A stretch of 64,000 nucleotides of DNA from Prescottella equi (lineage in GTDB: Bacteria > Actinomycetota > Actinomycetes > Mycobacteriales > Mycobacteriaceae): contig NZ_LWTX01000009.1 in NCBI RefSeq assembly GCF_002094305.1, positions 124,001 through 188,000 of the forward strand, written 5' to 3'. Positions 1 to 64,000 of the stretch are shown here, one piece after another. Both the position numbers and the translations under genes were made by a program. How positions within the stretch are numbered: position 1 is the first letter of the stretch; each line of letters begins with the position of its first letter. The notes beneath the pieces are model-generated. The model did not search any database. It was given only the letters and a program-made list of their open reading frames with translations, and had not been told where the DNA came from.

Positions 1-933
1 TCGCGGCAGGTGCCCGAGGCGTGGCGCGGCGGCTACGGATTCCTGCCTCGCGTCGACCCGATCACCGAACCCGCTGCCGGACAGACGGAATGGGAGTGGT
101 GGCGCGGCGTGCTCGCCGGTCTCGTCACCGACGAACTGAACCCGCTCCCGGTTGTGGCGTCGATGGGGTTGCCCGCGCGCTCGGAGGCGGTGATGCCGGG
201 GGCGCCCGCGCAACGGTGGTGGGTTCACGGGGTACTGCCACGCGGGCACATGACCGAGGAAACGTGCTCGCTTGCCGGCGTGGAACGGAGCATCTGGCTC
301 TACGAGCCGCCGGGGATCGCCGACCGGGACCGTCCGGTGCTGGTCGTCTTCGACGGCCGGGTGGCTGCGGTCGAGATTCCGCTGTCGTCCGCGCTCGACC
401 GGTTGGGAGCTCGTGGCTACCGGGTGCCGCTGGTGGTGATGATCGACAGCATCGAACCGGGGCTGCGATCACGTGAACTACCCTGCAGTCCAGACTTTCT
501 CGACGCACTCACCGGCGACCTACTGCCGCATCTGCGTGAGCGCTGGGGCGCCACCGGTGATCCCTCGTCGGTGCTGGCCGGCGGGTCCAGCTACGGCGGG
601 CTCGCCGCCACGTACGCGGCGTTGCAGGCCCCCGAGCATGTCGGCGGAGCGGTGAGCCTGTCGGGATCGTTCTGGTGGCCGCGGCCCCCGATGGCGGGAC
701 GGTCCATCCAGGATCGGCTCGCGGAGCTCGAGGTGGGTGGATCGCGCTTCTGGATGGCCGCCGGGCTGCTCGAGCCCCGACTGATCGAGGAGAATCGCGA
801 GGTACGGGACCTACTGCGGGCCAGAGGGTTCGATGTGACCTACCGCGAGTTCTGCGGCGGCCACGACTACATCCAGTGGCGCGATCTGCTGGTCGAGGGG
901 GCGTCGGCGCTGCTGGGTCGTTCCGACGTCTGA
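1..933 (+). CDS. Enterochelin esterase-like alpha/beta hydrolase (5' partial)
   Basis: The reading frame is open from base 1; the GTG at 10 lies inside a conserved N-terminal stretch (WRGGYGFLP) like that of Fes, so the true start lies before the window. Fes-family esterases hydrolyse ferric-siderophore trilactones in the cytoplasm to release iron. Visible features are the N-terminal Fes domain followed by an esterase-D-like fold with the nucleophile elbow GGSSYGG, an acidic strand VVFDGR and a C-terminal His in CGGHDYIQW that is the likely catalytic His. The substrate cannot be read from the sequence; carbonate or other esters are possible. The iron-box-controlled binding protein at 6451 is consistent with a siderophore role but is not in the same operon. 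Confidence 0.85.
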   Translation, partial: SRQVPEAWRGGYGFLPRVDPITEPAAGQTEWEWWRGVLAGLVTDELNPLPVVASMGLPARSEAVMPGAPAQRWWVHGVLPRGHMTEETCSLAGVERSIWLYEPPGIADRDRPVLVVFDGRVAAVEIPLSSALDRLGARGYRVPLVVMIDSIEPGLRSRELPCSPDFLDALTGDLLPHLRERWGATGDPSSVLAGGSSYGGLAATYAALQAPEHVGGAVSLSGSFWWPRPPMAGRSIQDRLAELEVGGSRFWMAAGLLEPRLIEENREVRDLLRARGFDVTYREFCGGHDYIQWRDLLVEGASALLGRSDV

Positions 934-1121
934 TCGGGGTTCCCGTTCCGGCGGAAAGCTGACATACTCCGGCCAGGGTCGCCGCGCCGGTCGCGGTGGG
1001 TTCGAAAGTGGTGAGTGTCTTGGCCACCCCGGCCGTTGTCGAGGGGCGTGGACTACCGACGGCGTCGTCGCGTCCAGCGGGCTGCCTCGACGTCTTCCTT
1101 CTGGCACTGAACATTCCGGAC

Positions 1122-2348
1122 ATGCCGGACGACTCGGCCGAGCGTTCGGAGCTGCCGGGAGGCTGCGGGTCCGGGCCGTTCCTGCCCGCGTCGAATCCCG
1201 ACCCGGTGAGCGTGTCGCTGCCGGTGAACCTGCTCGCCGTACGGGAGTGCGTCGAGTTCACGGCAGACCCGCTGGTGTTCGGAAACGGCTCGGCCCCGAT
1301 CCATGTCGGACCACCGGCGCACTGCCTGTCGCTGTGGGTGGTTCCCGGTCACGGGGTGGTGCTCGCGTGCGAGGACTGGACCGCCGATCCGGTCGAGGGG
1401 CTCGCGGACTGGCGTGCGAGCGGCGTCGACGGCGCGGTCGACCGCTTGCTCGCGCCCTTCGGGTTCACCACCGACACGCGTCTGCGTGACGTCTTCCCGG
1501 ACGCGCACGCTGTGCTGCCGAATGTCCGGCTGGCCGATCTGGTCGCGGGTACCGGGCACGAACGCGCGTCGGCCGGACTGGTCGTCGAGGTGCGCGGCGA
1601 CGGCGGTGACCGCGTCCGGCAGGGCGTGGGTGGGCGCGGAACCGATGTCGCCGGGTGGCGGTGGGACCGCGTGGCCCTCGCCGAACGGCCCGCGCGGGAG
1701 GGCGCCGTCGTCGCCGTCCGGGAGGACGCGGGCGCGATCCTGCTCGACCTCGAGGCGGTCGCCGCAGATCACGATCACGCCGTGTTCGGGGTGAGCGAGA
1801 TGATCCGGGCCCTGGTCCCGTGGGTCGCCGTCCGGGCGCGGCACGCCGCCGACTACCGGTTGGTGCTCGATCATCTGCGCGATCACGCGGCACTCGAGGA
1901 TTCGCGCCTGCTGGCGGCCCTCGACGACGTCGCGGCCGTGCAGGCGCGGCGCATGGAGCGAGTGCTGCTGGTCGCCGAGGCGCGGCACGACGGAGCGGCA
2001 CTGGCCAGGATGGGGCCCGCACAGCTGCGGACGATGCTGGTCCGGCGGCTGTCGACGGAGATGGCAGCGCTCGACGCCGAACTGGGGGAGGCGACGCGAG
2101 TGATCGAGCGGGCGTTGCTGCGCAGTGCCGAACGTCGCGGACACCGGCACTCGAGGATCGCGCAGGCGTGGTCGGTCGCGGCCGGTGTCATCGCGGTGGT
2201 TGCGGTGTTCGCTGCGCTTGCGGCAGTGCCGGCGGTGGATCAGCCGACGCTGTTCGGGCACTGGCTCGAGGCGCTGGCCGCGACGATCGCCATCACCGCG
2301 GGCGTCATAGTCGTCGTGGTCGCCTGGCGGCGACCGCCCGGCCGGTGA
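1122..2348 (+). CDS. Hypothetical protein with two C-terminal membrane helices
   Basis: I do not recognise this family. The frame is open from a GTG at 996, but the first 40 codons have weaker G/C third-position bias and no clear ribosome binding site, so I place the start at ATG 1122 (408 residues); 996 remains possible. The body is soluble and alpha-helical, with an Arg/Glu/Ala-rich, coiled-coil-like stretch before two hydrophobic helices near the C terminus (AAGVIAVVAVFAALAA and a second rich in Ile/Val) separated by a short loop, ending RRPPGR. This suggests a tail-anchored protein with a large cytoplasmic domain. A long opposite-strand frame over the same bases is taken as a shadow. Confidence 0.6.
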   Translation: MPDDSAERSELPGGCGSGPFLPASNPDPVSVSLPVNLLAVRECVEFTADPLVFGNGSAPIHVGPPAHCLSLWVVPGHGVVLACEDWTADPVEGLADWRASGVDGAVDRLLAPFGFTTDTRLRDVFPDAHAVLPNVRLADLVAGTGHERASAGLVVEVRGDGGDRVRQGVGGRGTDVAGWRWDRVALAERPAREGAVVAVREDAGAILLDLEAVAADHDHAVFGVSEMIRALVPWVAVRARHAADYRLVLDHLRDHAALEDSRLLAALDDVAAVQARRMERVLLVAEARHDGAALARMGPAQLRTMLVRRLSTEMAALDAELGEATRVIERALLRSAERRGHRHSRIAQAWSVAAGVIAVVAVFAALAAVPAVDQPTLFGHWLEALAATIAITAGVIVVVVAWRRPPGR

Positions 2349-2394
2349 CGGCGATGGTCGTCTGCGGAACCCGCCCGGATGGCAGGATCGGGGT

Positions 2395-2979
2395 ATGGCC
2401 CTCACCTTGAACCTCGTCGGTGACCCCGAAGCGGACGCCCTGCTGGCGTCGGATCCGCTCGCGCTGCTGATCGGCATGCTGCTCGATCAGCAGGTGCCGA
2501 TGGAGACCGCCTTCGCCGGACCGAAGAAGCTCGACGACCGTCTCGGGGGCCTCGACGTCCACAAGATCGCCGAGATGAGCCCGGACGACTTCATCGCGGT
2601 GTGTGCGCAGCCGCCCGCGGTGCACCGGTTCCCGAAGTCGATGGGGGAGCGCATCCAGTCGCTGTGCGGCTACATCGTGGAGCACTACGACGGCGACACC
2701 GCCGCGATCTGGACGTCGGGCCGGCCGAGCGGCAAGGAAGTGCTGAAGCGGCTCAAGGCGCTGCCCGGGTACGGCGACCAGAAGGCTCGAATTTTCCTGG
2801 CGCTGTTGGGTAAGCAGATCGGCGTACAGCCGGAGGGCTGGCGTGAGGCGGCCGGAGCCTACGGTGACGAGGGCTCTCGTCGGTCGATCGCCGACGTCGT
2901 CGACAGGCAGACACTGCTCGAGGTGCGCGAATTCAAGCAGGCCGCCAAGGCTGCCGCGAAGGCGGCGAAGGAGAAGTAG
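2395..2979 (+). CDS. HhH-GPD-type base excision DNA repair family protein
   Basis: This 194-residue protein belongs to the small actinobacterial HhH-GPD family related to DNA glycosylases. The N-terminal segment carries LLIGMLLDQQVPMETAF, and a helix-hairpin-helix is seen at KALPGYGDQKARIFLALL near residues 120-140. The C terminus is Lys/Ala-rich (AAKAAAKAAKEK), a possible DNA-contacting tail. I see no iron-sulfur Cys cluster. A role in base excision repair is inferred from the fold; the lesion is unknown. It starts with ATG 2395, 46 bases after the membrane-protein gene on the same strand. Confidence 0.8.
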   Translation: MALTLNLVGDPEADALLASDPLALLIGMLLDQQVPMETAFAGPKKLDDRLGGLDVHKIAEMSPDDFIAVCAQPPAVHRFPKSMGERIQSLCGYIVEHYDGDTAAIWTSGRPSGKEVLKRLKALPGYGDQKARIFLALLGKQIGVQPEGWREAAGAYGDEGSRRSIADVVDRQTLLEVREFKQAAKAAAKAAKEK

Positions 2980-3113
2980 GCGGTCGGCACCTCGGTACAG
3001 GTGAGGGAGCTGCCCGGGGCGGTCCCGACCGGCGACGGCGGTGAAAATGGCTGTCTCCGAGCATCGGTCGTGTGGTACACACCGGTGACCGTGAACTGCC
3101 GAGAGGATCCGTC

Positions 3114-3953
3114 ATGCACATCGCCGATGCCATTGCCGCCAACCGTGCGAACTGGAACGAGCGGGCGGACGTTCACGCATCCTCACAGATGTACGACGTC
3201 AACGGGTTTCTCGCCGACCCGGAGAGGATCTCGACTGTCGTCCGCAACGACCTGTCGGTCCTGGAACCGCACCTTTCGGGGACGGGCATACGAGGTCGAA
3301 GTCTCCTCCATCTGCAGTGTCATATCGGGACCGACACGATCTCGTGGGCACGACTGGGAGCGGTGGACGTGCACGGAGTGGATCTGTCGCCCAACTCGTT
3401 GAGGCATGCGAGCCGGATCGCCGACGCGGACGGCCGTGAAATCCGTTGGTTAGAGGGCGATGTGCGTTTCGCATCGAGCCTCGTGGACCGTAGCTTCGAC
3501 GTCGTCGTCACGAGTGTGGGAACGATCGCGTGGTTGCCGGAACTGGGTGACTGGGCGCGATCGATTCACGATCTCCTGGTTCCGGGCGGGGTGTTCATGA
3601 TCCGCGACGATCACCCCATCCTGGGGGCGATGGACCACGAACCGTGGTCGATCTGCGACGACTATCTCGGCGGTGACGGGTACCGCAGCTACGACGATTC
3701 GGGCTCCTACACCGAGAACTCTGCCGGTCGGATCAGTCAGGTCACGAACTACGAATGGCGGCACGATCTCGGCGAGGTCGTCGGCGCGCTGCTCGACGCG
3801 GGGCTCGTGATAGAGGCTCTGGCCGAGCTGCCGTACATGGATTGGCCGGCGTTCGAGGATCTGGTGCCCTGTCCACGAGGCTGGGAGTTGCGGCAGGGCG
3901 CGCCCCGGATTCCGCTCAGCTTCGCTGTCGTGGCGCGGCGGCCGGCGGCGTGA
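3114..3953 (+). CDS. Class I SAM-dependent methyltransferase
   Basis: The 279-residue protein has a Rossmann-type SAM-binding core: motif I is HLQCHIGTDTISWA followed by an acidic strand end VHGVDLSPNS, and a second acidic motif is DVVVTSVGTIAWLPEL. The N terminus MHIADAIAANRANWNERADVH is typical of actinobacterial methyltransferases annotated as UbiE/Methyltransf_11-like. The substrate is unknown. Start ATG 3114 is preceded by GAGAGG; an upstream in-frame GTG at 3072 would add 14 unlikely residues. The next gene starts about 30 bases downstream, so co-transcription with the VOC gene is plausible. Confidence 0.85.
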   Translation: MHIADAIAANRANWNERADVHASSQMYDVNGFLADPERISTVVRNDLSVLEPHLSGTGIRGRSLLHLQCHIGTDTISWARLGAVDVHGVDLSPNSLRHASRIADADGREIRWLEGDVRFASSLVDRSFDVVVTSVGTIAWLPELGDWARSIHDLLVPGGVFMIRDDHPILGAMDHEPWSICDDYLGGDGYRSYDDSGSYTENSAGRISQVTNYEWRHDLGEVVGALLDAGLVIEALAELPYMDWPAFEDLVPCPRGWELRQGAPRIPLSFAVVARRPAA

Positions 3954-3982
3954 GGCTGGACGACGGGCGCAGGATGGATGCC

Positions 3983-4423
3983 ATGGCACACGTGAAACGT
4001 TTCGACCATGTCGGCATCACCGTCGCGGACCTCGACACGGCGACGGCGTTCTTCGTCGGTCTCGGACTCGAGGTGGAGGGCACCGGATCCGTGGAGGGGG
4101 AGTTCGTCGAGACGGTGTGCGGCATCCCCGGCGCGCACTGCAACATCGTGATGCTGCGGCCGCCCGGCGCGGGGGCCCGGCTGGAACTGTCGTCGTTCGT
4201 CACACCCGAGCACGCGTCGGGGTCGCCGATGGCGATGGCGAACGAGCTCGGGCTGCGCAACGTTTCCTTCGAGGTCGGCGACCTCCAGGCGGCCGTCGAT
4301 GCGGTCGCCGCGGACGGGTACGGGCTCGTCGGTGGCATCGGCGAGTACGAGAGCAGCGTGCGCATGGCGTATGTGCGTGGGCCCGAAGGGATCATCGTGT
4401 CCCTGTTCGAGCAGCTCGGCTGA
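3983..4423 (+). CDS. VOC (glyoxalase/dioxygenase superfamily) protein
   Basis: About 146 residues with two beta-alpha-beta-beta-beta modules of the vicinal oxygen chelate fold: it opens KRFDHVGITVADLDTATAFF and closes VRGPEGIIVSLFEQLG, where the Glu near the end is the usual last metal ligand. The first-module His (FDHVGI) is present, consistent with a metal site. ATG 3983 is chosen because AGGA lies 8-10 bases upstream; ATG 3974 in the same frame is an alternative. The last 32 bases overlap the 3' end of the convergent FtsW-like gene. The substrate is unknown. Confidence 0.8.
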   Translation: MAHVKRFDHVGITVADLDTATAFFVGLGLEVEGTGSVEGEFVETVCGIPGAHCNIVMLRPPGAGARLELSSFVTPEHASGSPMAMANELGLRNVSFEVGDLQAAVDAVAADGYGLVGGIGEYESSVRMAYVRGPEGIIVSLFEQLG

Positions 4424-5822
4424 CGTCCCCGCGCCCCTGTCGTCGCGTGTGACCGATGCGGTCCGCGGCGCGCTCGGTGGTGCGCCGGTACACGGCTCGG
4501 GCGGTCGCCGGCCGCGTGGGGCGTCCGAACACCACCTGCATCCAGCGTCCACCGCCGTCGTGCAGCGAGACGACAGCCTCGGGTTCGCGTAGTGCGGCGT
4601 GGGCGATGAATCCGAAGATCATCATCGTGGTGATCATCGAGGTGCCGCCCGCGGAGATCAACGGCAGCTGAAGTCCCGTGACCGGTATGAGGCCGACGAC
4701 GTAGGCGACGTTGATGAACGCCTGCAGCACAATCCACGTGGTGGACGCTGCCGCGAGAAGACGCAGGAAGGGATCGGTCGAGCGCTGAGCGATCCGCATG
4801 CCGGTCAGGAGCACTACCACGAACAGCCCGATGAGCATGGCCGCGCCGACGAAGCCCAGTTCCTCACCGATGACCGCGAAGATGAAGTCGTTGTGGGACT
4901 GCGGCAGGTAGCTCCACTTCGCGTCCGACTGCCCCAGGCCCTTGCCGAACAACCCACCGTTGGCGAGGGCGTACTTGGCCTGGATGGTCTGGTAGTTCAA
5001 CCCCTGCGGGTCGAGGTCGGGATTCATGAAGGCCTTGATCCGGTCCGAGCGGTAGCCCGCGGTCAGGCCGAGGACCACCGACGTCGAGACGGCGGCGACG
5101 GTGATCGTGGCGACCGTGCGGGTGCGGAATCCGCCGAACCACAGCATCGACATCAAGATGATGCCGATCGTGATCATGGTGCCGAGATCGCGCTGGAGCA
5201 CGACGAGCGCCATGACCGTCACGCTCACCACGGCCAGCGGTTTGAGTGCGGTGTTCACGTCGGCACCCGCCGACTGGTAGTTGGCGATCAGATGCGCACA
5301 CCAGAGCACCAGCGCGACCTTCGCGAACTCCGATGGCTGAAAGGAGATTCCGCCGACGACGAACCAGCTACGGGCGCCCATCTGCTCGACACCGATTCCG
5401 GGAACGAGGACGAGGACGAGGAGCACCCCGGCCATTCCGAGGAGCCACGGCGCCCACGTGCGCAGCGTCCTGGTGTCGATGCGCACGATGGCGACGAAGG
5501 CGACGGCTCCGATGGCCGCATACATCGACTGGGGAAGGAATCGCGCATAGGGCGATCCGGAGGTCACGAACGACTCGACGCTCGACGACGACAGCACCAT
5601 GGTCAGCCCGACGGTCACCAACAGGGCTGTCACGCTGAGGATTACGTGGAAATCGAACAACGGGCGCGCAAGCCACACGCCGAGCCGAGTTCTCGGCACC
5701 GGCCCGGTCTCCCCGGTTCTCGGTGTCGTCTTCGTCTTGTCGCGGCGGGTGGAACTGGGGACGTTCCGCGAACGGGATCGAGCCCGATTTCCCGCCCGAT
5801 CCATCTCCGGCTGTGCTCTCAC
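4392..5822 (-). CDS. FtsW/RodA/SpoVE-family peptidoglycan glycosyltransferase
   Basis: This 476-residue integral membrane SEDS protein polymerises lipid II glycan strands during division or elongation. About ten hydrophobic helices are seen after an Arg-rich N-terminal tail of some 45 residues. Hallmarks are GARSWFVVGGISFQPSEFAK (149-168) and QSHNDFIFAVIGEELGF (308-324), whose Asp312 corresponds to the essential Asp of FtsW/RodA, then GLIPVTGLQLPLISAGG. No Mur, ftsQ, ftsZ or class B PBP genes lie nearby, so this is probably a paralogue outside the division cluster. The C-terminal 50-60 residues are basic and cytoplasmic. The start at 5822 is the furthest upstream ATG; a second ATG six codons inside is possible. 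Confidence 0.9.
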   Translation of the reverse strand: MRAQPEMDRAGNRARSRSRNVPSSTRRDKTKTTPRTGETGPVPRTRLGVWLARPLFDFHVILSVTALLVTVGLTMVLSSSSVESFVTSGSPYARFLPQSMYAAIGAVAFVAIVRIDTRTLRTWAPWLLGMAGVLLVLVLVPGIGVEQMGARSWFVVGGISFQPSEFAKVALVLWCAHLIANYQSAGADVNTALKPLAVVSVTVMALVVLQRDLGTMITIGIILMSMLWFGGFRTRTVATITVAAVSTSVVLGLTAGYRSDRIKAFMNPDLDPQGLNYQTIQAKYALANGGLFGKGLGQSDAKWSYLPQSHNDFIFAVIGEELGFVGAAMLIGLFVVVLLTGMRIAQRSTDPFLRLLAAASTTWIVLQAFINVAYVVGLIPVTGLQLPLISAGGTSMITTMMIFGFIAHAALREPEAVVSLHDGGGRWMQVVFGRPTRPATARAVYRRTTERAADRIGHTRRQGRGDVSRAARTGTR

Positions 5823-5918
5823 GCCTCGATGCTCTCATGAACCTCCTGAATCTCATCAATCACAGAAGGTGGCGTCCGAGACCCGGGCACGCGCAATTCG
5901 ACTCGGAAGCAGTCGGGT

Positions 5919-6317
5919 TCAGCCGGGTGGTGCGAAGAACTCGAGCGCGATGTTGTCGGGATCGCGAAAGGACAGGCCCGAGCCGTAGGCGGCGGTCCGG
6001 ATGCCGCCGTGGGCGATGCCGAGTTCGTCGAGGCGGGACTTCCAGAAGTCGAGTTCTTTTGTGGTGCAAGTGAAGGCGACGTGATCGAGACCGATGTTCC
6101 GTTCGTCGAAAGCGGTGTCCGGGTTCGACCCGGTGTGGGTGTGCAGGCCGAACATCGTCCCGCCGCCGAGCGCGAACACGGCGTGATGAAAGGCGCCGGA
6201 TTCCTCGTCCTCGTCGAGTACCGGCGGCGCCCCGAACAGACGGGTGTACCACTCGGTGCTGACGGCCATGTCGGACACGGTGACGGCGATGTGGGTGAGG
6301 GCTGGGAATGGTGCCAC
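5919..6317 (-). CDS. VOC family protein
   Basis: A 132-residue single-unit VOC protein: opening FPALTHIAVTVSDMAVSTEWY, central IGLDHVAFTC, closing GLSFRDPDNIALEFFAPPG. The His in LTHIAV, the His in LDHVAF and the Glu in ALEFFAPP are in the positions normally used for metal binding. Start is GTG 6317 with AAGGGG 8-12 bases upstream. The gene is divergent from the siderophore-binding protein gene, and the shared 133-bp gap holds an iron box, so iron control of this gene too is possible. A near-identical C-terminal fragment occurs at 12728-12799. Confidence 0.85.
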   Translation of the reverse strand: MAPFPALTHIAVTVSDMAVSTEWYTRLFGAPPVLDEDEESGAFHHAVFALGGGTMFGLHTHTGSNPDTAFDERNIGLDHVAFTCTTKELDFWKSRLDELGIAHGGIRTAAYGSGLSFRDPDNIALEFFAPPG

Positions 6318-6410
6318 GAGAGACCCCTTCCTCGGGAATCGCTGACGCCGCCAAGCCTATCGCCGCAGGGCTCCGACCGGGGCGGTGTTGGTCCGGCCGA
6401 CACCCTCGAG

Positions 6411-6429
6411 TTAGGTTAGCGTCAGTTAA
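6411..6429 (+). promoter_or_regulatory. Probable IdeR/DmdR iron box
   Basis: TTAGGTTAGCGTCAGTTAA matches the 19-bp actinobacterial iron-box consensus TTAGGTTAGGCTAACCTAA at 14 positions by direct count, with a perfect left half. It sits 22 bases before the GTG of an iron-siderophore-binding lipoprotein, where Fe-IdeR binding would block transcription in iron-replete cells. Confidence 0.6.
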
Positions 6430-6450
6430 CCTCTTGGGAAGGTCTTTGCT

Positions 6451-7440
6451 GTGACTGTTCGTCGGCGTTCGCTCGCGCTCTCCCTCGTCGCCCTGGCCGG
6501 GACGTTCTCTCTGGTCGCGTGCAGTTCCGACGCCGCGACCGATGACGGTGCCGCGTCCTCGGGGGACGGGGCGTTCCCGGTGACCATCGAGCACGCGTAC
6601 GGCTCCACGACCGTGGAGGAAGCGCCCTCACGCATCGTCACGGTCGGATTCAACGATCTCGATTTCGTGCTGGCGCTCGGTGAGACGCCTGTGGCGACCC
6701 GCGCCTACTCCGGGTATGCCTACAAGGATCGGCCGTGGGCGGCGGGCTATGCCCGCGACATCCCCGAGGTCGGCGAGATGGATCTGCAGTACGAGAAGAT
6801 CGCGGAGGCGAATCCGGATCTCATCGTCGGCACGTACTCGCTGACGGAGAAGTCGGGCTACGACACTCTGGCGGCGCTCGCCCCGACGATCGGGGACCTG
6901 AAGGGGGCGAGCGGTGGCTCCGGCTCGTGGCAGGATCAGCTCGCCACGATCGGCCGGGCGCTCGGCAAGGAGAGCGAGGCTCGCGAACTGCAGCAGTCCG
7001 TCGAGTCGGACTTTTCAGACGCGAAGACGTCGAACCCGCGGTTCCAGGGCCGCACCGCCGCGGTCGCGATGTACATGGACGGCGATTTCTACATCTTCGA
7101 GGCCGGCGATCCGCGTGGCGACTTCTTCACCAACCTCGGATTCTCGACGCCTGCGCAGACCGGTTCGATCAGCGCCGAACAGCTGGCCTTGCTCGACCAG
7201 GATAACCTGATCGTCCTCGGCGCCACCAAGGAACAGCTCGCGTCGAATCCGGTGTTCGCGCAGCTCGGTGTCGTGAAGGAGGACCGTACCGTCTACCTCG
7301 GCGAGTTCGGCACGGACGTGCCCGCCGCGCTCGGGTTCGCGAGCCCGCTGAGCTTGCCGTACCTGATCGACGCCACCGTTCCGGCGCTGGCCGCCGCGTC
7401 CGACGACGATCCGGCGACCTCCGTTCCCACTGTCGGCTAG
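6451..7440 (+). CDS. Iron-siderophore ABC transporter substrate-binding lipoprotein
   Basis: A 329-residue FecB/FepB-type (cluster A-II, Peripla_BP_2) binding protein. The signal peptide ends in the lipobox LVAC with Cys24, so it is lipid-anchored outside the membrane. The mature part starts with an acidic Ser/Ala linker, then FPVTIEHAYGSTTVEEAPSRIV, the classic opening of siderophore-binding proteins, and has the two-lobed spacing with KIAEANPDLIVG in the first lobe. No permease or ATPase gene adjoins, so it must work with a transporter encoded elsewhere. The iron box at 6411 predicts induction in low iron. The next gene starts 9 bases after the stop, suggesting an operon. Confidence 0.9.
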   Translation: MTVRRRSLALSLVALAGTFSLVACSSDAATDDGAASSGDGAFPVTIEHAYGSTTVEEAPSRIVTVGFNDLDFVLALGETPVATRAYSGYAYKDRPWAAGYARDIPEVGEMDLQYEKIAEANPDLIVGTYSLTEKSGYDTLAALAPTIGDLKGASGGSGSWQDQLATIGRALGKESEARELQQSVESDFSDAKTSNPRFQGRTAAVAMYMDGDFYIFEAGDPRGDFFTNLGFSTPAQTGSISAEQLALLDQDNLIVLGATKEQLASNPVFAQLGVVKEDRTVYLGEFGTDVPAALGFASPLSLPYLIDATVPALAAASDDDPATSVPTVG

Positions 7441-7449
7441 GCGCGTCCC

Positions 7450-8397
7450 GTGTCCGCGATCTCGACAGTTGCCGAGCTGGAGGCGATCTACGGCGAGCAG
7501 CCGCCGCTCACGCTCGAGAAGTCGATCTCGGTGCTCGACGAGCACTGTGTCGCCTTCCTGTCGTTCGCGCCGTTCGCCGTAGTGGGAGTGCAGGGGCGTT
7601 CGGGCGCACAGCATTCGGTGGTCGTCGGCGGCGATCCCGGGATCCTGACGGCGGAGCATGCGACGGCGCTGCGCGTCGACGTGGCCGGAGGCGTCGTGCC
7701 GCCGGACGTCGAAGACGGCGCGCCCGCAGGGCTGGTGGCGCTGGTACCCGGGTACGGCGAGACGCTGCGAGTGAACGGGCGGGTGCGGCGCGACGGCGAG
7801 TCGGTAGTCCTCGACGTCGAGGAGGCGTTCCTCCACTGCGCGAGGTGCGTCACCCGCTCGAAACTGTGGCGCGACCACCAGCCGTCCGAACTTGCTCCGA
7901 TCACCATGGAGGACAGCGGGTTCGATGACCCGCATGTGCTGGCGTTCCTGGGAGCGACTTCGTTCCTGACGCTGTCGAGCACCGACGCCGGTGGTCACGG
8001 CGACGTCAGCCCCAAGGGCGACGACCGCGGCTTCCTCGTGCCTCTGGACTCCCACCGGATCGCGTTGCCGGACCGACCCGGGAACCGGCGCACCGACACC
8101 TTCCGAAACCTCCTCGCCAATCCCGCCGTGTCGCTACTCGCCCTCGTCCCCGGAGACGACCGCGTCCTCGAGGTGCGCGGTACGGCCCACGTGACCACCG
8201 ACCCCGCCGTGCGCGCACGGGTGCAGGGCGGCGGCGCGCTTCCCGAACTGGCGCTCGTGATCGACGCCGAACGGGTCGACCTCCGGCACGAGGACTCCCT
8301 GCAGGCGTCGGGTCTGTGGCGTCCGGACCGTCGGATACCGAAGGGCGCCCTGCCGGCAGCGGGTGCGATCTGGACCGCCCACGTCGGCGCCTCCTGA
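7450..8397 (+). CDS. Pyridoxamine 5'-phosphate oxidase-fold (FMN-binding) family protein
   Basis: A 315-residue protein with a split-barrel flavin-binding fold in its C-terminal half: FLGATSFLTLSSTDAGGHGDVSPKGDDRGFL, then DRPGNRRTDTFRNLLANPAVSLLALVPG, the pattern of MSMEG_1024-like PNPOx proteins. The N-terminal half resembles a degenerate second barrel. HCARCVTRSKLW around residue 130 carries two Cys. It follows the siderophore-binding lipoprotein by 9 bases, so iron-regulated co-expression is likely; reduction of ferric siderophore by a flavin protein is one idea, not shown. Start is GTG 7450. Confidence 0.8.
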   Translation: MSAISTVAELEAIYGEQPPLTLEKSISVLDEHCVAFLSFAPFAVVGVQGRSGAQHSVVVGGDPGILTAEHATALRVDVAGGVVPPDVEDGAPAGLVALVPGYGETLRVNGRVRRDGESVVLDVEEAFLHCARCVTRSKLWRDHQPSELAPITMEDSGFDDPHVLAFLGATSFLTLSSTDAGGHGDVSPKGDDRGFLVPLDSHRIALPDRPGNRRTDTFRNLLANPAVSLLALVPGDDRVLEVRGTAHVTTDPAVRARVQGGGALPELALVIDAERVDLRHEDSLQASGLWRPDRRIPKGALPAAGAIWTAHVGAS

Positions 8398-8447
8398 ACC
8401 CTCGCGCGACGTCGGTGGTCGCCCGGTCGAGCCGTCGTGTCGGTGGT

Positions 8448-9059
8448 TCAGCGGGACGTCGCCGGGCTCGACAGATGGGACTCGAGCAGCCGAATCATCG
8501 AGTCCCGCAGGGCGACGCGGCTCACCGGATCGCCCGGCCGGGCGATCTCGTGCAGCGTGAAACCGTCTATCAGGGCCACGAACTGGCGTGCGGGTAGCGC
8601 GGGGTTCTCCACCCCGAACATCTCCAGGGCGCGTTCGGTGGCCTCTTCGATTGCGCCCATGATGCGATGGACCGCCTCCGCGAGTTCGGGTCGCCGTCGC
8701 GCCGCGAGATATGCCTCGAACTGTGCGACGGAATCGTCGTTGTCCTGCCCCGTGACGAGTTCCACCAGGGCCTCGGCCAGTTCGTCCCGGCCGACCGTCT
8801 CGGACCGAGCCGCGGTGAGCAGCGTGGCCACCTTGTCGGTGACCGCGTCCGCGATCTGTGTGATGGCCGCGTCGATCACGTCGGGGACCGAGTCGAAGAA
8901 GTAGCTGGTGGTGGAGGCCGGGAACCCGGCCCGGTCGGCGACGGCTCGGAATGTGACGCGCTCGAGCCCCTTCTCGGCGATCACCGCAATTGCCGCGGCG
9001 ACGAGCTCCGTGCGTCGTTCGCGTCCGCGTGCGTAGTGCGAGCGACGTGAGGGGTTCAT
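8448..9059 (-). CDS. TetR/AcrR family transcriptional regulator
   Basis: A 203-residue regulator. The N-terminal HTH spans about residues 12-58 (RERRTELVAAAIAVIAEKG ... VTFRAVADRAGFPASTTSYFF), followed by an all-helical ligand-binding domain. I start it at ATG 9059; a longer frame to 9230 would run through the palindrome at 9081-9108. The gene is divergent from the amine oxidase operon, and the palindrome lies in the shared 158-bp gap, so it very likely represses both itself and that operon. The ligand is unknown, plausibly an amine or aldehyde of that pathway. Confidence 0.9.
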   Translation of the reverse strand: MNPSRRSHYARGRERRTELVAAAIAVIAEKGLERVTFRAVADRAGFPASTTSYFFDSVPDVIDAAITQIADAVTDKVATLLTAARSETVGRDELAEALVELVTGQDNDDSVAQFEAYLAARRRPELAEAVHRIMGAIEEATERALEMFGVENPALPARQFVALIDGFTLHEIARPGDPVSRVALRDSMIRLLESHLSSPATSR

Positions 9060-9080
9060 GGGACGAGAATACTTATCGAG

Positions 9081-9108
9081 CAAAGTCTGGCCATTTGGCC
9101 AAACTTTG
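9081..9108. promoter_or_regulatory. Palindromic operator for the divergent TetR / amine oxidase promoters
   Basis: The 28 bases form a near-perfect inverted repeat: the left arm CAAAGTCTGGCCA is mirrored by TGGCCAAACTTTG with one mismatch, around a short T-rich centre. It lies 22 bases upstream of the TetR start and 110 bases upstream of the amine oxidase, the usual place for an autoregulatory TetR operator. Confidence 0.7.
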
Positions 9109-9217
9109 CCTAACGTGTCTCCCGCGACCGTCGGTCGGTGCGGCCGTCGGATCGGTTCGACGGCCGGCGCGGACTGAGCCGAGAGTTGTTCGCAGCCGAG
9201 GAGTGGGGGAGGTGACC

Positions 9218-10597
9218 GTGGCATCGACAACCGATGTGATCGTGGTCGGTGCCGGATTGGCGGGGCTGACGGCAGCCCGTCGACTCGTGGACGCCGGACT
9301 GGCCGTGCAGGTCGTCGAGGCGCGTGACCGGGTCGGTGGACGCACGCTCAATCATGACCTGGGCGACGGCCGGATCGTCGACTCCGGTGGCCAGTTCGTG
9401 GGCCCGACCCAGGACCGGGTCCGGGCACTGGCCAAGGAGCTGGGGGTCGAGACCTTCTCGACCTTTGATCAGGGGCTCAGTACCTACGTCAAGAACGGCA
9501 CGGCCCGGACGTTCACCGGTGACGTTCCGCCGGACCCCGCCGCGCTGGCCGACGTGGGCGCGCTGATCCTCCGGGTGAACCGGGCCGCCAGGTCGATCCC
9601 GGTCGACGAGCCGTGGAACGCGCGTGGGGCACGCTCTCTCGACTCGCAGTCGCTGACGAGTTGGATCCGGCGCGGCGCGGTCACCGACGGCGGACTGGAC
9701 CTGCTCAACGTCCTGCTGGGTTCGGCGTTCGGTGGGTCCGCCACCGACGCGTCCGCGCTGTTCGGTCTGTGGTACGTCGCCGGTGCGGGCAACGAATACA
9801 CCGCCGGTACCGTCGAGCGGATGATCGGAGTGCTTGGGGCAGCGCAGGATTCGCGTTTCCACGGCGGTGCCCAGATGCTCTCGCTGCGGCTCGCCGACGA
9901 GCTCGGGGATGCGGTGGCGCTCGGCGAGCCGGTGCGGAGGGTCGAGCAGGATGGACGTGGCGTACGGGTGTTCAGCGACAACCGTGAATGGTCCGCGAGC
10001 CGGGTGGTCGTCGCTGTGCCTCCCGTGCTGGCCAGCCGAATCGCCTGGGATCCGCTGCTCCCGGCCCAGCAGGACGCACTCTTCTCACGCATGGCACTCG
10101 GCACGCTCTGCAAGATCGAGGCCGTCTATCCGGAACCGTTCTGGCGCAGGGACGGACTGTCGGGTCGAGGGGTCTTCCGGGATCCCACCTCGCCGGTGTG
10201 CTCCATGTTCGACAACTCCCCACCGGACGGCGGCCCCGGCATTCTGATGGGCTTCGTCGGCGGCGCCCAGTGGCGGCGATGGGTGTCGCTCCCGGCCGGT
10301 CAGCGCCGAGGAGCGGTGCTCCGGGCCTTCGCCACGGTCGTCGGGAAGCAGGCGCTCACACCCGTCGAGTGGATCGAACAGGACTGGACCAAGGAAGAGT
10401 GGACGCGCGGCGGCCCGACGTCGGTGCTCGCGCCCGGCGTGGTCACCGAACTGGGGATGTGGCGGGACGTGCCTTTCCAGCGAGTGCACTGGGCCGGTGC
10501 GGAGCACTCGCCGTACTGGAACGGGTACCTCGACGGTGCCGTCCGTTCCGGTGAATCATCTGCAGCCGAAGTCATTGCGGCCGAAGGGAAGATGTGA
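9218..10597 (+). CDS. FAD-dependent monoamine/putrescine oxidase-like amine oxidase
   Basis: A 459-residue flavin amine oxidase. The N-terminal dinucleotide fold is VIVVGAGLAGLTAARRL followed by VVEARDRVGGRT; the substrate domain has GGQFVGPTQDRVRALAKELG, and the C terminus has the FAD motif HWAGAEHSPYWNGYLDGA. It is closest in overall look to actinobacterial putrescine and monoamine oxidases, which oxidise a primary or secondary amine to an aldehyde with release of ammonia (or amine) and H2O2. GTG 9218 is chosen because GGGGAGG lies five bases upstream; GTG 9212 is in frame. It is the first gene of a four-gene operon with overlapping stops and starts. Confidence 0.88.
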   Translation: MASTTDVIVVGAGLAGLTAARRLVDAGLAVQVVEARDRVGGRTLNHDLGDGRIVDSGGQFVGPTQDRVRALAKELGVETFSTFDQGLSTYVKNGTARTFTGDVPPDPAALADVGALILRVNRAARSIPVDEPWNARGARSLDSQSLTSWIRRGAVTDGGLDLLNVLLGSAFGGSATDASALFGLWYVAGAGNEYTAGTVERMIGVLGAAQDSRFHGGAQMLSLRLADELGDAVALGEPVRRVEQDGRGVRVFSDNREWSASRVVVAVPPVLASRIAWDPLLPAQQDALFSRMALGTLCKIEAVYPEPFWRRDGLSGRGVFRDPTSPVCSMFDNSPPDGGPGILMGFVGGAQWRRWVSLPAGQRRGAVLRAFATVVGKQALTPVEWIEQDWTKEEWTRGGPTSVLAPGVVTELGMWRDVPFQRVHWAGAEHSPYWNGYLDGAVRSGESSAAEVIAAEGKM

Positions 10598-10599
10598 TC

Positions 10600-11100
10600 A
10601 TGCCCAATCGCTTCGTGATCAGCGCGCAGCGCGTTCTCGCCGCCACGCTCGACGAGGTGTGGGAGCTGACGTCGGACACCGGGCGCTACGGCGACTGGGT
10701 GGTGAGTGTCCGGGAGGTGACCGCCCACCACGGTCCCGCGACCGTCGGCAAGTCGTATCGTGAACGTGTCACGTCGGTGGGTCCGCTGACGTCGCGCGCC
10801 GAGTGGACCGTTCGCACCCTCGAACCGAAGACGCTGCGAATCGATTCCGGTGTGGGCCTTGCGCCGCTGCGCGACGTCGTCAACATCTTCCGGTTCGCGC
10901 CGGTCGGCGACGCCGCCACCTCGATGACCTATGAATTCCACTTCACGCTCGGGCCGGCCCCGCTCGGCGCCCTCGTCCACAAGATCCTCCGCTCCTCGAT
11001 GGCCGCCGCGTTCGACGAATCGATGCGCGCACTCGAGACGGTGATCCTCTCCGAACGTCCGACACAGCAGGAACTCCGGGAAGGGAACGAAGTCCGGTGA
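10600..11100 (+). CDS. SRPBCC (START-like) family protein
   Basis: A 166-residue protein with the polyketide-cyclase/START-like fold: RVLAATLDEVWELTSDTGRYGDWV at the N terminus and a long C-terminal helix after TMTYEF-type strands. Such proteins bind hydrophobic ligands or act as cyclases. It follows the amine oxidase by two bases; a GTG at 10594 overlapping the oxidase stop is an alternative start. Its stop overlaps the sugar-kinase start by four bases. Its role in the operon is unknown: ligand carriage or protection of a reactive aldehyde are possibilities. Confidence 0.8.
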   Translation: MPNRFVISAQRVLAATLDEVWELTSDTGRYGDWVVSVREVTAHHGPATVGKSYRERVTSVGPLTSRAEWTVRTLEPKTLRIDSGVGLAPLRDVVNIFRFAPVGDAATSMTYEFHFTLGPAPLGALVHKILRSSMAAAFDESMRALETVILSERPTQQELREGNEVR

Positions 11101-12059
11101 CGACAACGAATGCGGCAGATTCCGTGCGGGCGATGATGTTGGGCGTGCATGTGCTCGACACACTGGTCCGGCCGGTGGAGAGCATTCCCGAGGGCCAGGG
11201 CGGTGCCCTCGTCGAACAGATCGCGATCTCGCCGGCCGGAACGGCGGGTGGGACGGGCCTCGTCCTGTCACGTCTGGGAGTGCAGGTGCGCGCCGCCGGG
11301 GCAATCGGCGACGACGTGGTGGGCGAGATGCTCACCATGCTCCTCGAACGCGAGGGCATCGATACCTCACTGCTGCACCGGATCACCGGTGCGCAGACGT
11401 CGGCCTCGGTACTCCCCATCCGCCCGGACGGCTCACGTCCCGCACTGCACGTGGTGGGTGCGAATCAGTTCCTCGGCGAGCATGTTCCGTGGGAGGACCT
11501 GGCGGGTGCCGACTTCGTGCACCTGGGGGCGGTGGAGTTCTACGGCGGCGACCTCGGTGCACAGATCCTCGAGCGGGCACACCAGCACGGTGCGATCACG
11601 TCGGCGGACAGCCTGGCGCAGGGCCTGCCCGGGGTCCTCGACTACATCCGGGCGGCGTTGCCGCACATCGACTACCTGCTGCCCAACGACGAGCAGGTGA
11701 TCGGCTGGACCGAGGCGTCGTCGTTGCGTGAGGGCTGCGAACGCCTGCTGGAACTGGGCGCCCGGTGCGTCGTCGCCACGGCAGGAGCGGAGCCGACGGT
11801 GGTCGCCACCGCGGACGGCATCACCGAGGTGAAGGCGTTCCCGGTCGACGTCGTCGACACCAGCGGGTGCGGTGACGCGTTCTCGGCCGGGTTCCTGCGC
11901 GGCATCTCCCTCGGACTCGACGTCGTCGGCGCCGCCGAGTTCGGCAACGCCACCGCCGCGCACACCGCGCAGGGGCTCGGCAGCGCCTACGGGACGTACG
12001 ACGCGGACACGGTGCGCGCCTTCATCGCGGCACGGAGCCCGGCCGAGGATCTCGGATGA
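11097..12059 (+). CDS. PfkB-family carbohydrate kinase
   Basis: A 320-residue ribokinase-like enzyme that phosphorylates a sugar or nucleoside hydroxyl with ATP. The N-terminal di-Gly region is AGTAGGTGLVLSRLG and the C-terminal signature is VDTSGCGDAFSAGFLRG, whose Asp is the catalytic base. An ATP-site motif VVATAGAEPTVV is also seen. The four-base GTGA overlap with the upstream SRPBCC gene and ATGA overlap with the downstream aldolase show translational coupling, so kinase and aldolase probably act in sequence. The sugar cannot be told from sequence; deoxy- or amino-sugars and ribose derivatives all fit the family. Confidence 0.88.
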   Translation: MTTTNAADSVRAMMLGVHVLDTLVRPVESIPEGQGGALVEQIAISPAGTAGGTGLVLSRLGVQVRAAGAIGDDVVGEMLTMLLEREGIDTSLLHRITGAQTSASVLPIRPDGSRPALHVVGANQFLGEHVPWEDLAGADFVHLGAVEFYGGDLGAQILERAHQHGAITSADSLAQGLPGVLDYIRAALPHIDYLLPNDEQVIGWTEASSLREGCERLLELGARCVVATAGAEPTVVATADGITEVKAFPVDVVDTSGCGDAFSAGFLRGISLGLDVVGAAEFGNATAAHTAQGLGSAYGTYDADTVRAFIAARSPAEDLG

Positions 12060-12715
12060 CGAGCCCCGGTGCGTTCACCGAGCTGCGCGCGTCGGTCGCC
12101 GACACCGCCCGGCAGGTCGCGGCGCGCGGACTGGTGCTCGGGAGCGCCGGCAACGTCAGTGTCCGCGACGGCGACGCGGTCGCGGTCACCGCGAGCGGGG
12201 TGCACCTGATCGACGCGACCGTCGACGACGTCACCGTCGTGCACCTGGACGGCCACGTGATCGAGGGCGGGTTGCGCCCGACCACCGAACTCGAAATGCA
12301 CCTTGGCATCTACCGGTCGACCTCGAATAGCAGTGTGGTGCATGCGCACTCGACGTCGACCGTTGCGCTGTCGTTGGTGACCGACGAGCTGCCCCCGGTG
12401 CACTATCAGCAGCTGCTGCTCGGTGGTGCCATTCCGGTGGTGCCGTTCGCGGCGTTCGGGAGTGAGCAACTCGCCACGTCGACGGTCGAGGCGCTGGCGC
12501 ACCACAACGCGGCGATCCTGGCGCACCACGGCTCCGTGGCGGTGGGCCAGTCGCCGACCGAAGCGCTCGACCGAATCGTGCTGCTGGAGTGGCTGTGCGA
12601 GGTCTACCTCCGCGCCGCGGCGGTGCGCCGGCCCCGCGCGCTCACGCCCGACGACCTACAGGCCGTGATCGAGATGGCGATCGCGACGCAGTACGGGGAG
12701 AAGCGCCACGTGTGA
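12056..12715 (+). CDS. Class II aldolase/adducin family protein
   Basis: A 219-residue zinc-dependent aldolase of the fuculose-phosphate / ribulose-phosphate epimerase family. Visible features are GNVSVRD near residue 32-38 (phosphate binding), TASGVHL, the acid/base Glu in TTELEMHLGIY, the zinc ligands HAHS (first pair) and the third His in AILAHHGSVAVG. It probably splits a phosphorylated sugar into a C3 phosphate and an aldehyde, following the coupled kinase. No sugar isomerase is encoded nearby, which would be needed if the kinase product is an aldose. Confidence 0.88.
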   Translation: MTSPGAFTELRASVADTARQVAARGLVLGSAGNVSVRDGDAVAVTASGVHLIDATVDDVTVVHLDGHVIEGGLRPTTELEMHLGIYRSTSNSSVVHAHSTSTVALSLVTDELPPVHYQQLLLGGAIPVVPFAAFGSEQLATSTVEALAHHNAAILAHHGSVAVGQSPTEALDRIVLLEWLCEVYLRAAAVRRPRALTPDDLQAVIEMAIATQYGEKRHV

Positions 12716-12727
12716 GCAGCGGGCGCG

Positions 12728-12799
12728 TCAGCCGGGCGGTGCGAAGAACTCGAGTGCGATGTCGTCCGGGTCGCCGAAGGGCAACCCGACGCGAAGCTC
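12728..12799 (-). pseudogene. C-terminal remnant of a VOC family gene
   Basis: On the minus strand the last 24 codons read ELRVGLPFGDPDDIALEFFA..., matching the final residues of the VOC protein at 5919-6317 (GLSFRDPDNIALEFFAPPG, same stop context). Nucleotide identity between the two 3' ends is high by eye. Upstream of this piece the frame stays open but loses all VOC character, so only the 3' end of a gene remains, left by deletion or rearrangement. Confidence 0.6.
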
Positions 12800-12901
12800 G
12801 TCACCCTCATCGGCGCCCGCGGTTGTTCCGCGGGGCACGCAGTCGTACACATTGCTGCTCCAGTTCGCTTCGGTCAACCGCGCAGTGGCAGAATGGAACC
12901 C

Positions 12902-13129
12902 ATGTCCCTCACCCTCGATGCGGCCTTCTGGCGCCGCGTGTATGCGGATCGGCAGCGGGTGGAGGACGAGCGGGCGAGGGTGACCAGGACGGGGCGCCGC
13001 CGACCGGTCGGGGATGATGCAGTGCGGGCGGTCCCACTCAGTCACACCGCTGCGATGAAGTCCGCGCGGGCAGAGTTGACCAGGGTGGCGCGTGCTGCGG
13101 AGAACTTGCACGGGGTCGTTCACCCATAA
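12902..13129 (+). CDS. Small hypothetical protein (doubtful)
   Basis: An open frame of 75 codons starting ATG 12902 encodes MSLTLDAAFWRRVYADRQRV, an Arg-rich basic peptide without a recognisable domain. GCAGAATGG upstream is a weak ribosome binding site. It lies between the VOC remnant and a strong terminator at 13190, which would end its transcript. It could equally be chance coding in a decayed region. Confidence 0.25.
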   Translation: MSLTLDAAFWRRVYADRQRVEDERARVTRTGRRRPVGDDAVRAVPLSHTAAMKSARAELTRVARAAENLHGVVHP

Positions 13130-13189
13130 GCAGTAGCTCCGCGCCGAACGGGTCCGCGTCGGGATGGTGACCCGGCGTGTGTACGAAAC

Positions 13190-13234
13190 ACGTCGGGGCT
13201 CGCCCCCTTGCATAGGAGGGGCGAGCCCCGACGT
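13190..13234. terminator. Strong bidirectional hairpin terminator
   Basis: A perfect 17-bp stem (13190-13206 with 13218-13234, arm ACGTCGGGGCTCGCCCC) closes an 11-base loop. It lies just beyond the cspA stop on the minus strand and after any plus-strand transcript from 12.9 kb. No long T-run follows, as is common in actinobacteria. Confidence 0.8.
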
Positions 13235-13272
13235 GGCCTCACATCCCCGCGAGGGGGACGAGCGGGGATGGA

Positions 13273-13476
13273 TCAGATGACGGTGATACCGGTCGCCTGG
13301 GGGCCCTTGGCGCCCTGGCCGATCTCGAACCGCACGTGCTGGTTCTCTTCGAGGCTGCGGAACCCGCCGCTCTGGATCTCCGAGTAGTGAACGAAAAGGT
13401 CAGCGGAACCGTCCGAAGGTGCGATGAAGCCGAACCCCTTCTCCGAGTTGAACCACTTCACGGTGCCTTCTGCCAT
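13273..13476 (-). CDS. cspA: Cold-shock protein (CspA family)
   Basis: A 67-residue single cold-shock domain, an RNA/ssDNA chaperone. RNP1 is KGFGFIAP and RNP2 is DLFVHYSEI; it begins [12 protein letters not shown] and ends QATGITVI, the normal family length. ATG 13476 is preceded by AGGAGAAAAGGAAATACAC, giving a purine-rich ribosome binding site. The bases upstream are much richer in A/T than the rest of the window, as is usual for a cold-shock leader. A strong terminator follows the stop. Confidence 0.97.
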
Positions 13477-14041
13477 GTGTATTTCCTTTTCTCCTGCTGT
13501 ACGGCTCTGCCGAAAACGGGCAGAGTCCGGCCGATATCGCATGACGAGAAGATTTTCCAGGACAGGAGATCCAACCGCACGCAACAGAGAATTTGCGAGC
13601 GCGGTAAACGCGAACAAAGACTACGACCAAGCACAGTCAACCACAGATCCGATGGAAAGTCCCGCACCCGAACCCGCGATCCAACGTGGGGACGCGTTCG
13701 GGAACCTCGGAAACGTTGTCGCAGTGGACTATCGAGTGCTGAAGAGTTCGCGACTTATCTCCTCGCTGCTTCTCGGCATGGGGAGAGAAGCGGCAGGGAT
13801 GCGGTCGGTGAGTGCTTCGGCCGCAGTGCGGTTGATCCCGCAATCGCCGTCTGCTGTGTCCCACGGGTCGTAGAAGAGTCGTCCGTTGACCGGATCATGC
13901 GTGCTGTTCACAAAGTGTCCTTCTGTCTGTCGGCACAGCGCGGAGGGACCGATTCCAGGTCGGTCGGGATGCCGCGCCGCGAAAATGTCGTTGGTCCGTA
14001 CCCGCGACGTCTGATGTGGCGCGGCGGACTCGGGTATTCGG
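13477..14041. other. 565-bp intergenic region upstream of cspA
   Basis: No convincing gene is seen between the desaturase stop and the cspA start. The 200 bases next to cspA are comparatively A/T-rich and probably hold its promoter and a structured 5' leader. The rest has mixed composition with broken frames on both strands; chance open frames have no known motifs. Confidence 0.5.
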
Positions 14042-15412
14042 TCACCCAGTGGTGGCCTGGGTGCGAAGAGATCGTCGGGGCAGAGAAGGGGCCCCGGGCA
14101 CCGTCCCCACTGTACGGCTCGCCCGAGGTATCGGCAGCCCGGCCGGCTTCCTTCGCCTTCCGCGCATGAACCTGCGCGCTTCGACGCGGGCCTCCGCCTG
14201 TGCACGCAGAGCCGACAGCAGCCCGCGCCGGCGCCCGGTGGTGGCGTCGATTCGCAGCGCCCCCGCGATTCGCGAACCATTCGTGTGGAATTTGCGTTCC
14301 GACGAGGTCTCGGGAGCGTCGTCGGAGGTGCGCTCGAGGAAGCGGTCTGGCAACGCCAGCTTGTGGATCGTCCGCAGCGTCAGCAGGTATTGCCTGGTCA
14401 AGGGTCCCGTCGTATATGGCAGGTCGTATCGGGTGCACAGCGCCCGCACCCGCTCGGCGATCTCGGAGTACCGGTTCGACGGCAGGTCCGGGAACAGGTG
14501 GTGCTCGATCTGGTAGCTGAGATTTCCGGTGAGGAATCCCATGATCGGGCCGCCGTCGATGTTGGCACTGCCGAGCATCTGGCGCAGGTACCACTGCCCG
14601 CGTGTCTCGGTCTCGAACTGCTCGGCGGTGAACTTCTCTGCGCCGTCCGGGAAGTGCCCGCAGAAGATCACCGCGTATGCCCACAGATTCCGCACGAGAT
14701 TCGCGGTCGCGTTCGCGGTCAGCGTGTGCTTCCACGCCCGGCCCGTGAGGGCCGGAAACAGCACAAAATCCTTGCCGACCTGTCGGACGATCTTGACCGC
14801 GAACTGTTTGTTGGGCGCCGAGTTCCACTGCATGGGGTCGACGCCCTCACGCTTTTGCTGCGCTTCGAGGTCGTGCAGGGCGATGCCCCACTCGAAGGTG
14901 GCGGCGAGGATCACGTTCGCAATCGGCTGCAGTAGGTTGATCGGACGCCATTCCTCGTCGCGGGTCATCCGCAAGATCCCGAATCCGACGTCGTCGTCCA
15001 TACCGACGATGTTGGTGAAGGTGTGGTGGGCGTAGTTGTGCGCACGCTTCCAGTGCTCCGACGGCCCGGTCTGATCCCATTCCCATGTGGTGGAGTGGAT
15101 CTCCGGATCGTTCATCCAGTCCCACTGCCCGTGCATCACATTGTGCCCGAGCTCCATGTTCTCGATGATCTTCGCCAGTGAGAGCATTGCGGTCCCGACC
15201 GCCCACGCCGGCCGGCGGCGGCTGCCGAACAACACCGCCCTCGCGCCCAATTCGAGGGCCCGCTGGAGGCCGATGACTCGCCGAATGTAGCGGGCATCGC
15301 GAATGCCACGAGACTCCTCGACGTCGCGCCGAATCTCGTCCAGTTCCCGCCCGAGGGCGTCGATGTCGTCGGCGGTGAGATGAGCGAACTCGTTTATGTC
15401 GGTGATGGCCAC
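14042..15412 (-). CDS. Acyl-CoA/acyl-lipid delta-9-type fatty acid desaturase (DesA3-like)
   Basis: A 456-residue membrane di-iron desaturase that introduces a double bond into stearoyl-type chains using O2 and electrons from a ferredoxin reductase. The histidine boxes are HNVMH (90-94), HNYAHH (125-130) and QIEHH just before LFPDLPSNRY. Hydrophobic pairs lie between the boxes. The C-terminal 90 residues are basic and low in complexity (GRRRGLLSALRAQAEARVEARR), beyond what the desaturase core needs. No NAD(P)H-ferredoxin reductase gene is adjacent, unlike M. tuberculosis desA3, so the electron donor is encoded elsewhere. Its product oleate would be the substrate of the BfaB/BfaA pair at 36.6-39.4 kb. 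Confidence 0.9.
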   Translation of the reverse strand: MAITDINEFAHLTADDIDALGRELDEIRRDVEESRGIRDARYIRRVIGLQRALELGARAVLFGSRRRPAWAVGTAMLSLAKIIENMELGHNVMHGQWDWMNDPEIHSTTWEWDQTGPSEHWKRAHNYAHHTFTNIVGMDDDVGFGILRMTRDEEWRPINLLQPIANVILAATFEWGIALHDLEAQQKREGVDPMQWNSAPNKQFAVKIVRQVGKDFVLFPALTGRAWKHTLTANATANLVRNLWAYAVIFCGHFPDGAEKFTAEQFETETRGQWYLRQMLGSANIDGGPIMGFLTGNLSYQIEHHLFPDLPSNRYSEIAERVRALCTRYDLPYTTGPLTRQYLLTLRTIHKLALPDRFLERTSDDAPETSSERKFHTNGSRIAGALRIDATTGRRRGLLSALRAQAEARVEARRFMRGRRRKPAGLPIPRASRTVGTVPGAPSLPRRSLRTQATTG

Positions 15413-15958
15413 CAGGGGTCCTCCGTTGGACTCGATAGGTTCGCCGGCGTCAACTGGCGACGCAGTTCACCAGGCGCAGGGATACGAGACACCGCGCCTC
15501 GGCTGCGTAGGGCGTCGGGTGGAAGCGCTCGCAGCGAGGTAGCGAGTCCTTGTTCTCGGCGAATTTTCGTTAGAAGTAGTTGCTGCACAAAAGAATTGGG
15601 CGCAGTCATTCGATCATCGAACCAGCGGCGAGCGGCTGCGTCGAGCTCGGCCGGGTTCTGGGGAGAATGAAGAACTCCGTTCGGAGAAATCGATTGGTGC
15701 GGTAATGGTGAGCAGGCCGCCTGAGTCCACAATAGCCTTTTCGGACTGAGAGATCGCTGAGTGTGTTCGATCAGGCACCTTGCGTAAGCAGGTGTGGGAT
15801 ACCGTCACATGTCGAGGTTCGCTCGCGGGAGCCCCTGACTGCCTGCCGAGGCGCGCACTGGACCCGGCCTGATCCGCGTGTGCCTCGGTCCGCTCGGGAT
15901 AGATACGTTCAGCGGGAACAGTGCAGGGTCAAATTCGTTCAGGCTTCTCCGAAGTTCG
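15413..15958. other. 546-bp intergenic region upstream of the desaturase
   Basis: The region separates the desaturase start from the Amt stop, both on the minus strand, so it should hold the desaturase promoter. I found no tRNA, repeat or clear operator. Minus-strand frames of 112 and 64 codons exist here, the longer one overlapping the desaturase start, but neither shows a known motif. Confidence 0.45.
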
Positions 15959-17269
15959 TCAGACTGCGTCGGACTCCGGCTCCGGCCGCGGCCGCTCGTG
16001 CTCGCGCCCGAACAGCCCGGTGGGCGCGCCGTGGGCGAGGACCGCGTGCTCGTAGGCCGACTCGGCGTGCAGCGCGAGGTCGATGCCGGACGTCTCCTGT
16101 TCGGCGCTGACGCGGAATCCGACGACCCGGTCGATCAGCTTGCCCACGCCGTACGTGACCCCGAACGCGTAGAGGCCGACGACGGCGACCGCGAGCACCT
16201 GCTTGCCGAGTTGGGCGAATCCGCCGCCGTAGAAGAGGCCCTCGACTCCGCCGGTCATGACCTCCGACGCCAGCAGTCCGATGAGCACGGTGCCGACGAC
16301 GCCGCCGACCAGGTGCACGCCCACGACGTCGAGCGAGTCGTCGTAGCCGAAGCGGAACTTCCAGCCCACAGCGAACGAGCAGACGGCACCGGCGACGACA
16401 CCGATGACGGCGGCGCCGACCATGCCGACCCACCCGCACGACGGGGTGATCGCGACGAGACCGGCGACGACGCCCGACGCGGCGCCGAACGTGGTGGGGT
16501 GGCCGTCGCGTTTCTGCTCGACGAACAGCCAGCCCAGCAGGCCGGTGCAGCCGGCGACCAGGGTGTTGAGGAACACCGCGGCGGCGGTGCCGTCGGCGGC
16601 CATCGCGGAGCCGGCATTGAACCCGAACCAGCCGAACCACAGCAGGCCGACGCCGAGCAGCACCATCGGCAGGTTGTGCGGGCGCATCGGCTCGTTGCGG
16701 AACCCGATCCGCGGGCCGAGCACCAGTGCCAGAGCCAGGGCGGACGCGCCGGAGACGATCTCGACGACCAGGCCGCCCGCGTAGTCGAGCACACCGAGCT
16801 TCGAGATCCAACCGTCCGGCCCCCACACCCAGTGCGCGACCGGCACGTACACCAGCAGTGCCCACACCGGCACGAAGAACATCCACGACGAGAACTTTGC
16901 GCGGTCGGCGATTGCGCCGCTGATCAGTGCGGCGGTGAGGATTGCGAACGTCAGCTGGAAGGTCGCGAACAGGAACTCGGGAACGCCGGAGCGCGCGGTG
17001 TCCGGGGTGATGCCGGCCATGCCGAGGTGTTCGAGTCCGCCGATGAGTCCGCCGCCGAGGTCGTCGCCGAAGGCCAGGCTGTAGCCGGCGACCAGCCACA
17101 CCACCGTGACCAGCGCGATCGAGATGAAACTCATCATGATCATGTTGAGGACGCCCTTGGAGCGGACCATGCCGCCGTAGAAGAGGGCCAGGCCGGGCGT
17201 CATCAGCAGAACCAGCGCGGTGCTGATCAGCAGCCACGCGGTCGTCGCGGGATCGATCGTCTCGAGCAT
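15959..17269 (-). CDS. amt: Ammonium transporter (Amt family) with Glu at the first pore-His position
   Basis: A 436-residue Amt/Mep/Rh channel with about eleven membrane helices and a cytoplasmic C-terminal tail of some 50 residues rich in Glu and Pro. Conserved features are FYGGMVRSKGVLN near the N terminus, Asp162 in LDYAGG, WFGWFGFNAGS, and DVVGVHLVGG with His319, the second of the twin pore histidines. The first twin-His position is Glu170 (VVEIVSG rather than VVHI), confirmed by the codon GAG at 16760-16762. No glnB/glnK or glnD adjoins. The gene is divergent from dnaX. Confidence 0.95.
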   Translation of the reverse strand: MLETIDPATTAWLLISTALVLLMTPGLALFYGGMVRSKGVLNMIMMSFISIALVTVVWLVAGYSLAFGDDLGGGLIGGLEHLGMAGITPDTARSGVPEFLFATFQLTFAILTAALISGAIADRAKFSSWMFFVPVWALLVYVPVAHWVWGPDGWISKLGVLDYAGGLVVEIVSGASALALALVLGPRIGFRNEPMRPHNLPMVLLGVGLLWFGWFGFNAGSAMAADGTAAAVFLNTLVAGCTGLLGWLFVEQKRDGHPTTFGAASGVVAGLVAITPSCGWVGMVGAAVIGVVAGAVCSFAVGWKFRFGYDDSLDVVGVHLVGGVVGTVLIGLLASEVMTGGVEGLFYGGGFAQLGKQVLAVAVVGLYAFGVTYGVGKLIDRVVGFRVSAEQETSGIDLALHAESAYEHAVLAHGAPTGLFGREHERPRPEPESDAV

Positions 17270-17455
17270 GTGAACTTCTCCTCACCGGCGGGGTGTCACC
17301 GCACGCGAGAAATGACGATCGCGTCCTGCAGTTTCGACGACGGGACGCTCGTGTTGCTTCTGTGTTTCGGAAATCTCTCGGCGCCCGCCGGCCGGGATCG
17401 GCGCGGGTCGTCACTCCGGCGACCGACTGTCGCCGGTCGCCGGTAGTCTTTCGCC

Positions 17456-19627
17456 GTGGCCCTGTACCGGAAATATCGACCAGCTTCGTTCGCGGAGGTG
17501 GTGGGTCAGGAGCACGTCACCGAGCCCCTGAGCACCGCACTCGACGCCGGACGCATCAACCACGCTTATCTCTTCTCGGGCCCGCGCGGCTGCGGCAAGA
17601 CGTCGTCGGCCCGCATCCTGGCGCGCTCGCTCAACTGCGTGCAGGGGCCCACGTCCACGCCGTGCGGTGAGTGCGCGTCGTGCATCGCGCTCGGCCCGGG
17701 CGGCGCCGGCAACCTCGACGTGATCGAACTCGACGCCGCCAGTCACGGCGGTGTGGAGGACACCCGCGAGCTGCGCGATCGCGCTTTCTACGCGCCGGCC
17801 GAGTCGCGGTACCGGGTGTTCATCGTCGACGAGGCCCACATGGTCACGACGGCGGGGTTCAACGCGCTCCTCAAGATCGTCGAGGAGCCGCCGGAGCACC
17901 TCATCTTCATCTTCGCGACCACCGAGCCGGAGAAGGTGCTGCCGACCATCCGGTCTCGCACGCACCACTACCCGTTCCGGCTGCTCGCGCCGTCGACCAT
18001 GCGCGGGCTGCTCGAGAAGATCTGCGCGCAGGAGCACGTCCCGGTGGAGGACGCGGTGTACCCGCTCGTCATCCGCGCCGGTGGCGGCTCGCCGCGTGAC
18101 TCGCTCAGCGTGCTCGACCAGCTCCTTGCCGGCGCCGGCGAGGAGGGCGTCACCTACGCGCGGGCGCTGGCACTGCTCGGCGTCACCGACGTCGCGCTCA
18201 TCGACGAGGCCGTCGATGCGCTTGCCGCGAACGACGGCGCCGCGCTGTTCGGGACTGTCGACAAGGTGATGGACGCCGGGCACGATCCCCGGCGCTTCGC
18301 CGTCGACCTGCTCGAGCGGTTGCGCGACCTGATCCTCATGCGGGCCGTCCCGGACGCCGCCGAACGCGGGCTGGTCGACGCACCCGGCGACGTGCTGGAC
18401 CGCATGCGTGAGGAGGCCGAGCGAATCGGCCCCGCCACCCTGGCCCGGTACGCGGAGCTGGTGCACGACGGTCTCGGCGAGATGCGCGGTGCCACGGCGC
18501 CGCGCCTGCTGCTCGAGGTGATGTGTGCTCGGATGCTGCTGCCGTCGGCGACGGACGCGGAATCGGCTGTACTGCAGCGACTCGAGCGGATCGAGCAGGG
18601 CGTCGTGATCGCGCCGACGTCCGGCGGTGCGCCCGCGGGTGCACCCGCTGCGGCGCCGCGCCCGGCCGCCACCGAGCCGCCGCCGTCCGGGCCCGTCTAC
18701 CAGCGCCCCTCGCAGCGTCGCGAGACCGAGTCTGCCCCGCCCGCTCAGCCGGAACCACAGCGGCAGCCGGAACCACAGCGGCAGCCGGAACCACAGCGGC
18801 AGCCGGAACCACAGCCCGAACCGGTGGCGGAGCGCCCCGCGGTCGAGGTTCCGCCGCCGCCGGCAGCGCCGGAGCCGACCCCGCCCCAGGCGCCGCCGCA
18901 ACAGGTGGCTCCCGAACCGGTCCGGCAGGCCCCGGCGCCTGCACCGGTCCCGCCCGCCCCGGAACCGGAGCCTGTGGCCGCTGTCGAGCCGGAACCCGTT
19001 CCGGCGGCGCCGGTTGCGTCCGGCCGCCCGGATGCTGCCGCAGTCCGCGCGGTGTGGTCCGAGGTGCGCGCCAAGGTGCGGGAACGGAGCCGCACCGTCG
19101 AGGTGATGCTGTCCGGTGCCACGGTGCGCGGCATCGACGGTGATCGGCTGGTCCTCGCACACGACTCCGTCCCGCTGGTCAAGCGGCTCGCCGAACCGCG
19201 CAATACCGAGGTGATCCGTGCGGCGATGCACGACGTTTTCGGCGGCGAATGGGACGTTACGTGCGAGCACGGTTCCGCGCCCGTGCAGCAGGCGCCCACT
19301 CAGGCGGCTCCGCAGGCGAAAGCTCCTGCAGCACCCAAGTTCTCGCGTCCCAGTCAGGGGCGGGCGCCGGCCGCTGCGCCGCAGCGACCGGCGGCTCCCC
19401 GCGACGACGACATCCCGCCGCCCGAGGCTCCGGACTACCCGGACGATCCGGGGCCGCCGCCTGCGGACTACGACTACGACGCGCCGCCTCCCCCCACCAC
19501 GCCGGAGGACGAGGCGGAGATGATGGCGGAGGCCGCGGTGCCCGTCGATCAGGCGAGCCGACGCGACCCCGAGGAGATGGCGGGCGAGATGCTCGTCGAG
19601 GTGCTCGGGGCCCGGAAGCTCGACTGA
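17456..19627 (+). CDS. dnaX: DNA polymerase III subunit gamma/tau
   Basis: A 723-residue clamp-loader ATPase that loads the beta clamp and links the replisome. The AAA+ domain has Walker A GPRGCGKTS (42-50), a four-Cys zinc module (Cys61, 70, 73, 76) and Walker B/DExx DEAHMVTTAGFNALLKIVEE. Lid and collar domains reach about residue 370. A long Pro/Glu/Gln linker follows, then a folded stretch VRAVWSEVRAKVRERSRTVEVMLSG typical of actinobacterial tau domain V, and an acidic Pro-rich tail. Start is GTG 17456. I see no slippery sequence plus hairpin for a gamma form. Confidence 0.97.
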   Translation: MALYRKYRPASFAEVVGQEHVTEPLSTALDAGRINHAYLFSGPRGCGKTSSARILARSLNCVQGPTSTPCGECASCIALGPGGAGNLDVIELDAASHGGVEDTRELRDRAFYAPAESRYRVFIVDEAHMVTTAGFNALLKIVEEPPEHLIFIFATTEPEKVLPTIRSRTHHYPFRLLAPSTMRGLLEKICAQEHVPVEDAVYPLVIRAGGGSPRDSLSVLDQLLAGAGEEGVTYARALALLGVTDVALIDEAVDALAANDGAALFGTVDKVMDAGHDPRRFAVDLLERLRDLILMRAVPDAAERGLVDAPGDVLDRMREEAERIGPATLARYAELVHDGLGEMRGATAPRLLLEVMCARMLLPSATDAESAVLQRLERIEQGVVIAPTSGGAPAGAPAAAPRPAATEPPPSGPVYQRPSQRRETESAPPAQPEPQRQPEPQRQPEPQRQPEPQPEPVAERPAVEVPPPPAAPEPTPPQAPPQQVAPEPVRQAPAPAPVPPAPEPEPVAAVEPEPVPAAPVASGRPDAAAVRAVWSEVRAKVRERSRTVEVMLSGATVRGIDGDRLVLAHDSVPLVKRLAEPRNTEVIRAAMHDVFGGEWDVTCEHGSAPVQQAPTQAAPQAKAPAAPKFSRPSQGRAPAAAPQRPAAPRDDDIPPPEAPDYPDDPGPPPADYDYDAPPPPTTPEDEAEMMAEAAVPVDQASRRDPEEMAGEMLVEVLGARKLD
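18749..18802 (+). repeat. Three tandem 18-bp repeats in dnaX (PEPQRQ)
   Basis: CCGGAACCACAGCGGCAG occurs three times in a row and a fourth, diverged copy follows to about 18820. It encodes PEPQRQ repeats in the flexible linker between the clamp-loader and tau-specific domains. The copies are identical, so copy number may vary between strains. Confidence 0.9.
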
Positions 19628-19765
19628 TCGCTGGGGCGGCGGCTACGGGCCCGGGAGAGATCGGCGTCGGTGGGCGGGGCCGGTGGGCGCAGTGTGCCGG
19701 CGAAGACCTTGCGGAGAGTCAATCCCCGGGGTCCGAGGAAGCCTGCCCCCCCGGTTGCCGTCGAC

Positions 19766-20653
19766 TCAGATCCACTGCCCGCTCTGGATGGCGAGCAGTC
19801 GGTCCATCGCCTCGGCCGACCACGTGGCGGCGGGCGGGCTCGCTGCTCGCCGTGCCCGGCGCGGCTGCCCGAGTTCGGGGTGAAGGGTGCGGGAGACCTC
19901 GCGCGCCGCGTCCGCCACCAGCGGTGCCACGCGCTCGAGTGGTGCCGTACGCGCCTCGCCGCACAGCGAGATGGCGGCGACCGGGCCCGCGTGTCCACGG
20001 ACGGCGACGCCGACGCAGGCCACTCCGCGAACTGACTCGCCGCTCTCGAATGCCATGCCGCGCCGCTGCCGGATGCGGTTGAGTTCCTGGTGCAGCGTCG
20101 AGAGGCCGGAGATGGTTCGGTCGGTGCAGGGGGCCAGCCGCTGCTCGTACAGGCTGTCGACCCGCTCGGGGTCGAGCCACGCCAACATCGACTTGCCGCC
20201 CGCCGTCGAGTACGCGGGGGCGCGTCCGCCGACTCGCGACGGAAGGGTCGAGGCGAAGCGACCGCCGATCTTGTCGAGGTAGACGCTTTCGGCTCCGTCG
20301 AGGACGGCCAGGTGCACCACCATGCCGGTCTGCATGTGCAGTTCGTGCAACAACAGGGCTGCGGCAGCACGGATTTCGCTGTGGCCGCCGTCGCCGCCGG
20401 CGAGTCCGAGCGCTCGGCGGCCGAGGCAGTAGCCGAAAGAAGCGTGCTCGACCCAGTTCAACCGCACCAGCTGCAGGAGGATGCGGTGCACCGTCGAGCG
20501 CGGAAGCTGCGCTCGGTACGTCACCTCCTCCAGCGTCAGGCGCGAGGTCCGACTGTCGAATGCGCTGAGGACCAGGGTCATGCGCTCGATCATCGACGGT
20601 GGCAGATCTCGGCGCGGGGTTGCGACGGCATCGCCGGACTCGACGACTGTCAT
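19766..20653 (-). CDS. IclR family transcriptional regulator
   Basis: A 295-residue regulator: winged HTH near residues 20-75 (MIERMTLVLSAFDSRTSRLTLEEV ... LPRSTVHRILLQLVRLNWVEH) and an IclR effector domain with VVHLAVLDGAESVYLDKIGG and RRRGMAF-type loops. ATG 20653 is chosen because GGAGGTGTCG precedes it directly. The last 30 residues are Ala/Arg-rich. It has no obvious target next to it other than itself; it is convergent with dnaX and head-to-tail behind the GNAT/dioxygenase genes. The inverted repeat at 20740 may be its operator. Confidence 0.9.
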   Translation of the reverse strand: MTVVESGDAVATPRRDLPPSMIERMTLVLSAFDSRTSRLTLEEVTYRAQLPRSTVHRILLQLVRLNWVEHASFGYCLGRRALGLAGGDGGHSEIRAAAALLLHELHMQTGMVVHLAVLDGAESVYLDKIGGRFASTLPSRVGGRAPAYSTAGGKSMLAWLDPERVDSLYEQRLAPCTDRTISGLSTLHQELNRIRQRRGMAFESGESVRGVACVGVAVRGHAGPVAAISLCGEARTAPLERVAPLVADAAREVSRTLHPELGQPRRARRAASPPAATWSAEAMDRLLAIQSGQWI

Positions 20654-20739
20654 CGACACCTCCAAACAACTTCCGCACCCCTGGTCGGACCGGCGGAGGC
20701 GGGAAAACTGTGATCAAGTCCGACACGCTAGCAGGTGTG

Positions 20740-20754
20740 TCCCGCTGAACGGGA
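20740..20754. promoter_or_regulatory. Inverted repeat upstream of the IclR gene
   Basis: TCCCGCTGAACGGGA is a perfect 5-bp inverted repeat with a 5-bp spacer, the size and shape of many IclR-family sites. It lies 87 bases upstream of the IclR start. The assignment is inference. Confidence 0.4.
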
Positions 20755-20870
20755 GGCTTCCCAACAAATGTTTGTCTGAATTGGGCGTCGCCACCATACG
20801 TGGGTCCCACGCGACTATGCACCCGGTCGGATGCGTCCCCCGATCCGCCGCTACCAGGAAGTCGAGCGAG

Positions 20871-21320
20871 TCATCCTCGCGGCGTCTCGACCATCGAGAA
20901 ACGCAGCAGGTTGGATTCGCGCGGGACGAATCCGAGCTTCAGGTAGAGCCGGTTCGCGGCGACGCGCGAGTCGCGGGACGTCAGATCGACTGTGCGGGCG
21001 CCGAGTTCGTCGGCGCGGGCGAGGGCGGCTCGGGTGAGTGCGGCTCCTACCCGGCGTCCTTGCGCGGCGGCGTCGACCACGACGTCCTCGATCCAGGCCC
21101 GATTGCCGGTAGGGATGGGGAACACGACCAGGGTCAGCGTTCCGACGATGCAGCCGTCCAGCCTGGCGACGAAGAGGGTATTGGTGGGGCAGCCCACGAC
21201 CTGCTCGAGGTACGCCGCGGTGATCGGCGGTGCCGACGTCGACAGTTGCGGTATGAGCATCGTGCACGCCTGTACCAGCTCGTCGGTGACCTCGGAGGCC
21301 TCGTGGATCGTGACCGTCAT
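20871..21320 (-). CDS. GNAT family N-acetyltransferase
   Basis: A 149-residue acetyltransferase with the acetyl-CoA loop VVVDAAAQGRRVGAALTRAAL (motif A, Q/RxxGxG/A form) and a final NRLYLKLGFVPRESNLLRFSM. ATG 21320 with GAGGAG seven bases upstream is preferred over frames reaching 21461, which would add an Arg/Ser-rich stretch overlapping the dioxygenase. It is 64 bases downstream of the dioxygenase-like gene on the same strand. The substrate is unknown. Confidence 0.85.
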   Translation of the reverse strand: MTVTIHEASEVTDELVQACTMLIPQLSTSAPPITAAYLEQVVGCPTNTLFVARLDGCIVGTLTLVVFPIPTGNRAWIEDVVVDAAAQGRRVGAALTRAALARADELGARTVDLTSRDSRVAANRLYLKLGFVPRESNLLRFSMVETPRG

Positions 21321-21384
21321 GTACTGCTCCTCGGGCGTGGGGTACCGAGTCAGCGTACGCAGGACGGCGGTGCCGAAGGGCGGA

Positions 21385-21903
21385 TCAGCGAACCTCGACC
21401 GCAGGACGACACGGCTCGATTGTGAGCGCGAAATCGTAGACCGCCCTGTCGATCCCGTCAACGCCCGGACGGGGGTCGAGGATCGCGGACTCGGGTGCGT
21501 CGTGCCGGATCCACGCGTCCCGTCGGAAGTACAGCCTGGCTGTCGCGGTGCGCGTGTGCGGAGACCGCACCGTGACGTGGAGGTGCGCCGGCCGCCACGG
21601 ACTCCACTTCTCGTTCACGATGAACCACCCGGTAGGGCCGTCCGTCGGAATCTGGTAGGGCACAGGAGTGATCGTCGAGATCGCGTAACGGCCGTCGGTG
21701 TCGGTCGTCACCCGGGCCACCGTCGAACCGGCGTGCGCACCGCCGGATCCGTCGCTGCGGCGGACCTGGACCGTGGCACCGGGGACCGGCCGTCCGTCAT
21801 CGTCGACGACGCGGCCGGTCAGAATCAGTGGGCCGCCGGGGTCCGGGGAGGCAGGGGGAGCGGCGGCGGGCACACGGGTGGTGAAGCGGGACACGACGAT
21901 CAC
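21385..21903 (-). CDS. Short intradiol ring-cleavage dioxygenase-like protein
   Basis: At 172 residues this is a minimal intradiol dioxygenase core. It holds GRVVDDDGRPVPGATVQV (first beta unit), DTDGRYAIST, PYQIPTDGPTGWF and RPAHLHVTV, giving the two Tyr and two His that bind the non-heme Fe(III) in protocatechuate and catechol dioxygenases. The N-terminal dimerisation helices of catechol dioxygenases are missing, so it is nearer to the short protocatechuate-type or uncharacterised exported forms. Start GTG 21903 has AAGGA six bases upstream; no clear signal peptide is seen, though the first residues are hydrophobic. It follows the AraC gene by 23 bases, so the two are co-transcribed. Confidence 0.8.
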   Translation of the reverse strand: MIVVSRFTTRVPAAAPPASPDPGGPLILTGRVVDDDGRPVPGATVQVRRSDGSGGAHAGSTVARVTTDTDGRYAISTITPVPYQIPTDGPTGWFIVNEKWSPWRPAHLHVTVRSPHTRTATARLYFRRDAWIRHDAPESAILDPRPGVDGIDRAVYDFALTIEPCRPAVEVR

Positions 21904-21926
21904 GATGATTCCTTCGGGTGGGCGGA

Positions 21927-22868
21927 TCAGGAACTGCGGAGCGCCGCGGAGGGCGACGTGCCGAAACGGGTGCGATAGGCCGCGGCGAAGCGGCCCGAAT
22001 GGGCGAACCCCCACCGCAGCGCGACGGCGGCGACGGTGTCACCGGGTCCGGCCGCGTGCAGGTCGTCGCGGGCCCGGACCAGACGGATGTCGGTGAGGTA
22101 CTCGGTGGGACTGCGGTCCACGTACTGCCGGAAACCCTCCTGCAGTCGCCGCACGCTCACCCCCGCCTTCTCGGCCATCTCCGCGGCGGTCCAAGCGTGG
22201 GCCGGGTCGTCGTGCAGGGCGTCGATCACCCGCTTGACGATCCGCGGCCGCGTCGCGGCGGTTCCCTCCGCGTCGTCAGGCACGGCCGCGAGGACGAACG
22301 CGGTGGTGACAGCGCTCAGGATCTGGCTCGCCACCAGATCGTTGTGCAACAGGCACCGCGGTCCGTCCATCTGATCGGACAGCGATTCCACGAATCGAAG
22401 CCACGTCGTCCCGGCGGACGTGGACAGGTTCACCTGGCTCGGCAGCGGCCGACCGGCACGCCCCAGGATGCGGTGCATCTCGCGTTGCAGGTACTCGTGA
22501 TCGAAACGGACGCCGATGATTTCACACGACGACGTCCAGTGCGGCATCAGCGTCGTGACATCCGGCGGGCACACGGTCGCAGTGCCCGGCAGCGACGACA
22601 CCTTCTTGCCGCCCACCACCGAGTCCAGCCGACCGGTGAGCGGTATGTTCACGCCGTAGGCACCAGGGTGCTCGGACTGCACCGACACGTCGGCGCCCCA
22701 CGCGAGGCGGGCGATGCGGACGGGACCGGTTCCGGTTTTGCGTAGCGAGACGTTCGCCGCGGGGAAGCGGGTACTGGGCGTGAGGGTGTGCGGGAAGTAG
22801 GCGTCCGCGACCGCCTGGGAGACCTCGTCCCAGTCTCTCGACGCGAGTCCGTCGGCCGGCTTCGACAT
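21927..22868 (-). CDS. AraC family transcriptional regulator
   Basis: A 313-residue regulator with an N-terminal AraC-binding-like domain (residues about 20-190) and a C-terminal double HTH: AWTAAEMAEKAGVSVRRLQEGFRQY and TVAAVALRWGFAHSGRFAAAYRTRFGTSPS. This arrangement is found in activators of aromatic or alkane catabolic genes. ATG 22868 is preceded by GGAGGTAGC. It heads a likely transcript with the intradiol-dioxygenase-like gene, and it is the obvious candidate regulator of that gene. Confidence 0.9.
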   Translation of the reverse strand: MSKPADGLASRDWDEVSQAVADAYFPHTLTPSTRFPAANVSLRKTGTGPVRIARLAWGADVSVQSEHPGAYGVNIPLTGRLDSVVGGKKVSSLPGTATVCPPDVTTLMPHWTSSCEIIGVRFDHEYLQREMHRILGRAGRPLPSQVNLSTSAGTTWLRFVESLSDQMDGPRCLLHNDLVASQILSAVTTAFVLAAVPDDAEGTAATRPRIVKRVIDALHDDPAHAWTAAEMAEKAGVSVRRLQEGFRQYVDRSPTEYLTDIRLVRARDDLHAAGPGDTVAAVALRWGFAHSGRFAAAYRTRFGTSPSAALRSS

Positions 22869-23043
22869 CGCTGCTACCTCCAAACCCGTGGTCGAAAGGG
22901 CGTGTCACGGGTGTATGAGCCAATTGAACGCCGCCGGCAGGCGCGTGGAAAGGGCCGGCCGCCGGTCGGCGGTGGTTTTCCGCGCGATGTGGATCGAACT
23001 CGCGTTCTCCGGATCTTGTGTTCGGTCCTCTAATCTCGTCGTC

Positions 23044-23412
23044 ATGCTTGTTGTGACGACTAACGACATTCCCGGCTGGGAGATCCAGCGGGTGATCGGC
23101 GAGGTGTTCGGACTGACCGTCCGGTCCCGGAACATCGGGTCGCAGATCGGCGCGGGCCTCAAATCCCTCGTCGGCGGCGAATTGCAGGGAATGACCAAGA
23201 ACCTCACCGAGAGTCGGAACGAGGCGATGAGCCGTCTCGTCGCCGAGGCAGCCCAGCGGGGCGGGAACGTCATCGTCGCGATGCGCTTCGAAACCTCCGA
23301 CCTGGGAGGCAACTGGTCCGAGATCTGTGCCTACGGGACGGCCGCGTACGCGGTGCCGGTCACGGACGCCGCCCGGCAGACCGCAGCGGAACTGGGGTAC
23401 GGCCCGCGCTGA
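23044..23412 (+). CDS. YbjQ family (UPF0145) protein
   Basis: A 122-residue member of the YbjQ/UPF0145 family: it opens LVVTTNDIPGWEIQRVIGEVFGLTVRS and has GGELQGMTKNLTESRNEAMSRL and GGNVIVAMRFE. The family forms oligomers and was once proposed to bind metals; its function is not settled. It is a single gene with a clear terminator right after the stop. Confidence 0.88.
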   Translation: MLVVTTNDIPGWEIQRVIGEVFGLTVRSRNIGSQIGAGLKSLVGGELQGMTKNLTESRNEAMSRLVAEAAQRGGNVIVAMRFETSDLGGNWSEICAYGTAAYAVPVTDAARQTAAELGYGPR

Positions 23413-23440
23413 CTGCTGTCCCGGGTACTCGGGACAGCAG
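23413..23440 (+). terminator. Hairpin terminator after the YbjQ gene
   Basis: Perfect 11-bp stem CTGCTGTCCCG / CGGGACAGCAG with a 6-base loop, starting immediately after the stop codon. Confidence 0.7.
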
Positions 23441-23551
23441 TCCCTGGTGCCCGGGATGCCGGGCGTCGGAGCCTGACTGGCGAACGCGGTGACCGTGTTC
23501 CGGTGACGTCGCCCGACCGGGTGGGCGCACCGCGACCCGCAGGAGCAGCCC

Positions 23552-24247
23552 GTGAGTGCAGTCGAGATATCGGAGTTGTCGCCCGCCGGGGAACCGGCCG
23601 CTGCCGGACACCGGCCCCGGACGTGGGCGTACGTCGGCGTGGTGGCCGGGCTTGCCGGTGTGATCGGTATCCAGGCCAGCGGATTCATCGACGCGGCCTA
23701 CGCGGAGGGCGTGGCCGGTGACGCGGTGGCGATCGCGAACCGCCTGGCCGACCAGCGCACCGCCGTCGTCGTGATGCACGTGTCGTTGATGATCGCGGCG
23801 CTGTTGATGCTGGTGTTCGCCGCCGGACTGGCGCGCCGGCTGTCCGATCGTCTGCCCGAGGGCACGCTGCTGCCCGCGGTAGCCGGGGGCGGGCTGGTCC
23901 TCACCAGTGCCGCGTGTCTGCTCGGGACCGGTTTCACCACCGAACTGATCTTCGGACTCGGTCACCTCGACGAGGTGGTTCCCGAGTACGCGGTCGTCGG
24001 GGCGCACTGGATGGGCACCATCCCGTGGCTGTGGGCGGGTGTCGGTGTCAGTGCGCTCGCGGTGGCATCGGGGATGCTGCGCCACGGCGCGGGACCGCGC
24101 TGGATCGGCTGGACGTCGCTGGTGCTCGGCGGGCTCACCGCGCTGTTCGGCGTGTCTCCGCTGCAGTACATGGCCGGCTTCACGGGGCCGGTGTGGGTGC
24201 TGGTCGTGGCGATCGGATTCGCGTTCGGTGACCGGGTGCGGGGCTAG
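23552..24247 (+). CDS. Hypothetical multi-pass membrane protein
   Basis: A 231-residue protein with about six hydrophobic helices, beginning WAYVGVVAGLAGVIGIQASGF and ending VWVLVVAIGFAFGDRVRG. Short cytoplasmic loops carry Arg residues. I do not recognise the family with confidence; it resembles DUF4386-like actinobacterial membrane proteins. It precedes the sensor kinase by 58 bases and might be part of the same sensing unit. Start is GTG 23552. Confidence 0.7.
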   Translation: MSAVEISELSPAGEPAAAGHRPRTWAYVGVVAGLAGVIGIQASGFIDAAYAEGVAGDAVAIANRLADQRTAVVVMHVSLMIAALLMLVFAAGLARRLSDRLPEGTLLPAVAGGGLVLTSAACLLGTGFTTELIFGLGHLDEVVPEYAVVGAHWMGTIPWLWAGVGVSALAVASGMLRHGAGPRWIGWTSLVLGGLTALFGVSPLQYMAGFTGPVWVLVVAIGFAFGDRVRG

Positions 24248-24305
24248 CGGTCCATACTCGCTAGCGATTCACATGCCGGGCGGATCGGACGACACGGGAG
24301 GGTGC

Positions 24306-26264
24306 ATGGTCGAGCGGATCGCGGGAGTCGGTGCGCCGGTCGCGGCCGCCGCGGTGGCGGTGACCTGCTGGACGCTCGTTGTGCTGTCGCTCGTGACCTT
24401 CCTCGTCGCCGACCCCGGCATCGACTCGAACCAACTGTTCTTCCTCGTCGACGTCGTCGGCTCGGCCGTCTACGGCACGGTCGCCGGAGTGGTGCTGGCC
24501 CGGCGCGTGCACCCCGTCCCGATCATTCTGGGGGCGGCGGCGATCGGCATCGGACTCGCCGCCCTCGGCTACGCCTACTCGCAGTGGGCGGCGGTGCGGC
24601 CGGACCTGCCGTGGGTGGACGTCCTGTCGCCGCTGCAGAACACCGCGTGGATTCCGGGGACGCTGGCGCTGTTCCTCGTGATCCCGTGGCTGGTGCGCGA
24701 CCACCGGTTGGACGACGCGGCGCGAGTGGGACTCGTCGCCGGCACACTGGTGACCGCGTGGTTCTTCCTGGCGCGCACCTTCACCGACGTCTCGGAGGTG
24801 CCGTTGCTCGCGCCCGTCGTGGCCGTCGGATTCGTGGCCGCCGCCGACGTCGCCCGGCGGTGGCGGTCCGGCCCGGTCGACGAGCGGGTCGGACTGGGTT
24901 GGCTCGCGCTGGGGACTGCACTCATGGCGCTGTCCTTCGTGCCGCTGATGCTGCCGGCGACGGTGCCGGGATTGTGGATGATCACCCCCGTCGCGCATCT
25001 GGTGGTGCAGCCCTTCTTCCTCGGTGCGATCTTCGTCTCGATACTGCGGCAACGCATGTGGGGCTTGGATCTGGCGGTGAGCCGGGCCGTGCTGGCGGGC
25101 AGTCTCACCGCGCTGTTGATCGGGCTGTACGTCGTGGTGGCCACCGTGCTGGCGGGCCTGCTGCCCGACGGAGGTTCCACCGGCGCGCAGTTCGTCGCCG
25201 CGGCCGTTGTGGCAGTCGCGGTACAGCCGTCCCGAATGTGGCTGCAGCACAGGGTGCACCGGTTGGTCTACGGATCGGGGAGCGAACCAGGGCACGCGGT
25301 GCGGGAACTCGGTCGGCACTTCGGGAGCGCCGAGTCCCCGACCGAACTGCTCGAAGGCCTGGCCGCGGGGGTCGGTCTGGGACTGCGGCTCGAATCGGTG
25401 ACCGTGCATCGCGCCGACGGCGCCGAGTCGGTGTGCTGGGGGAGGGCCACCGGTCCGGCCGAAACGGTGGACCTGGTGCATCGCGGCGCCCGCGTCGGAA
25501 GCCTCGCGGTGACCGCACCACCCGGCGAGTCGCTCGGCCTCCGCTCGCGGAAATCCCTGTCCGAGTTGGCCTCTGTGGTGACGGCTGGTCTCGTCGTCGT
25601 CCAGTCCGCCGAGGACCTCGCGACCGCACGACGTCGACTGGCCTCGGTGCGGGCAGAGGAACGCCGGGTGATCCGACGTGAATTGCACGACGGGCTGGGC
25701 CCGTCGCTCGCGGGTATTCGGCTGGGACTGCAAGGCGTCCGCAACCTGCTCGTCGCCGACCCGCAGGCCGCCGCGAAGTTGCTGGACTCGCTGCAGGAGC
25801 AGCTCGACCACCAGGTCGACGGCGTGCGCTCGCTCTCGCGCAACCTCTTCCCGCCGGTCCTCGACGAACTCGGTCTCGGCGCTGCGCTCGAGGAACTCGC
25901 GACCGGATACGCCCGCAGCGGATTCGATCTCGACGTGGTGGCCGACGTGCCCGCCGACATCGGTGGGCAGGCCGGTGCGGCGGCCTACGGCATCGCGATC
26001 GAGGCGGTCACCAACGCGCGACGGCACAGCGGCGCACCCGGATGCCGGGTCGAGGCGTCCTGCGGCACGGACGGTGCCGGACTGCCGGTCCTCACCCTGG
26101 TGGTGCGTGACGCCGGCCGGGGATGCGACCCGTCCGCGCCCGCCGGCATCGGGACGCGGTCCATGCGCGAGCGGGCGGACGAGCTCGGGGGCACCGTCAC
26201 CATCGAAACCGGTTGCCCCAGAGGTACCGTCGTCACGGCACGGCTTCCACTGGTGGCGTCGTGA
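24306..26264 (+). CDS. Membrane sensor histidine kinase (HisKA_3, NarL/LiaS type)
   Basis: A 652-residue kinase. The first 330 residues hold about eight to nine membrane helices in place of a periplasmic sensor. A GAF-like region follows, then the dimerisation/phosphoacceptor helix RRVIRRELHDGLGPSLAG with His461, and a HATPase_c domain with N-box EAVTNARRHSG and G-box DAGRGCD ... GIGTRSMRERADELGGT. It autophosphorylates His461 and passes phosphate to the coupled response regulator, whose GTG start overlaps its stop by four bases. ATG 24306 is chosen with GGGAGGG upstream. The signal is unknown, perhaps within the membrane. Confidence 0.92.
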   Translation: MVERIAGVGAPVAAAAVAVTCWTLVVLSLVTFLVADPGIDSNQLFFLVDVVGSAVYGTVAGVVLARRVHPVPIILGAAAIGIGLAALGYAYSQWAAVRPDLPWVDVLSPLQNTAWIPGTLALFLVIPWLVRDHRLDDAARVGLVAGTLVTAWFFLARTFTDVSEVPLLAPVVAVGFVAAADVARRWRSGPVDERVGLGWLALGTALMALSFVPLMLPATVPGLWMITPVAHLVVQPFFLGAIFVSILRQRMWGLDLAVSRAVLAGSLTALLIGLYVVVATVLAGLLPDGGSTGAQFVAAAVVAVAVQPSRMWLQHRVHRLVYGSGSEPGHAVRELGRHFGSAESPTELLEGLAAGVGLGLRLESVTVHRADGAESVCWGRATGPAETVDLVHRGARVGSLAVTAPPGESLGLRSRKSLSELASVVTAGLVVVQSAEDLATARRRLASVRAEERRVIRRELHDGLGPSLAGIRLGLQGVRNLLVADPQAAAKLLDSLQEQLDHQVDGVRSLSRNLFPPVLDELGLGAALEELATGYARSGFDLDVVADVPADIGGQAGAAAYGIAIEAVTNARRHSGAPGCRVEASCGTDGAGLPVLTLVVRDAGRGCDPSAPAGIGTRSMRERADELGGTVTIETGCPRGTVVTARLPLVAS

Positions 26265-26899
26265 GCGGGATCGCCGTCGCCGTCGTCGACGATCACCCGG
26301 TGTTCCGACTGGGCATGGTCGCACTGCTGTCGACCCTCGACGGCATCGAGGTGGTGGCCGAGGCCAGTTCGGCCGCGGAGGCGCTCGACGTGGTCACCGC
26401 GGACGTCGACGTCGTGCTGATGGACCTGGAGCTGGGGGACGGATCGGGGGTCGACGCCACGCGGGCGCTGTGCGCCCGGTACCCGCACCTGCGGGTGCTG
26501 GTGGTGACGATGCACGAGGACGAGGATTCCCTGCTGGCATCGCTGCGTGCCGGGGCGCGTGGCTACCTCGTCAAGGGCGCCGACCCGGCCGAGGTGGAGC
26601 GGGCGATCCGCGCGGTCGCGAACGGCGACATGATCGTCGGCGCCGCGGTCGCGGCCAAGGCGATGACCGCGGTCGCCGCACCGCGGGCCCGGTCGAGTGT
26701 GTTCCGTGAACTCACCGAACGCGAGCACGAGGTGCTCGAGCTGATCGCCCGCGGCCACGACAACGCGACCATTTCCCGACGACTGGTGCTCAGCCCCAAG
26801 ACCGTTCGCAACCACGTGTCGAACGTCCTGACCAAACTGGGCGTGCCGGACCGATCGACCGCGATCGTCCGGGCACGGGAGGCCGGTATGGGGCTCTGA
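26261..26899 (+). CDS. LuxR/NarL-type response regulator
   Basis: A 212-residue regulator with a receiver domain (acidic pair VVDDHPVF at 8-15, phosphoacceptor Asp55 in VLMDLELGDG, Lys in YLVKGADP) and a C-terminal LuxR HTH (FRELTEREHEVLELIARGHDNATISRRLVLSPKTV...). The four-base overlap with the sensor kinase shows coupling. No target operon is obvious; the convergent amidase and the upstream membrane protein are candidates. Confidence 0.95.
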   Translation: MSGIAVAVVDDHPVFRLGMVALLSTLDGIEVVAEASSAAEALDVVTADVDVVLMDLELGDGSGVDATRALCARYPHLRVLVVTMHEDEDSLLASLRAGARGYLVKGADPAEVERAIRAVANGDMIVGAAVAAKAMTAVAAPRARSSVFRELTEREHEVLELIARGHDNATISRRLVLSPKTVRNHVSNVLTKLGVPDRSTAIVRAREAGMGL

Positions 26900-26909
26900 C
26901 GACGCTCGA

Positions 26910-28625
26910 TCAGACCGGAGCGGTCGCCGTCGTCGGCAGGAAATGGAATCCGAAGCCGACGTTGTCGGTGTTGGTCGGATCCGGTCCGGGTCCGGGAGTG
27001 GTCGCCTGCACTCGCGGGATGTCGCGCGGTGCCGGGGGAATCGTGGGCGCCGCCTGCCAGTCGGGGCGGGCCGCCTGCAGTTCCAGCGCGATCTCGATGA
27101 GTCCCTTCTCGTCCCACGGGCGTCCGCCGATCTGGACACCGAAGGGCAGACCGGTGGCCGAGGACCGTCCGGCGGGCGTGCAGACCACCGGCGTACCGGT
27201 GAGGTTGGCCCACCGCACGTCGCCCGTGGTGCCCCCGAACACCGAGACACCGGCGATCTCGATGCGCTTGGCCCCGTCCATCTTGGAGCCCGGCACCAGG
27301 ACGGCGTCGAGGTCGTTGTCGGCGAACATCCGGTTGTAGTCGTGCTGGTACACCATCCGGTTCCGGGCGGACGTCATGTAGTCGATCGAGGGGACCGCCA
27401 GCGCTGCGAGCGTGCCGGCGACCGTCGCCCCGTTGTCGAGGCGGTAGTCGCCGAGTCGGTCGGAGAACTGCCGGTGGTAGCTGCCCATCTCGGCGGAGTC
27501 GCCGGTCAGCAGGTCGGGGGCAGCGATCGGCAGGGAGACGTCGAGGACGGTGCCGCCGAGACGGCGCACGAGATCGAGGAACTCGCCGAACAGCGTGCCG
27601 AGCGTCGCGGGCAGGGCGTCGGCGCTGCGGCGGGCCACGCCGAAACGCTTGCCGGCCAAAGGCTGTGCCCCGCCCGTAGCGGCGAGGGGATAACCCTCCG
27701 CGGGAACGGCGGGGGCGGCGTACGTGGCGGGGAAATTGGGATCGGCGCCCGCCATGTGACCGAGCAGGAGTGAGGCGTCGGCGATGCTGCGGGCCATCGG
27801 ACCCGGATGATCGCGCGTCCACGTCAACGGGATGACGCCGTACGCGCTGCACCGGCCGAACGTCGGTTTGATCGAGGTGATGCCGCACGCGCTCGCGGGC
27901 AGCCGGAGGGATCCGCCGGTGTCGGTGCCGGTGGCGAGCGGGACGAACCGTGCCGCGAGCAGCGCGGCGCTGCCGCCGGACGAGCCACCCGGCGAGAACT
28001 CGGTGTTCCACGGGTTGCCCACCTGTTCGGTCGCGACGCCGATCGCGAACTCGTCGGTGTGGGCGTGGCCCATCAGCACCATGCCCGCGTCCCGCAGCTG
28101 CCGCCACACCGTCGAGTCACCCGCCGCGATGTTGCCGGCGAGCACCCGGCTCGACGCGGTCAGGGGCAGTCCGGAGACGGCGAACAGGTCCTTGAGAGCC
28201 AACGGGATTCCGCAGACCAGGGGCGCGTCGCCGTTGGTGCTGCGGCTCTTCGCAGACAGTCGTTGCGCCGCGGCATCCGCGGCCTCGTAGGCCATCTCGG
28301 GATAGATCCGGATCCAGCCGCCGATTTCCCCGTCGAGGGCGGCGCTTCGGGACAGGCAGGCGTCGAGCAGTTCCCGGGGGTGCAGGCGGCCGGAACGGAG
28401 CAGGCTCGCGGCCTCGACCGCGCCGAGCAGCGCGGGATCGGTGACCGTGACGGAATCGGGCGACGGCAGAGTGTGCGAGGCGGCTGCGGTGTGACGGATT
28501 GCCGATCGGGCCGCAGCGGTGCCGGTGGTCCCCAGCGTCGCGGCTCCGGCGGCGCCGAGCGCGGCCGCGCCCAGGAACCCTCGTCGTGACAGACCGGTTC
28601 TCCGCTCGATCGCGGGTTCACCCAT
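26910..28625 (-). CDS. Tat-exported amidase (amidase signature family)
   Basis: A 571-residue amidase. The N terminus has a twin-arginine signal, LSRRGFLGAAALGAAGAA (Arg14-Arg15) ending near TAAARS, so the enzyme is exported folded. The Ser-cisSer-Lys triad is Lys145 (LALKDLF), Ser215 in GGSSGGS and Ser239 in TDTGGSLR. It hydrolyses an amide, possibly a peptide or aryl amide, outside the cytoplasm. ATG 28625 is chosen with the Tat motif placed 12 residues in; the longer frame to 28736 has no coding look. It is convergent with the response regulator. Confidence 0.92.
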   Translation of the reverse strand: MGEPAIERRTGLSRRGFLGAAALGAAGAATLGTTGTAAARSAIRHTAAASHTLPSPDSVTVTDPALLGAVEAASLLRSGRLHPRELLDACLSRSAALDGEIGGWIRIYPEMAYEAADAAAQRLSAKSRSTNGDAPLVCGIPLALKDLFAVSGLPLTASSRVLAGNIAAGDSTVWRQLRDAGMVLMGHAHTDEFAIGVATEQVGNPWNTEFSPGGSSGGSAALLAARFVPLATGTDTGGSLRLPASACGITSIKPTFGRCSAYGVIPLTWTRDHPGPMARSIADASLLLGHMAGADPNFPATYAAPAVPAEGYPLAATGGAQPLAGKRFGVARRSADALPATLGTLFGEFLDLVRRLGGTVLDVSLPIAAPDLLTGDSAEMGSYHRQFSDRLGDYRLDNGATVAGTLAALAVPSIDYMTSARNRMVYQHDYNRMFADNDLDAVLVPGSKMDGAKRIEIAGVSVFGGTTGDVRWANLTGTPVVCTPAGRSSATGLPFGVQIGGRPWDEKGLIEIALELQAARPDWQAAPTIPPAPRDIPRVQATTPGPGPDPTNTDNVGFGFHFLPTTATAPV

Positions 28626-28768
28626 CGAAACGCCCCCTCTCGAGCATGACTCTCCCGTGGAGAGGTTAGCGGTCGACCGCCGGGAGCAGCGTGGGCAGGG
28701 CGGGTTTCGGCGGGTACCGGTGATCGCCTCGGTCACAGACGGGGATCGCTTCGGTCCTTCCCGCTAAC

Positions 28769-28782
28769 TGGAACACGTTCTA
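28769..28782. promoter_or_regulatory. KstR-like palindromic operator before fadA
   Basis: TGGAACACGTTCTA fits the KstR consensus TnnAACnnGTTnnA at every fixed position. It lies 80 bases upstream of fadA and about 140 bases upstream of the divergent amidase start. KstR represses sterol catabolism genes in mycobacteria and rhodococci until a steroid-CoA ligand appears. Another TetR-type lipid regulator with a similar site could act here. Confidence 0.5.
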
Positions 28783-28861
28783 AGGTGGGGGCAGCCGAGG
28801 TGTGTGCCGTGTATAGGCAGGTTTGCCGCGCGGCACGCAGACGTGAACAGGAAGGAACACC

Positions 28862-30076
28862 GTGACCACAGAGGCATTCATCTATGAAGCCATCCGGACC
28901 CCGCGTGGCCGGGGCAAGCAGAGCGGATCGTTGCACTCGGTCAAGCCGATCTCACTGGTCACCGGCCTGATCGACGAGCTGCGCACCCGCTTCCCGGACC
29001 TCGACGAGGACCGCATCTCCGACCTGATCCTCGGCGTGGTCAGCCCGCTCGGCGACCAGGGCATGGACATCGCGCGTATCGCGGCCACCGACGCCGGCCT
29101 GCCCGACACCGTCGGCGGCGTGCAGATCAACCGTTTCTGCGCGTCGGGCCTCGAGGCCGTGAACATGGCCGCGCAGAAGGTCCGTTCGGGCTGGGACGAG
29201 ATGGTCATCGCCGGCGGCGTCGAGTCGATGTCGCGCGTGAAGATGGGCTCGGACGGCGGCCCGTGGGTCAACGACCCGGCCACCAACTACGACAACTACG
29301 TGGTGCCGCAGGGCATCGGCGCCGACCTCATCGCGTCGATCGAGGGCTTCAGCCGTGACGACGTCGACGCGTACGCGGTGCGCTCCCAGGACCTGGCCGC
29401 CAAGGCGTGGGCCGGTGGCTACTTCGCCAAGTCCGTCGTCCCGGTCAAGGACATCAACGGCATCACGATCCTCGACAACGACGAGCACATGCGTCCCGGC
29501 ACCACGGCCGAGAGTCTTGCGGGCCTGGCGCCGGCGTTCGCGATGGTCGGCGACATGGGCGGCTTCGACGCCGTCGCGCTGCAGAAGTACCACTGGGTCG
29601 AGAAGATCAACCACGTCCACCACGGCGGCAACAGCTCCGGCATCGTCGACGGTGCCGCGCTGCTGCTCGTCGGCAGCGAGGACGCCGGCAAGGCGATGGG
29701 TCTGACCCCGCGCGCCCGCGTCGTCGCGACCGCAACCTCGGGTGCCGACTCGACGATCATGCTGACCGGTCCGACGCCCGCGACGAAGAAGGTCCTCGCG
29801 CAGGCCGGTCTGACGATCGACGACATCGACCTGTTCGAGATCAACGAGGCGTTCGCGTCCGTGGTGCTGAAGTTCCAGAAGGACCTGAACATTCCGGACG
29901 AGAAGCTCAACGTCAACGGTGGCGCCATCGCGATGGGCCACCCGCTCGGCGCGACCGGCGCCATGATCACCGGAACCATGGTCGACGAGCTCGAGCGCCG
30001 CGGCGCCAAGCGGGCCCTCGTCACGCTGTGCATCGGCGGCGGCATGGGTGTGGCCACCATCATCGAGCGCGTCTGA
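28862..30076 (+). CDS. fadA: Acetyl-CoA acyltransferase / thiolase (beta-oxidation)
   Basis: A 404-residue thiolase that cleaves 3-ketoacyl-CoA with CoA in the last beta-oxidation step. The nucleophile is Cys93 in [12 protein letters not shown]-terminal catalytic motifs are [20 protein letters not shown] and the acid/base Cys in LCIGGGMG. Start GTG 28862 has AGGAAGG upstream. It is followed after 31 bases by the multifunctional fadB, the pairing of M. tuberculosis Rv0859-Rv0860. Strong G/C bias at codon position 3 suggests high expression. Confidence 0.96.
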
Positions 30077-30107
30077 CGCTCACGAATCAACCAGGAGAGA
30101 CGAAACA

Positions 30108-32249
30108 GTGAGCGATCAGAACATCATCAACTGGGAGCAGGACGCGGACGGCATCGTCGTGCTCACCATCGACGACCCGAACCAGGGCGCGAACACCATG
30201 AACGACCGCTACATCTCGTCGATGCGGGACACCGTCGACCGGCTGTACGCGGAGAAGGACTCGATCACCGGCGTCGTGCTGACGTCGGGGAAGAAGACGT
30301 TCTTCGCCGGTGGCGACCTCAAGAACCTGATCAAGGTCGGCCCCGAGGACGCCGAGCAGATCTTCGAGCACTCGCTCAACCTCAAGGCGGACCTGCGTCG
30401 CCTCGAAACTCTCGGTAAGCCCGTCGTCACGTGCATCAACGGTGCCGCTCTCGGCGGCGGCCTCGAGATCGCGCTCGCGACGCACCACCGCATCGCGGCC
30501 GACGTCAAGGGCGTCAAGATCGGTCTGCCCGAGTCCACGCTGGGTCTGCTTCCGGGTGGCGGCGGCATCGTCCGCACCGTCCGCATGTTCGGCATCATGA
30601 CGGCACTGACCCAGTTCCTGCTCCAGGGCCAGCAGCGTGGTCCGCAGCAGGCCAAGGAGGTCGGGCTCATCGACGAGGTGGTCTCCTCCGTCGAGGAGCT
30701 GGTCCCCGCCGCGAAGGCGTGGATCAAGGACAACCCGGAGTCCGGTGTGCAGCCGTGGGATGTCAAGGGCTACAAGATCCCCGGTGGCACCCCCGCCACC
30801 CCGGCGTTCGCCGCGAACCTGCCGGCCTTCCCGGCGAACCTGCGCAAGCAGCTCAAGGGCGCGCCGATGGAGGCTCCCCGCGCGATCATGGCCGCGGCGG
30901 TCGAGGGCAGCCAGGTCGACGTCGACAACGCGCTGCTGATCGAGTCGCGCTACTTCACGAAGCTGGTCACCGGCCGCGTCGCGAAGAACATGATCCAGGC
31001 GTTCTTCTTCGACATGCAGGCCATCGGGTCCGGTGCCTCGCGGCCGAAGGACATCCCCAAGCGTGAGATCAAGAAGGTCGGTGTCCTCGGTGCCGGCATG
31101 ATGGGCGCGGGCATCGCGTACGTGTGCGCCAAGGCCGGAATCCCGGTGGTGCTCAAGGACGTCACGATCGAGGCGGCGGAGAAGGGCAAGGCGTACTCCG
31201 AGAAGATCGAGGCCAAGGCGCTCTCGCGGGGCAAGACCACCGAGGAGAAGTCGAAGGCACTGCTGTCGCTGATCACGCCGTCCGCGGATGCGGCCGACTT
31301 TGCCGGCGTCGACTTCGTGGTCGAGGCGGTCTTCGAGTCTCCCGACCTGAAGAAGAAGGTGTTCCAGGAGATCGAGGACATCGTCGAGCCCGACGCGCTG
31401 CTCGGCTCGAACACCTCGACGCTGCCGATCACCGACCTCGCGACCGGCGTCAAGCGGTCCGAGGACTTCATCGGCATCCACTTCTTCTCGCCGGTCGACA
31501 AGATGCCGCTGGTCGAGATCATCCGCGGGGAGAAGACGTCCGACGAGACCCTCGCCCGCGTCTTCGATTTCGTCCAGGCGATCCGCAAGACCCCGATCGT
31601 CGTCAACGACTCGCGCGGCTTCTTCACCTCGCGTGTCATCGGCACGTTCGTCAACGAGGCCATCGGCATGGTCTCCGAAGGCATCGAGCCGGCCACCATC
31701 GAGCAGGCGGGCATGCAGGCCGGCTACCCGGCCGCGCCGCTGCAGCTCTCGGACGAGCTGAACCTGACGCTCATGCAGAAGATCCGCGCCGAGTCGAAGG
31801 CCGCCGCGTTGGCCGAGGGCAAGGAACTTCCGGCCGACCCTGCGGGCGACGTCATCAACTACCTCGTCGAGGGCAACGATCGTAAGGGCCGCCTCGGCGG
31901 TGCCGGGTTCTACGACTACGCGGACGGCAAGCGCACCGGCCTGTGGCAGGGGCTGCGCGACCACTTCAAGTCCGGCTCGGCCACCCCGCCGCTGCAGGAC
32001 CTGATCGACCGCATGCTGTTCATCGAGGCCATCGAGACCCAGAAGTGCTTCGACGAGGGTGTCATCACGTCCACCGCCGACGCCAACATCGGCTCGATCA
32101 TGGGCATCGGCTACCCGGCCTGGACCGGTGGCGTCAGCCAGTTCGTCGCCGGATACCCGGGCGGCAAGGCCGGATTCGTCGCTCGCGCCGAGGAGCTCGC
32201 CGCCAAGTACGGCGAGCGCTTCACCCCGCCGGCGTCGCTGAAGGGCTAG
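30108..32249 (+). CDS. fadB: Multifunctional enoyl-CoA hydratase / 3-hydroxyacyl-CoA dehydrogenase
   Basis: A 713-residue trifunctional-type alpha subunit that hydrates enoyl-CoA and oxidises the 3-hydroxyacyl-CoA with NAD+. The N-terminal crotonase domain has the oxyanion-hole segments FFAGGDLKNL and GAALGGGLEIAL and the catalytic Glu region LPESTLGLLPGGGG. The NAD-binding fold starts KKVGVLGAGMMGAGIAY near residue 325, and the dehydrogenase core has IGIHFFSPVDKMPLVEII. GTG 30108 has AGGAGAG upstream. A strong terminator follows. Confidence 0.96.
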   Translation: MSDQNIINWEQDADGIVVLTIDDPNQGANTMNDRYISSMRDTVDRLYAEKDSITGVVLTSGKKTFFAGGDLKNLIKVGPEDAEQIFEHSLNLKADLRRLETLGKPVVTCINGAALGGGLEIALATHHRIAADVKGVKIGLPESTLGLLPGGGGIVRTVRMFGIMTALTQFLLQGQQRGPQQAKEVGLIDEVVSSVEELVPAAKAWIKDNPESGVQPWDVKGYKIPGGTPATPAFAANLPAFPANLRKQLKGAPMEAPRAIMAAAVEGSQVDVDNALLIESRYFTKLVTGRVAKNMIQAFFFDMQAIGSGASRPKDIPKREIKKVGVLGAGMMGAGIAYVCAKAGIPVVLKDVTIEAAEKGKAYSEKIEAKALSRGKTTEEKSKALLSLITPSADAADFAGVDFVVEAVFESPDLKKKVFQEIEDIVEPDALLGSNTSTLPITDLATGVKRSEDFIGIHFFSPVDKMPLVEIIRGEKTSDETLARVFDFVQAIRKTPIVVNDSRGFFTSRVIGTFVNEAIGMVSEGIEPATIEQAGMQAGYPAAPLQLSDELNLTLMQKIRAESKAAALAEGKELPADPAGDVINYLVEGNDRKGRLGGAGFYDYADGKRTGLWQGLRDHFKSGSATPPLQDLIDRMLFIEAIETQKCFDEGVITSTADANIGSIMGIGYPAWTGGVSQFVAGYPGGKAGFVARAEELAAKYGERFTPPASLKG

Positions 32250-32267
32250 TCACACAGCTCCACCCAC

Positions 32268-32299
32268 GGCACCCCCGCCCGGCCCCGGGCGGGGGTGCC
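32268..32299 (+). terminator. Terminator of the fadA-fadB operon
   Basis: A perfect 13-bp stem (32268-32280 with 32287-32299, arm GGCACCCCCGCCC) with a 6-base loop lies 19 bases after the fadB stop and is followed by GTTGCGTT. Confidence 0.8.
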
Positions 32300-32431
32300 G
32301 TTGCGTTCGGGACATCCGGGTTTCGAACCGCGCACGCAGATCGGGGCTCACACAGCGGGAAGACTGCAGACGGAACGCCTTCGCCCGGCCTAGATTCGCA
32401 GTGACGCAGACCACAGAAGGGTGAGGGCATC

Positions 32432-33416
32432 TTGGCGAACTGGACGCACCACCGCGCACGAATCAACGGGCTCGACATGCATTACGTGACAGAGGGGGAG
32501 GGCCCGCTCGTCGTCCTTCTGCACGGCTTCCCACACACGTGGTTCAGTTGGCGTCATCAGATCGGTGTGCTGGCCGACGCGGGATACCGGGTCGTGGCAC
32601 CGGATCTGCGCGGCATGGGGCAGACCGATGTTCCCGATCGCCTCGAGGACTACCGCGTCGACAACGTCGTCGCCGACATCTGCGGGCTGCTCGACCACCT
32701 CGGTCACGACAGCGCCGTGTTCTCGGGTTTGGACTACGGACAGTTCATCGCCTACGACGTCGCGATCGAGCACCCGGAGCGGGTGCGGGGCGTGATCGGT
32801 CTACAGAATCCGTTCTACGCGTCCTACGACCGACTTCCCAGCGAGATCGAAAGGGAGCGCGGGCGAGAGCATTTCAACCACATGTCGTACTACCTCGACG
32901 ACCCGGAAGGGGCCCGCCTCGATCTCGACGGGAATCCACGCGAGATCCTCAAGAAGATCTTCCACGTCCTCTCCGGCGACGGTGACTTCGCACAGGTGTG
33001 GCAGTATCCGCCGGGCACCACATATCGACAGGCGTTGCCGCAGCCGCCGGCCCTGCCGTGGTCGTGGCTGTCGGAATGGGAGTTGGAAACCTACGTCTCG
33101 GAGTACTCACGCAGCGGTTTCGCCGGCGGGATCAACTGGTACCTCGCCGCGGACATGAACTGGACGTACCGCAGGTCCCGCCCCCGACAACATCACCCGA
33201 CCGCCCTTCTACTTCCTGTGCAGCGCGTCGGACGTCGACCTCCTGAACTGGCACGGTGACGACCCGATCGACAAGCTGAAAGAGCATCACGCCGACGTTC
33301 GTGCGGTCCGCACAGTCCCGGGCGGCGGGCATCTGCTCGCAATGGAGAACCCGACCGAGGTGAACAAGGTGCTGCTCGATTTCCTCGCGGACCTCGACAG
33401 GTCGCCGTCGACCTGA
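32432..33416 (+). pseudogene. Frameshifted epoxide-hydrolase-like alpha/beta hydrolase
   Basis: The first frame (TTG 32432) encodes a normal epoxide hydrolase/haloalkane dehalogenase fold: HGFPHTW oxyanion loop, nucleophile Asp101 in SGLDYGQ, cap domain to about residue 250. At the run of five C at 33181-33185 the frame breaks. The correct C terminus continues one base later (DNITRPPFYFLCSASDVDLL ... GGGHLLAMENPTEVNKV) to the stop at 33414-33416 and carries the catalytic His. The uninterrupted first frame instead ends in nonsense at 33259. One extra C explains this, either a real mutation or a sequencing error. Confidence 0.85.
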
Positions 33417-33447
33417 CGATGACGACCTGTCGAGATCGCCACGGGCA

Positions 33448-34878
33448 CTAGCCGAGAAGTCGTTCGGTGTAGGCCGCTGCCCGCTCCTCGAGTTGTGTCA
33501 CACGCTGGGCCGGTGTCACTCGCGTGGTCTCGGCCGGGAGCGCCGCATCGAGATCGGCGAGGTCGACGAGGCGGGCGGACCGTACCGTACGTGATAGTTC
33601 GACGTCTGCAGGGACCGACTGCCAGCGGATCGCGTACATCCCTCCGTCGATCCCGTTCGTGTCCAACCAGTTCCAGACTCCCGGATCCTCGGCGGAAATG
33701 ACGTAGGTGATCGTCCCGTCCGGGTTGGGCCGGGCCTGGGCCTGGTTGAGGCTCCCTGGCCGATCGACGTACTCGCGCGCGACGCCCCACGGATCGGTCA
33801 GCTGGAATCCGAGGTAGCGCGCACCGACCGGATCGAGCGTCACGACCAGCGCCTGATCGGGGCCGAGCGCGAAGTGCCCGCTGGTCGCGAATCCGAAGCC
33901 CGAACCGCGGACTGCAGGAGCCTGAACGTCGTTGGCCGCCTTGGAATAAATGAACGTGTTGTCCCAGTCGAGCCAGTACCGGCCGATCGTGCGGAGCAGA
34001 TCTGCGGTTTGTTTCGCCAACTGTTCGGGGGTGCGGGAGGTGTGGGCCGTGGGGCCGGCCGTGCGCTCGATCTCGAGCCGCGACGGCTGCTCCTCGGCCC
34101 AGTTGTTCAGCGAGTCCCGTGCGATGAGGAGTCTGGCCGCGGCGGTGGTGCGGATGTGGTTGGGGCGTCCGTCCGCGGGCTTAGAGTCGACGGTGATCGT
34201 GAACGATCCGTCTGGATCGATCTGCATCCGATCGGAGGTGAGCGAGCCCAGGACGGGCGCGCCCTCCTTCGTCACCGCTCCGGTTCCGGGGAGCTGGCCG
34301 TAGAGGACGAAGGACAGCTGAGCGGGGCGCCGTTCCGGCATGCGACCGTGAATGACGAACGACGACTGGCCGTCGACGGCTGTGTGGCGATACACGTTGT
34401 CGGGGTTGTCGATTCCGTAGCCGGAACGGTGCACCTCGAATCCGTGCCAGCAGTGCGGAGCCGTCACCATCCACGAGAACCTGGGGTGACTCGGATCGTC
34501 GGTGACCACTGTTTGCGCCCCGGCCCGGGCGATCGAGTCGACGGCCTCTTCCAGGGTGGCCTGGCCGGCGCGGGTGGTGCCCTGTGGGTCGGCGCGGTAC
34601 ATCGCTGCGACGTCGGCCTTCGCTGCACGCACCAGCGGATGCGCCGCCACCTCCTCGACCGTTCTCTCGAATGCGAGCTGACCGGGGGTGTCGAGCGCGG
34701 CGCCGGGCGCGAAGCTCCGGTCACATCCGCCGTCGGAGCTTCCACCGGCAGAACTGCCGGTCGAAAGGCTGCCGGTCGGTGAGGAACCGAGTGGACCGGC
34801 GCCCGACATCGTGGGCAGGAGGACAGTGACGGCCGCTGCCATCAGTCCCGCGGTCAGGATGCGTCTGTGTACTGGCAT
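33448..34878 (-). CDS. Exported DUF1214 domain protein
   Basis: A 476-residue protein with a Sec-type signal (HRRILTAGLMAAAVTVLLPTM) and a Ser/Gly-rich linker SSPTGSLSTGSSAGGSS. The body holds a DUF1214 beta-sandwich near the end (SLNQAQARPNPDGTITYVIS, GVWNWLDTNGIDGGMYAIRW). The function of DUF1214 proteins is not known; related proteins are surface-exposed or periplasmic. It is divergent from a TetR gene, 202 bases apart, and may be its target. ATG 34878 is preceded by GAGGAG. Confidence 0.85.
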   Translation of the reverse strand: MPVHRRILTAGLMAAAVTVLLPTMSGAGPLGSSPTGSLSTGSSAGGSSDGGCDRSFAPGAALDTPGQLAFERTVEEVAAHPLVRAAKADVAAMYRADPQGTTRAGQATLEEAVDSIARAGAQTVVTDDPSHPRFSWMVTAPHCWHGFEVHRSGYGIDNPDNVYRHTAVDGQSSFVIHGRMPERRPAQLSFVLYGQLPGTGAVTKEGAPVLGSLTSDRMQIDPDGSFTITVDSKPADGRPNHIRTTAAARLLIARDSLNNWAEEQPSRLEIERTAGPTAHTSRTPEQLAKQTADLLRTIGRYWLDWDNTFIYSKAANDVQAPAVRGSGFGFATSGHFALGPDQALVVTLDPVGARYLGFQLTDPWGVAREYVDRPGSLNQAQARPNPDGTITYVISAEDPGVWNWLDTNGIDGGMYAIRWQSVPADVELSRTVRSARLVDLADLDAALPAETTRVTPAQRVTQLEERAAAYTERLLG

Positions 34879-35052
34879 GGAATCTCCTCGTTCATCGCTT
34901 CCCCGTGTCGAGGGTCGCGGCTTCGGGGTGCCTGCGAGCGATACCCCGGAAGTGGGGAACAGGCTGTGTACGAACTGGTTCGGGCCTCCTGGGCGGTTCT
35001 GCAGCCAGTGGCGGTCCGGACGCGGGATCTGCGCCGTGCTGTGGTTGATTTC

Positions 35053-35074
35053 ACAGTAGACGACCGTCTACTGT
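35053..35074. promoter_or_regulatory. Perfect 10+2+10 palindromic operator before TetR
   Basis: Arms ACAGTAGACG and CGTCTACTGT are perfectly complementary around AC. The right edge is only six bases from the TetR start codon, so a bound repressor would cover the start region of its own gene. Confidence 0.75.
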
Positions 35075-35080
35075 CAAGGG

Positions 35081-35662
35081 GTGAGCGAAGGCGAGGTGGC
35101 CGACAAGGCCTGGGGCAGAGACGAAGTGCGCAGAGCGGTACGAATGGCGGCTCGCAGGCTGCTCGCCGCGAAAGGGCTGTCCTTCAGCATGCGTGAGCTC
35201 GCGGCCGACGCCGGCGTCAACCTCGGGTTGATCCACAAACACGTCGGGAACAAGGACGACGTCGTTCGGGCGGTGCTCGCGCGAAGTCACGAGAAGTCGG
35301 CGGCGATCGTCGCGGGGGTCGACTCGCTCCCCGAGGCCGTGCGTGCATTGTTCATGGTGGGAGTCGCCGACCCCGAGTACGTGCGAATCGTCGCGTGGTT
35401 GAACCTGCACGGACGTTCGGATCTCGTTCCGAACGAGGACATGGACGCCTTCGAGGCGCTCACCCGGTCCTCGGACGTCTCCGTCGACGATCGGGTTCGG
35501 CAGATGGCAGTGCTGGCTGCGATCTCCGGCTGGTCGTTGTTCGGGAGCGGGATCTTGCAGTCGTCGGAGATTCCCGACGCCGAACGGGAGATCTACGAGG
35601 CGCGGATCGCCGATCTTCTGGCGACGATCGCGAAAGGGGATGCACCGCCGAGCGGCGCCTGA
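35081..35662 (+). CDS. TetR/AcrR family transcriptional regulator
   Basis: A 193-residue regulator with HTH RRAVRMAARRLLAAKGLSFSMRELAADAGVNLGLIHKHVGNKDD (about 17-60) and a helical effector domain. Start GTG 35081 lies six bases after a perfect palindrome, which argues for autoregulation and for a very short or absent leader. The divergent DUF1214 gene and whatever gene left the SDR remnant immediately downstream are the likely targets. Confidence 0.9.
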   Translation: MSEGEVADKAWGRDEVRRAVRMAARRLLAAKGLSFSMRELAADAGVNLGLIHKHVGNKDDVVRAVLARSHEKSAAIVAGVDSLPEAVRALFMVGVADPEYVRIVAWLNLHGRSDLVPNEDMDAFEALTRSSDVSVDDRVRQMAVLAAISGWSLFGSGILQSSEIPDAEREIYEARIADLLATIAKGDAPPSGA

Positions 35663-35663
35663 G

Positions 35664-35798
35664 GTGCACGAACTGGTCCCGTTGAAGCGCTGGGGCAAGC
35701 CCGCCGACATCGGTTCGGCGGCCGTGTTCCTCGCCTCGGAGCAGGCCAACTATATTACGGGGCAGCAAATCTCGGTGTCAGGTGGATTCGGTGTCTGA
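35664..35798 (+). pseudogene. C-terminal remnant of a short-chain dehydrogenase/reductase
   Basis: This 44-codon frame reads VHELVPLKRWGKPADIGSAA ... FLASEQANYITGQQISVSGGFGV and stops at 35796-35798, exactly the last 45 residues of a classical SDR (the P-x-RWG-x-P-x-DIG ... ITGQ-x-I-x-V-x-GG end). The cofactor-binding and YxxxK parts are absent; the sequence just upstream is the 3' end of the TetR gene. A deletion between the two genes would produce this. Confidence 0.8.
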
Positions 35799-35827
35799 CC
35801 TGCTGCCCTAGCAGAGAGGACGCGGCC

Positions 35828-36595
35828 GTGTCAGATGACCGTGAACAGGCTCCGGCCACGTCGATGCTCGACCGGATCGAACTGGTGCTCGAGGCACTCG
35901 ACGACAACGGTTACCTGACGCTGAGCGAGACCACCCGGCTCACGGGAATCCCCAGCTCGTCCGCGCACCGTCTCCTGGAGAAGATGGTGTCGATGCGGTG
36001 GCTCAACCGGGTCGGCTCCCGCTACGAGCTGGGGATCCGCCTGTTCGAACTGGGCTCGCGGGCCATCCGCAACCACTGGTTCCACCGCGTTTCGCTGCCG
36101 ATCATGCAGGACCTGCACCGCACGACCGGCGCTGTCGTCCACCTCGCGTTCCTCGACGGCGCCGACGGCGTCTACTGGGAGAAGCTGTCGGGATCGTTCG
36201 GGGCCAACGTGCCGTCCCGGATCGGCGGACGCTACCCGGCGCACCGCTCGGCGGTCGGCAAGGCGCTGCTCACCCAACTGCCGCCCGAGGCGCTGGACGG
36301 TCCGGTGTTCGATCATCTCGAGACCGGTATCGTCGGCGGCCGCCGTGCGCTGCGCGAGGAACTCGACCGCGCGGTCTCCGAGGGTGTCACGTACGACAGG
36401 GGCACGTTGTCGCCGTCGCTGGGGTGCGTCGGGGCGGCCGTGTCGAAGGGGATCCCCAAGCCGGCGGCGATCTCGATCTGCGGTCCGGTGGACCGGATCA
36501 CGACGGACCGGCGCATGATCGAGGCCGTCCAGCGGGCGGCTGCGGCGATCGAGAAGGCAGCGCGTCAGGTCGACGTCGCCTCTCGCACCACGTGA
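35828..36595 (+). CDS. IclR family transcriptional regulator
   Basis: A 255-residue regulator with an N-terminal winged HTH (MLDRIELVLEALDDNGYLTLSETTRLTGIPSSSAHRLLEKM) and an IclR effector domain with VVHLAFLDGADGVYWEKLSG and GRYPAHRSAVGKALL. It is similar in layout to the IclR protein at 19766. Start is GTG 35828. It is convergent with bfaB, separated by a terminator hairpin. The target may be lost along with the SDR gene upstream. Confidence 0.9.
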   Translation: MSDDREQAPATSMLDRIELVLEALDDNGYLTLSETTRLTGIPSSSAHRLLEKMVSMRWLNRVGSRYELGIRLFELGSRAIRNHWFHRVSLPIMQDLHRTTGAVVHLAFLDGADGVYWEKLSGSFGANVPSRIGGRYPAHRSAVGKALLTQLPPEALDGPVFDHLETGIVGGRRALREELDRAVSEGVTYDRGTLSPSLGCVGAAVSKGIPKPAAISICGPVDRITTDRRMIEAVQRAAAAIEKAARQVDVASRTT

Positions 36596-36596
36596 C

Positions 36597-36630
36597 GGAG
36601 GGCCGCCGTCCGAGTGGACGACGGCCCTCC
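36597..36630. terminator. Bidirectional terminator between IclR and bfaB
   Basis: 15-bp stem (36597-36611 with 36616-36630) with one non-Watson-Crick pair and a GAGT tetraloop, sitting between two convergent stop codons. Confidence 0.75.
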
Positions 36631-36644
36631 GGGTCTCGGTCGGG

Positions 36645-37943
36645 TCAGCCCTTCCACCACGGGCGCAGCGGCACGTCCGCCTCGCCGTTCGGGCCGAGCT
36701 TGACGGCCAGCACCTGGTGGAGCTGAACGACGTTGCGCTCGAAGCCCAGTCGCGAACCTGCCATGTACAGGCCCCACACCTTCGCGGTGCCCTCGCCGAC
36801 CTCGGCGACGCACTTGTCCCAGTTGTCCACCAGGTTCCGGCACCAGGCCGCCAGGGTGAGCGCGTAGTGCTCGCGCAGGTTCTCCTCGTGGCGCACCTCG
36901 AGCCCCATGTTCTGGATCTCACTGATGATCCGGCCGGAGCCGGTGAGCTCGCCGTCCGGGAAGATGTAGCGGTCGATGAAGTAGCCGGCTTTCGCGCCGC
37001 CGCGGTTGCCGGGGCGGGTGATGCAGTGGTTGAGCATCCGGCCGCCGACCCGCAGCTTGTCCTTCATGAACCCGAAGTACGACGGGTAGTTGTGCACACC
37101 GATGTGCTCGGTGAGACCGATCGAGGAGATGGCGTCGAACCCGGTCTCCGGCACGTCGCGGTAGTCGGAGAAGCGGACCTCTGCCAGATCTTCCAGGCCC
37201 TCCTCGCGGATCGCCGCCTGCGCCCACTCGGCCTGCTCGCGGGACAGCGTCGCTCCGATGACCTTGACGCCTCGACGGGCCGCGTAGCGGACCATGCCGC
37301 CCCAGCCGCAGCCGATGTCGAGGAGGCGATCGCCCTCCTTCAGCCCCAGCTTGTCGAACACCAGGCGGTACTTGTTCTCCTGCGCGTCCTCGAGGCTCTG
37401 GTCCTCGGACTCGTAGGCGGCACACGTGTAGGTCATCGACGGGCCGAGGACGTACTCGTAGAAGGTGTTGGAGACGTCGTAGTGGTGGTGGATCACCTCG
37501 GCGTCGCGAGTCTTGGAGTGCCGCAGGCCTTCCGCGAAGCGGCGCCAGCGGGGCAGGTGTTCCTGCGGCGGCGGCGCGATGGGGCGCAGGTTGTCCCATC
37601 CGATCGAGCGGGTGATGGCCGCGAGTTCCTTCGCCGACGGGCGGTGGAAGTGCAGGTCGGTCATCGCCTTGAGGATCTCGTAGGGATCACCGGGGTGGAC
37701 ACCGATGGCCTCGAGTTCCCCGGAGACGTAGGCGCGGGCCATGCCGAGGTCGCCCGGTGCGGTGGCCAGGTAGGTGGTACCGCGGGTCGAGTTCAGGTGC
37801 AGGCCGTACGGCGCGTCCTCCGGGCCCGTCGCGCTGCCGTCGTAGGCGGTGAAGCGCAGCGGAATCCGGCCGTCGGAGACGGTATCGACGATCTCCGCGA
37901 TCGTGAGCCTGTGCGGGTCGGATTTCGTCCTGAGGGTCGTCAC
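36645..37943 (-). CDS. bfaB: Cyclopropane-fatty-acid-synthase-family methyltransferase (BfaB/TmsB-like)
   Basis: A 432-residue SAM-dependent fatty-acyl-phospholipid methyltransferase. The SAM site is LLDIGCGWGGMVRYAARRG, followed by IGATLSREQAEWA and ISSIGLTEHIGVHNYPSYFG. Next to a FAD-binding reductase it matches the BfaB/TmsB enzyme that adds a methylene group at C10 of oleate, after which BfaA/TmsA reduces it to 10-methylstearate (tuberculostearate). GTG 37943 overlaps the bfaA stop by four bases (GTGA), showing coupling. A longer open frame that reads on to 39473 is an artefact over bfaA. M. tuberculosis Rv3720 is the likely counterpart. Confidence 0.85.
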   Translation of the reverse strand: MTTLRTKSDPHRLTIAEIVDTVSDGRIPLRFTAYDGSATGPEDAPYGLHLNSTRGTTYLATAPGDLGMARAYVSGELEAIGVHPGDPYEILKAMTDLHFHRPSAKELAAITRSIGWDNLRPIAPPPQEHLPRWRRFAEGLRHSKTRDAEVIHHHYDVSNTFYEYVLGPSMTYTCAAYESEDQSLEDAQENKYRLVFDKLGLKEGDRLLDIGCGWGGMVRYAARRGVKVIGATLSREQAEWAQAAIREEGLEDLAEVRFSDYRDVPETGFDAISSIGLTEHIGVHNYPSYFGFMKDKLRVGGRMLNHCITRPGNRGGAKAGYFIDRYIFPDGELTGSGRIISEIQNMGLEVRHEENLREHYALTLAAWCRNLVDNWDKCVAEVGEGTAKVWGLYMAGSRLGFERNVVQLHQVLAVKLGPNGEADVPLRPWWKG

Positions 37944-39418
37944 TTTCGTTGCACCGCCTTCGAATAGAGGTCCAGTAGACGTGAATCGGGGTCGTAGCGC
38001 TTCTTGATCTGGGTGTAGTGGTCGCCGCCGTACAGCAGCGCGAAGTCGTCCTCGGTGTAGAACGACTCGGAGTAGAGGGACTTGTGGCCGTCGAGCTCGC
38101 TGACCTTCTCCTCGATCCGCCGGTTGGCGGCGCCGACGGGCTCGCCGGGCACGATCGGCACCGAGGACCAGAAGCCCACGTTGACGTAGGTGCGTCCGGG
38201 GTCGAGGGGATACAGGGGCCACGGCCGCGGTACGGCCTCGTGCTTCGGCCGCGGTGCGGCCTCGTGATCGGTCCGATCGGTGGTGGATGCGGGTTGTGCG
38301 GGTTCGCGGAGCCGCAACGGGCACAACCACAGCGGTTCGATCGGGATCTCGTCGAGGAACCAGCTGAGGAACTGCTCGCAGCGGTCGATCGGCACCTCGA
38401 TGTCCTGCACGACCCGTTCGCGCGGGGGCCGACCCTTCCGCGCCTCGAGCCGGTCGCCGATGTCGTACTTCTGGTCGAGTCCGATGAGCTTCCAGTAGAA
38501 GCTGCTGCGCAGGTACCGCTTCGGCCAGAATCGGCGGATCTTCGGGTTCTGGGTCCCGAAGGCGCGCGAGCACCAGAACCAGTCGGTGTCCCAGCGCCAG
38601 AGGTAGTCGCGGATGGTCAACCGGTCGGTCTTGGGGTGGTTGATCGATTCGTGCTGGATGGACCGGTAGTAGATGTCCATGTCGGTGTAGTCGCTGACCG
38701 GGCCCGGCTCGTCGGTCTGCGCGCCGAGCGTCAGATAGGCCTCGGTGGCGGTGAAGACCGTGCCGTCGAGGTAGTCGACGTCGACGCCGTCCCATGTGCG
38801 GTCGGTGACGATGCGCGCCATCGTCTCCTCGAGCTGCTTCAGGTCCGTGAAACGCAGATGCCGCAGCGAGACGAACCGCTTCACCGGTTCGAGCTCGATG
38901 CGGATGCGCGTCGAGTAGCCGAGAGTGCCATACGAATTGGGGAACGCGTGGAACAGGTCCGCGTACTCGTTGTCGGGGGTTGCGGTGACGATCTCGCCGT
39001 TGCCGGTGAGGATGTCGATCTCGAGGACCGATTCGTGCGGGAGACCGTTGCGGAACGACGTCGACTCGATGCCGAGACCGGTCACGGCGCCGCCGAGAGT
39101 GATGGTCTTGAGCTGCGGCACCACCAGCGGCGCCAGCCCGTACGGAAGTGTCGCGTCGACGAGGTCCTCGTACGTGCACATCCCCTGCACGTCGGCGGTG
39201 CGCGCGTCCGGGTCCACCGAGATGACGCCGCTCAGACCGGACACGTCGAGGCCCGGGGCGGTGCTTTTCGCCCGCGCGCGGAACAGGTTGGACGTCTTCT
39301 TCGCCAGGCGCACGTTCGCGCTCGGCGGGATCGCCCGGTAACTGGACAGCAGGCGTCGGACCCCCGCACTGTGCGCGGCAAGCCCGATTTCGCGGATACC
39401 ACTCTTTGAGTCGGCCAC
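37940..39418 (-). CDS. bfaA: FAD-binding oxidoreductase (BfaA/TmsA-like)
   Basis: A 492-residue FAD_binding_4 (vanillyl-alcohol-oxidase fold) protein. The PP-loop region is ISVDPDARTADVQGMCTYED and LVVPQLKTITLGGAVTGLGIES, followed by a substrate domain with SWFLDEIPIEPLW. In the Bfa/Tms system it reduces the 10-methylene group with NADPH to give the 10-methyl branch. It is first in the operon, with the methyltransferase directly coupled. M. tuberculosis Rv3719 is the likely counterpart. A Pro/Arg-rich insertion (residues about 365-390) lies between DUF-like strands. Confidence 0.82.
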   Translation of the reverse strand: MADSKSGIREIGLAAHSAGVRRLLSSYRAIPPSANVRLAKKTSNLFRARAKSTAPGLDVSGLSGVISVDPDARTADVQGMCTYEDLVDATLPYGLAPLVVPQLKTITLGGAVTGLGIESTSFRNGLPHESVLEIDILTGNGEIVTATPDNEYADLFHAFPNSYGTLGYSTRIRIELEPVKRFVSLRHLRFTDLKQLEETMARIVTDRTWDGVDVDYLDGTVFTATEAYLTLGAQTDEPGPVSDYTDMDIYYRSIQHESINHPKTDRLTIRDYLWRWDTDWFWCSRAFGTQNPKIRRFWPKRYLRSSFYWKLIGLDQKYDIGDRLEARKGRPPRERVVQDIEVPIDRCEQFLSWFLDEIPIEPLWLCPLRLREPAQPASTTDRTDHEAAPRPKHEAVPRPWPLYPLDPGRTYVNVGFWSSVPIVPGEPVGAANRRIEEKVSELDGHKSLYSESFYTEDDFALLYGGDHYTQIKKRYDPDSRLLDLYSKAVQRK

Positions 39419-39471
39419 GCACTGACGCTATCGCTAGTCGGATCGGTCGGCCATCGATATCCCGGTGAGTC

Positions 39472-39494
39472 AAAAATATATAGCTATGCTAACG
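39472..39494 (-). promoter_or_regulatory. A/T-rich promoter candidate of bfaA-bfaB
   Basis: A run of A/T bases with CTATATATTTTT on the minus strand, and the small inverted repeat TAGCTATGCTA at 39481-39491, stands out in this GC-rich DNA, 55-75 bases upstream of bfaA. Confidence 0.35.
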
Positions 39495-39498
39495 ACCG

Positions 39499-39533
39499 CG
39501 CGGGGCGTCCCGGAGCACCCGGGACGCCCCGCG
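39499..39533 (-). terminator. Terminator of the family-5 binding protein gene
   Basis: Perfect 15-bp stem (39499-39513 with 39519-39533) and a 5-base loop, 5 bases downstream of the stop codon. Confidence 0.8.
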
Positions 39534-39537
39534 TCGA

Positions 39538-41139
39538 TCACTGTCCGACCCAGGCCTGGTCGAGCAGCATGATGTTGTCCGCGTTGCGCTTGACGCCGTG
39601 GACGTTGCTGTCCCACGCGGTCAGCACCTTGCTCGGACCCCACACCGCGTACGGGATCGTCTCGTTCGCGCGCGTCTGCACCTTGGCGATGGCGGCCTTC
39701 TTGGCGTCGTCGGTGGTCGCGGTCTTCACCTCGACGAGCAGTGCGTCCATCTGCGGGTCGGCATAGCCGGCCGCGTTGTTGCGCGAATCGCTGCCCATGC
39801 CGCCGTACAGGCGCAGGTAGGGCGCCTCGTCCATGAAGGCGAACGCCGCACGGGTCAGGTCGAAGTCGTGCTCGACATACAGCTTGCGCACCAGGTCGGT
39901 CGTGCTGTTGACGTACTCGATCTGAACGTCGAAGCCCACCGAGTTGAGCGATGCCTGGGCTGCCAGTGCGGCGGCCTCGGCGCTCTTCTCGCTGGTCGCC
40001 AGGTACTTCAGCTTGCCGTCGTAGCCGTCGGCCTTGGCCTCGGCCAGGAGTTGCTTCGCCTTGTCGGGGTCGAACGCCACGCCCTCGGCGCCCGACGACC
40101 AGCGGGAGCTGTCCGGCACGAGCGTCGAGGCGGCGATGCCCAGACCGTCGTTGGCGCGCTGATTGATCGCCTGCGGGTCGACGCCGTACGCGACCGCCTG
40201 CCGCACGCGCACGTCGGCGCCCGGGCGGCCTTCGCGGGCGTTGATCATGCCGAGTGCGCCGAGTCCCTGGATGTCGAGGTACCCACTGAAGCCGGCGTTC
40301 ACGGCATCCCGGATCGTCGCCTCGTCACGCAGGATGTAGGCCATGTCCAGCTGGCCGCTCTGCAGCGACTCGAACTGTCCGCGAGCGCCGTTCGTCGGAA
40401 CGAACCGGAGCTTGTCGAGGTTGGGGCGACCGTTCCAGTAGTCCTCGCGCGGGCTGAGCACGATCTCCTCGTTGGGCGCGAAACGCGTCAACGTGAACGG
40501 ACCCGCGCCGATCGGGGTGAATTTCCCGTCCGCCTCGGAGTTCTTCGAGACGACCATGCCCGGGCCCATCGCCAACAGCACGGGGAAGTCGTTCCACGGC
40601 GCGTTGAGCGTGAAGGTCACGGTCTTCGCGTCCGGGGTGGCGATCGAGGTCACCGAGTTGGCCCACACCTGCGAGACGTCGGCGCGTGCGGCGACGAAAC
40701 GGTCGATGCTCCACTTGACGGCGTCGGCGTCGACCGGCGAGCCGTCGCTGAACGTCGCGCCCTCGCGCAGCTTCACGGTGAACTGGGTGTAGTCGGCGTT
40801 GTGCTCGAGGGACTCGGCGAGCTGCGGCTCGAAGGTGCCGGATTCGGCGTCGGTGCGGATCAGGGTGTCGTAGATCGCGGCCATCTCGGTGCCGCCGGTG
40901 GAGCCCGCCGCCTGGGTCTTCGTCGGATCGAGCGCGTTCGGGAACGAATACGAACCGAACGTCACGGTGCCGCCGCGGACCGGATCTCCGGCGTCCTGGG
41001 CGACGTTGACCGGGCCGGTCGTGACGGCCGATCCCTCGTTCGACTGGCCGTCGGCGGACGCGCATCCGGCCACGAGCACGGCTGCCGCCGCACCGAGCGC
41101 GGCCAGTCGGATGCCCGACCGGAACCACAAGTTCTTCAA
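39538..41139 (-). CDS. ABC transporter substrate-binding lipoprotein, family 5 (oligopeptide type)
   Basis: A 533-residue SBP_bac_5 protein. The signal peptide ends in the lipobox LVAGC with Cys26. The family signature region is AIYDTLIRTD ... FEPQLAESLEHNADYTQFTVKLREGATFSDGSPVDADAVKWSIDRF, followed by IGAGPFTLTRFAPNEEIVLSPREDYWNG. It binds peptides, nickel or other small solutes. No permease or ATPase gene is next to it, so it is an orphan that must use a transporter encoded elsewhere. Confidence 0.93.
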   Translation of the reverse strand: MKNLWFRSGIRLAALGAAAAVLVAGCASADGQSNEGSAVTTGPVNVAQDAGDPVRGGTVTFGSYSFPNALDPTKTQAAGSTGGTEMAAIYDTLIRTDAESGTFEPQLAESLEHNADYTQFTVKLREGATFSDGSPVDADAVKWSIDRFVAARADVSQVWANSVTSIATPDAKTVTFTLNAPWNDFPVLLAMGPGMVVSKNSEADGKFTPIGAGPFTLTRFAPNEEIVLSPREDYWNGRPNLDKLRFVPTNGARGQFESLQSGQLDMAYILRDEATIRDAVNAGFSGYLDIQGLGALGMINAREGRPGADVRVRQAVAYGVDPQAINQRANDGLGIAASTLVPDSSRWSSGAEGVAFDPDKAKQLLAEAKADGYDGKLKYLATSEKSAEAAALAAQASLNSVGFDVQIEYVNSTTDLVRKLYVEHDFDLTRAAFAFMDEAPYLRLYGGMGSDSRNNAAGYADPQMDALLVEVKTATTDDAKKAAIAKVQTRANETIPYAVWGPSKVLTAWDSNVHGVKRNADNIMLLDQAWVGQ

Positions 41140-41310
41140 AGCTCACCTCGCTGTTTCGTTGTTTCGAGGCGGAGATTAGGACAAATGCCCCATGTCTGTG
41201 GCGTAGGTCTCAGTGAGTGAAAACGGTGCGTTGGGTCACTCCGCGGGGCCTGGAAGCGGGGCCGGTCGAGCAGGCAGGATGGAGGAAACCCCGAGCAAGG
41301 AGACGTATCA

Positions 41311-41745
41311 GTGGCACAGGTCAGCGCGAGCAGTTCGATCACCCTCACCGCGACGCCGGAGCAGGCGCTCGGTGCGCTCACGGACTACGAGACGATGCGC
41401 CCGAGGATCCTGCCCCAGCAGTACCGCGACTACCAGGTCCTCGAGGGCGGCCAGGGGGAGGGGACCGTCGCGCAGTGGACGTTGCAGGCCACTGAGAAGC
41501 GGTCGCGCAACGTCAAGGCGACCGTGACGGTCTCCGGCAACACGATCACCGAGCGCGACGCGAACTCGTCGCTCGTCACCACCTGGACCGTCGCTCCGTC
41601 CGGCGCCGGGTCCACGGTCACCACCTCCACCGAGTGGAAGGGCGCCGGCGGTATCGGCGGCTTCTTCGAGCGCACCTTCGCTCCGCTGGGGCTGCGCCGG
41701 ATCCAGGAGGCCACCCTCGCGAATCTGCAGCGCGAGCTGGCCTAG
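41311..41745 (+). CDS. SRPBCC family protein (Rv3718c-like)
   Basis: A 144-residue START-like protein: VSASSSITLTATPEQALGALTDYETMRPRI at the N terminus, a central YQVLEGGQGEGTVAQWTL and a final long helix RRIQEATLANLQRELA. GTG 41311 has AAGGAGA upstream. It precedes ybaB and recR, as Rv3718c is near Rv3716c-Rv3715c in M. tuberculosis. The function is unknown; lipid or polyketide binding is a family-based guess. Confidence 0.85.
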   Translation: MAQVSASSSITLTATPEQALGALTDYETMRPRILPQQYRDYQVLEGGQGEGTVAQWTLQATEKRSRNVKATVTVSGNTITERDANSSLVTTWTVAPSGAGSTVTTSTEWKGAGGIGGFFERTFAPLGLRRIQEATLANLQRELA

Positions 41746-41793
41746 GGCCGACGGACTAGGCTGGCGAACCGACCCGAAGAAAGGACCAGTCCC

Positions 41794-42117
41794 GTGCAAC
41801 CAGGTGGACAGCCCGACATGCAGCAGCTCCTCGCGCAGGCGCAGCAGATGCAGCAGCAGTTGATGGCGGCGCAGGCCGAGATGTCGCAGGCCGAGGTGAC
41901 TGGCCAGGCGGGTGGCGGTCTGGTGACCGCGACGGTCAAGGGCACCGGTGAGGTCGTCGGTCTCACGATCGATCCCAAGGTCGTCGACCCGGAGGACATC
42001 GAGACGCTGCAGGATCTCGTGATCGGTGCGATCGCCGACGCGTCGAACAAGGCTCAGGAGATCGCGGCGAGCAAGCTCGGCCCGCTCGCCGGCGGCCTGC
42101 CCGGACTCCCCTTCTAG
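41794..42117 (+). CDS. YbaB/EbfC nucleoid-associated protein
   Basis: A 107-residue DNA-binding protein with the tweezer-like YbaB fold: a Gln-rich N-terminal coiled coil ([22 protein letters not shown]), then [22 protein letters not shown]. It binds DNA as a dimer and is nearly always encoded just before recR. GTG 41794 with AGAAAGGA upstream; recR starts 9 bases after the stop. Confidence 0.93.
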
Positions 42118-42126
42118 AGGCGCGCC

Positions 42127-42735
42127 TTGTACGAAGGTCCCGTCCAGGACTTGATCGACGAGCTCGGCAAGCTGCCCGGCATCGGACCCAAGAGCGCCCA
42201 GCGCATCGCGTTCCATCTCCTCTCGGTCGAGCCGCCGGAGATCGACCGGCTCCAGGCGGTTCTGCAGAAGGTGCGTGACGGCGTCCAGTTCTGCGTGGTG
42301 TGCGGCACGGTCTCCGAGGAGGAGAAGTGCCGCATCTGTTCCGACCCGCGCCGGGACCGGACGATGGTGTGCGTCGTGGAGGAGCCCAAGGACGTCCAGG
42401 CGATCGAGCGCACGCGCGAGTTCAAGGGGCGCTATCACGTGCTGGGCGGTGCACTCGACCCGCTCAGCGGTATCGGCCCGGACCAGTTGCGGATCCGGGA
42501 GCTGTTGGCGCGCATCGGAAACCAGGAGGACGGCGTCGACGTCAGCGAGGTGATCATCGCGACCGATCCCAATACCGAGGGCGAGGCGACGGCGACCTAC
42601 CTGGTGCGGATGCTCCGCGACTTCCCGGGACTGACGGTGTCCCGGCTGGCGTCGGGCCTGCCGATGGGCGGCGACCTCGAGTTCGCCGACGAGCTCACCC
42701 TCGGCCGCGCGCTCTCGGGGCGACGGACGCTGTAG
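42127..42735 (+). CDS. recR: Recombination mediator protein RecR
   Basis: A 202-residue protein of the RecFOR repair pathway that helps load RecA at gaps. It has an N-terminal HhH ([20 protein letters not shown]), a four-Cys zinc finger ([16 protein letters not shown]), a Toprim domain ([10 protein letters not shown] ... [16 protein letters not shown] ... [16 protein letters not shown]) and the Walker-B-like C terminus. It starts with TTG 42127. Its stop abuts the stop of the convergent LysR gene with no bases between. Confidence 0.97.
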
Positions 42736-43671
42736 CTACCGCTCTTCCGGTGTGCCCCTGATCTGCTGCGGCGGATTCAGGGGCACACTGCTGTCCGCGG
42801 TCACGGTGTGGCGCAGCGACTGCACGAGGCTGGCCAGTCCGGGCGACGACGCCGCACCGCTGCGGACGATGCCGCTCACCGGCACCCGCAAGCGGTTGTT
42901 GCGCTCTCGCATCACGCACAGGCCGGTCCCCGGGACCTCGGCGACCGTGCTCGCGTACAGCACCGTCCACGCGCGCGGGTTCGTGATCACGTCGAGGATC
43001 GCGGTGTGGTCGCGGGCGAGCGGCGGGCCCAACTGGACCCGTCGCCCGACGTCGACGAACGCGTTCTCGACCACGGTGTGGATCAGGATCTGGCTGTGCC
43101 GGGGCGGCAGCAGCAGCGGGTAGGGGGCCAGTTCGCTCAGTTCGACGGTGGAGAACGCCGACACCGGGTGGTGATTGGACGTCGCGATCATCAGGTCCTC
43201 GACGCCCAGTTCGACGGTCTCGAGCCCGGGCCGGTCCACCTCGCCGCGGATCAGTGCGATGTCCGCGTCACCGGCCGACACCGCGTCGATGCGGTCGGTG
43301 AAGTTCTTGATCACGAACTCGATGTCCAGGCCGGGGTGTTTCTCCCGGACGTCGGCGATCGCGGCGAGGCTCTGCGGCGCGAAGCTCATGCTGGCGGTGA
43401 TCCTGATGCGGTTACGGGGCTCCTTCGCGACCGCGAACGCCCTCGTCTCGAGGGCCAACACCTCCTGCGCGATGGGCACGAGCCGGGAGCCGGCCGGGCT
43501 CAGCTTCACCACCCGGGTCGAACGTTCGAACAGCGGCGCACCGAGTTCCTGTTCGAGCTTGTTGATCTGGTGGCTGATGGCAGATTGCGAAATGAAGCAG
43601 CGTTCCGCCGCCCTGCTGAAGCTGAGTTCCTCGCTCACCGCAAGGAAGTAGCGCAGCTGACGAAAGTCCAT
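42736..43671 (-). CDS. LysR family transcriptional regulator
   Basis: A 311-residue LTTR. The HTH is MDFRQLRYFLAVSEELSFSR ... CFISQSAISHQINKLEQELGAPLFERS, and the periplasmic-binding-like effector domain starts RIRITASMSFAPQSLAAI. It is divergent from ndh over a 140-bp gap, the classic layout for LTTR control of the neighbour, so regulation of the type II NADH dehydrogenase by this protein is plausible. Confidence 0.9.
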   Translation of the reverse strand: MDFRQLRYFLAVSEELSFSRAAERCFISQSAISHQINKLEQELGAPLFERSTRVVKLSPAGSRLVPIAQEVLALETRAFAVAKEPRNRIRITASMSFAPQSLAAIADVREKHPGLDIEFVIKNFTDRIDAVSAGDADIALIRGEVDRPGLETVELGVEDLMIATSNHHPVSAFSTVELSELAPYPLLLPPRHSQILIHTVVENAFVDVGRRVQLGPPLARDHTAILDVITNPRAWTVLYASTVAEVPGTGLCVMRERNNRLRVPVSGIVRSGAASSPGLASLVQSLRHTVTADSSVPLNPPQQIRGTPEER

Positions 43672-43811
43672 GACGCCATCCTACTTATGAGCGATCCAGA
43701 TAACTGTTCTCGGAATATCCCTGATTACTGGCGTAAATGTCCTTAGCGCTCCTACGGTGTCTCTCATACATCTCGACAAGGTCTCTCGAAAATCTCGAGA
43801 AGGAGGCAACC

Positions 43812-45152
43812 GTGAGCGAAGCAGTTATCGATCGGACCGAAGTTGTGATCGTCGGTTCCGGATTCGGTGCCCTCGCCACGGCGAAGAAGCTGGCCAAGGC
43901 CGGCAAGCGGTTCGTCCTCATCTCGGAGACCACCGAACATCTCTTCCAGCCGCTGCTGTACCAGGTGGCCACGGGTGTTCTCGCCGCCGGTGAGATCGCC
44001 CCCTCGGTGCGCGCGATCCTCGCGAAGTACCCCAACGCCGACGTCCGCCTCGGCCGCGTCGTCGACGTGCACCCCGAGGAGAAGGAACTCGTCTACGAGG
44101 CCGCCGGCGAGCGTCACACGATCGGCTACGACTCGCTCGTCGCCGCCACCGGTGCCCGGCAGAGCTACTTCGGGCGCGACGAGTTCGCGAAGGTCACCTA
44201 CGCGCTCAAGACCGTCGAGGACGCCGAACGCCTGCGCGCCCAGATCGTGCGCTGCTTCGAGGAGGCCCACACCACCACCGACCTCGAGCGACGCAAGAAC
44301 CTGCTGAGCTTCATCGTCATCGGTGCCGGCGCCACGGGCGTCGAGCTCGCCGGTCAGATCAAGGAGCTCGCGGGCCGCTACTTCGAGCAGTCGATCCGCG
44401 GCATCACCGCCGACGACGTCACCGTCACCCTCGTCGAGGGCGCGGGTGTCGCGATGCCGGCGTACGGCGGCAAGCTCAGCGAGTACACCAAGGAGTCGCT
44501 CGAGAAGTCGGGTGTCGAGGTCGTCCTCAACACGCTCGTCACCGACATCGACGAGCACGGCGCCACCCTCAAGGCCCACGGTAGCGAGACCGGTGAGCGT
44601 CGCACCGCCGAGACCGTCATCTGGTCGGCCGGCGTGCAGGCCAACGACTTCGCGGCGGCGCTCGCCGAGCGCACCGGCTGCGAGACCGACCGCGCCGGCC
44701 GTCTGCTCGTCAACCCCGACCTCACCGTCGGTGGCCGCGCCGACATCTTCGCGGTCGGCGACATGACGTCGCTGAACAAACTGCCCGGCCAGTCGCCCGT
44801 CGCGATGCAGGGCGGCCGCCACGTCGCCGCCACCATCCTCGGAAAGACCAAGCGCGGCACGCCTTTCAAGTTCCGCGACAAGGGCTCGATGGCGATCATC
44901 AATCGCTTCCGCGCGGTCACCAAGGTCAAGAGCATCGAGCTCACCGGCTTCGTCGCGTGGGTGCTGTGGCTCGCCGTCCACATGGTCTACCTGGTGGGCT
45001 TCCGCAACCGCTACGTCGCGGTGATGTCGTGGTTCGGTTCATTCCTCGGCCATCGGCGTCCGCACTTCTACTACGCACAGGAGATCGGGCCGATCCAGGC
45101 GCCCGACGCGCGCGTGACCGACGACGACCAGCCTGCGAAGGTCGCCGCCTAG
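43812..45152 (+). CDS. ndh: Type II NADH:quinone oxidoreductase (NDH-2)
   Basis: A 446-residue single-subunit flavoprotein that passes electrons from NADH to menaquinone without proton pumping. The FAD fold is VVIVGSGFGALATAKKLAKAG, the NADH fold is FIVIGAGATGVELAGQIKELA, and the second FAD motif is DIFAVGDMTSL. The C-terminal amphipathic/hydrophobic helix FVAWVLWLAVHMVYLVGFRN anchors it to the membrane. GTG 43812 is preceded by a full AGGAGG. A strong shared terminator follows. Confidence 0.95.
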   Translation: MSEAVIDRTEVVIVGSGFGALATAKKLAKAGKRFVLISETTEHLFQPLLYQVATGVLAAGEIAPSVRAILAKYPNADVRLGRVVDVHPEEKELVYEAAGERHTIGYDSLVAATGARQSYFGRDEFAKVTYALKTVEDAERLRAQIVRCFEEAHTTTDLERRKNLLSFIVIGAGATGVELAGQIKELAGRYFEQSIRGITADDVTVTLVEGAGVAMPAYGGKLSEYTKESLEKSGVEVVLNTLVTDIDEHGATLKAHGSETGERRTAETVIWSAGVQANDFAAALAERTGCETDRAGRLLVNPDLTVGGRADIFAVGDMTSLNKLPGQSPVAMQGGRHVAATILGKTKRGTPFKFRDKGSMAIINRFRAVTKVKSIELTGFVAWVLWLAVHMVYLVGFRNRYVAVMSWFGSFLGHRRPHFYYAQEIGPIQAPDARVTDDDQPAKVAA

Positions 45153-45163
45153 CTTCACCGACG

Positions 45164-45214
45164 ACGGGCGGTTACTGCGCCATCGGCCGAGAGCCGAACG
45201 CAGTAACCGCCCGT
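45164..45214. terminator. Bidirectional terminator between ndh and the acyl-CoA synthetase
   Basis: A perfect 16-bp stem (45164-45179 with 45199-45214, arm ACGGGCGGTTACTGCG) encloses a 19-base loop that can itself pair (TCGGCCGAGAGCCGA). It lies between two convergent stops. Confidence 0.85.
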
Positions 45215-45219
45215 TTCGG

Positions 45220-46764
45220 CTATGCGAGAGCGCGCAGTGCGGCGTCGCGCAGGTCGTGCTTCTTGACCTTGCCGGTGGCCAGCCGCGGCAGGTGGTCGCA
45301 GAACTCGATCGTCTTCGGCACCTTGTACTTGGCGAGGTGTTCGAGGACGTACGCCCGCAGCGTCTCCGCGGTGTCGTCGTCGCCGGGCACCCCGGGATCG
45401 AGTTCGACGACGGCGTGCACGTACTCGCCCATCTCCGGGTCGGGCAGGCCGAACACCGCGACGTCGGCGACGTCGGGGTGCGCCGCGAGACACGACTCGA
45501 TCTCGGCCGGGTAGATGTTGACGCCGCCGGAGATGATCATGAACGACTTGCGGTCGGTCAGGAACAGGTAGCCGTCCTCGTCGACGTAGCCGACGTCGCC
45601 GACCGTGGACAGGCGTGGATTGCTCGGGTGCCGGGAGTCGGCGGTCTTGTCGGCGTCGTTGTGGTACTCGAACGGCACGACGTCGCGCTCGAAGTACACG
45701 GCGCCGATCTGACCGGCGGGCAGCGGCCGCCCCTCCTCGTCGCACACCACGGGGGTGCCGAGCACCGGGCGGCCGACGGATCCGGGGCGCTCGAGCCACT
45801 CGTCGGCGGTCAGGAATGTCATGCCCATTCCCTCTGTGCCCGAGTACAATTCGCTGACGATCGGACCCAGCCAGTCGATGGTCGCCTGCTTGACGGCGGG
45901 CGGGCACGGCGCCGCGGAGTGCAGGAAGTCCTGCAGCGACGAGACGTCGAACGAGGTGCGCTCGTCGTCGGGCAGCTTGAGCAGCCGGACCATCATCGTC
46001 GGCACGACCTGGGTGTGGGTGACCGAGTACTTCTCGATGTTCGCGAGGAACTCGCGGGCGTCGAAGCGGTCCATCAGCACCACGGTGGCGCCGAGGCTCT
46101 GTGCGCCGGCGGACCACTGCAGGGCCGCCGAGTGGTACATCGGAGCCGGGACGAGATACGTCGACTCGTCACTCATGCCCAGCAGCGTCTTCGCGAAGTG
46201 CCCGACGTTCATCCCGCGCGGGTCGTCGATCGTGATGCCGGTGAGCGGGCGTCGGATGCCCTTGGGGCGTCCGGTGGTTCCCGACGAGTACAGCATCATG
46301 TCGCCGCGGGGCTGCTCGGCGAGCGGCACCGGGGCGAACTCGGCCATCGACTCCTCGTACGACTCGAAGCCGACGACGACACCGTCCATCATGAACACGT
46401 GCGGCCGCTCCGTCAGTTCGTCCACGACCGCGGACGCGAGGTCCGCGAGGCGGAAGGTGGTGACGAGAAGCTTTGCCTGGCAATCGGTGACGATGTAGGC
46501 CGCCTCGTCTGCCGTGAGATGCCAGTTGACGGCCGTGATGTACAGGCCGGACCGCACGGCGGCCCAGTACACCTCCAGGAATCGTGGATGGTTCTCCGCG
46601 AGGATCGCCACGTGGTCACCTTTGCGGAGACCGAGCGCGAACCATTGTTGGGCAAGCTGGTTGGAGCGGTCCTCCAGCTCGCGGTAGGTCACCACCTCGC
46701 CGGTGGGTGTGAAGACGACCGCCGGTCGCTCGGGCGCGGTTGCCGCGTGGATGCCCGGGTACAT
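45220..46764 (-). CDS. Acyl-CoA synthetase (AMP-forming)
   Basis: A 514-residue ANL-superfamily ligase that activates a carboxylic acid via acyl-AMP to acyl-CoA. The P-loop-like motif is LYSSGTTGRPKGIRRPL, A5 is YSGTEGMGMTF, A7-A8 GDVGYVDEDGYLFLTDRKSFMIISGG, and the catalytic Lys is in ATGKVKKHDL. ATG 46764 is preceded by AGGAGGCTTCTCGAG, a strong ribosome binding site; a longer frame into the exporter gene is not real. The substrate is unknown, probably a fatty or branched acid. Confidence 0.93.
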   Translation of the reverse strand: MYPGIHAATAPERPAVVFTPTGEVVTYRELEDRSNQLAQQWFALGLRKGDHVAILAENHPRFLEVYWAAVRSGLYITAVNWHLTADEAAYIVTDCQAKLLVTTFRLADLASAVVDELTERPHVFMMDGVVVGFESYEESMAEFAPVPLAEQPRGDMMLYSSGTTGRPKGIRRPLTGITIDDPRGMNVGHFAKTLLGMSDESTYLVPAPMYHSAALQWSAGAQSLGATVVLMDRFDAREFLANIEKYSVTHTQVVPTMMVRLLKLPDDERTSFDVSSLQDFLHSAAPCPPAVKQATIDWLGPIVSELYSGTEGMGMTFLTADEWLERPGSVGRPVLGTPVVCDEEGRPLPAGQIGAVYFERDVVPFEYHNDADKTADSRHPSNPRLSTVGDVGYVDEDGYLFLTDRKSFMIISGGVNIYPAEIESCLAAHPDVADVAVFGLPDPEMGEYVHAVVELDPGVPGDDDTAETLRAYVLEHLAKYKVPKTIEFCDHLPRLATGKVKKHDLRDAALRALA

Positions 46765-46877
46765 CTCGAGAAGCCTCCTGGGTGTCTGAGTCGTGGTGCA
46801 GGGATGCACGGTGACACTCGACGCGTGTCCGGTGTCACAGTGGACGGGACCTCGCGCCGATGGAACGAGAATCTCGT

Positions 46878-47792
46878 TCAGCGGGACCGGTCGGGCCGCG
46901 ACGCGACGTACCACGCGGTGGCGACGACGGTCGCGCAGCCGACGAGCTGCAGGGTCGACGGGCGTTCGCCGAGCAGCGCCATCGCGGCCGCGATCGCGAG
47001 CACCGGTTGCAGGAGCAGCAGCGTGGCGCCTACCTCCGGCGCGAGTCGGGGGAGCGACCGGCCGAGCAGCATCCAGCCGAGGACCTGCGCCGACACGGCG
47101 AGGGCTGCGAGCCAGCCGAACGCGGCCCATCCGGGCGCCAGGTCGACGGTGCCCCACACGGACCCCAGGGCGGAGCCGACCACACCCGCGGCCGCGGTGG
47201 AGACCAGGACCTGGGTGCCGGCAGTGGCAGCCGTGCCGCGCCCGCCGACGACGAAGATGTAGCCCGCGTACGCCACCCCGGACAGGAGGGCCAGAAGCGT
47301 CCCCCACAACAGGTCCGGACTGGTCGCACCGTCGTCGACGACGCCCGCCGTGAGTGCGATGCCGGCGAACAGCACCGGGATCGTCGCGACGAAGCGGGCC
47401 GGAATCCTGGTGCCCAGGAACAGGAACGACAGCAGCGGCACCACCGCCACCTGAATGTTGACGAGCACCGTGGAGATGCCCGCCCCGACGAGCATGATGG
47501 CCTGCGACCACAACGCGAAGTCGACACCGAGCAGCGCCCCGGCGACGGCGAACCGCACCGCGTCCGCGCGGCTCGTCCGACGGCTGCGCCGGTGCTCTCG
47601 CCACGCGAGCACGGCCAGCGGCGGCAGCGCCAGCGCGCAGCGGAAGAACACCGACGTCGCGGGGGAGACGTCGGCGAGGCGGATGAACACCGCGGTCAGG
47701 GAGATGCAGGCCGCTCCCGCCACGGCCAGCGCGCGCGCGTCGGTGACGCGGCCGGCGGCGAGGGGAACGCTGCGAACTTCGACGATCTGCAC
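46878..47792 (-). CDS. EamA/DMT family transporter
   Basis: A 304-residue protein with ten membrane helices in two EamA repeats (first ACISLTAVFIRLADVSPATSVFFRCALALPPL, second GVAYAGYIFVVGG ... LLLLQPVLAIAAAMALLGE). Such proteins export metabolites or amino acids. I start it at GTG 47792, which keeps a 74-base gap with the divergent LysR gene; an upstream start at 47828 is possible. Control by that LysR protein is likely. Confidence 0.88.
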   Translation of the reverse strand: MQIVEVRSVPLAAGRVTDARALAVAGAACISLTAVFIRLADVSPATSVFFRCALALPPLAVLAWREHRRSRRTSRADAVRFAVAGALLGVDFALWSQAIMLVGAGISTVLVNIQVAVVPLLSFLFLGTRIPARFVATIPVLFAGIALTAGVVDDGATSPDLLWGTLLALLSGVAYAGYIFVVGGRGTAATAGTQVLVSTAAAGVVGSALGSVWGTVDLAPGWAAFGWLAALAVSAQVLGWMLLGRSLPRLAPEVGATLLLLQPVLAIAAAMALLGERPSTLQLVGCATVVATAWYVASRPDRSR

Positions 47793-47866
47793 GGGCTCAA
47801 TTGTTGGGTCTACCTGCACAAACAACAACTAAGAAGTATTTCTCGAGATTCGGTAGTGTTGCTTCC

Positions 47867-48769
47867 GTGTTGAACCTCGACCGCGTCCGGGCATTGTGTG
47901 CGGTGGCCCGCTCCGGGTCCGTCGCGGCGGCTGCGCGGGTTCTGCACGTGACGCCGTCGGGCGTGTCGCAGCAGTTGGCGAAACTCGAGCGTGAAGTCGG
48001 GGTCGCACTGCTCGAACCGGCGGGGCGCGGGGTGCGTCTGACGCCCGCGGGAGAACTACTGGCGCGCCGCGGCGGCGAGCTGTTGGCCCGCGCGTCCGGC
48101 GTGGAGGCGGAGATAGCCGCGATGGCCAGCGAGGTGGTGGGCCCGCTGCGGTTCGGTGCCTTCGTGACCGCGTCGCGGCTGGTGCTCCCGTCGGCGGTGG
48201 GGACGCTTCTGTCCCGGTATCCGCTGCACGTGACGGTGACCGAGGCCGAGACCGAGGTGACCCTCGAGTCCGTCGCCCGCGGCCGTATCGATGTGGGTGT
48301 CGTCGACAGTTGGGAATCGGCGCCGGTCGATGTTCCGGCGCACCTGGAGTCGCGACTGATCCACCGCGACACCGCCGATCTCGCGCTGTCCGTCGATCAT
48401 CCGTGTGCGCGGGACGCCGAGGTGCGGTTGTCGAGTCTCGCCGACATGCCGTGGGTGGCCTGGGGGTCCGGCACCGCATTCCACGAGTGGCTGGTGGTCA
48501 CCCTGCGTCGGCAGGGTTTCGAGCCGCGCGTCGATTTCGAGGCGTCGGACGTCTCGACACACCTCGCGTTCGCGGCGGCAGGACTCGCGGCCGCGCTGGT
48601 TCCCCGGCTGGCAATGGACCGCACGCCAGAGGGGGTGGCGCTGGTGGCGACCGAACCGCGCCTGCACCGCGACATCTACGCGGTGTGGCGGGCCGACAAC
48701 GCCGGCCCGGCCGTGCGCGCGGGTATCGACGCGGTGGAGGACGCGTTCGGGCGTAGGAGAACGGCGTAG
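47867..48769 (+). CDS. LysR family transcriptional regulator
   Basis: A 300-residue LTTR: HTH LDRVRALCAVARSGSVAAAARVLHVTPSGVSQQLAKLEREVGVALL, effector domain from GPLRFGAFVTASRLVLPSAV. It is divergent from the EamA exporter, a common LTTR-exporter pair in which the regulator senses the exported compound. Start GTG 47867. It is convergent with the MpaB-type oxygenase gene six bases beyond its stop. Confidence 0.9.
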   Translation: MLNLDRVRALCAVARSGSVAAAARVLHVTPSGVSQQLAKLEREVGVALLEPAGRGVRLTPAGELLARRGGELLARASGVEAEIAAMASEVVGPLRFGAFVTASRLVLPSAVGTLLSRYPLHVTVTEAETEVTLESVARGRIDVGVVDSWESAPVDVPAHLESRLIHRDTADLALSVDHPCARDAEVRLSSLADMPWVAWGSGTAFHEWLVVTLRRQGFEPRVDFEASDVSTHLAFAAAGLAAALVPRLAMDRTPEGVALVATEPRLHRDIYAVWRADNAGPAVRAGIDAVEDAFGRRRTA

Positions 48770-48775
48770 GAGAAC

Positions 48776-49711
48776 TCAGTTCGCCCGTTGCGGGTGATCG
48801 TGCTCGACACCCAGGTCGCGGGGGCAGTAACCCACCGGATAACCGGGATAGGTGCGATTGTCCGGGTCGGTTGCCGCCGACGAAGTCCGACGTTTGGGTA
48901 GCAGGCGCACCACCGCGGACCGCGCACGCAGGCCCGCCTCGGCCACCGCTCGCACCCTGGGCGACCCCTTCGGGAACCCGAAAGCGAGCGACATGCGTTC
49001 GTCGATCAACGCGTACACGGCTGTGGCGACGGGTCTGGCGAGGAAGCCGGGGTACCACGACTGGAACAGCTCGAGCGTGTACGTGCCGATCCGATGATTG
49101 TCGTCGCTGTAGACGAACTTCTCCCGCTCGTAGTCCATCTTGAACCGATGGAATTCCTGGTAGGAGTCGGGGATGTGCTTGATCCCCATGCGAATTCCCA
49201 CCTGACGGTAGAAGTGGAACGAGGCGAGCCGCTCGTGTGGGTGCAGTCTGCGCCAGCCGTAGCGGTCGATCCAGTCGATCGGGTCGTACACGAACGTCGA
49301 CAGCACGTACAACATGTCGTCGTTCGAGATCGTGTAGCGGCCGTGCATGCGGTTGATGTTGCGCAGGGACTCCCGGCCGCGGGGCGAGTCGTAGCCGTGC
49401 TCGACCAGTTCGCTCATCAGGAGGGCGGTGTCGTCGTAGCGCTTCTGCGGTCGCTTCTCGAACTCGCCCGTGCGGGCCAGGAGTTCGGAGATCGACGGCA
49501 CGCAGTAGGTGCGGAACAGGGCGAACTCGAGCGATCGTTGGTAGTCCCACGGGAACTCGTACCCCGAGGTGATCCGCAGGATGTCCTGGTGCCGGGTCAC
49601 CGGATCGAGGCCCTCGACGACCTTCACCCACCCCCGCCGCCCCGGTCGTGGTCGCGGATCGCGGTCCGGGCCGGGGAAGCTTCCCGCGCGGCGTCCGTTC
49701 GTCAGGGTCAT
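48776..49711 (-). CDS. DUF2236/MpaB-type heme oxygenase (first copy)
   Basis: A 311-residue member of the DUF2236 family, which includes latex-clearing protein (rubber oxygenase) and the fungal MpaB that cleaves the farnesyl chain of a mycophenolic acid precursor. The N-terminal tail is Arg/Pro-rich. The core has RYDDTALLMSELVEHGYDSPRGRESLRNINRMHGRYTI, with His in NRMHGRY the likely heme ligand, then NDDMLYVLSTFVYDPIDWIDRYGWR. It starts five bases after the aldehyde dehydrogenase stop, so they form one transcript. ATG 49711 is chosen; the 12-residue upstream extension overlaps the dehydrogenase. Confidence 0.85.
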   Translation of the reverse strand: MTLTNGRRAGSFPGPDRDPRPRPGRRGWVKVVEGLDPVTRHQDILRITSGYEFPWDYQRSLEFALFRTYCVPSISELLARTGEFEKRPQKRYDDTALLMSELVEHGYDSPRGRESLRNINRMHGRYTISNDDMLYVLSTFVYDPIDWIDRYGWRRLHPHERLASFHFYRQVGIRMGIKHIPDSYQEFHRFKMDYEREKFVYSDDNHRIGTYTLELFQSWYPGFLARPVATAVYALIDERMSLAFGFPKGSPRVRAVAEAGLRARSAVVRLLPKRRTSSAATDPDNRTYPGYPVGYCPRDLGVEHDHPQRAN

Positions 49712-49716
49712 CGCCG

Positions 49717-51252
49717 TCACCGCCCGTGCCGAGCCTTGAGCATCCACGCGGAGATCTTCATGTCTCGCGCCGATCGCTCGAGCGTCAGCAGATTCAGTGG
49801 CGCCGAGAACTTCTGGACGGTCACGGCCTTGGGCCGGCTGAACTCGCGCAAGCCGTCGGCGCCGTGGATGCGCCCGAACCCGGACTCACCGATGCCACCG
49901 AACGGCAACGACGGGATTCCGGCGAAACCGAGAACCGAGTTCACCGACACCATGCCGGTGCGCAGACGGTCCGCTATGTCCCTGCCGCGACTGCGGTTCG
50001 ACGTGAAGACGGATGCTCCGAGGCCGTACGAGGTGGCGTTCGCGCGCTCGATGCCCTCCTCGATGTCGCGCACCCGGTTGACCACGACGGTCGGACCGAA
50101 CGTCTCCTCGCACACCGCCGACGACGATTCCGGGACGTCGGTGAGGATCACCGGCTCGACGAAACGCTCGTGCACCGAGTCGATTCCGCCGGTCACTGCG
50201 CGAGCGCCCTTCTCCAGAGCGTCGGCGATGTGGTTGCGGACGACGTCCACCTGGCGCGGCAGCGTCATCGGTCCGTAGGTGTCGGCGTCGGACCCGCCCG
50301 GTCGGACCCGCTCGACCGCGGCCGTGAACTTGTCGAGGAACTGGCGGTACACCGGTTCGGCGACGTAGATGCGTTCGACACCGGCACATGTCTGGCCGGC
50401 GTTGCCGAACGCGCCGAACGCGGCGAACTCGACCGCCTTGTCGAGGTCGGCGTCCTCCGCGACCAGCATCGCGTCCTTGCCGCCGCATTCCGCAACGAGG
50501 GGAGTGAGGGTTTCGGCGCAGACCGCCATGACCTTGCGGGCCGTGGGGCCGGATCCGGTGAACGCGATCTTGTCGACGCCGGCGCGACACAGGTCTGCAC
50601 CGGTTGCGCCGAGGCCCGTGATCACCTGGAGCACGGGTTGGGTGGGGGCGAGCGAGTTCCACTTGGCCTCGAGCCACTTTCCGACACCCGGGGTGAGCTC
50701 ACTGGGCTTGAAGACGATCGCGTTGCCGGCGGCGAGGGCGTACGAGATCGATCCCATCGGGGTGTACACGGGGTAGTTCCACGGTCCGATGACCCCGACC
50801 ACCCCGAGCGGCTTGTAGCCGAGGGTGGCCGATTGGTTGGCGCTCACCAGTCCGGACGAGACCCGGCGCGGTTTGAGTACCTTCTTCGCGTTGCGGGCGG
50901 CCCAGTCCAGATGCTCGACGGCGAGCATCACCTCGAGCAGGGCGTCGTCGTGCGGCTTGCCGGTCTCGGCCGAGATCACCCGTGCCAGGTCGTCGCCGTC
51001 CGAGGCGATCGCCTTCTTGAATTCGAGCAGCCAGTCGCGACGGCCGCGGAAGCCCTGGGCGTCCCACCAGCGCGCCGCGCCGCGCGCCCGCTCGACGGCC
51101 GCTCGGACGTCGGCGGCGGTGGCGACCGGGTATTCGGCAAGCGTTTGCCCCGTCCGCGGATCCAGGCTCGCGAAGGTCGTCGCCGCGTCCTGCGCGGCGG
51201 GTTCGACGGTTGATCCGGGTGCAGCGTCGCTCGAAGACAGTTCTCGGGTCAT
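49717..51252 (-). CDS. Aldehyde dehydrogenase (NAD(P)+-dependent)
   Basis: A 511-residue ALDH that oxidises an aldehyde to the acid. The coenzyme fold has GVIGPWNYPVYTPMGSISYALAAGNAIVFKPSE and KIAFTGSGPTARKV; the general base is Glu in LVAECGGKDAML and the nucleophile is Cys in GNAGQTCAGVERI. The C terminus has the family end PFGGIGESGFGRIHGADGLREFS. ATG 51252 has GAAGGAAG upstream. It is divergent from an acyl-CoA dehydrogenase around a perfect palindrome, and co-transcribed with an MpaB-type oxygenase whose aldehyde product it could take. Confidence 0.93.
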   Translation of the reverse strand: MTRELSSSDAAPGSTVEPAAQDAATTFASLDPRTGQTLAEYPVATAADVRAAVERARGAARWWDAQGFRGRRDWLLEFKKAIASDGDDLARVISAETGKPHDDALLEVMLAVEHLDWAARNAKKVLKPRRVSSGLVSANQSATLGYKPLGVVGVIGPWNYPVYTPMGSISYALAAGNAIVFKPSELTPGVGKWLEAKWNSLAPTQPVLQVITGLGATGADLCRAGVDKIAFTGSGPTARKVMAVCAETLTPLVAECGGKDAMLVAEDADLDKAVEFAAFGAFGNAGQTCAGVERIYVAEPVYRQFLDKFTAAVERVRPGGSDADTYGPMTLPRQVDVVRNHIADALEKGARAVTGGIDSVHERFVEPVILTDVPESSSAVCEETFGPTVVVNRVRDIEEGIERANATSYGLGASVFTSNRSRGRDIADRLRTGMVSVNSVLGFAGIPSLPFGGIGESGFGRIHGADGLREFSRPKAVTVQKFSAPLNLLTLERSARDMKISAWMLKARHGR

Positions 51253-51280
51253 GTCGGGCTTCCTTCGTGCCGGGGATCGC

Positions 51281-51296
51281 ATCACATATATGTGAT
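51281..51296. promoter_or_regulatory. Perfect 16-bp palindrome in the ALDH/ACAD divergent promoter
   Basis: ATCACATATATGTGAT is fully self-complementary and stands in the 175-bp gap between two divergent operons, 28 bases from the aldehyde dehydrogenase start. TGTGAT repeats once more to the right. The GntR regulator at 52579 is the best candidate to bind it. Confidence 0.7.
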
Positions 51297-51427
51297 GTGA
51301 TTTACTGTGTTGACGCTCACACTATTGGTCCCGGCAGACGGGGACAACCCCACGCGCGGTATCCGCGGCCGATCGTGGCGTTCGAGCCCTCGCTTCACTC
51401 GACTCTTCGCAGGCAGGAGCACATCAG

Positions 51428-52570
51428 GTGACGATCGACTTCACCGCCGAGCAGCAGGCCTTCGCGCAGGCCGTGGCGGCGTTCTGCCGCAAGGAGTGCG
51501 GCACTCGCGAGCAGCGTGACGCCCTCACCGGTCGCGGCGAACACAACCACAACCAAGACCTCTACCTGAAGATGGCCGACCTGGGCTGGCTGGGCATCAC
51601 GGTGCCCGAGGAGTACGGCGGTTCTGCCGGCACCGCAGTCGACATGTGCATTCTGCTGGAACAGGCGGCGCGGGGGATGGCGCCGATCGGCGGGGTTGGC
51701 CCCACGCTCATCACCGGCGCAGCGTACGCCAAGTTCGGCACCGACGCCCAGAAGGAGACCGTGCTCGGTGGCATCGTCCGGGGTGCATCCGAGTCGATCT
51801 CGATGTCCGAACCCGAGGCGGGCTCCGATGTGGGGAATCTCAGCTGCAAGGCCGAGAAGGTGTCCGGCGGCTGGCTGATCAACGGACAGAAGACGTGGTG
51901 TTCCAACGCGCATTTCGCCGAGAACATCCTGTTGGTGGCCCGAACCGATCGCACCGGATCGAAGCACGAGGGGTTGACGATGTTCCATCTGCCGGCCGAC
52001 ACGCCGGGACTGAAGATCAGCGGCATCGCAACGATGGGTGGCAAGGAGGTCAACGACCTCTATCTCACTGACGTGCTGCTCCCCGAGGACGCGGTGGTCG
52101 GCGAGGTGGGACAGGGATGGACGCAACTGATGACCGGCCTCAACATCGAACGCCTGATCCTGGGCGCCATGATGCTCGGCACGGCCCAGCGGGCATTCGA
52201 CGACGCGCTCGAATTCGTCACGCAGCGAAAGCAGTTCGGACGGCCGGTCGGAACCTTCCAGGCGCTGCGGCACCGTATCGCCGACCTCGCGACCGAGATC
52301 GAGTGCACCCGGCTACTGGTGTACAACACCGCGCGACTGGTCGACGACAACCCGACGAAGATGTTCCCGCGCGAGGCGTCCATGGTGAAGCTCAAGGCCA
52401 CGGAGACCGCGAAGAAGGTGGCCCTCGAGGGAATGCAGATGATGGGCGGGTACGGCTACGCCACCGAATTCGACATGGAGGGCCACGTCCGCAAGACCCT
52501 GGTCGCGTCGATCTACGGTGGTACCAACGAGATCCAGCGCGACATCATCGGCAAGACGTACGGGCTGTAG
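51428..52570 (+). CDS. Acyl-CoA dehydrogenase (IVD/LCAD-type active site)
   Basis: A 380-residue FAD acyl-CoA dehydrogenase. Signature 1 is SISMSEPEAGSDVGNLS and the C-terminal signature is QMMGGYGYATEFDMEGHVRKTLVASIYGGTNEIQRDIIGK. At the position of the usual catalytic Glu (YEGT) it has Gly (YGGT); Glu241 in NIERLILG instead matches the helix-G base of isovaleryl- and long-chain acyl-CoA dehydrogenases. That suggests branched or long substrates. GTG 51428 heads a transcript with GntR and the second MpaB-type gene. Confidence 0.92.
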   Translation: MTIDFTAEQQAFAQAVAAFCRKECGTREQRDALTGRGEHNHNQDLYLKMADLGWLGITVPEEYGGSAGTAVDMCILLEQAARGMAPIGGVGPTLITGAAYAKFGTDAQKETVLGGIVRGASESISMSEPEAGSDVGNLSCKAEKVSGGWLINGQKTWCSNAHFAENILLVARTDRTGSKHEGLTMFHLPADTPGLKISGIATMGGKEVNDLYLTDVLLPEDAVVGEVGQGWTQLMTGLNIERLILGAMMLGTAQRAFDDALEFVTQRKQFGRPVGTFQALRHRIADLATEIECTRLLVYNTARLVDDNPTKMFPREASMVKLKATETAKKVALEGMQMMGGYGYATEFDMEGHVRKTLVASIYGGTNEIQRDIIGKTYGL

Positions 52571-52578
52571 GGGGTGCC

Positions 52579-53259
52579 ATGGCTGCGCCGGTTCGGCCCA
52601 CGCGGCCCCTCCGCCGGACCCAACTCTCCGACGACGTGGCGGCGCACCTGCGTGGTGCCGTCATGTCGGGCCGGCTGCGGACCGGCGCATTCGTCCGCCT
52701 CGACGAGACCGCGGCCGAACTCGGGGTGAGCGTCACCCCGGTGCGGGAGGCGTTGCTGACGCTCCGGGGAGAGGGGATGGTCGAATCGGTCCCCAACCGT
52801 GGATACGTCGTCTCGCCGCTGGATCGAGACGACGTGTACGACATCTTCTGGCTGCAGGGCCGGATCACGGTGGAACTGGCGGTGCGTGCCTCCGGTTCGG
52901 CGGACGCCGACGACCTGGCGCGGCTCACCGATCTCAACGCGGTTCTCCACGACGCGGTCGGCGCGACCGATGCGGAGCGGATTGCCGAGGCCGAGTACGA
53001 GTTCCATCGCGAACTGTGCCGTATCGCGGGCGGCCCCAAGCTTGCCTGGTTCCTGGCCGGCGCGGCCCGGTACACGCCGCATCAGCTGTACGCGGCCGAC
53101 CCGGAGTGGGGTGCCCTCGCCGTGCGCGCCCACGCGGATCTGATCGCGGCGATCGCGGCCCGCGATGGTGCCGCGGTCGTGCGGCACACTCGGATCCAGT
53201 TCGACGACGCGGCCGACCGGCTCGTGGCGCACCTCGAGCGGAGCGGGATCTGGCAATGA
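52579..53259 (+). CDS. GntR family regulator (FCD subfamily)
   Basis: A 226-residue regulator: winged HTH TQLSDDVAAHLRGAVMSGRLRTGAFVRLDETAAELGVSVTPVREALLTL and an FCD effector domain with HRELCRIAGGPKL and a metal-site His in VRAHADLIAAIAARD. It starts eight bases after the acyl-CoA dehydrogenase stop and is followed after 37 bases by the second MpaB-type gene, so it sits inside the operon it probably controls. FCD domains commonly bind carboxylic acids or acyl-CoAs. Confidence 0.92.
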   Translation: MAAPVRPTRPLRRTQLSDDVAAHLRGAVMSGRLRTGAFVRLDETAAELGVSVTPVREALLTLRGEGMVESVPNRGYVVSPLDRDDVYDIFWLQGRITVELAVRASGSADADDLARLTDLNAVLHDAVGATDAERIAEAEYEFHRELCRIAGGPKLAWFLAGAARYTPHQLYAADPEWGALAVRAHADLIAAIAARDGAAVVRHTRIQFDDAADRLVAHLERSGIWQ

Positions 53260-53296
53260 CCGACCACCGTCCATCACCCGACGAAAGCGACGACCG

Positions 53297-54139
53297 ATGA
53301 CGATCGATGCCACCACGCGGCCGCGCCGCGCGCTCCCGGACTCCCTGGACCCGCCCGCCGGATCACTGGACCTCGCCGATTTCGTGGGCGAGTCCATGCT
53401 GTTGATCGGCGCCGGAGCCACCGTGTTGTTGCAGTTGGCGCTGCCGGGCGTCGGCCGTGGAGTCGCCGAGCACAGCTCGACCCTCGAGCGTCCCCTGGAC
53501 CGGTTGCGGACGACCATGACGTACGTGTACGCCGTCACCCTCGGCACTCCCGAGGAGAAGCAGGCGGTGGTGCGGCTGGTCAACAAGGCGCACGTCCCGG
53601 TGCGGTCGGAGCGGTACAACGCATTCGATCCCGAACTGCAGCTGTGGGTAGCGGCAACGTTGTACCGCAACGGTTCCGACATGTACCGCCGATTCTTCGG
53701 TGAACTCGCTGACGCCGACGCGGATCGGCTGTACCGACAGTCCGCGGTGTACGGGACGGCGCTGCAGGTCAGGGACGACATGTGGCCGGCCACCCGTGCC
53801 GAGTTCGACGCCTACTGGGACCGGATGATCGAGAGCGCGGAGGTCGACGACCAGGTGCGCGCGTACGTGCGCGGACTGCTCTCCGGCGGTAAGGCCCCGC
53901 TACCTGTCCGCTTGACGATGCCGCTGCAGCGCTTCTTCACGATCGGCCTGCTGCCGCCCCGGGTGCGGGACCAGTTCGCCCTGCCGTGGAGCCCGCGCGA
54001 TCAACGGCGATTCGATCGGCTCATGACCGTCCTGCCCGTCGTCTACCGGCGGGTGCCGCGACCGATACGGCAGGTGACAGCGACGTTCTACCTGTGGGAT
54101 ATGCGCCGGCGCCTTGCGGCACACCGGCATCTGATCTGA
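53297..54139 (+). CDS. DUF2236/MpaB-type heme oxygenase (second copy)
   Basis: A 280-residue DUF2236 protein of the more common bacterial type. It opens SLDLADFVGESMLLIGAGATVLLQLALPGVGRGVAEHS and has the family core PLDRLRTTMTYVYAVTLGTPEEKQAVVRLVNKAHVPVRS, with His in NKAHVPV the likely proximal heme ligand, then YNAFDPELQLWVAATLYRNG. It differs clearly from the copy at 48776, so the two are distant paralogues. It ends the plus-strand transcript of the locus and is convergent with the DUF4334 gene. ATG 53297. Confidence 0.88.
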   Translation: MTIDATTRPRRALPDSLDPPAGSLDLADFVGESMLLIGAGATVLLQLALPGVGRGVAEHSSTLERPLDRLRTTMTYVYAVTLGTPEEKQAVVRLVNKAHVPVRSERYNAFDPELQLWVAATLYRNGSDMYRRFFGELADADADRLYRQSAVYGTALQVRDDMWPATRAEFDAYWDRMIESAEVDDQVRAYVRGLLSGGKAPLPVRLTMPLQRFFTIGLLPPRVRDQFALPWSPRDQRRFDRLMTVLPVVYRRVPRPIRQVTATFYLWDMRRRLAAHRHLI

Positions 54140-54169
54140 GCATCGCCGTCGCGCACGGACGCTGCGGTG

Positions 54170-54646
54170 TCAGAGTGCGACGTCTCGCTCCAGCCCGAAC
54201 CAGAAGTGTTCGCCGCCGTCGAACACCAACGTGCCCTTGCCGTTCATGACGCCGATGACGGTGTCGTCGTCGACCTTCTTGAAGTGGTCGGACACCGGCA
54301 TGCCGTCGTAGACCATCGTCGCGGTCACCTCCCCGCGGAACACGACCTCCCACAGGCTGGCCTCGCCGTGCCCGGTTCCGATGTCGGAGAACAGCTGTCC
54401 GTCCTCGCTGCGGCACAGCAGAGGCTGCACGTCGGACTCGCTGGCGAATGCCTTGCCGTACCAATGCGCTCGACGGAGGAGCCCACTCGTGCGATGTCCG
54501 GTGTCGAAGTCGAAACCCCGCCAGCGGTACCCGATCAGATCCACGGGCCGACACGGGGCCAAGCGGTCCCAGATCGAATCGAGTTCCCGCGGATCGATCC
54601 GGTCGGTGCGCGCCCGCAGCGCGGCGACCTCGTCTCGTACGTTCAT
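54170..54646 (-). CDS. GXWXG/DUF4334 domain protein
   Basis: A 158-residue protein with an N-terminal GXWXG-type motif (LIGYRWRGFDFDTGH) and a C-terminal DUF4334 domain (ATMVYDGMPVSDHFKKVDDDTVIGVMNGKG, HFWFGLERD). The function of the family is not established. ATG 54646 overlaps the alcohol dehydrogenase stop by four bases, so it is coupled to that enzyme and likely acts with it, perhaps by binding a hydrophobic alcohol or aldehyde. Confidence 0.85.
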   Translation of the reverse strand: MNVRDEVAALRARTDRIDPRELDSIWDRLAPCRPVDLIGYRWRGFDFDTGHRTSGLLRRAHWYGKAFASESDVQPLLCRSEDGQLFSDIGTGHGEASLWEVVFRGEVTATMVYDGMPVSDHFKKVDDDTVIGVMNGKGTLVFDGGEHFWFGLERDVAL

Positions 54647-55773
54647 GCTCGTCCTCCGGTGTCGTTGTCCGCGAACGTGAGTACCGCCTTGACCACCTCT
54701 CCGGACCGTGTCGCGGCGATCGCGTCGTCGATCCGGTCGATCGGGAACGTTCGTACCAGCTTCTCGACCGGAAAGCGACCCTGACGCCACAGGTCGACGA
54801 GCATCGGCAGGAACGTCAGTGGATCGGCATCGCCCTCGATGACGCCGGTGAGGGTGCGCCCGTTCAGGAGATGGCTCTGGTCGATCGTGATGGGATTACG
54901 TCCGGGCAGTAACCCCAGTGTCGCGCAGACTCCGGGCGGGCGTAGCGAGGACAGTGCATGACGGACAACCTGTTCGGTTCCCACGGATTCCACTGCGAAA
55001 TCCACACCGCCACCGGACTCGCGGCGAACCGCCCGCCCGACGTCGTCGACGTCGACGGGCGACAGCGCCGCCGTCGCCCCCAGTTCCAGCGCCAGGGTTC
55101 GGCGGGCCGAGATCGGGTCCACGGCGATGACGTTCCCGCACCCGGCTACCCGCGCGGCCATGATCGCCGCCATCCCCACGGCGCCGAGCCCGAACACCGC
55201 GATCGCCGATCCGGGATCCGGGCGCAGGACGTTGAAGACGGTCCCGGCCCCGGTCTGGAGTCCGCAGCCGAGCGGACCGGCGAGCGCGACCGGCACGTCT
55301 GGGGGAAGGCGTACCGCGTTGCGGGCAGAGGCCACCGCGTGTGACGCCATCGAGGATTGACCGAACCAGTTGCCGTGTAGCGCAGTACCGTCGGTGCCGG
55401 TCAGCGTGGTGGTCCCGTCGAGCCGGGTTCCACCGTGGTTCAGGGCGGTTGCGTTCTCGCAGTAGGCCGCCCGCCCCCGGCCGCAGTTGCGGCAGGATCG
55501 GCACGAGTCGAAGCCGAGGACCACGGGGTCTCCCGGCGTGAGTCCGGCGACACCGACGCCGACGGCCTCGACGATCCCGGCACCCTCGTGGCCCAGAACC
55601 GCCGGAAGAGGGAACGGGACACCACCGTCTGCGGCCGTCAGGTCGGTGTGGCAGATGCCCACTCCCTGGATGCGCACCAGAATCTCGTCGTCGCGTATCT
55701 CGGGTACCCGGATGGGTTCGAGGCGGAGTGGTCCGCCGTGGGCGCGTAGCACCACTGCGGCCGCTCCGCTCAT
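54643..55773 (-). CDS. Zinc-dependent alcohol dehydrogenase (class III/aryl-alcohol type)
   Basis: A 376-residue MDR enzyme that oxidises a primary alcohol to an aldehyde with NAD+. The catalytic zinc site has GICHTDLTAADG and GHEGAGIVEAVG; the structural zinc Cys cluster is CRSCRNCGRGRAAYC. The Rossmann motif is VFGLGAVGMAAIMAARVAGC. It resembles mycobacterial AdhD/AdhE and aryl-alcohol dehydrogenases. Its start overlaps the tandem TetR stop by four bases, giving a three-gene operon regulator - dehydrogenase - DUF4334. Confidence 0.93.
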   Translation of the reverse strand: MSGAAAVVLRAHGGPLRLEPIRVPEIRDDEILVRIQGVGICHTDLTAADGGVPFPLPAVLGHEGAGIVEAVGVGVAGLTPGDPVVLGFDSCRSCRNCGRGRAAYCENATALNHGGTRLDGTTTLTGTDGTALHGNWFGQSSMASHAVASARNAVRLPPDVPVALAGPLGCGLQTGAGTVFNVLRPDPGSAIAVFGLGAVGMAAIMAARVAGCGNVIAVDPISARRTLALELGATAALSPVDVDDVGRAVRRESGGGVDFAVESVGTEQVVRHALSSLRPPGVCATLGLLPGRNPITIDQSHLLNGRTLTGVIEGDADPLTFLPMLVDLWRQGRFPVEKLVRTFPIDRIDDAIAATRSGEVVKAVLTFADNDTGGRA

Positions 55774-57032
55774 GCGTCGCTCGTCTCACCGAACAACGTC
55801 GCGAGCATCAGCTGCCGGACCCGGGCTTCATTGGCTGCGGTTGACTCGAAGTGCATCACCCGCCCGACGTCGAGTACCAGGCTGAGCGCCGCGTGGACGA
55901 GGAAGCGACATTCCGCGACGGACAGATCGGGCCGAGCCTCGCCGAGTAGCAGAGCCCATTCTTCGACATTGAGGCGCTGCGTGTTTCGCAGCGAGGTGCG
56001 CTCGGGCGCCGGCAGGCTCCCGATCTCCGCGAAGTACACGCTCATGAGCTCGGACTGGGCGAACGACAGACGCACGTAGACCTCGACCAGCGACTCGAGA
56101 GCCTGTCGGGGGGTGTCGGAATTGCCCAGTGCGGTGCTCACCGCGACGGCGAGTCGCTCCGCCGCGCGATGAAAGGTCGCTGCCAGCAGATCCGACTTGC
56201 TCGAGAAGTAGCGATACACCCCGGAGGCGTTGATACCCGCGGCCTGGCCGATGTCCTCGATGCTCACCTCGTGGTAGCCGCGCGCCTCGAAAAGCAGGAT
56301 GGCCTCGTTGAGCACGACTTCGCGCTTGTTGGCCAACGGGATTCCGGCGTTCCTCGGGTGGACTCCGGTGGATGGCGTCTCCGCGGGGAGTTCGGCGCGA
56401 GCGATCGATCGGCACGCGCCGAGCAGGAGTCGCTCGAGTCGCCGCGCCGGCAAGGCGGCCCGATGAACGGTGATGCTTCCGATCGCTCCGAGGATCGCGA
56501 CGCAGATCTGTACCGAGTCCCGGTGGGTGATGTCGGGCCTGATGTCCTCGAGCGTCGCGCCGATGCGACGGTTGACCGCTTCGACGGCTCCCCGGACCGC
56601 CGCCCTGTCCGGCGGTTCGAGATAGCGGCTCTCCCACCTATAGAGCCCGGCCGTGCGGCGATGGGCGACGGTGGTCCTGACCGCCGCGAGGATCTGGTGA
56701 TCGAGCCGATCGACGGGGTCGCCGACCACGTCGGCGTCGTCCTGTGCGACGGCATTCTCCAGGGCTTCGGCGAGATCGGTCGCGGCCTGCGAGAACAGTG
56801 CGTACTTGTTCGGGAAATGGCGGTACAGGGCAGGACCCGAGATACCGACGGCCGCGGCGATCTCGTCGATACTGACGCCGTGATAGCCGCGCTCGGTGAA
56901 GGCCTCGGCGGCCACCGCGGCGATCTGGGCCTTCCGGTTCTTCGGCCGGCGTCGAATCTCGCTGGTGGGCAGATGCTGCACGTCGATGCGAACGCGCCCA
57001 GTGCGGGATCCGGTCTTCGTCCGCTCCGTCAC
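55770..57032 (-). CDS. TetR-type regulator with two DNA-binding domains in tandem
   Basis: A 420-residue protein holding two TetR modules. The first HTH is KNRKAQIAAVAAEAFTERGYHGVSIDEIAAAVGISGPALYRHFPNK (about 32-77) with its own helical domain. The second is ANKREVVLNEAILLFEARGYHEVSIEDIGQAAGINASGVYRYFSSK (about 230-275) with another helical domain to the end. One chain thus has the content of a TetR dimer. GTG 57032 is chosen with GGAGG upstream; the frame continues open to 57635 without coding character. It heads an operon and is divergent from the nitronate monooxygenase gene, so it may control both. Confidence 0.9.
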   Translation of the reverse strand: MTERTKTGSRTGRVRIDVQHLPTSEIRRRPKNRKAQIAAVAAEAFTERGYHGVSIDEIAAAVGISGPALYRHFPNKYALFSQAATDLAEALENAVAQDDADVVGDPVDRLDHQILAAVRTTVAHRRTAGLYRWESRYLEPPDRAAVRGAVEAVNRRIGATLEDIRPDITHRDSVQICVAILGAIGSITVHRAALPARRLERLLLGACRSIARAELPAETPSTGVHPRNAGIPLANKREVVLNEAILLFEARGYHEVSIEDIGQAAGINASGVYRYFSSKSDLLAATFHRAAERLAVAVSTALGNSDTPRQALESLVEVYVRLSFAQSELMSVYFAEIGSLPAPERTSLRNTQRLNVEEWALLLGEARPDLSVAECRFLVHAALSLVLDVGRVMHFESTAANEARVRQLMLATLFGETSDA

Positions 57033-59071
<2,039 letters not shown>

Positions 59072-59337
59072 CGGAATTCGCATCCACTTCCGCCGCCCCT
59101 GGACCGGCCGCTACGTCGCGGAGACGAGGCTACTCGCGCGTGCGAAAAGCGCAGGAAGCGAACCGAGTCGGAGTGAACCTGGGGTTCCGGTCGCCACATC
59201 GCCGGCACGGTCGACCGCACGAGAATCGCAATTAACAAAACGAGCCTCGAAACCACTCAAACCATGTAATCTGCATCACATCGAACCATGGGTCCGGTCA
59301 GGTCGGGAGGACCCGCCACGCACGAGAGGAACCCTCG

Positions 59338-60936
59338 ATGGTCACTTCCGCTGCTGTGCCTGCCGCCTTGCTCGAGGCGCAGCGATCGCGTCGAACCAAC
59401 TGGAACAACCAGGTGGCCCGGCACGCTCGCATGATCCCGGATCGTCCGGCGCTGCGTTTCCAGGGCGCGTCGATCACGTGGTCGACGCTGCACGAGCGGG
59501 TCGAACGGCTCGCCGACGCGCTTTCCCGCCGGGGCGTCGAGTTCGGCGACCGGGTGCTGATCCTGATGTTGAACCGTCCCGAGTACCTCGAGGCCGTGCT
59601 GGCGGCCAACGCTCTCGGTGCGATCGCGGTCCCTGTGAACTTCCGCATGACCGTTCCCGAGGTGGCGTTCCTGGTGCGCGACAGCGGCGCCCGTGCTGTC
59701 GTCGCCGATACGACGCTGGCCCCGCTCGCCGCGGCCGTCCGGGCCGAGACCGGCAGTCTGGAGCTGTCCGTCACGGTCGGAGGGGAGACGACCGGCGACA
59801 CCCTCGGGTACGAGGAGCTGATCTCGGAGGTTGGCACTCCCCGCGTGCCCCTGGATGTTCCGGACGACACGCCGGCGCTCGTCATGTACACCTCCGGCAC
59901 CACCGGTCGACCCAAGGGTGCGGTGCTCACCCACAGCAACATGGAGGCGCAGGCGCTCACCTGTATCCGTGCGTTCCAGCTCAACCGCTCCGACGACATC
60001 GGGTTCTGCGCGTCGCCGATGTTCCACATCGCGGCGCTGGGGTCGATGGCCCCGAGCCTCATGCTGGGTCTCACCACCGTCATCTACCCAGTCGGCGCGT
60101 TCGATCCCGGCGCACTCCTCGACGTTCTCGAGGAGGAGCAGGTCACCACGCTGTTCCTCGTCCCGGTGCAGTGGCAGGCGGTATGCGCGGTGCAGCAGGC
60201 GCAACCGCGAAAGCTGAAGTTGCGCGGCATCTCCTGGGGTGCGGCGCCCGCCTCGGACACCGTGCTTCGGGCGATGGCCGAGACGTTCCCCGACGCGTCC
60301 AACGTCGCGGTGTTCGGGCAGACCGAGATGTCGCCGATCACCTGCGTGCTCGACGGTGACGACGCGCTGCGCAAGCTGGGTTCGGTCGGTCGGGTGATTC
60401 CGACCGTCCAGGCCCGGGTCGTGGACGACGACATGAACGACGTCGCCCCGGGCGCGGTGGGTGAGATCGTCTATCGCGGCCCGACGATGATGCTCGAATA
60501 CTGGCAGAACCCCGCCGCGACCGCGGATGCGTTCCACGGCGGATGGTTCCACTCCGGAGATCTGGTTCGAGTGGACGACGAGGGGTTCGTCTACGTGGTC
60601 GACCGCAAGAAGGACATGATCATCTCCGGTGGTGAGAACATCTACTGCGCCGAAGTGGAGAACGCGCTCTTCGCGCACCCGAAGATTCTCGAGGCGGCCG
60701 TGATCGGGCGCCCCGACCCCAAGTGGGGCGAGATCCCGGTGGCCGTCGTGGCACTTCGGCCGGATGCGGGTGGCGAACTCACTCTCGAGGAGTTGCAGCC
60801 GTTCCTGGACGAGCAACTGGCCCGGTACAAGCATCCCAAGGCTGTTGTCTGTGTGGAAGCGTTGCCGCGCAACGCGAGTGGAAAGGTCGTCAAGGGCGAT
60901 CTGCGGGGCGGGGCGTCGCCCGTCGTCCAGGGCTGA
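59338..60936 (+). CDS. fadD5: Fatty-acyl-CoA synthetase (FadD5-like)
   Basis: A 532-residue AMP-forming ligase. The A3 motif is MYTSGTTGRPKGAVLTH, A5 FGQTEMSPITCVL, A8 VDRKKDMIISGGENIYCAEVE, and the catalytic Lys is in NASGKVVKGDL. It directly precedes yrbEA-yrbEB-mceA, just as Rv0166 fadD5 precedes the mce1 genes in M. tuberculosis, so it probably activates imported or recycled fatty acids. ATG 59338 has GAGGAA upstream. The 266-base gap before it is A/T-rich near the gene and likely holds the operon promoter. Confidence 0.9.
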   Translation: MVTSAAVPAALLEAQRSRRTNWNNQVARHARMIPDRPALRFQGASITWSTLHERVERLADALSRRGVEFGDRVLILMLNRPEYLEAVLAANALGAIAVPVNFRMTVPEVAFLVRDSGARAVVADTTLAPLAAAVRAETGSLELSVTVGGETTGDTLGYEELISEVGTPRVPLDVPDDTPALVMYTSGTTGRPKGAVLTHSNMEAQALTCIRAFQLNRSDDIGFCASPMFHIAALGSMAPSLMLGLTTVIYPVGAFDPGALLDVLEEEQVTTLFLVPVQWQAVCAVQQAQPRKLKLRGISWGAAPASDTVLRAMAETFPDASNVAVFGQTEMSPITCVLDGDDALRKLGSVGRVIPTVQARVVDDDMNDVAPGAVGEIVYRGPTMMLEYWQNPAATADAFHGGWFHSGDLVRVDDEGFVYVVDRKKDMIISGGENIYCAEVENALFAHPKILEAAVIGRPDPKWGEIPVAVVALRPDAGGELTLEELQPFLDEQLARYKHPKAVVCVEALPRNASGKVVKGDLRGGASPVVQG

Positions 60937-61012
60937 GTGCGGGGTCCGGCGCCGCGCGGCAGGGGCGCGTCGTCAGGTCGAGGGTCGAAACGGAACTGGG
61001 GAGGGCCGGCGC

Positions 61013-61822
61013 ATGACCTACGAACTACCCCCCGCGAAGGGGCCGGTGCAGGACGTCGCGCTCCAGGGCGGGTACCTCATCGGCTTTTCCGTGCAGGCGA
61101 TGGTGTCGTTGGCCAGAGCTCTCCTTCGCGGTCGGCTGTCGCTCGAGGAGACCGTGAAGCAGACCCTGTTCATCGGCAGGGTCAGCACCGGTCCTTCTCT
61201 GCTGCTGATGGTGCCGATCGGTGTGTTCGTCGCGGTGTCGGTCGGTGAGCTCGCCGGGCGGATCGGTGCCGGCGGCTATTCCGGTGCGGTGGTGGCGTTC
61301 ATCATCGTCGGGCAGGCCTCCGCGCTGGTCTGCGCGCTGATGATGGCGGGGGTGGCCGGCTCGGCGATCTGCACGGATCTGGGCTCACGGAAGATCCGTG
61401 AGGAGATCGACGCCATGGAAGTCATGGGTATCGACGTGGTCGAACGGCTCGTCGCCCCGCGACTGCTGGCTGCCGTGGTGGTCTCGGTGGCGCTGTGTGC
61501 GATGGTGACCTTCGGTGGCGTGATGGCGTGCTACCTGTACCACATCTACGTCCAGCACCTGCCCGCCGGAACGTTCCTGGCGACATTCGGTCAATACGGC
61601 CGGACAGCGGATTTCGTGATGGCGCTCGTGAAAGCCGCGATCTTCGCTCTCACCTCTACGCTCGTCGCGACGTTCAAGGGGTTGCACGCGAAGGGTGGTC
61701 CGCGCGGTGTCGCCGACGCCGTCAACGAGGCCGTCGTGATCGCCTTCGCGCTCGTGTTCGTCGTGAACACCGCGTTGTCCGCGCTGTACACCGTGATCGT
61801 CCCGGCCGTGGGAGCGTATTGA
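61013..61822 (+). CDS. yrbEA: YrbE/MlaE-family ABC permease A of the mce locus
   Basis: A 269-residue MlaE-type permease with about five membrane helices: PSLLLMVPIGVFVAVSVGELA, SGAVVAFIIVGQASALVCALMMAG and C-terminal VIAFALVFVVNTALSALYTVIV. The coupling-helix signature EIDAMEVMGID is present. It pairs with YrbEB and an MceG ATPase encoded elsewhere to import lipids delivered by Mce proteins. Its stop and the next start share one base. Confidence 0.95.
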   Translation: MTYELPPAKGPVQDVALQGGYLIGFSVQAMVSLARALLRGRLSLEETVKQTLFIGRVSTGPSLLLMVPIGVFVAVSVGELAGRIGAGGYSGAVVAFIIVGQASALVCALMMAGVAGSAICTDLGSRKIREEIDAMEVMGIDVVERLVAPRLLAAVVVSVALCAMVTFGGVMACYLYHIYVQHLPAGTFLATFGQYGRTADFVMALVKAAIFALTSTLVATFKGLHAKGGPRGVADAVNEAVVIAFALVFVVNTALSALYTVIVPAVGAY

Positions 61823-62679
61823 TGGTTGCCTTCGACACCCGGGTGCGCCTGCGCCGGGCGATGCGGCCGGCGTCCGCCGTGGTCGACGGACTCGCCGACG
61901 TCGGCCGGCACGTCACGTTCTTCTTCCGCACCCTGGTTTCGCTGCCCTACGCGGCGACGCGGTATCGCAAGCACGTGTTGGCGCAGATCAGCGAGGTCAG
62001 CTTCGGAACCAACTCTGTGCTCTCCGGCGGCGGAACCATCGGGATCGTGTTCGCGATGTCACTCGCCGCCGCGATGATGCTCGGAGTCGAGACGCAGCGC
62101 GGACTCGAACTGGTAGGCATGACAACCCTTTCCGGGATGTTGTCGGCCATCGCCAACACGCGGGAACTCGCGCCGGTGGTGGTCGCGATCGCGCTCGCCG
62201 CGAAGGTGGGCACCGGGTTCACCGCGCAACTCGGGGCGATGAGGATCTCCGACGAGATCGACGCACTCGACTCGATGGGGGTGCGGTCGATCCCGTTCCT
62301 GGCCGGCACACGGGTGCTGGCGGCAATGGTGTGTGTGCTCCCGATCTTCATGATCGGACTGCTCGCCAGCTATCTGTCGACCCGTCTGGTGATCGTGGTG
62401 TGGGGTGGCGCCTCGGCGGGCACCTACGACTACTTCTTCCACCTTGCGCTGTCGCCGGTGGACCTCGTCTACGCCGCGATCAAGGCCATCGTGTTCGCGG
62501 GAGTTGTTGCACTGGTGCACTGTTCGTACGGATACTTCGCCTCGGGTGGACCGGCCGGTGTGGGTCAGGCGGCGGGACGGGCGCTGCGTACCGCGATTCT
62601 CGCGATCGGGGTGTTGGACGTGCTCATGACGTTCGCGCTGTGGGGGCTGGTCCCGACGATCCCCGGGATGGGGGTCTGA
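61822..62679 (+). CDS. yrbEB: YrbE/MlaE-family ABC permease B of the mce locus
   Basis: A 285-residue permease with an N-terminal amphipathic region (ADVGRHVTFFFRTLVSLPYAATRYRKHVL) and MlaE helices GTIGIVFAMSLAAAMMLGVE, TRELAPVVVAIALAAKVG, and the signature RISDEIDALDSMGVRSI. It forms the membrane channel with YrbEA. ATG 61822 overlaps the upstream stop; the mceA start follows its stop by one base. Confidence 0.95.
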   Translation: MVAFDTRVRLRRAMRPASAVVDGLADVGRHVTFFFRTLVSLPYAATRYRKHVLAQISEVSFGTNSVLSGGGTIGIVFAMSLAAAMMLGVETQRGLELVGMTTLSGMLSAIANTRELAPVVVAIALAAKVGTGFTAQLGAMRISDEIDALDSMGVRSIPFLAGTRVLAAMVCVLPIFMIGLLASYLSTRLVIVVWGGASAGTYDYFFHLALSPVDLVYAAIKAIVFAGVVALVHCSYGYFASGGPAGVGQAAGRALRTAILAIGVLDVLMTFALWGLVPTIPGMGV

Positions 62680-62680
62680 G

Positions 62681-63862
62681 ATGGACGTCTACTCGCGGCG
62701 TCGAACCGCCTTCGTTCTGCGGGGCGCCGTGGCCGTGCTGGTCGCGGTGGTGGCGGGAACGGCGATGGTGCTGCGGGGAACCGGCCAACTACATCGGGAC
62801 CCGGAGGTGCTCGTCGCGATACCGGCCTCCGCGGGGCTCGTCAACGGCGAGGCGCCGGTCCGTTACAGCGGCGTCGATGTCGGTCGCATCGCCGGGATCG
62901 ACTCGGGGACCGAATCGTCGGTTGTCCGACTTCGGATCGACTCGGATTCGATCGACCTGATCCCCGCCGCCGTACTGGCGCGAGTCGTTCCCCGTACCTT
63001 CTTCGGGGACATTTACATCCAGCTCGTCGACGATCCCGTGGGACAGCCGCAAGGGAGCCTGGCCGACGGCGACGAGGTGCGGGCCGACACCGGTCCGGAC
63101 GCGGTGGCCCTGTACGCGGTCTACACCCGTCTGGTCGACATCCTCGACCGGATGCAGCCCCAGAACATCCAGGTCGCGCTGTCCGCGATCTCCCATGCGC
63201 TGGACGGTCGCGGAGCCATGGTCGGCCGGATCGTCGATCGACTCGACGGGGCGTCGCAGACGTTGGCCCCCGCGGTGCGGACGTTCCTCGACTCGACTCC
63301 CGACTTCCGATCCGTGCTGCAGACGTTGCACACCGCCAGCCCCGACGTGCTCGCGACGCTGTCGTCGTCGACGAACGTGTCGCAGAGCATGGTCGACAAT
63401 CGGCAGGCGCTCGACGAAACCATCGAATCCGCAGCGCGTTTCGCGCCGGTGTTCACGGGATTCGTCGGTGAGCAGCGCGACCGCGTGGTGACAGTGGTCG
63501 ATTCGGCCGGCACGATTCTGGCCACTACCGCGGCGAACCCCGCCGGCCTGGTCGACACGCTCGAGGGCGCGCGCACCTTCGGTGCCGCGGGTGCCCGTGT
63601 GTTCGCCACCGGTCACTTCGACATCACCGCCGTCCCGACGTTTGCCGACCCCATGCCGTACACCGCCGCCGACTGCCCCGCCTACGGCGGGCAACCTGGC
63701 GACTGCGGTCCCCCGTCCGTCGCCGGGGGAGCGGACGAGCAGGAGGCCTTCCGGCTGCTGGAGGAACGCTTGCTCGGGGACACTGCCGTGGCAGCACGGA
63801 ATCCGGCCTCCACCTTCATGCTGGGTCCGCTCGTCCGGGGAACCGAGGTGCGGATCCGATGA
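62681..63862 (+). CDS. mceA: MceA-type MlaD/MCE family protein
   Basis: A 393-residue secreted or membrane-anchored MCE protein. A single N-terminal helix (VLRGAVAVLVAVVAGTAMVLRG) precedes the MlaD domain (VLVAIPASAGLVNGEAPVRYSGVDVGRIAGID, FFGDIYIQLVD), followed by the long helical stalk typical of Mce subunits. Six Mce proteins normally form a tunnel across the periplasm for lipid import. It is the first mce gene after the permeases; its stop overlaps the next start. Confidence 0.93.
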   Translation: MDVYSRRRTAFVLRGAVAVLVAVVAGTAMVLRGTGQLHRDPEVLVAIPASAGLVNGEAPVRYSGVDVGRIAGIDSGTESSVVRLRIDSDSIDLIPAAVLARVVPRTFFGDIYIQLVDDPVGQPQGSLADGDEVRADTGPDAVALYAVYTRLVDILDRMQPQNIQVALSAISHALDGRGAMVGRIVDRLDGASQTLAPAVRTFLDSTPDFRSVLQTLHTASPDVLATLSSSTNVSQSMVDNRQALDETIESAARFAPVFTGFVGEQRDRVVTVVDSAGTILATTAANPAGLVDTLEGARTFGAAGARVFATGHFDITAVPTFADPMPYTAADCPAYGGQPGDCGPPSVAGGADEQEAFRLLEERLLGDTAVAARNPASTFMLGPLVRGTEVRIR

Positions 63863-64000
63863 AGCTCGGGTGGGTTCCGATCGCGAAGGTGCTCGGCTTC
63901 TGTGCAGTGGGAGCGGCGTGCGCGTCGCTGGTCGCCAACACCCTCTCGGTTCCCGTACGTGGGGACAGCGAGCGGTACACGGTCGAGTTCACCGACGTCG
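63859..64000 (+). CDS. mceB: MceB-type protein (3' partial)
   Basis: The first 47 codons, MKLGWVPIAKVLGFCAVGAA then SLVANTLSVPVRG and ERYTVEFTDV, show an N-terminal helix and the start of an MlaD domain. ATG 63859 overlaps the mceA stop by four bases. The gene runs past the end of the window. Confidence 0.85.
   Translation, partial: MKLGWVPIAKVLGFCAVGAACASLVANTLSVPVRGDSERYTVEFTDV

Follow-up and report, generated by a model that had tools for sequence, protein, structure and literature searches.

What does a locus do in which an aldehyde dehydrogenase (ALDH), an acyl-CoA dehydrogenase (ACAD) and a GntR-FCD regulator share one promoter region with two DUF2236 proteins (here A and B), and which substrate might it serve? 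We analyzed a 64-kb window (the whole stretch of DNA under study, positions 124,001–188,000 of Prescottella equi contig NZ_LWTX01000009.1), to which all coordinates refer. The initial annotation had read these five genes as a candidate pathway for cleaving isoprenoid chains. Our results point instead, with probability though not with assurance, to a regulon for lipid degradation that GntR controls and that is linked to an importer of the mce1 type. The oxygenase fold, the co-regulated unit, the ACAD type and the conservation of the locus all speak for the earlier interpretation, but its isoprenoid focus was not supported, as nothing singles out an isoprenoid substrate.

A divergent locus that runs on into an importer arm

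Placement and strand of all five genes were confirmed, each with family matches (Table 1). The start codons of ALDH (ATG 51252, preceded by the ribosome-site-like run AAGGAA) and ACAD are separated by 175 bp containing one perfect 16-bp palindrome, which bears out the shared divergent promoter proposed earlier; no sigma-70-type promoter was found in this region. A probably starts at ATG 49711, and B starts at ATG 53297. The five-gene locus continues into a Mce3R-like double-TetR gene, FadD5, a YrbE/Mce importer and then a third DUF2236 gene, and what these genes suggest is the import of a lipid of unspecified kind. All of them, together with the operator palindrome and the unlinked second operators described below, had been overlooked.

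Table 1 Features of the locus, with coordinates in the 64-kb window
Feature	Position	Strand	Evidence
A: DUF2236/MPAB_Lcp_cat, trans-anethole-oxygenase-like fold, probable haem oxygenase	48776..49711	-	MPAB_Lcp_cat 49.8 bits
ALDH, first gene of minus arm with A	49717..51252	-	Aldedh 423 bits, 1.5e-126
Operator ATCACATATATGTGAT, probable (predicted) GntR site in shared promoter	51281..51296	.	Perfect 16-bp palindrome
ACAD, putative catalytic Glu at IVD/LCAD-type place	51428..52570	+	N, middle and C domains above cut-off
GntR-FCD, probable local regulator at operator	52579..53259	+	GntR and FCD above cut-off; co-occurrence with operator
B: second DUF2236/MPAB_Lcp_cat protein	53297..54139	+	MPAB_Lcp_cat 243.9 bits
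GXWXG/DUF4334 protein, accessory	54170..54646	-	Pfam; 19/80 loci
Zinc alcohol dehydrogenase, accessory	54643..55773	-	Pfam; 13/80 loci
Mce3R-like regulator, two TetR halves; true start somewhat upstream	55770..56951	-	phmmer 1.1e-47 to 9b7y
Nitronate-monooxygenase (NMO)/FabK-like flavoprotein	57084..58295	+	Pfam NMO 4.2e-56; FabK model match below its cut-off
Enoyl-CoA hydratase (ECH)	58292..59071	+	ECH_1 1.9e-53; 32/80 loci
FadD5, fatty-acid--CoA ligase of mce1-type operons	59338..60936	+	NCBIfam FadD5 832 bits vs cut-off 733; 43/80 loci
YrbEA, MlaE-type permease, start uncertain	60938..61822	+	MlaE Pfam; 20/80 loci
YrbEB, MlaE-type permease	61822..62679	+	MlaE Pfam
MceA	62681..63862	+	MlaD and Mce4_CUP1 Pfam
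MceB-F	Beyond window, after MceA		MceB and MceF above NCBIfam cut-off; MceC-E by reading frames
C: third DUF2236 gene, after mce genes	Outside window, L100:18786-19688		

The importer arm has the mce1-type layout, sharing with the mce1 operon that carries fadD5 and a FadR-like repressor the FadD5 gene, two YrbE genes and six Mce genes, all in one direction. It differs in that the window GntR gene does not adjoin FadD5 but is grouped with ACAD and B at a distance of 6 kb, and in that FadD5 is preceded by NMO, ECH and a Mce3R-like double-TetR gene. Among the loci read, the order GntR, operator, FadD5 occurs only in G040, a further likeness to mce1. We liken the window GntR to Mce1R by domains and position only; it has no close relative in the PDB (best match 3.3e-11, with no Mce1R named among the matches), and naming it from solved structures was dropped because the matches were weak. 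The Mce3R-like protein aligns over residues 1–386 with residues 10–396 of Mce3R (9b7y), nearly the whole double-TetR chain, and likewise adjoins an mce operon, although this operon is of the FadD5 type and lies in relatives of Rhodococcus.

The DUF2236 pair and its partner enzymes

A and B both exceed the curated cut-off of 23 bits for MPAB_Lcp_cat (PF09995, DUF2236), and their assignment to this family is upheld by the haem-site signature R-x3-T...H and the latex-clearing protein/trans-anethole oxygenase (Lcp/TAO) fold found in each. The Arg, Thr and His of the signature are conserved in 32/32 A sequences; among 24 B sequences, Arg and His are invariant and Thr is kept in 21, with Ser in the other three. 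The corresponding residues R164, T168 and H198 are described as required for LcpK30 activity (PMC6311187, PMC5522427). A is probably a haem oxygenase. Apparent in-gene stop codons of A in five relatives were reassigned as natural ends rather than disruptions, because the match extended to or beyond them. B is dispensable, being absent from three of 14 same-genus genomes that all keep A and ALDH; in one of the three, ACAD too is missing from the stretch examined.

In both sequence and fold, A is most similar to TAO of Stenotrophomonas maltophilia (PDB 8s1j), with which it shares 20% identity and the aligned QKRxDDT and N...H stretches; Lcp (5o1m/5o1l), whose fold is common to A and B, ranks next. 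The MpaB/Lcp family of the initial annotation is right as to fold and signature, but A is closer to TAO than to Lcp. To our knowledge, TAO has no mce, FadD5, ACAD or GntR context. Its activity is known to us only from the enzyme of P. putida JYR-1, a flavoprotein by its published description that forms p-anisaldehyde (PMC3774712), linked here to 8s1j by name alone. In the place of the distal Lys167 of Lcp, A has Asp (32/32) and the window B has Thr; this Lys is reported to be kept in only 59% of Lcps (PMC5522427). A and B further differ from Lcp in showing no secretion leader by eye and in their setting, a proposed regulon that also comprises ALDH, ACAD and an importer. The MpaB/MpaB' enzymes, which serve in making mycophenolic acid, lend their name to the Pfam family, a likeness of family membership; MpaB itself is fungal, ER-bound and biosynthetic.

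For the ALDH, none of the best 25 of 41 matched NCBIfam families reached its cut-off, the highest score being that of succinic semialdehyde dehydrogenase (399.6 bits vs 521), and among solved structures it comes nearest to dehydrogenases of the succinate-semialdehyde and betaine types. We adopted a substrate from neither source. Aligned with CarC, the ACAD has Gly at what we take to be the site of the MCAD-type catalytic Glu and Glu at the presumed IVD/LCAD catalytic place, in agreement with the IVD/LCAD type first suggested. Literature searches returned no description of this gene set and no report of activity, haem or inducer for A, B or close relatives; a piperine paper (PMC12753220) was set aside, as it mentions FadD5 nowhere but in its reference list and does not name DUF2236.

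Conservation of the gene set and its operator

A occurs at ≥60% identity in 27 of 101 genomes searched. We compared 80 loci, the best among 540 stretches from named genomes that resemble A, with at most 10 kb per side; GntR, ALDH, ACAD, FadD and mce genes were scored inside the fetched stretches by tblastn with identity cut-offs. ALDH is present in 65 loci (adjoining A on the same strand in 56), GntR in 60 and ACAD in 40, with all three in 36. A second DUF2236 protein (≥40% identity to B or C) is found in 32, a Mce3R-like homologue (≥30%) in 44, and FadB-like and FadA-like genes, recognized by eye, in 27 and 21, respectively. The low count of YrbEA (20/80) is partly explained by the ends of the flanks. 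Synteny with the Mce3R-like, ECH, FadD5 and YrbE genes holds across genera. The objection from lack of conservation, raised when the pathway was proposed, thus does not apply, and this conservation together with the operator led us to reject a chance neighbourhood.

The operator core pattern TCAMATATATKTGA matches once in the window (≤2 mismatches; 0.01 expected) and once in the whole 5.2-Mb genome (≤1 mismatch; reversed-pattern control 0), a scan that revealed no operator at the mce operon of this genome. Within the 80 loci (1.6 Mb), 54 hold a single site, in every case perfect and placed before ALDH. The site accompanies GntR and ALDH in 52 of the 56 loci carrying both, is missing from the other four, and is present in 2/9 loci with ALDH and no detected GntR. 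Two loci count against the link between GntR and the operator: L119, which has the operator and no GntR above the 45% cut-off, and L175, a 4.7-kb contig ending near ACAD. Operator, GntR and B occur jointly in 11 of 14 same-genus genomes; in the remaining three, operator and B are absent genome-wide and GntR is absent from the 20-kb stretch. Across the family, the operator was detected in 126/301 genomes (reversed control 0), and in an order-wide sample in 11/397, 10 of them from the same family; here the reversed control matched one genome (G064), equal to the single match of the pattern outside the family (G570). By comparison, no shared motif was established before the Mce3R-like gene, where 35 promoter regions yielded short fragments, some from coding ends and some GTTAAC-like.

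Seven of the 301 family genomes carry two operator sites. In five, the second is unlinked and immediately precedes a DUF2236 gene of the B/C type; in the others it stands in the mce operon between FadD5 and YrbEA (G155) or upstream of an ACAD pair. Among 35 sites in 34 stretches, 26 adjoin ACAD, ALDH or GntR and six precede a DUF2236 gene, with one each between GntR and FadD5 (G040), in an mce operon and before an ACAD pair. The unlinked sites before DUF2236 genes suggest that both oxygenases appear to share a regulon. From these sequence patterns, the five genes apparently behave as one co-regulated unit, with GntR as the probable regulator at the palindrome. In eight genomes the operator marks ACAD-GntR while A and ALDH are absent from the 15-kb stretch read; the ACAD reaction might therefore proceed in the absence of A.

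Proposed pathway and candidate substrates

In the proposed regulon, the YrbE/Mce system would import a hydrophobic unsaturated lipid, and A and B, as putative haem oxygenases of the MpaB/Lcp/TAO superfamily, would cleave C=C bonds of this lipid or of a partly degraded form to carbonyls. The co-transcribed ALDH would then convert the aldehyde to an acid and FadD5 the acid to its CoA ester, from which ACAD and the linked ECH could start beta-oxidation. GntR without inducer would occupy the palindrome in the ALDH-ACAD intergenic region, thereby shutting both arms, and the Mce3R-like protein may control the importer arm. Against this reading stand the lack of any reported activity or haem for A, B or close relatives, the flavoprotein description of the P. 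putida TAO, the dispensability of B, the genomes with operator-marked ACAD-GntR and no A or ALDH in the stretch read, the small number of loci with YrbEA, the missing operator at the mce operon of this genome, the four loci with GntR and ALDH but no operator, the reversed-control match in the order-wide sample, and the weak PDB matches of GntR. A more specific version, which we offer tentatively and hold to be rather less than probable, is that a Mce1R-type GntR regulon, so classed by domains and position, couples mce1-type import to C=C cleavage by a pair of haem oxygenases of the MpaB/Lcp type. One oxygenase might follow the other, or each might attack its own part of the chain, given that the second retains the common operator even when it is located elsewhere in the genome.

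Unsaturated long-chain or mycolic-type acyl chains, imported and then shortened or recycled by a cut at the double bond, are a possible substrate, if on present evidence an unlikely one. Ordinary beta-oxidation with isomerases already copes with unsaturated acids, which would make an oxygenase that cleaves them unusual, and Actinoplanes-type loci hold related clusters in which no mce gene was detected. Acyl chains would nevertheless suit the FadD5 match above its curated cut-off, the mce operon and the FadB- and FadA-like neighbours, and the operators at the GntR/FadD5 gap of G040 and the FadD5/YrbEA gap of G155 recall the FadR-like repressor described for mce1 of M. tuberculosis (PMC1810536).

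A linear isoprenoid (squalene, farnesol or phytol chains, menaquinone tails or rubber fragments) strikes us as somewhat less likely again. MpaB cuts a farnesyl-type side chain, and an IVD/LCAD-like ACAD suits branched chains. Lcp is reported to cut polyisoprene (PMC6311187), and the MpaB product to go on to CoA ligation and beta-oxidation (PMC12591190). One A paralogue sits between MenG and MenJ (L096), but Men linkage is confined to this one of 24 paralogue loci read, and a menaquinone-chain role was dropped for that reason. No terpenoid-specific gene was recognized among recurring neighbour clusters, mostly judged without family search, and published work associates MCE systems with fatty acids and with cholesterol (PMC9882608). 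An isoprenoid is possible, but not favoured over unsaturated fatty or mycolic chains or sterol side chains.

We think it improbable that the DUF2236 proteins perform some other oxidation (hydroxylation, or the handling of peroxides or lipid peroxides) within a lipid- or aldehyde-stress response unit. Only for a few DUF2236 proteins is the function known, the ALDH falls below the family cut-offs given above, and a THAP4-like haem-binding protein adjoins A in L151; however, the linkage to a CoA ligase, ECH, ACAD and an importer looks catabolic, and the family members with a reported activity considered here (Lcp, TAO and MpaB) cleave double bonds.

Cleavage of side-chain double bonds in plant or fungal sterols or triterpenoids is more doubtful still. 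It draws mainly on one genus (G150, G184, G230 and G273), in which an operator-bearing B homologue directly follows a lipid-transfer-protein gene (PRK07855, 703 bits vs cut-off 469, tested in G150) and precedes an acyl-CoA ligase of the PRK07798 subfamily (594 bits, cut-off 543), near ACAD genes; we take these to be Ltp2 and a FadD19-like ligase. The second regulator of the window also resembles Mce3R, whose regulon in M. tuberculosis is described as cholesterol-induced (PMC11667970). Yet no sterol gene was recognized among the recurring neighbour clusters, and the window ligase is FadD5, whereas mce4 is the system credited with taking up steroids (PMC6498646). Aryl-alkene degradation, with A as a functional TAO on phenylpropenes and ALDH oxidizing the aromatic aldehyde, is very unlikely given the 20% identity to TAO, the linkage to FadD5, mce, Mce3R-like and ACAD genes, ill-suited to a small aromatic, and recurring neighbour clusters in which no aromatic-ring gene was recognized.

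If the more specific version of the proposed regulon holds, it would represent a new route for the degradation or recycling of an unsaturated lipid in rhodococci and their relatives, and would explain the purpose of FadD5/mce1 systems in these bacteria. DUF2236 proteins are common in actinobacteria, few of them having a known function, and one conserved operator on both oxygenases, ALDH and ACAD defines a regulon that offers a route to the inducer and hence to the substrate. The mce1-type importer would gain a concrete link to a chemical reaction. If the proposed pathway is right, it would add a way of breaking down unsaturated lipids, and its enzymes might be usable for alkene cleavage to aldehydes.

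Organization of the five-gene core

All five genes described in the initial annotation were borne out at their positions (table below). A, a DUF2236 (MPAB_Lcp_cat, PF09995) protein, and an aldehyde dehydrogenase (ALDH) are encoded almost contiguously on the minus strand, while an acyl-CoA dehydrogenase (ACAD), a GntR-FCD regulator (GntR) and a second DUF2236 protein, B, follow consecutively on the plus strand, with 175 bp separating the starts of the two divergent arms. The 5.2-Mb genome contains six PF09995 matches. Among the best 80 of 540 A-like stretches (the named loci), A of Rhodococcus hoagii AcN21-7 is 92% identical to A of the window, in keeping with a genome from the Rhodococcus equi group (Prescottella) or a relative. 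Aligned with CarC, the ACAD carries Gly at the usual Glu place and Glu at the IVD/LCAD position, which we take to be the usual and the IVD/LCAD catalytic sites, respectively. A PDB search revealed only weak relatives of GntR among solved structures.

Features of the locus (window positions unless stated; C lies beyond the window)
Feature	Position	Strand	Description
A	48776-49711	-	PF09995 protein
ALDH	49717-51252	-	
Operator ATCACATATATGTGAT	51281-51296	.	Shared promoter, 28 bp ahead of ALDH start codon
ACAD	51428-52570	+	
GntR-FCD	52579-53259	+	
B	53297-54139	+	Second DUF2236 protein
Mce3R-like double-TetR gene	55770-56951		1.1e-47 to 9b7y (Mce3R)
C	L100:18786-19688 = G000:C9:193945-194847		DUF2236, after Mce operon

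Left of A, a FadD4-like ligase, an EamA transporter and a LysR regulator (45220-48769) form a set that, among the loci inspected, adjoins A in same-genus genomes only. The window also encodes a thiolase and a FadB-type multifunctional enzyme (28862-32249, plus strand), with like genes recurring among the 80 A loci, and a CMAS-type methyltransferase adjoining a FAD-binding oxidoreductase (36645-39418, minus strand), a pair resembling tmsB/tmsA for 10-methyl fatty acids.

An adjoining FadD5-type mce operon

To the right of the core lie, in order, genes for a DUF4334 protein, a zinc alcohol dehydrogenase, the Mce3R-like regulator, an NMO/FabK-like flavoprotein, an enoyl-CoA hydratase (ECH), FadD5 (832 bits against a cut-off of 733), YrbEA/B and MceA, followed beyond the window by MceB-F and the third DUF2236 gene, C, whose product is 42% identical to B. 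A C homologue is also found next to MceF in stretch L152. For one of the mce systems of R. ruber Chol-4, a figure legend lists FMN reductase, hydratase, fadD5, yrbE1A/B and mce1A-F (PMC6498646). Among the 80 named loci, 44 contain an Mce3R-like gene, 43 FadD5, 32 ECH and 20 YrbEA, the last count being affected by flanks that in many loci stop short of mce; FadB-like and FadA-like genes, recognized by eye, occur in 27 and 21. The Actinoplanes-type loci (L171, L177-L179) carry subsets of A, ALDH, ACAD, GntR, Mce3R-like, FadD, FadA and FadB; their FadD differs (about 30% identical), and no mce genes were detected within these stretches.

The Mce3R-like gene stands at a FadD5-type mce operon outside mycobacteria; its operator was looked for and not found. 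One report describes mce3R orthologues as exclusive to some pathogenic mycobacteria (PMC11667970); the double-TetR genes here are homologues, though not necessarily orthologues, at mce loci outside that group.

A palindromic operator appears to link the oxygenase genes

The core pattern of the 16-bp palindrome, TCAMATATATKTGA, matched once in the window against 0.01 expected (≤2 mismatches) and once genome-wide (≤1 mismatch), with no match for the reversed control. The operator is present once, perfect and ahead of ALDH in 54 of the 80 named loci: in 52/56 having both GntR and ALDH, in 2/9 having ALDH without a detected GntR, and in none of the 15 without ALDH. Within the genus, operator, GntR and B are jointly present in 11 of 14 genomes; in G004, G008 and G011, B and the operator are absent genome-wide and GntR is absent from the 20-kb stretch. 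On the simplest reading of these patterns, the operator is the probable GntR binding site.

Perfect operators occur in 126 of 301 family genomes (reversed control, 0). The order-wide sample yielded 11/397, ten in the family and one outside it (G570); since the reversed control also matched one genome (G064), isolated distant matches mean little. We inspected 35 sites on 34 stretches chosen from operator-bearing genomes of the family and order samples. ACAD, ALDH or GntR adjoins the operator at 26 sites, and six lie directly ahead of a DUF2236 gene; single sites fall between GntR and FadD5 (G040), between FadD5 and YrbEA (G155) and ahead of two other ACAD genes that form a pair (G111). Two operators are present in seven of the 301 genomes, with surroundings inspected at both sites in all seven. 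In five (G150, G184, G230, G234 and G305), the second lies upstream of a DUF2236 gene of the B or C type that is either on a different contig or separated by hundreds of kb; thus, a second oxygenase keeps the same operator though unlinked.

These unlinked second operators are the strongest evidence that the two oxygenases work together as a unit rather than being neighbours by chance. Against the proposed pathway, 3/14 same-genus genomes have A and ALDH without B, in eight genomes the 15-kb stretch inspected has the operator at ACAD-GntR but contains neither A nor ALDH, and a whole-genome search found no operator at the window's own mce operon. The original observation is both confirmed and made stronger, and its interpretation is supported in part; the enzyme family is compatible with the isoprenoid substrate it proposed.

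Candidate substrates and proposed pathway

FadD5 and mce1 point to acyl chains as the substrate. Sterol side chains are pointed to by an arrangement confined to one genus (G150, G184, G230 and G273; stretches L216:2077-11014, L213, L222 and L232), where an operator-bearing B homologue is flanked by genes for a lipid-transfer protein and a PRK07798-type acyl-CoA ligase, near ACAD genes. A possible menaquinone connection was seen at one of 24 paralogue loci (L096:8536-13571), where MenG (demethylmenaquinone methyltransferase) and a MenJ-like reductase flank an A paralogue (44% identical) and a polyprenyl synthase adjoins.

Additional genes accompany A in other genomes: a THAP4-like haem-binding barrel protein directly after it (L151:10881-11375), a luciferase-like monooxygenase directly upstream in Kutzneria and Paractinoplanes (L163:8930-9982 and L171:8979-9983), and another type of DUF2236 protein that shares 24-28% identity with B and recurs nearby in Rhodococcoides-type loci (L124:3438-4262 and others).

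Searches on DUF2236, PF09995/MPAB, mce/fadD5/Rhodococcus, Mce3R and Mce1R/palindrome, covering mostly literature outside subscription journals, showed no published account of this gene set among the papers listed, and none paired MpaB with Rhodococcus; among the DUF2236 papers, those on rubber are prominent.

MpaB catalyzes a cleavage reaction. By analogy with relatives of reported activity, we infer that A and B may cleave double bonds: activity is reported for latex-clearing protein (PMC6311187) and for the P. putida trans-anethole oxygenase (TAO; PMC3774712), which may or may not be related to the S. maltophilia TAO structure 8s1j, and the MpaB product enters β-oxidation (PMC12591190). Counting against this reading, a flavoprotein character is reported for one TAO (PMC3774712). 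The most likely sequence would begin with lipid import, after which A and B would cut a double bond, an aldehyde would be oxidized, and CoA ligation would lead into β-oxidation.
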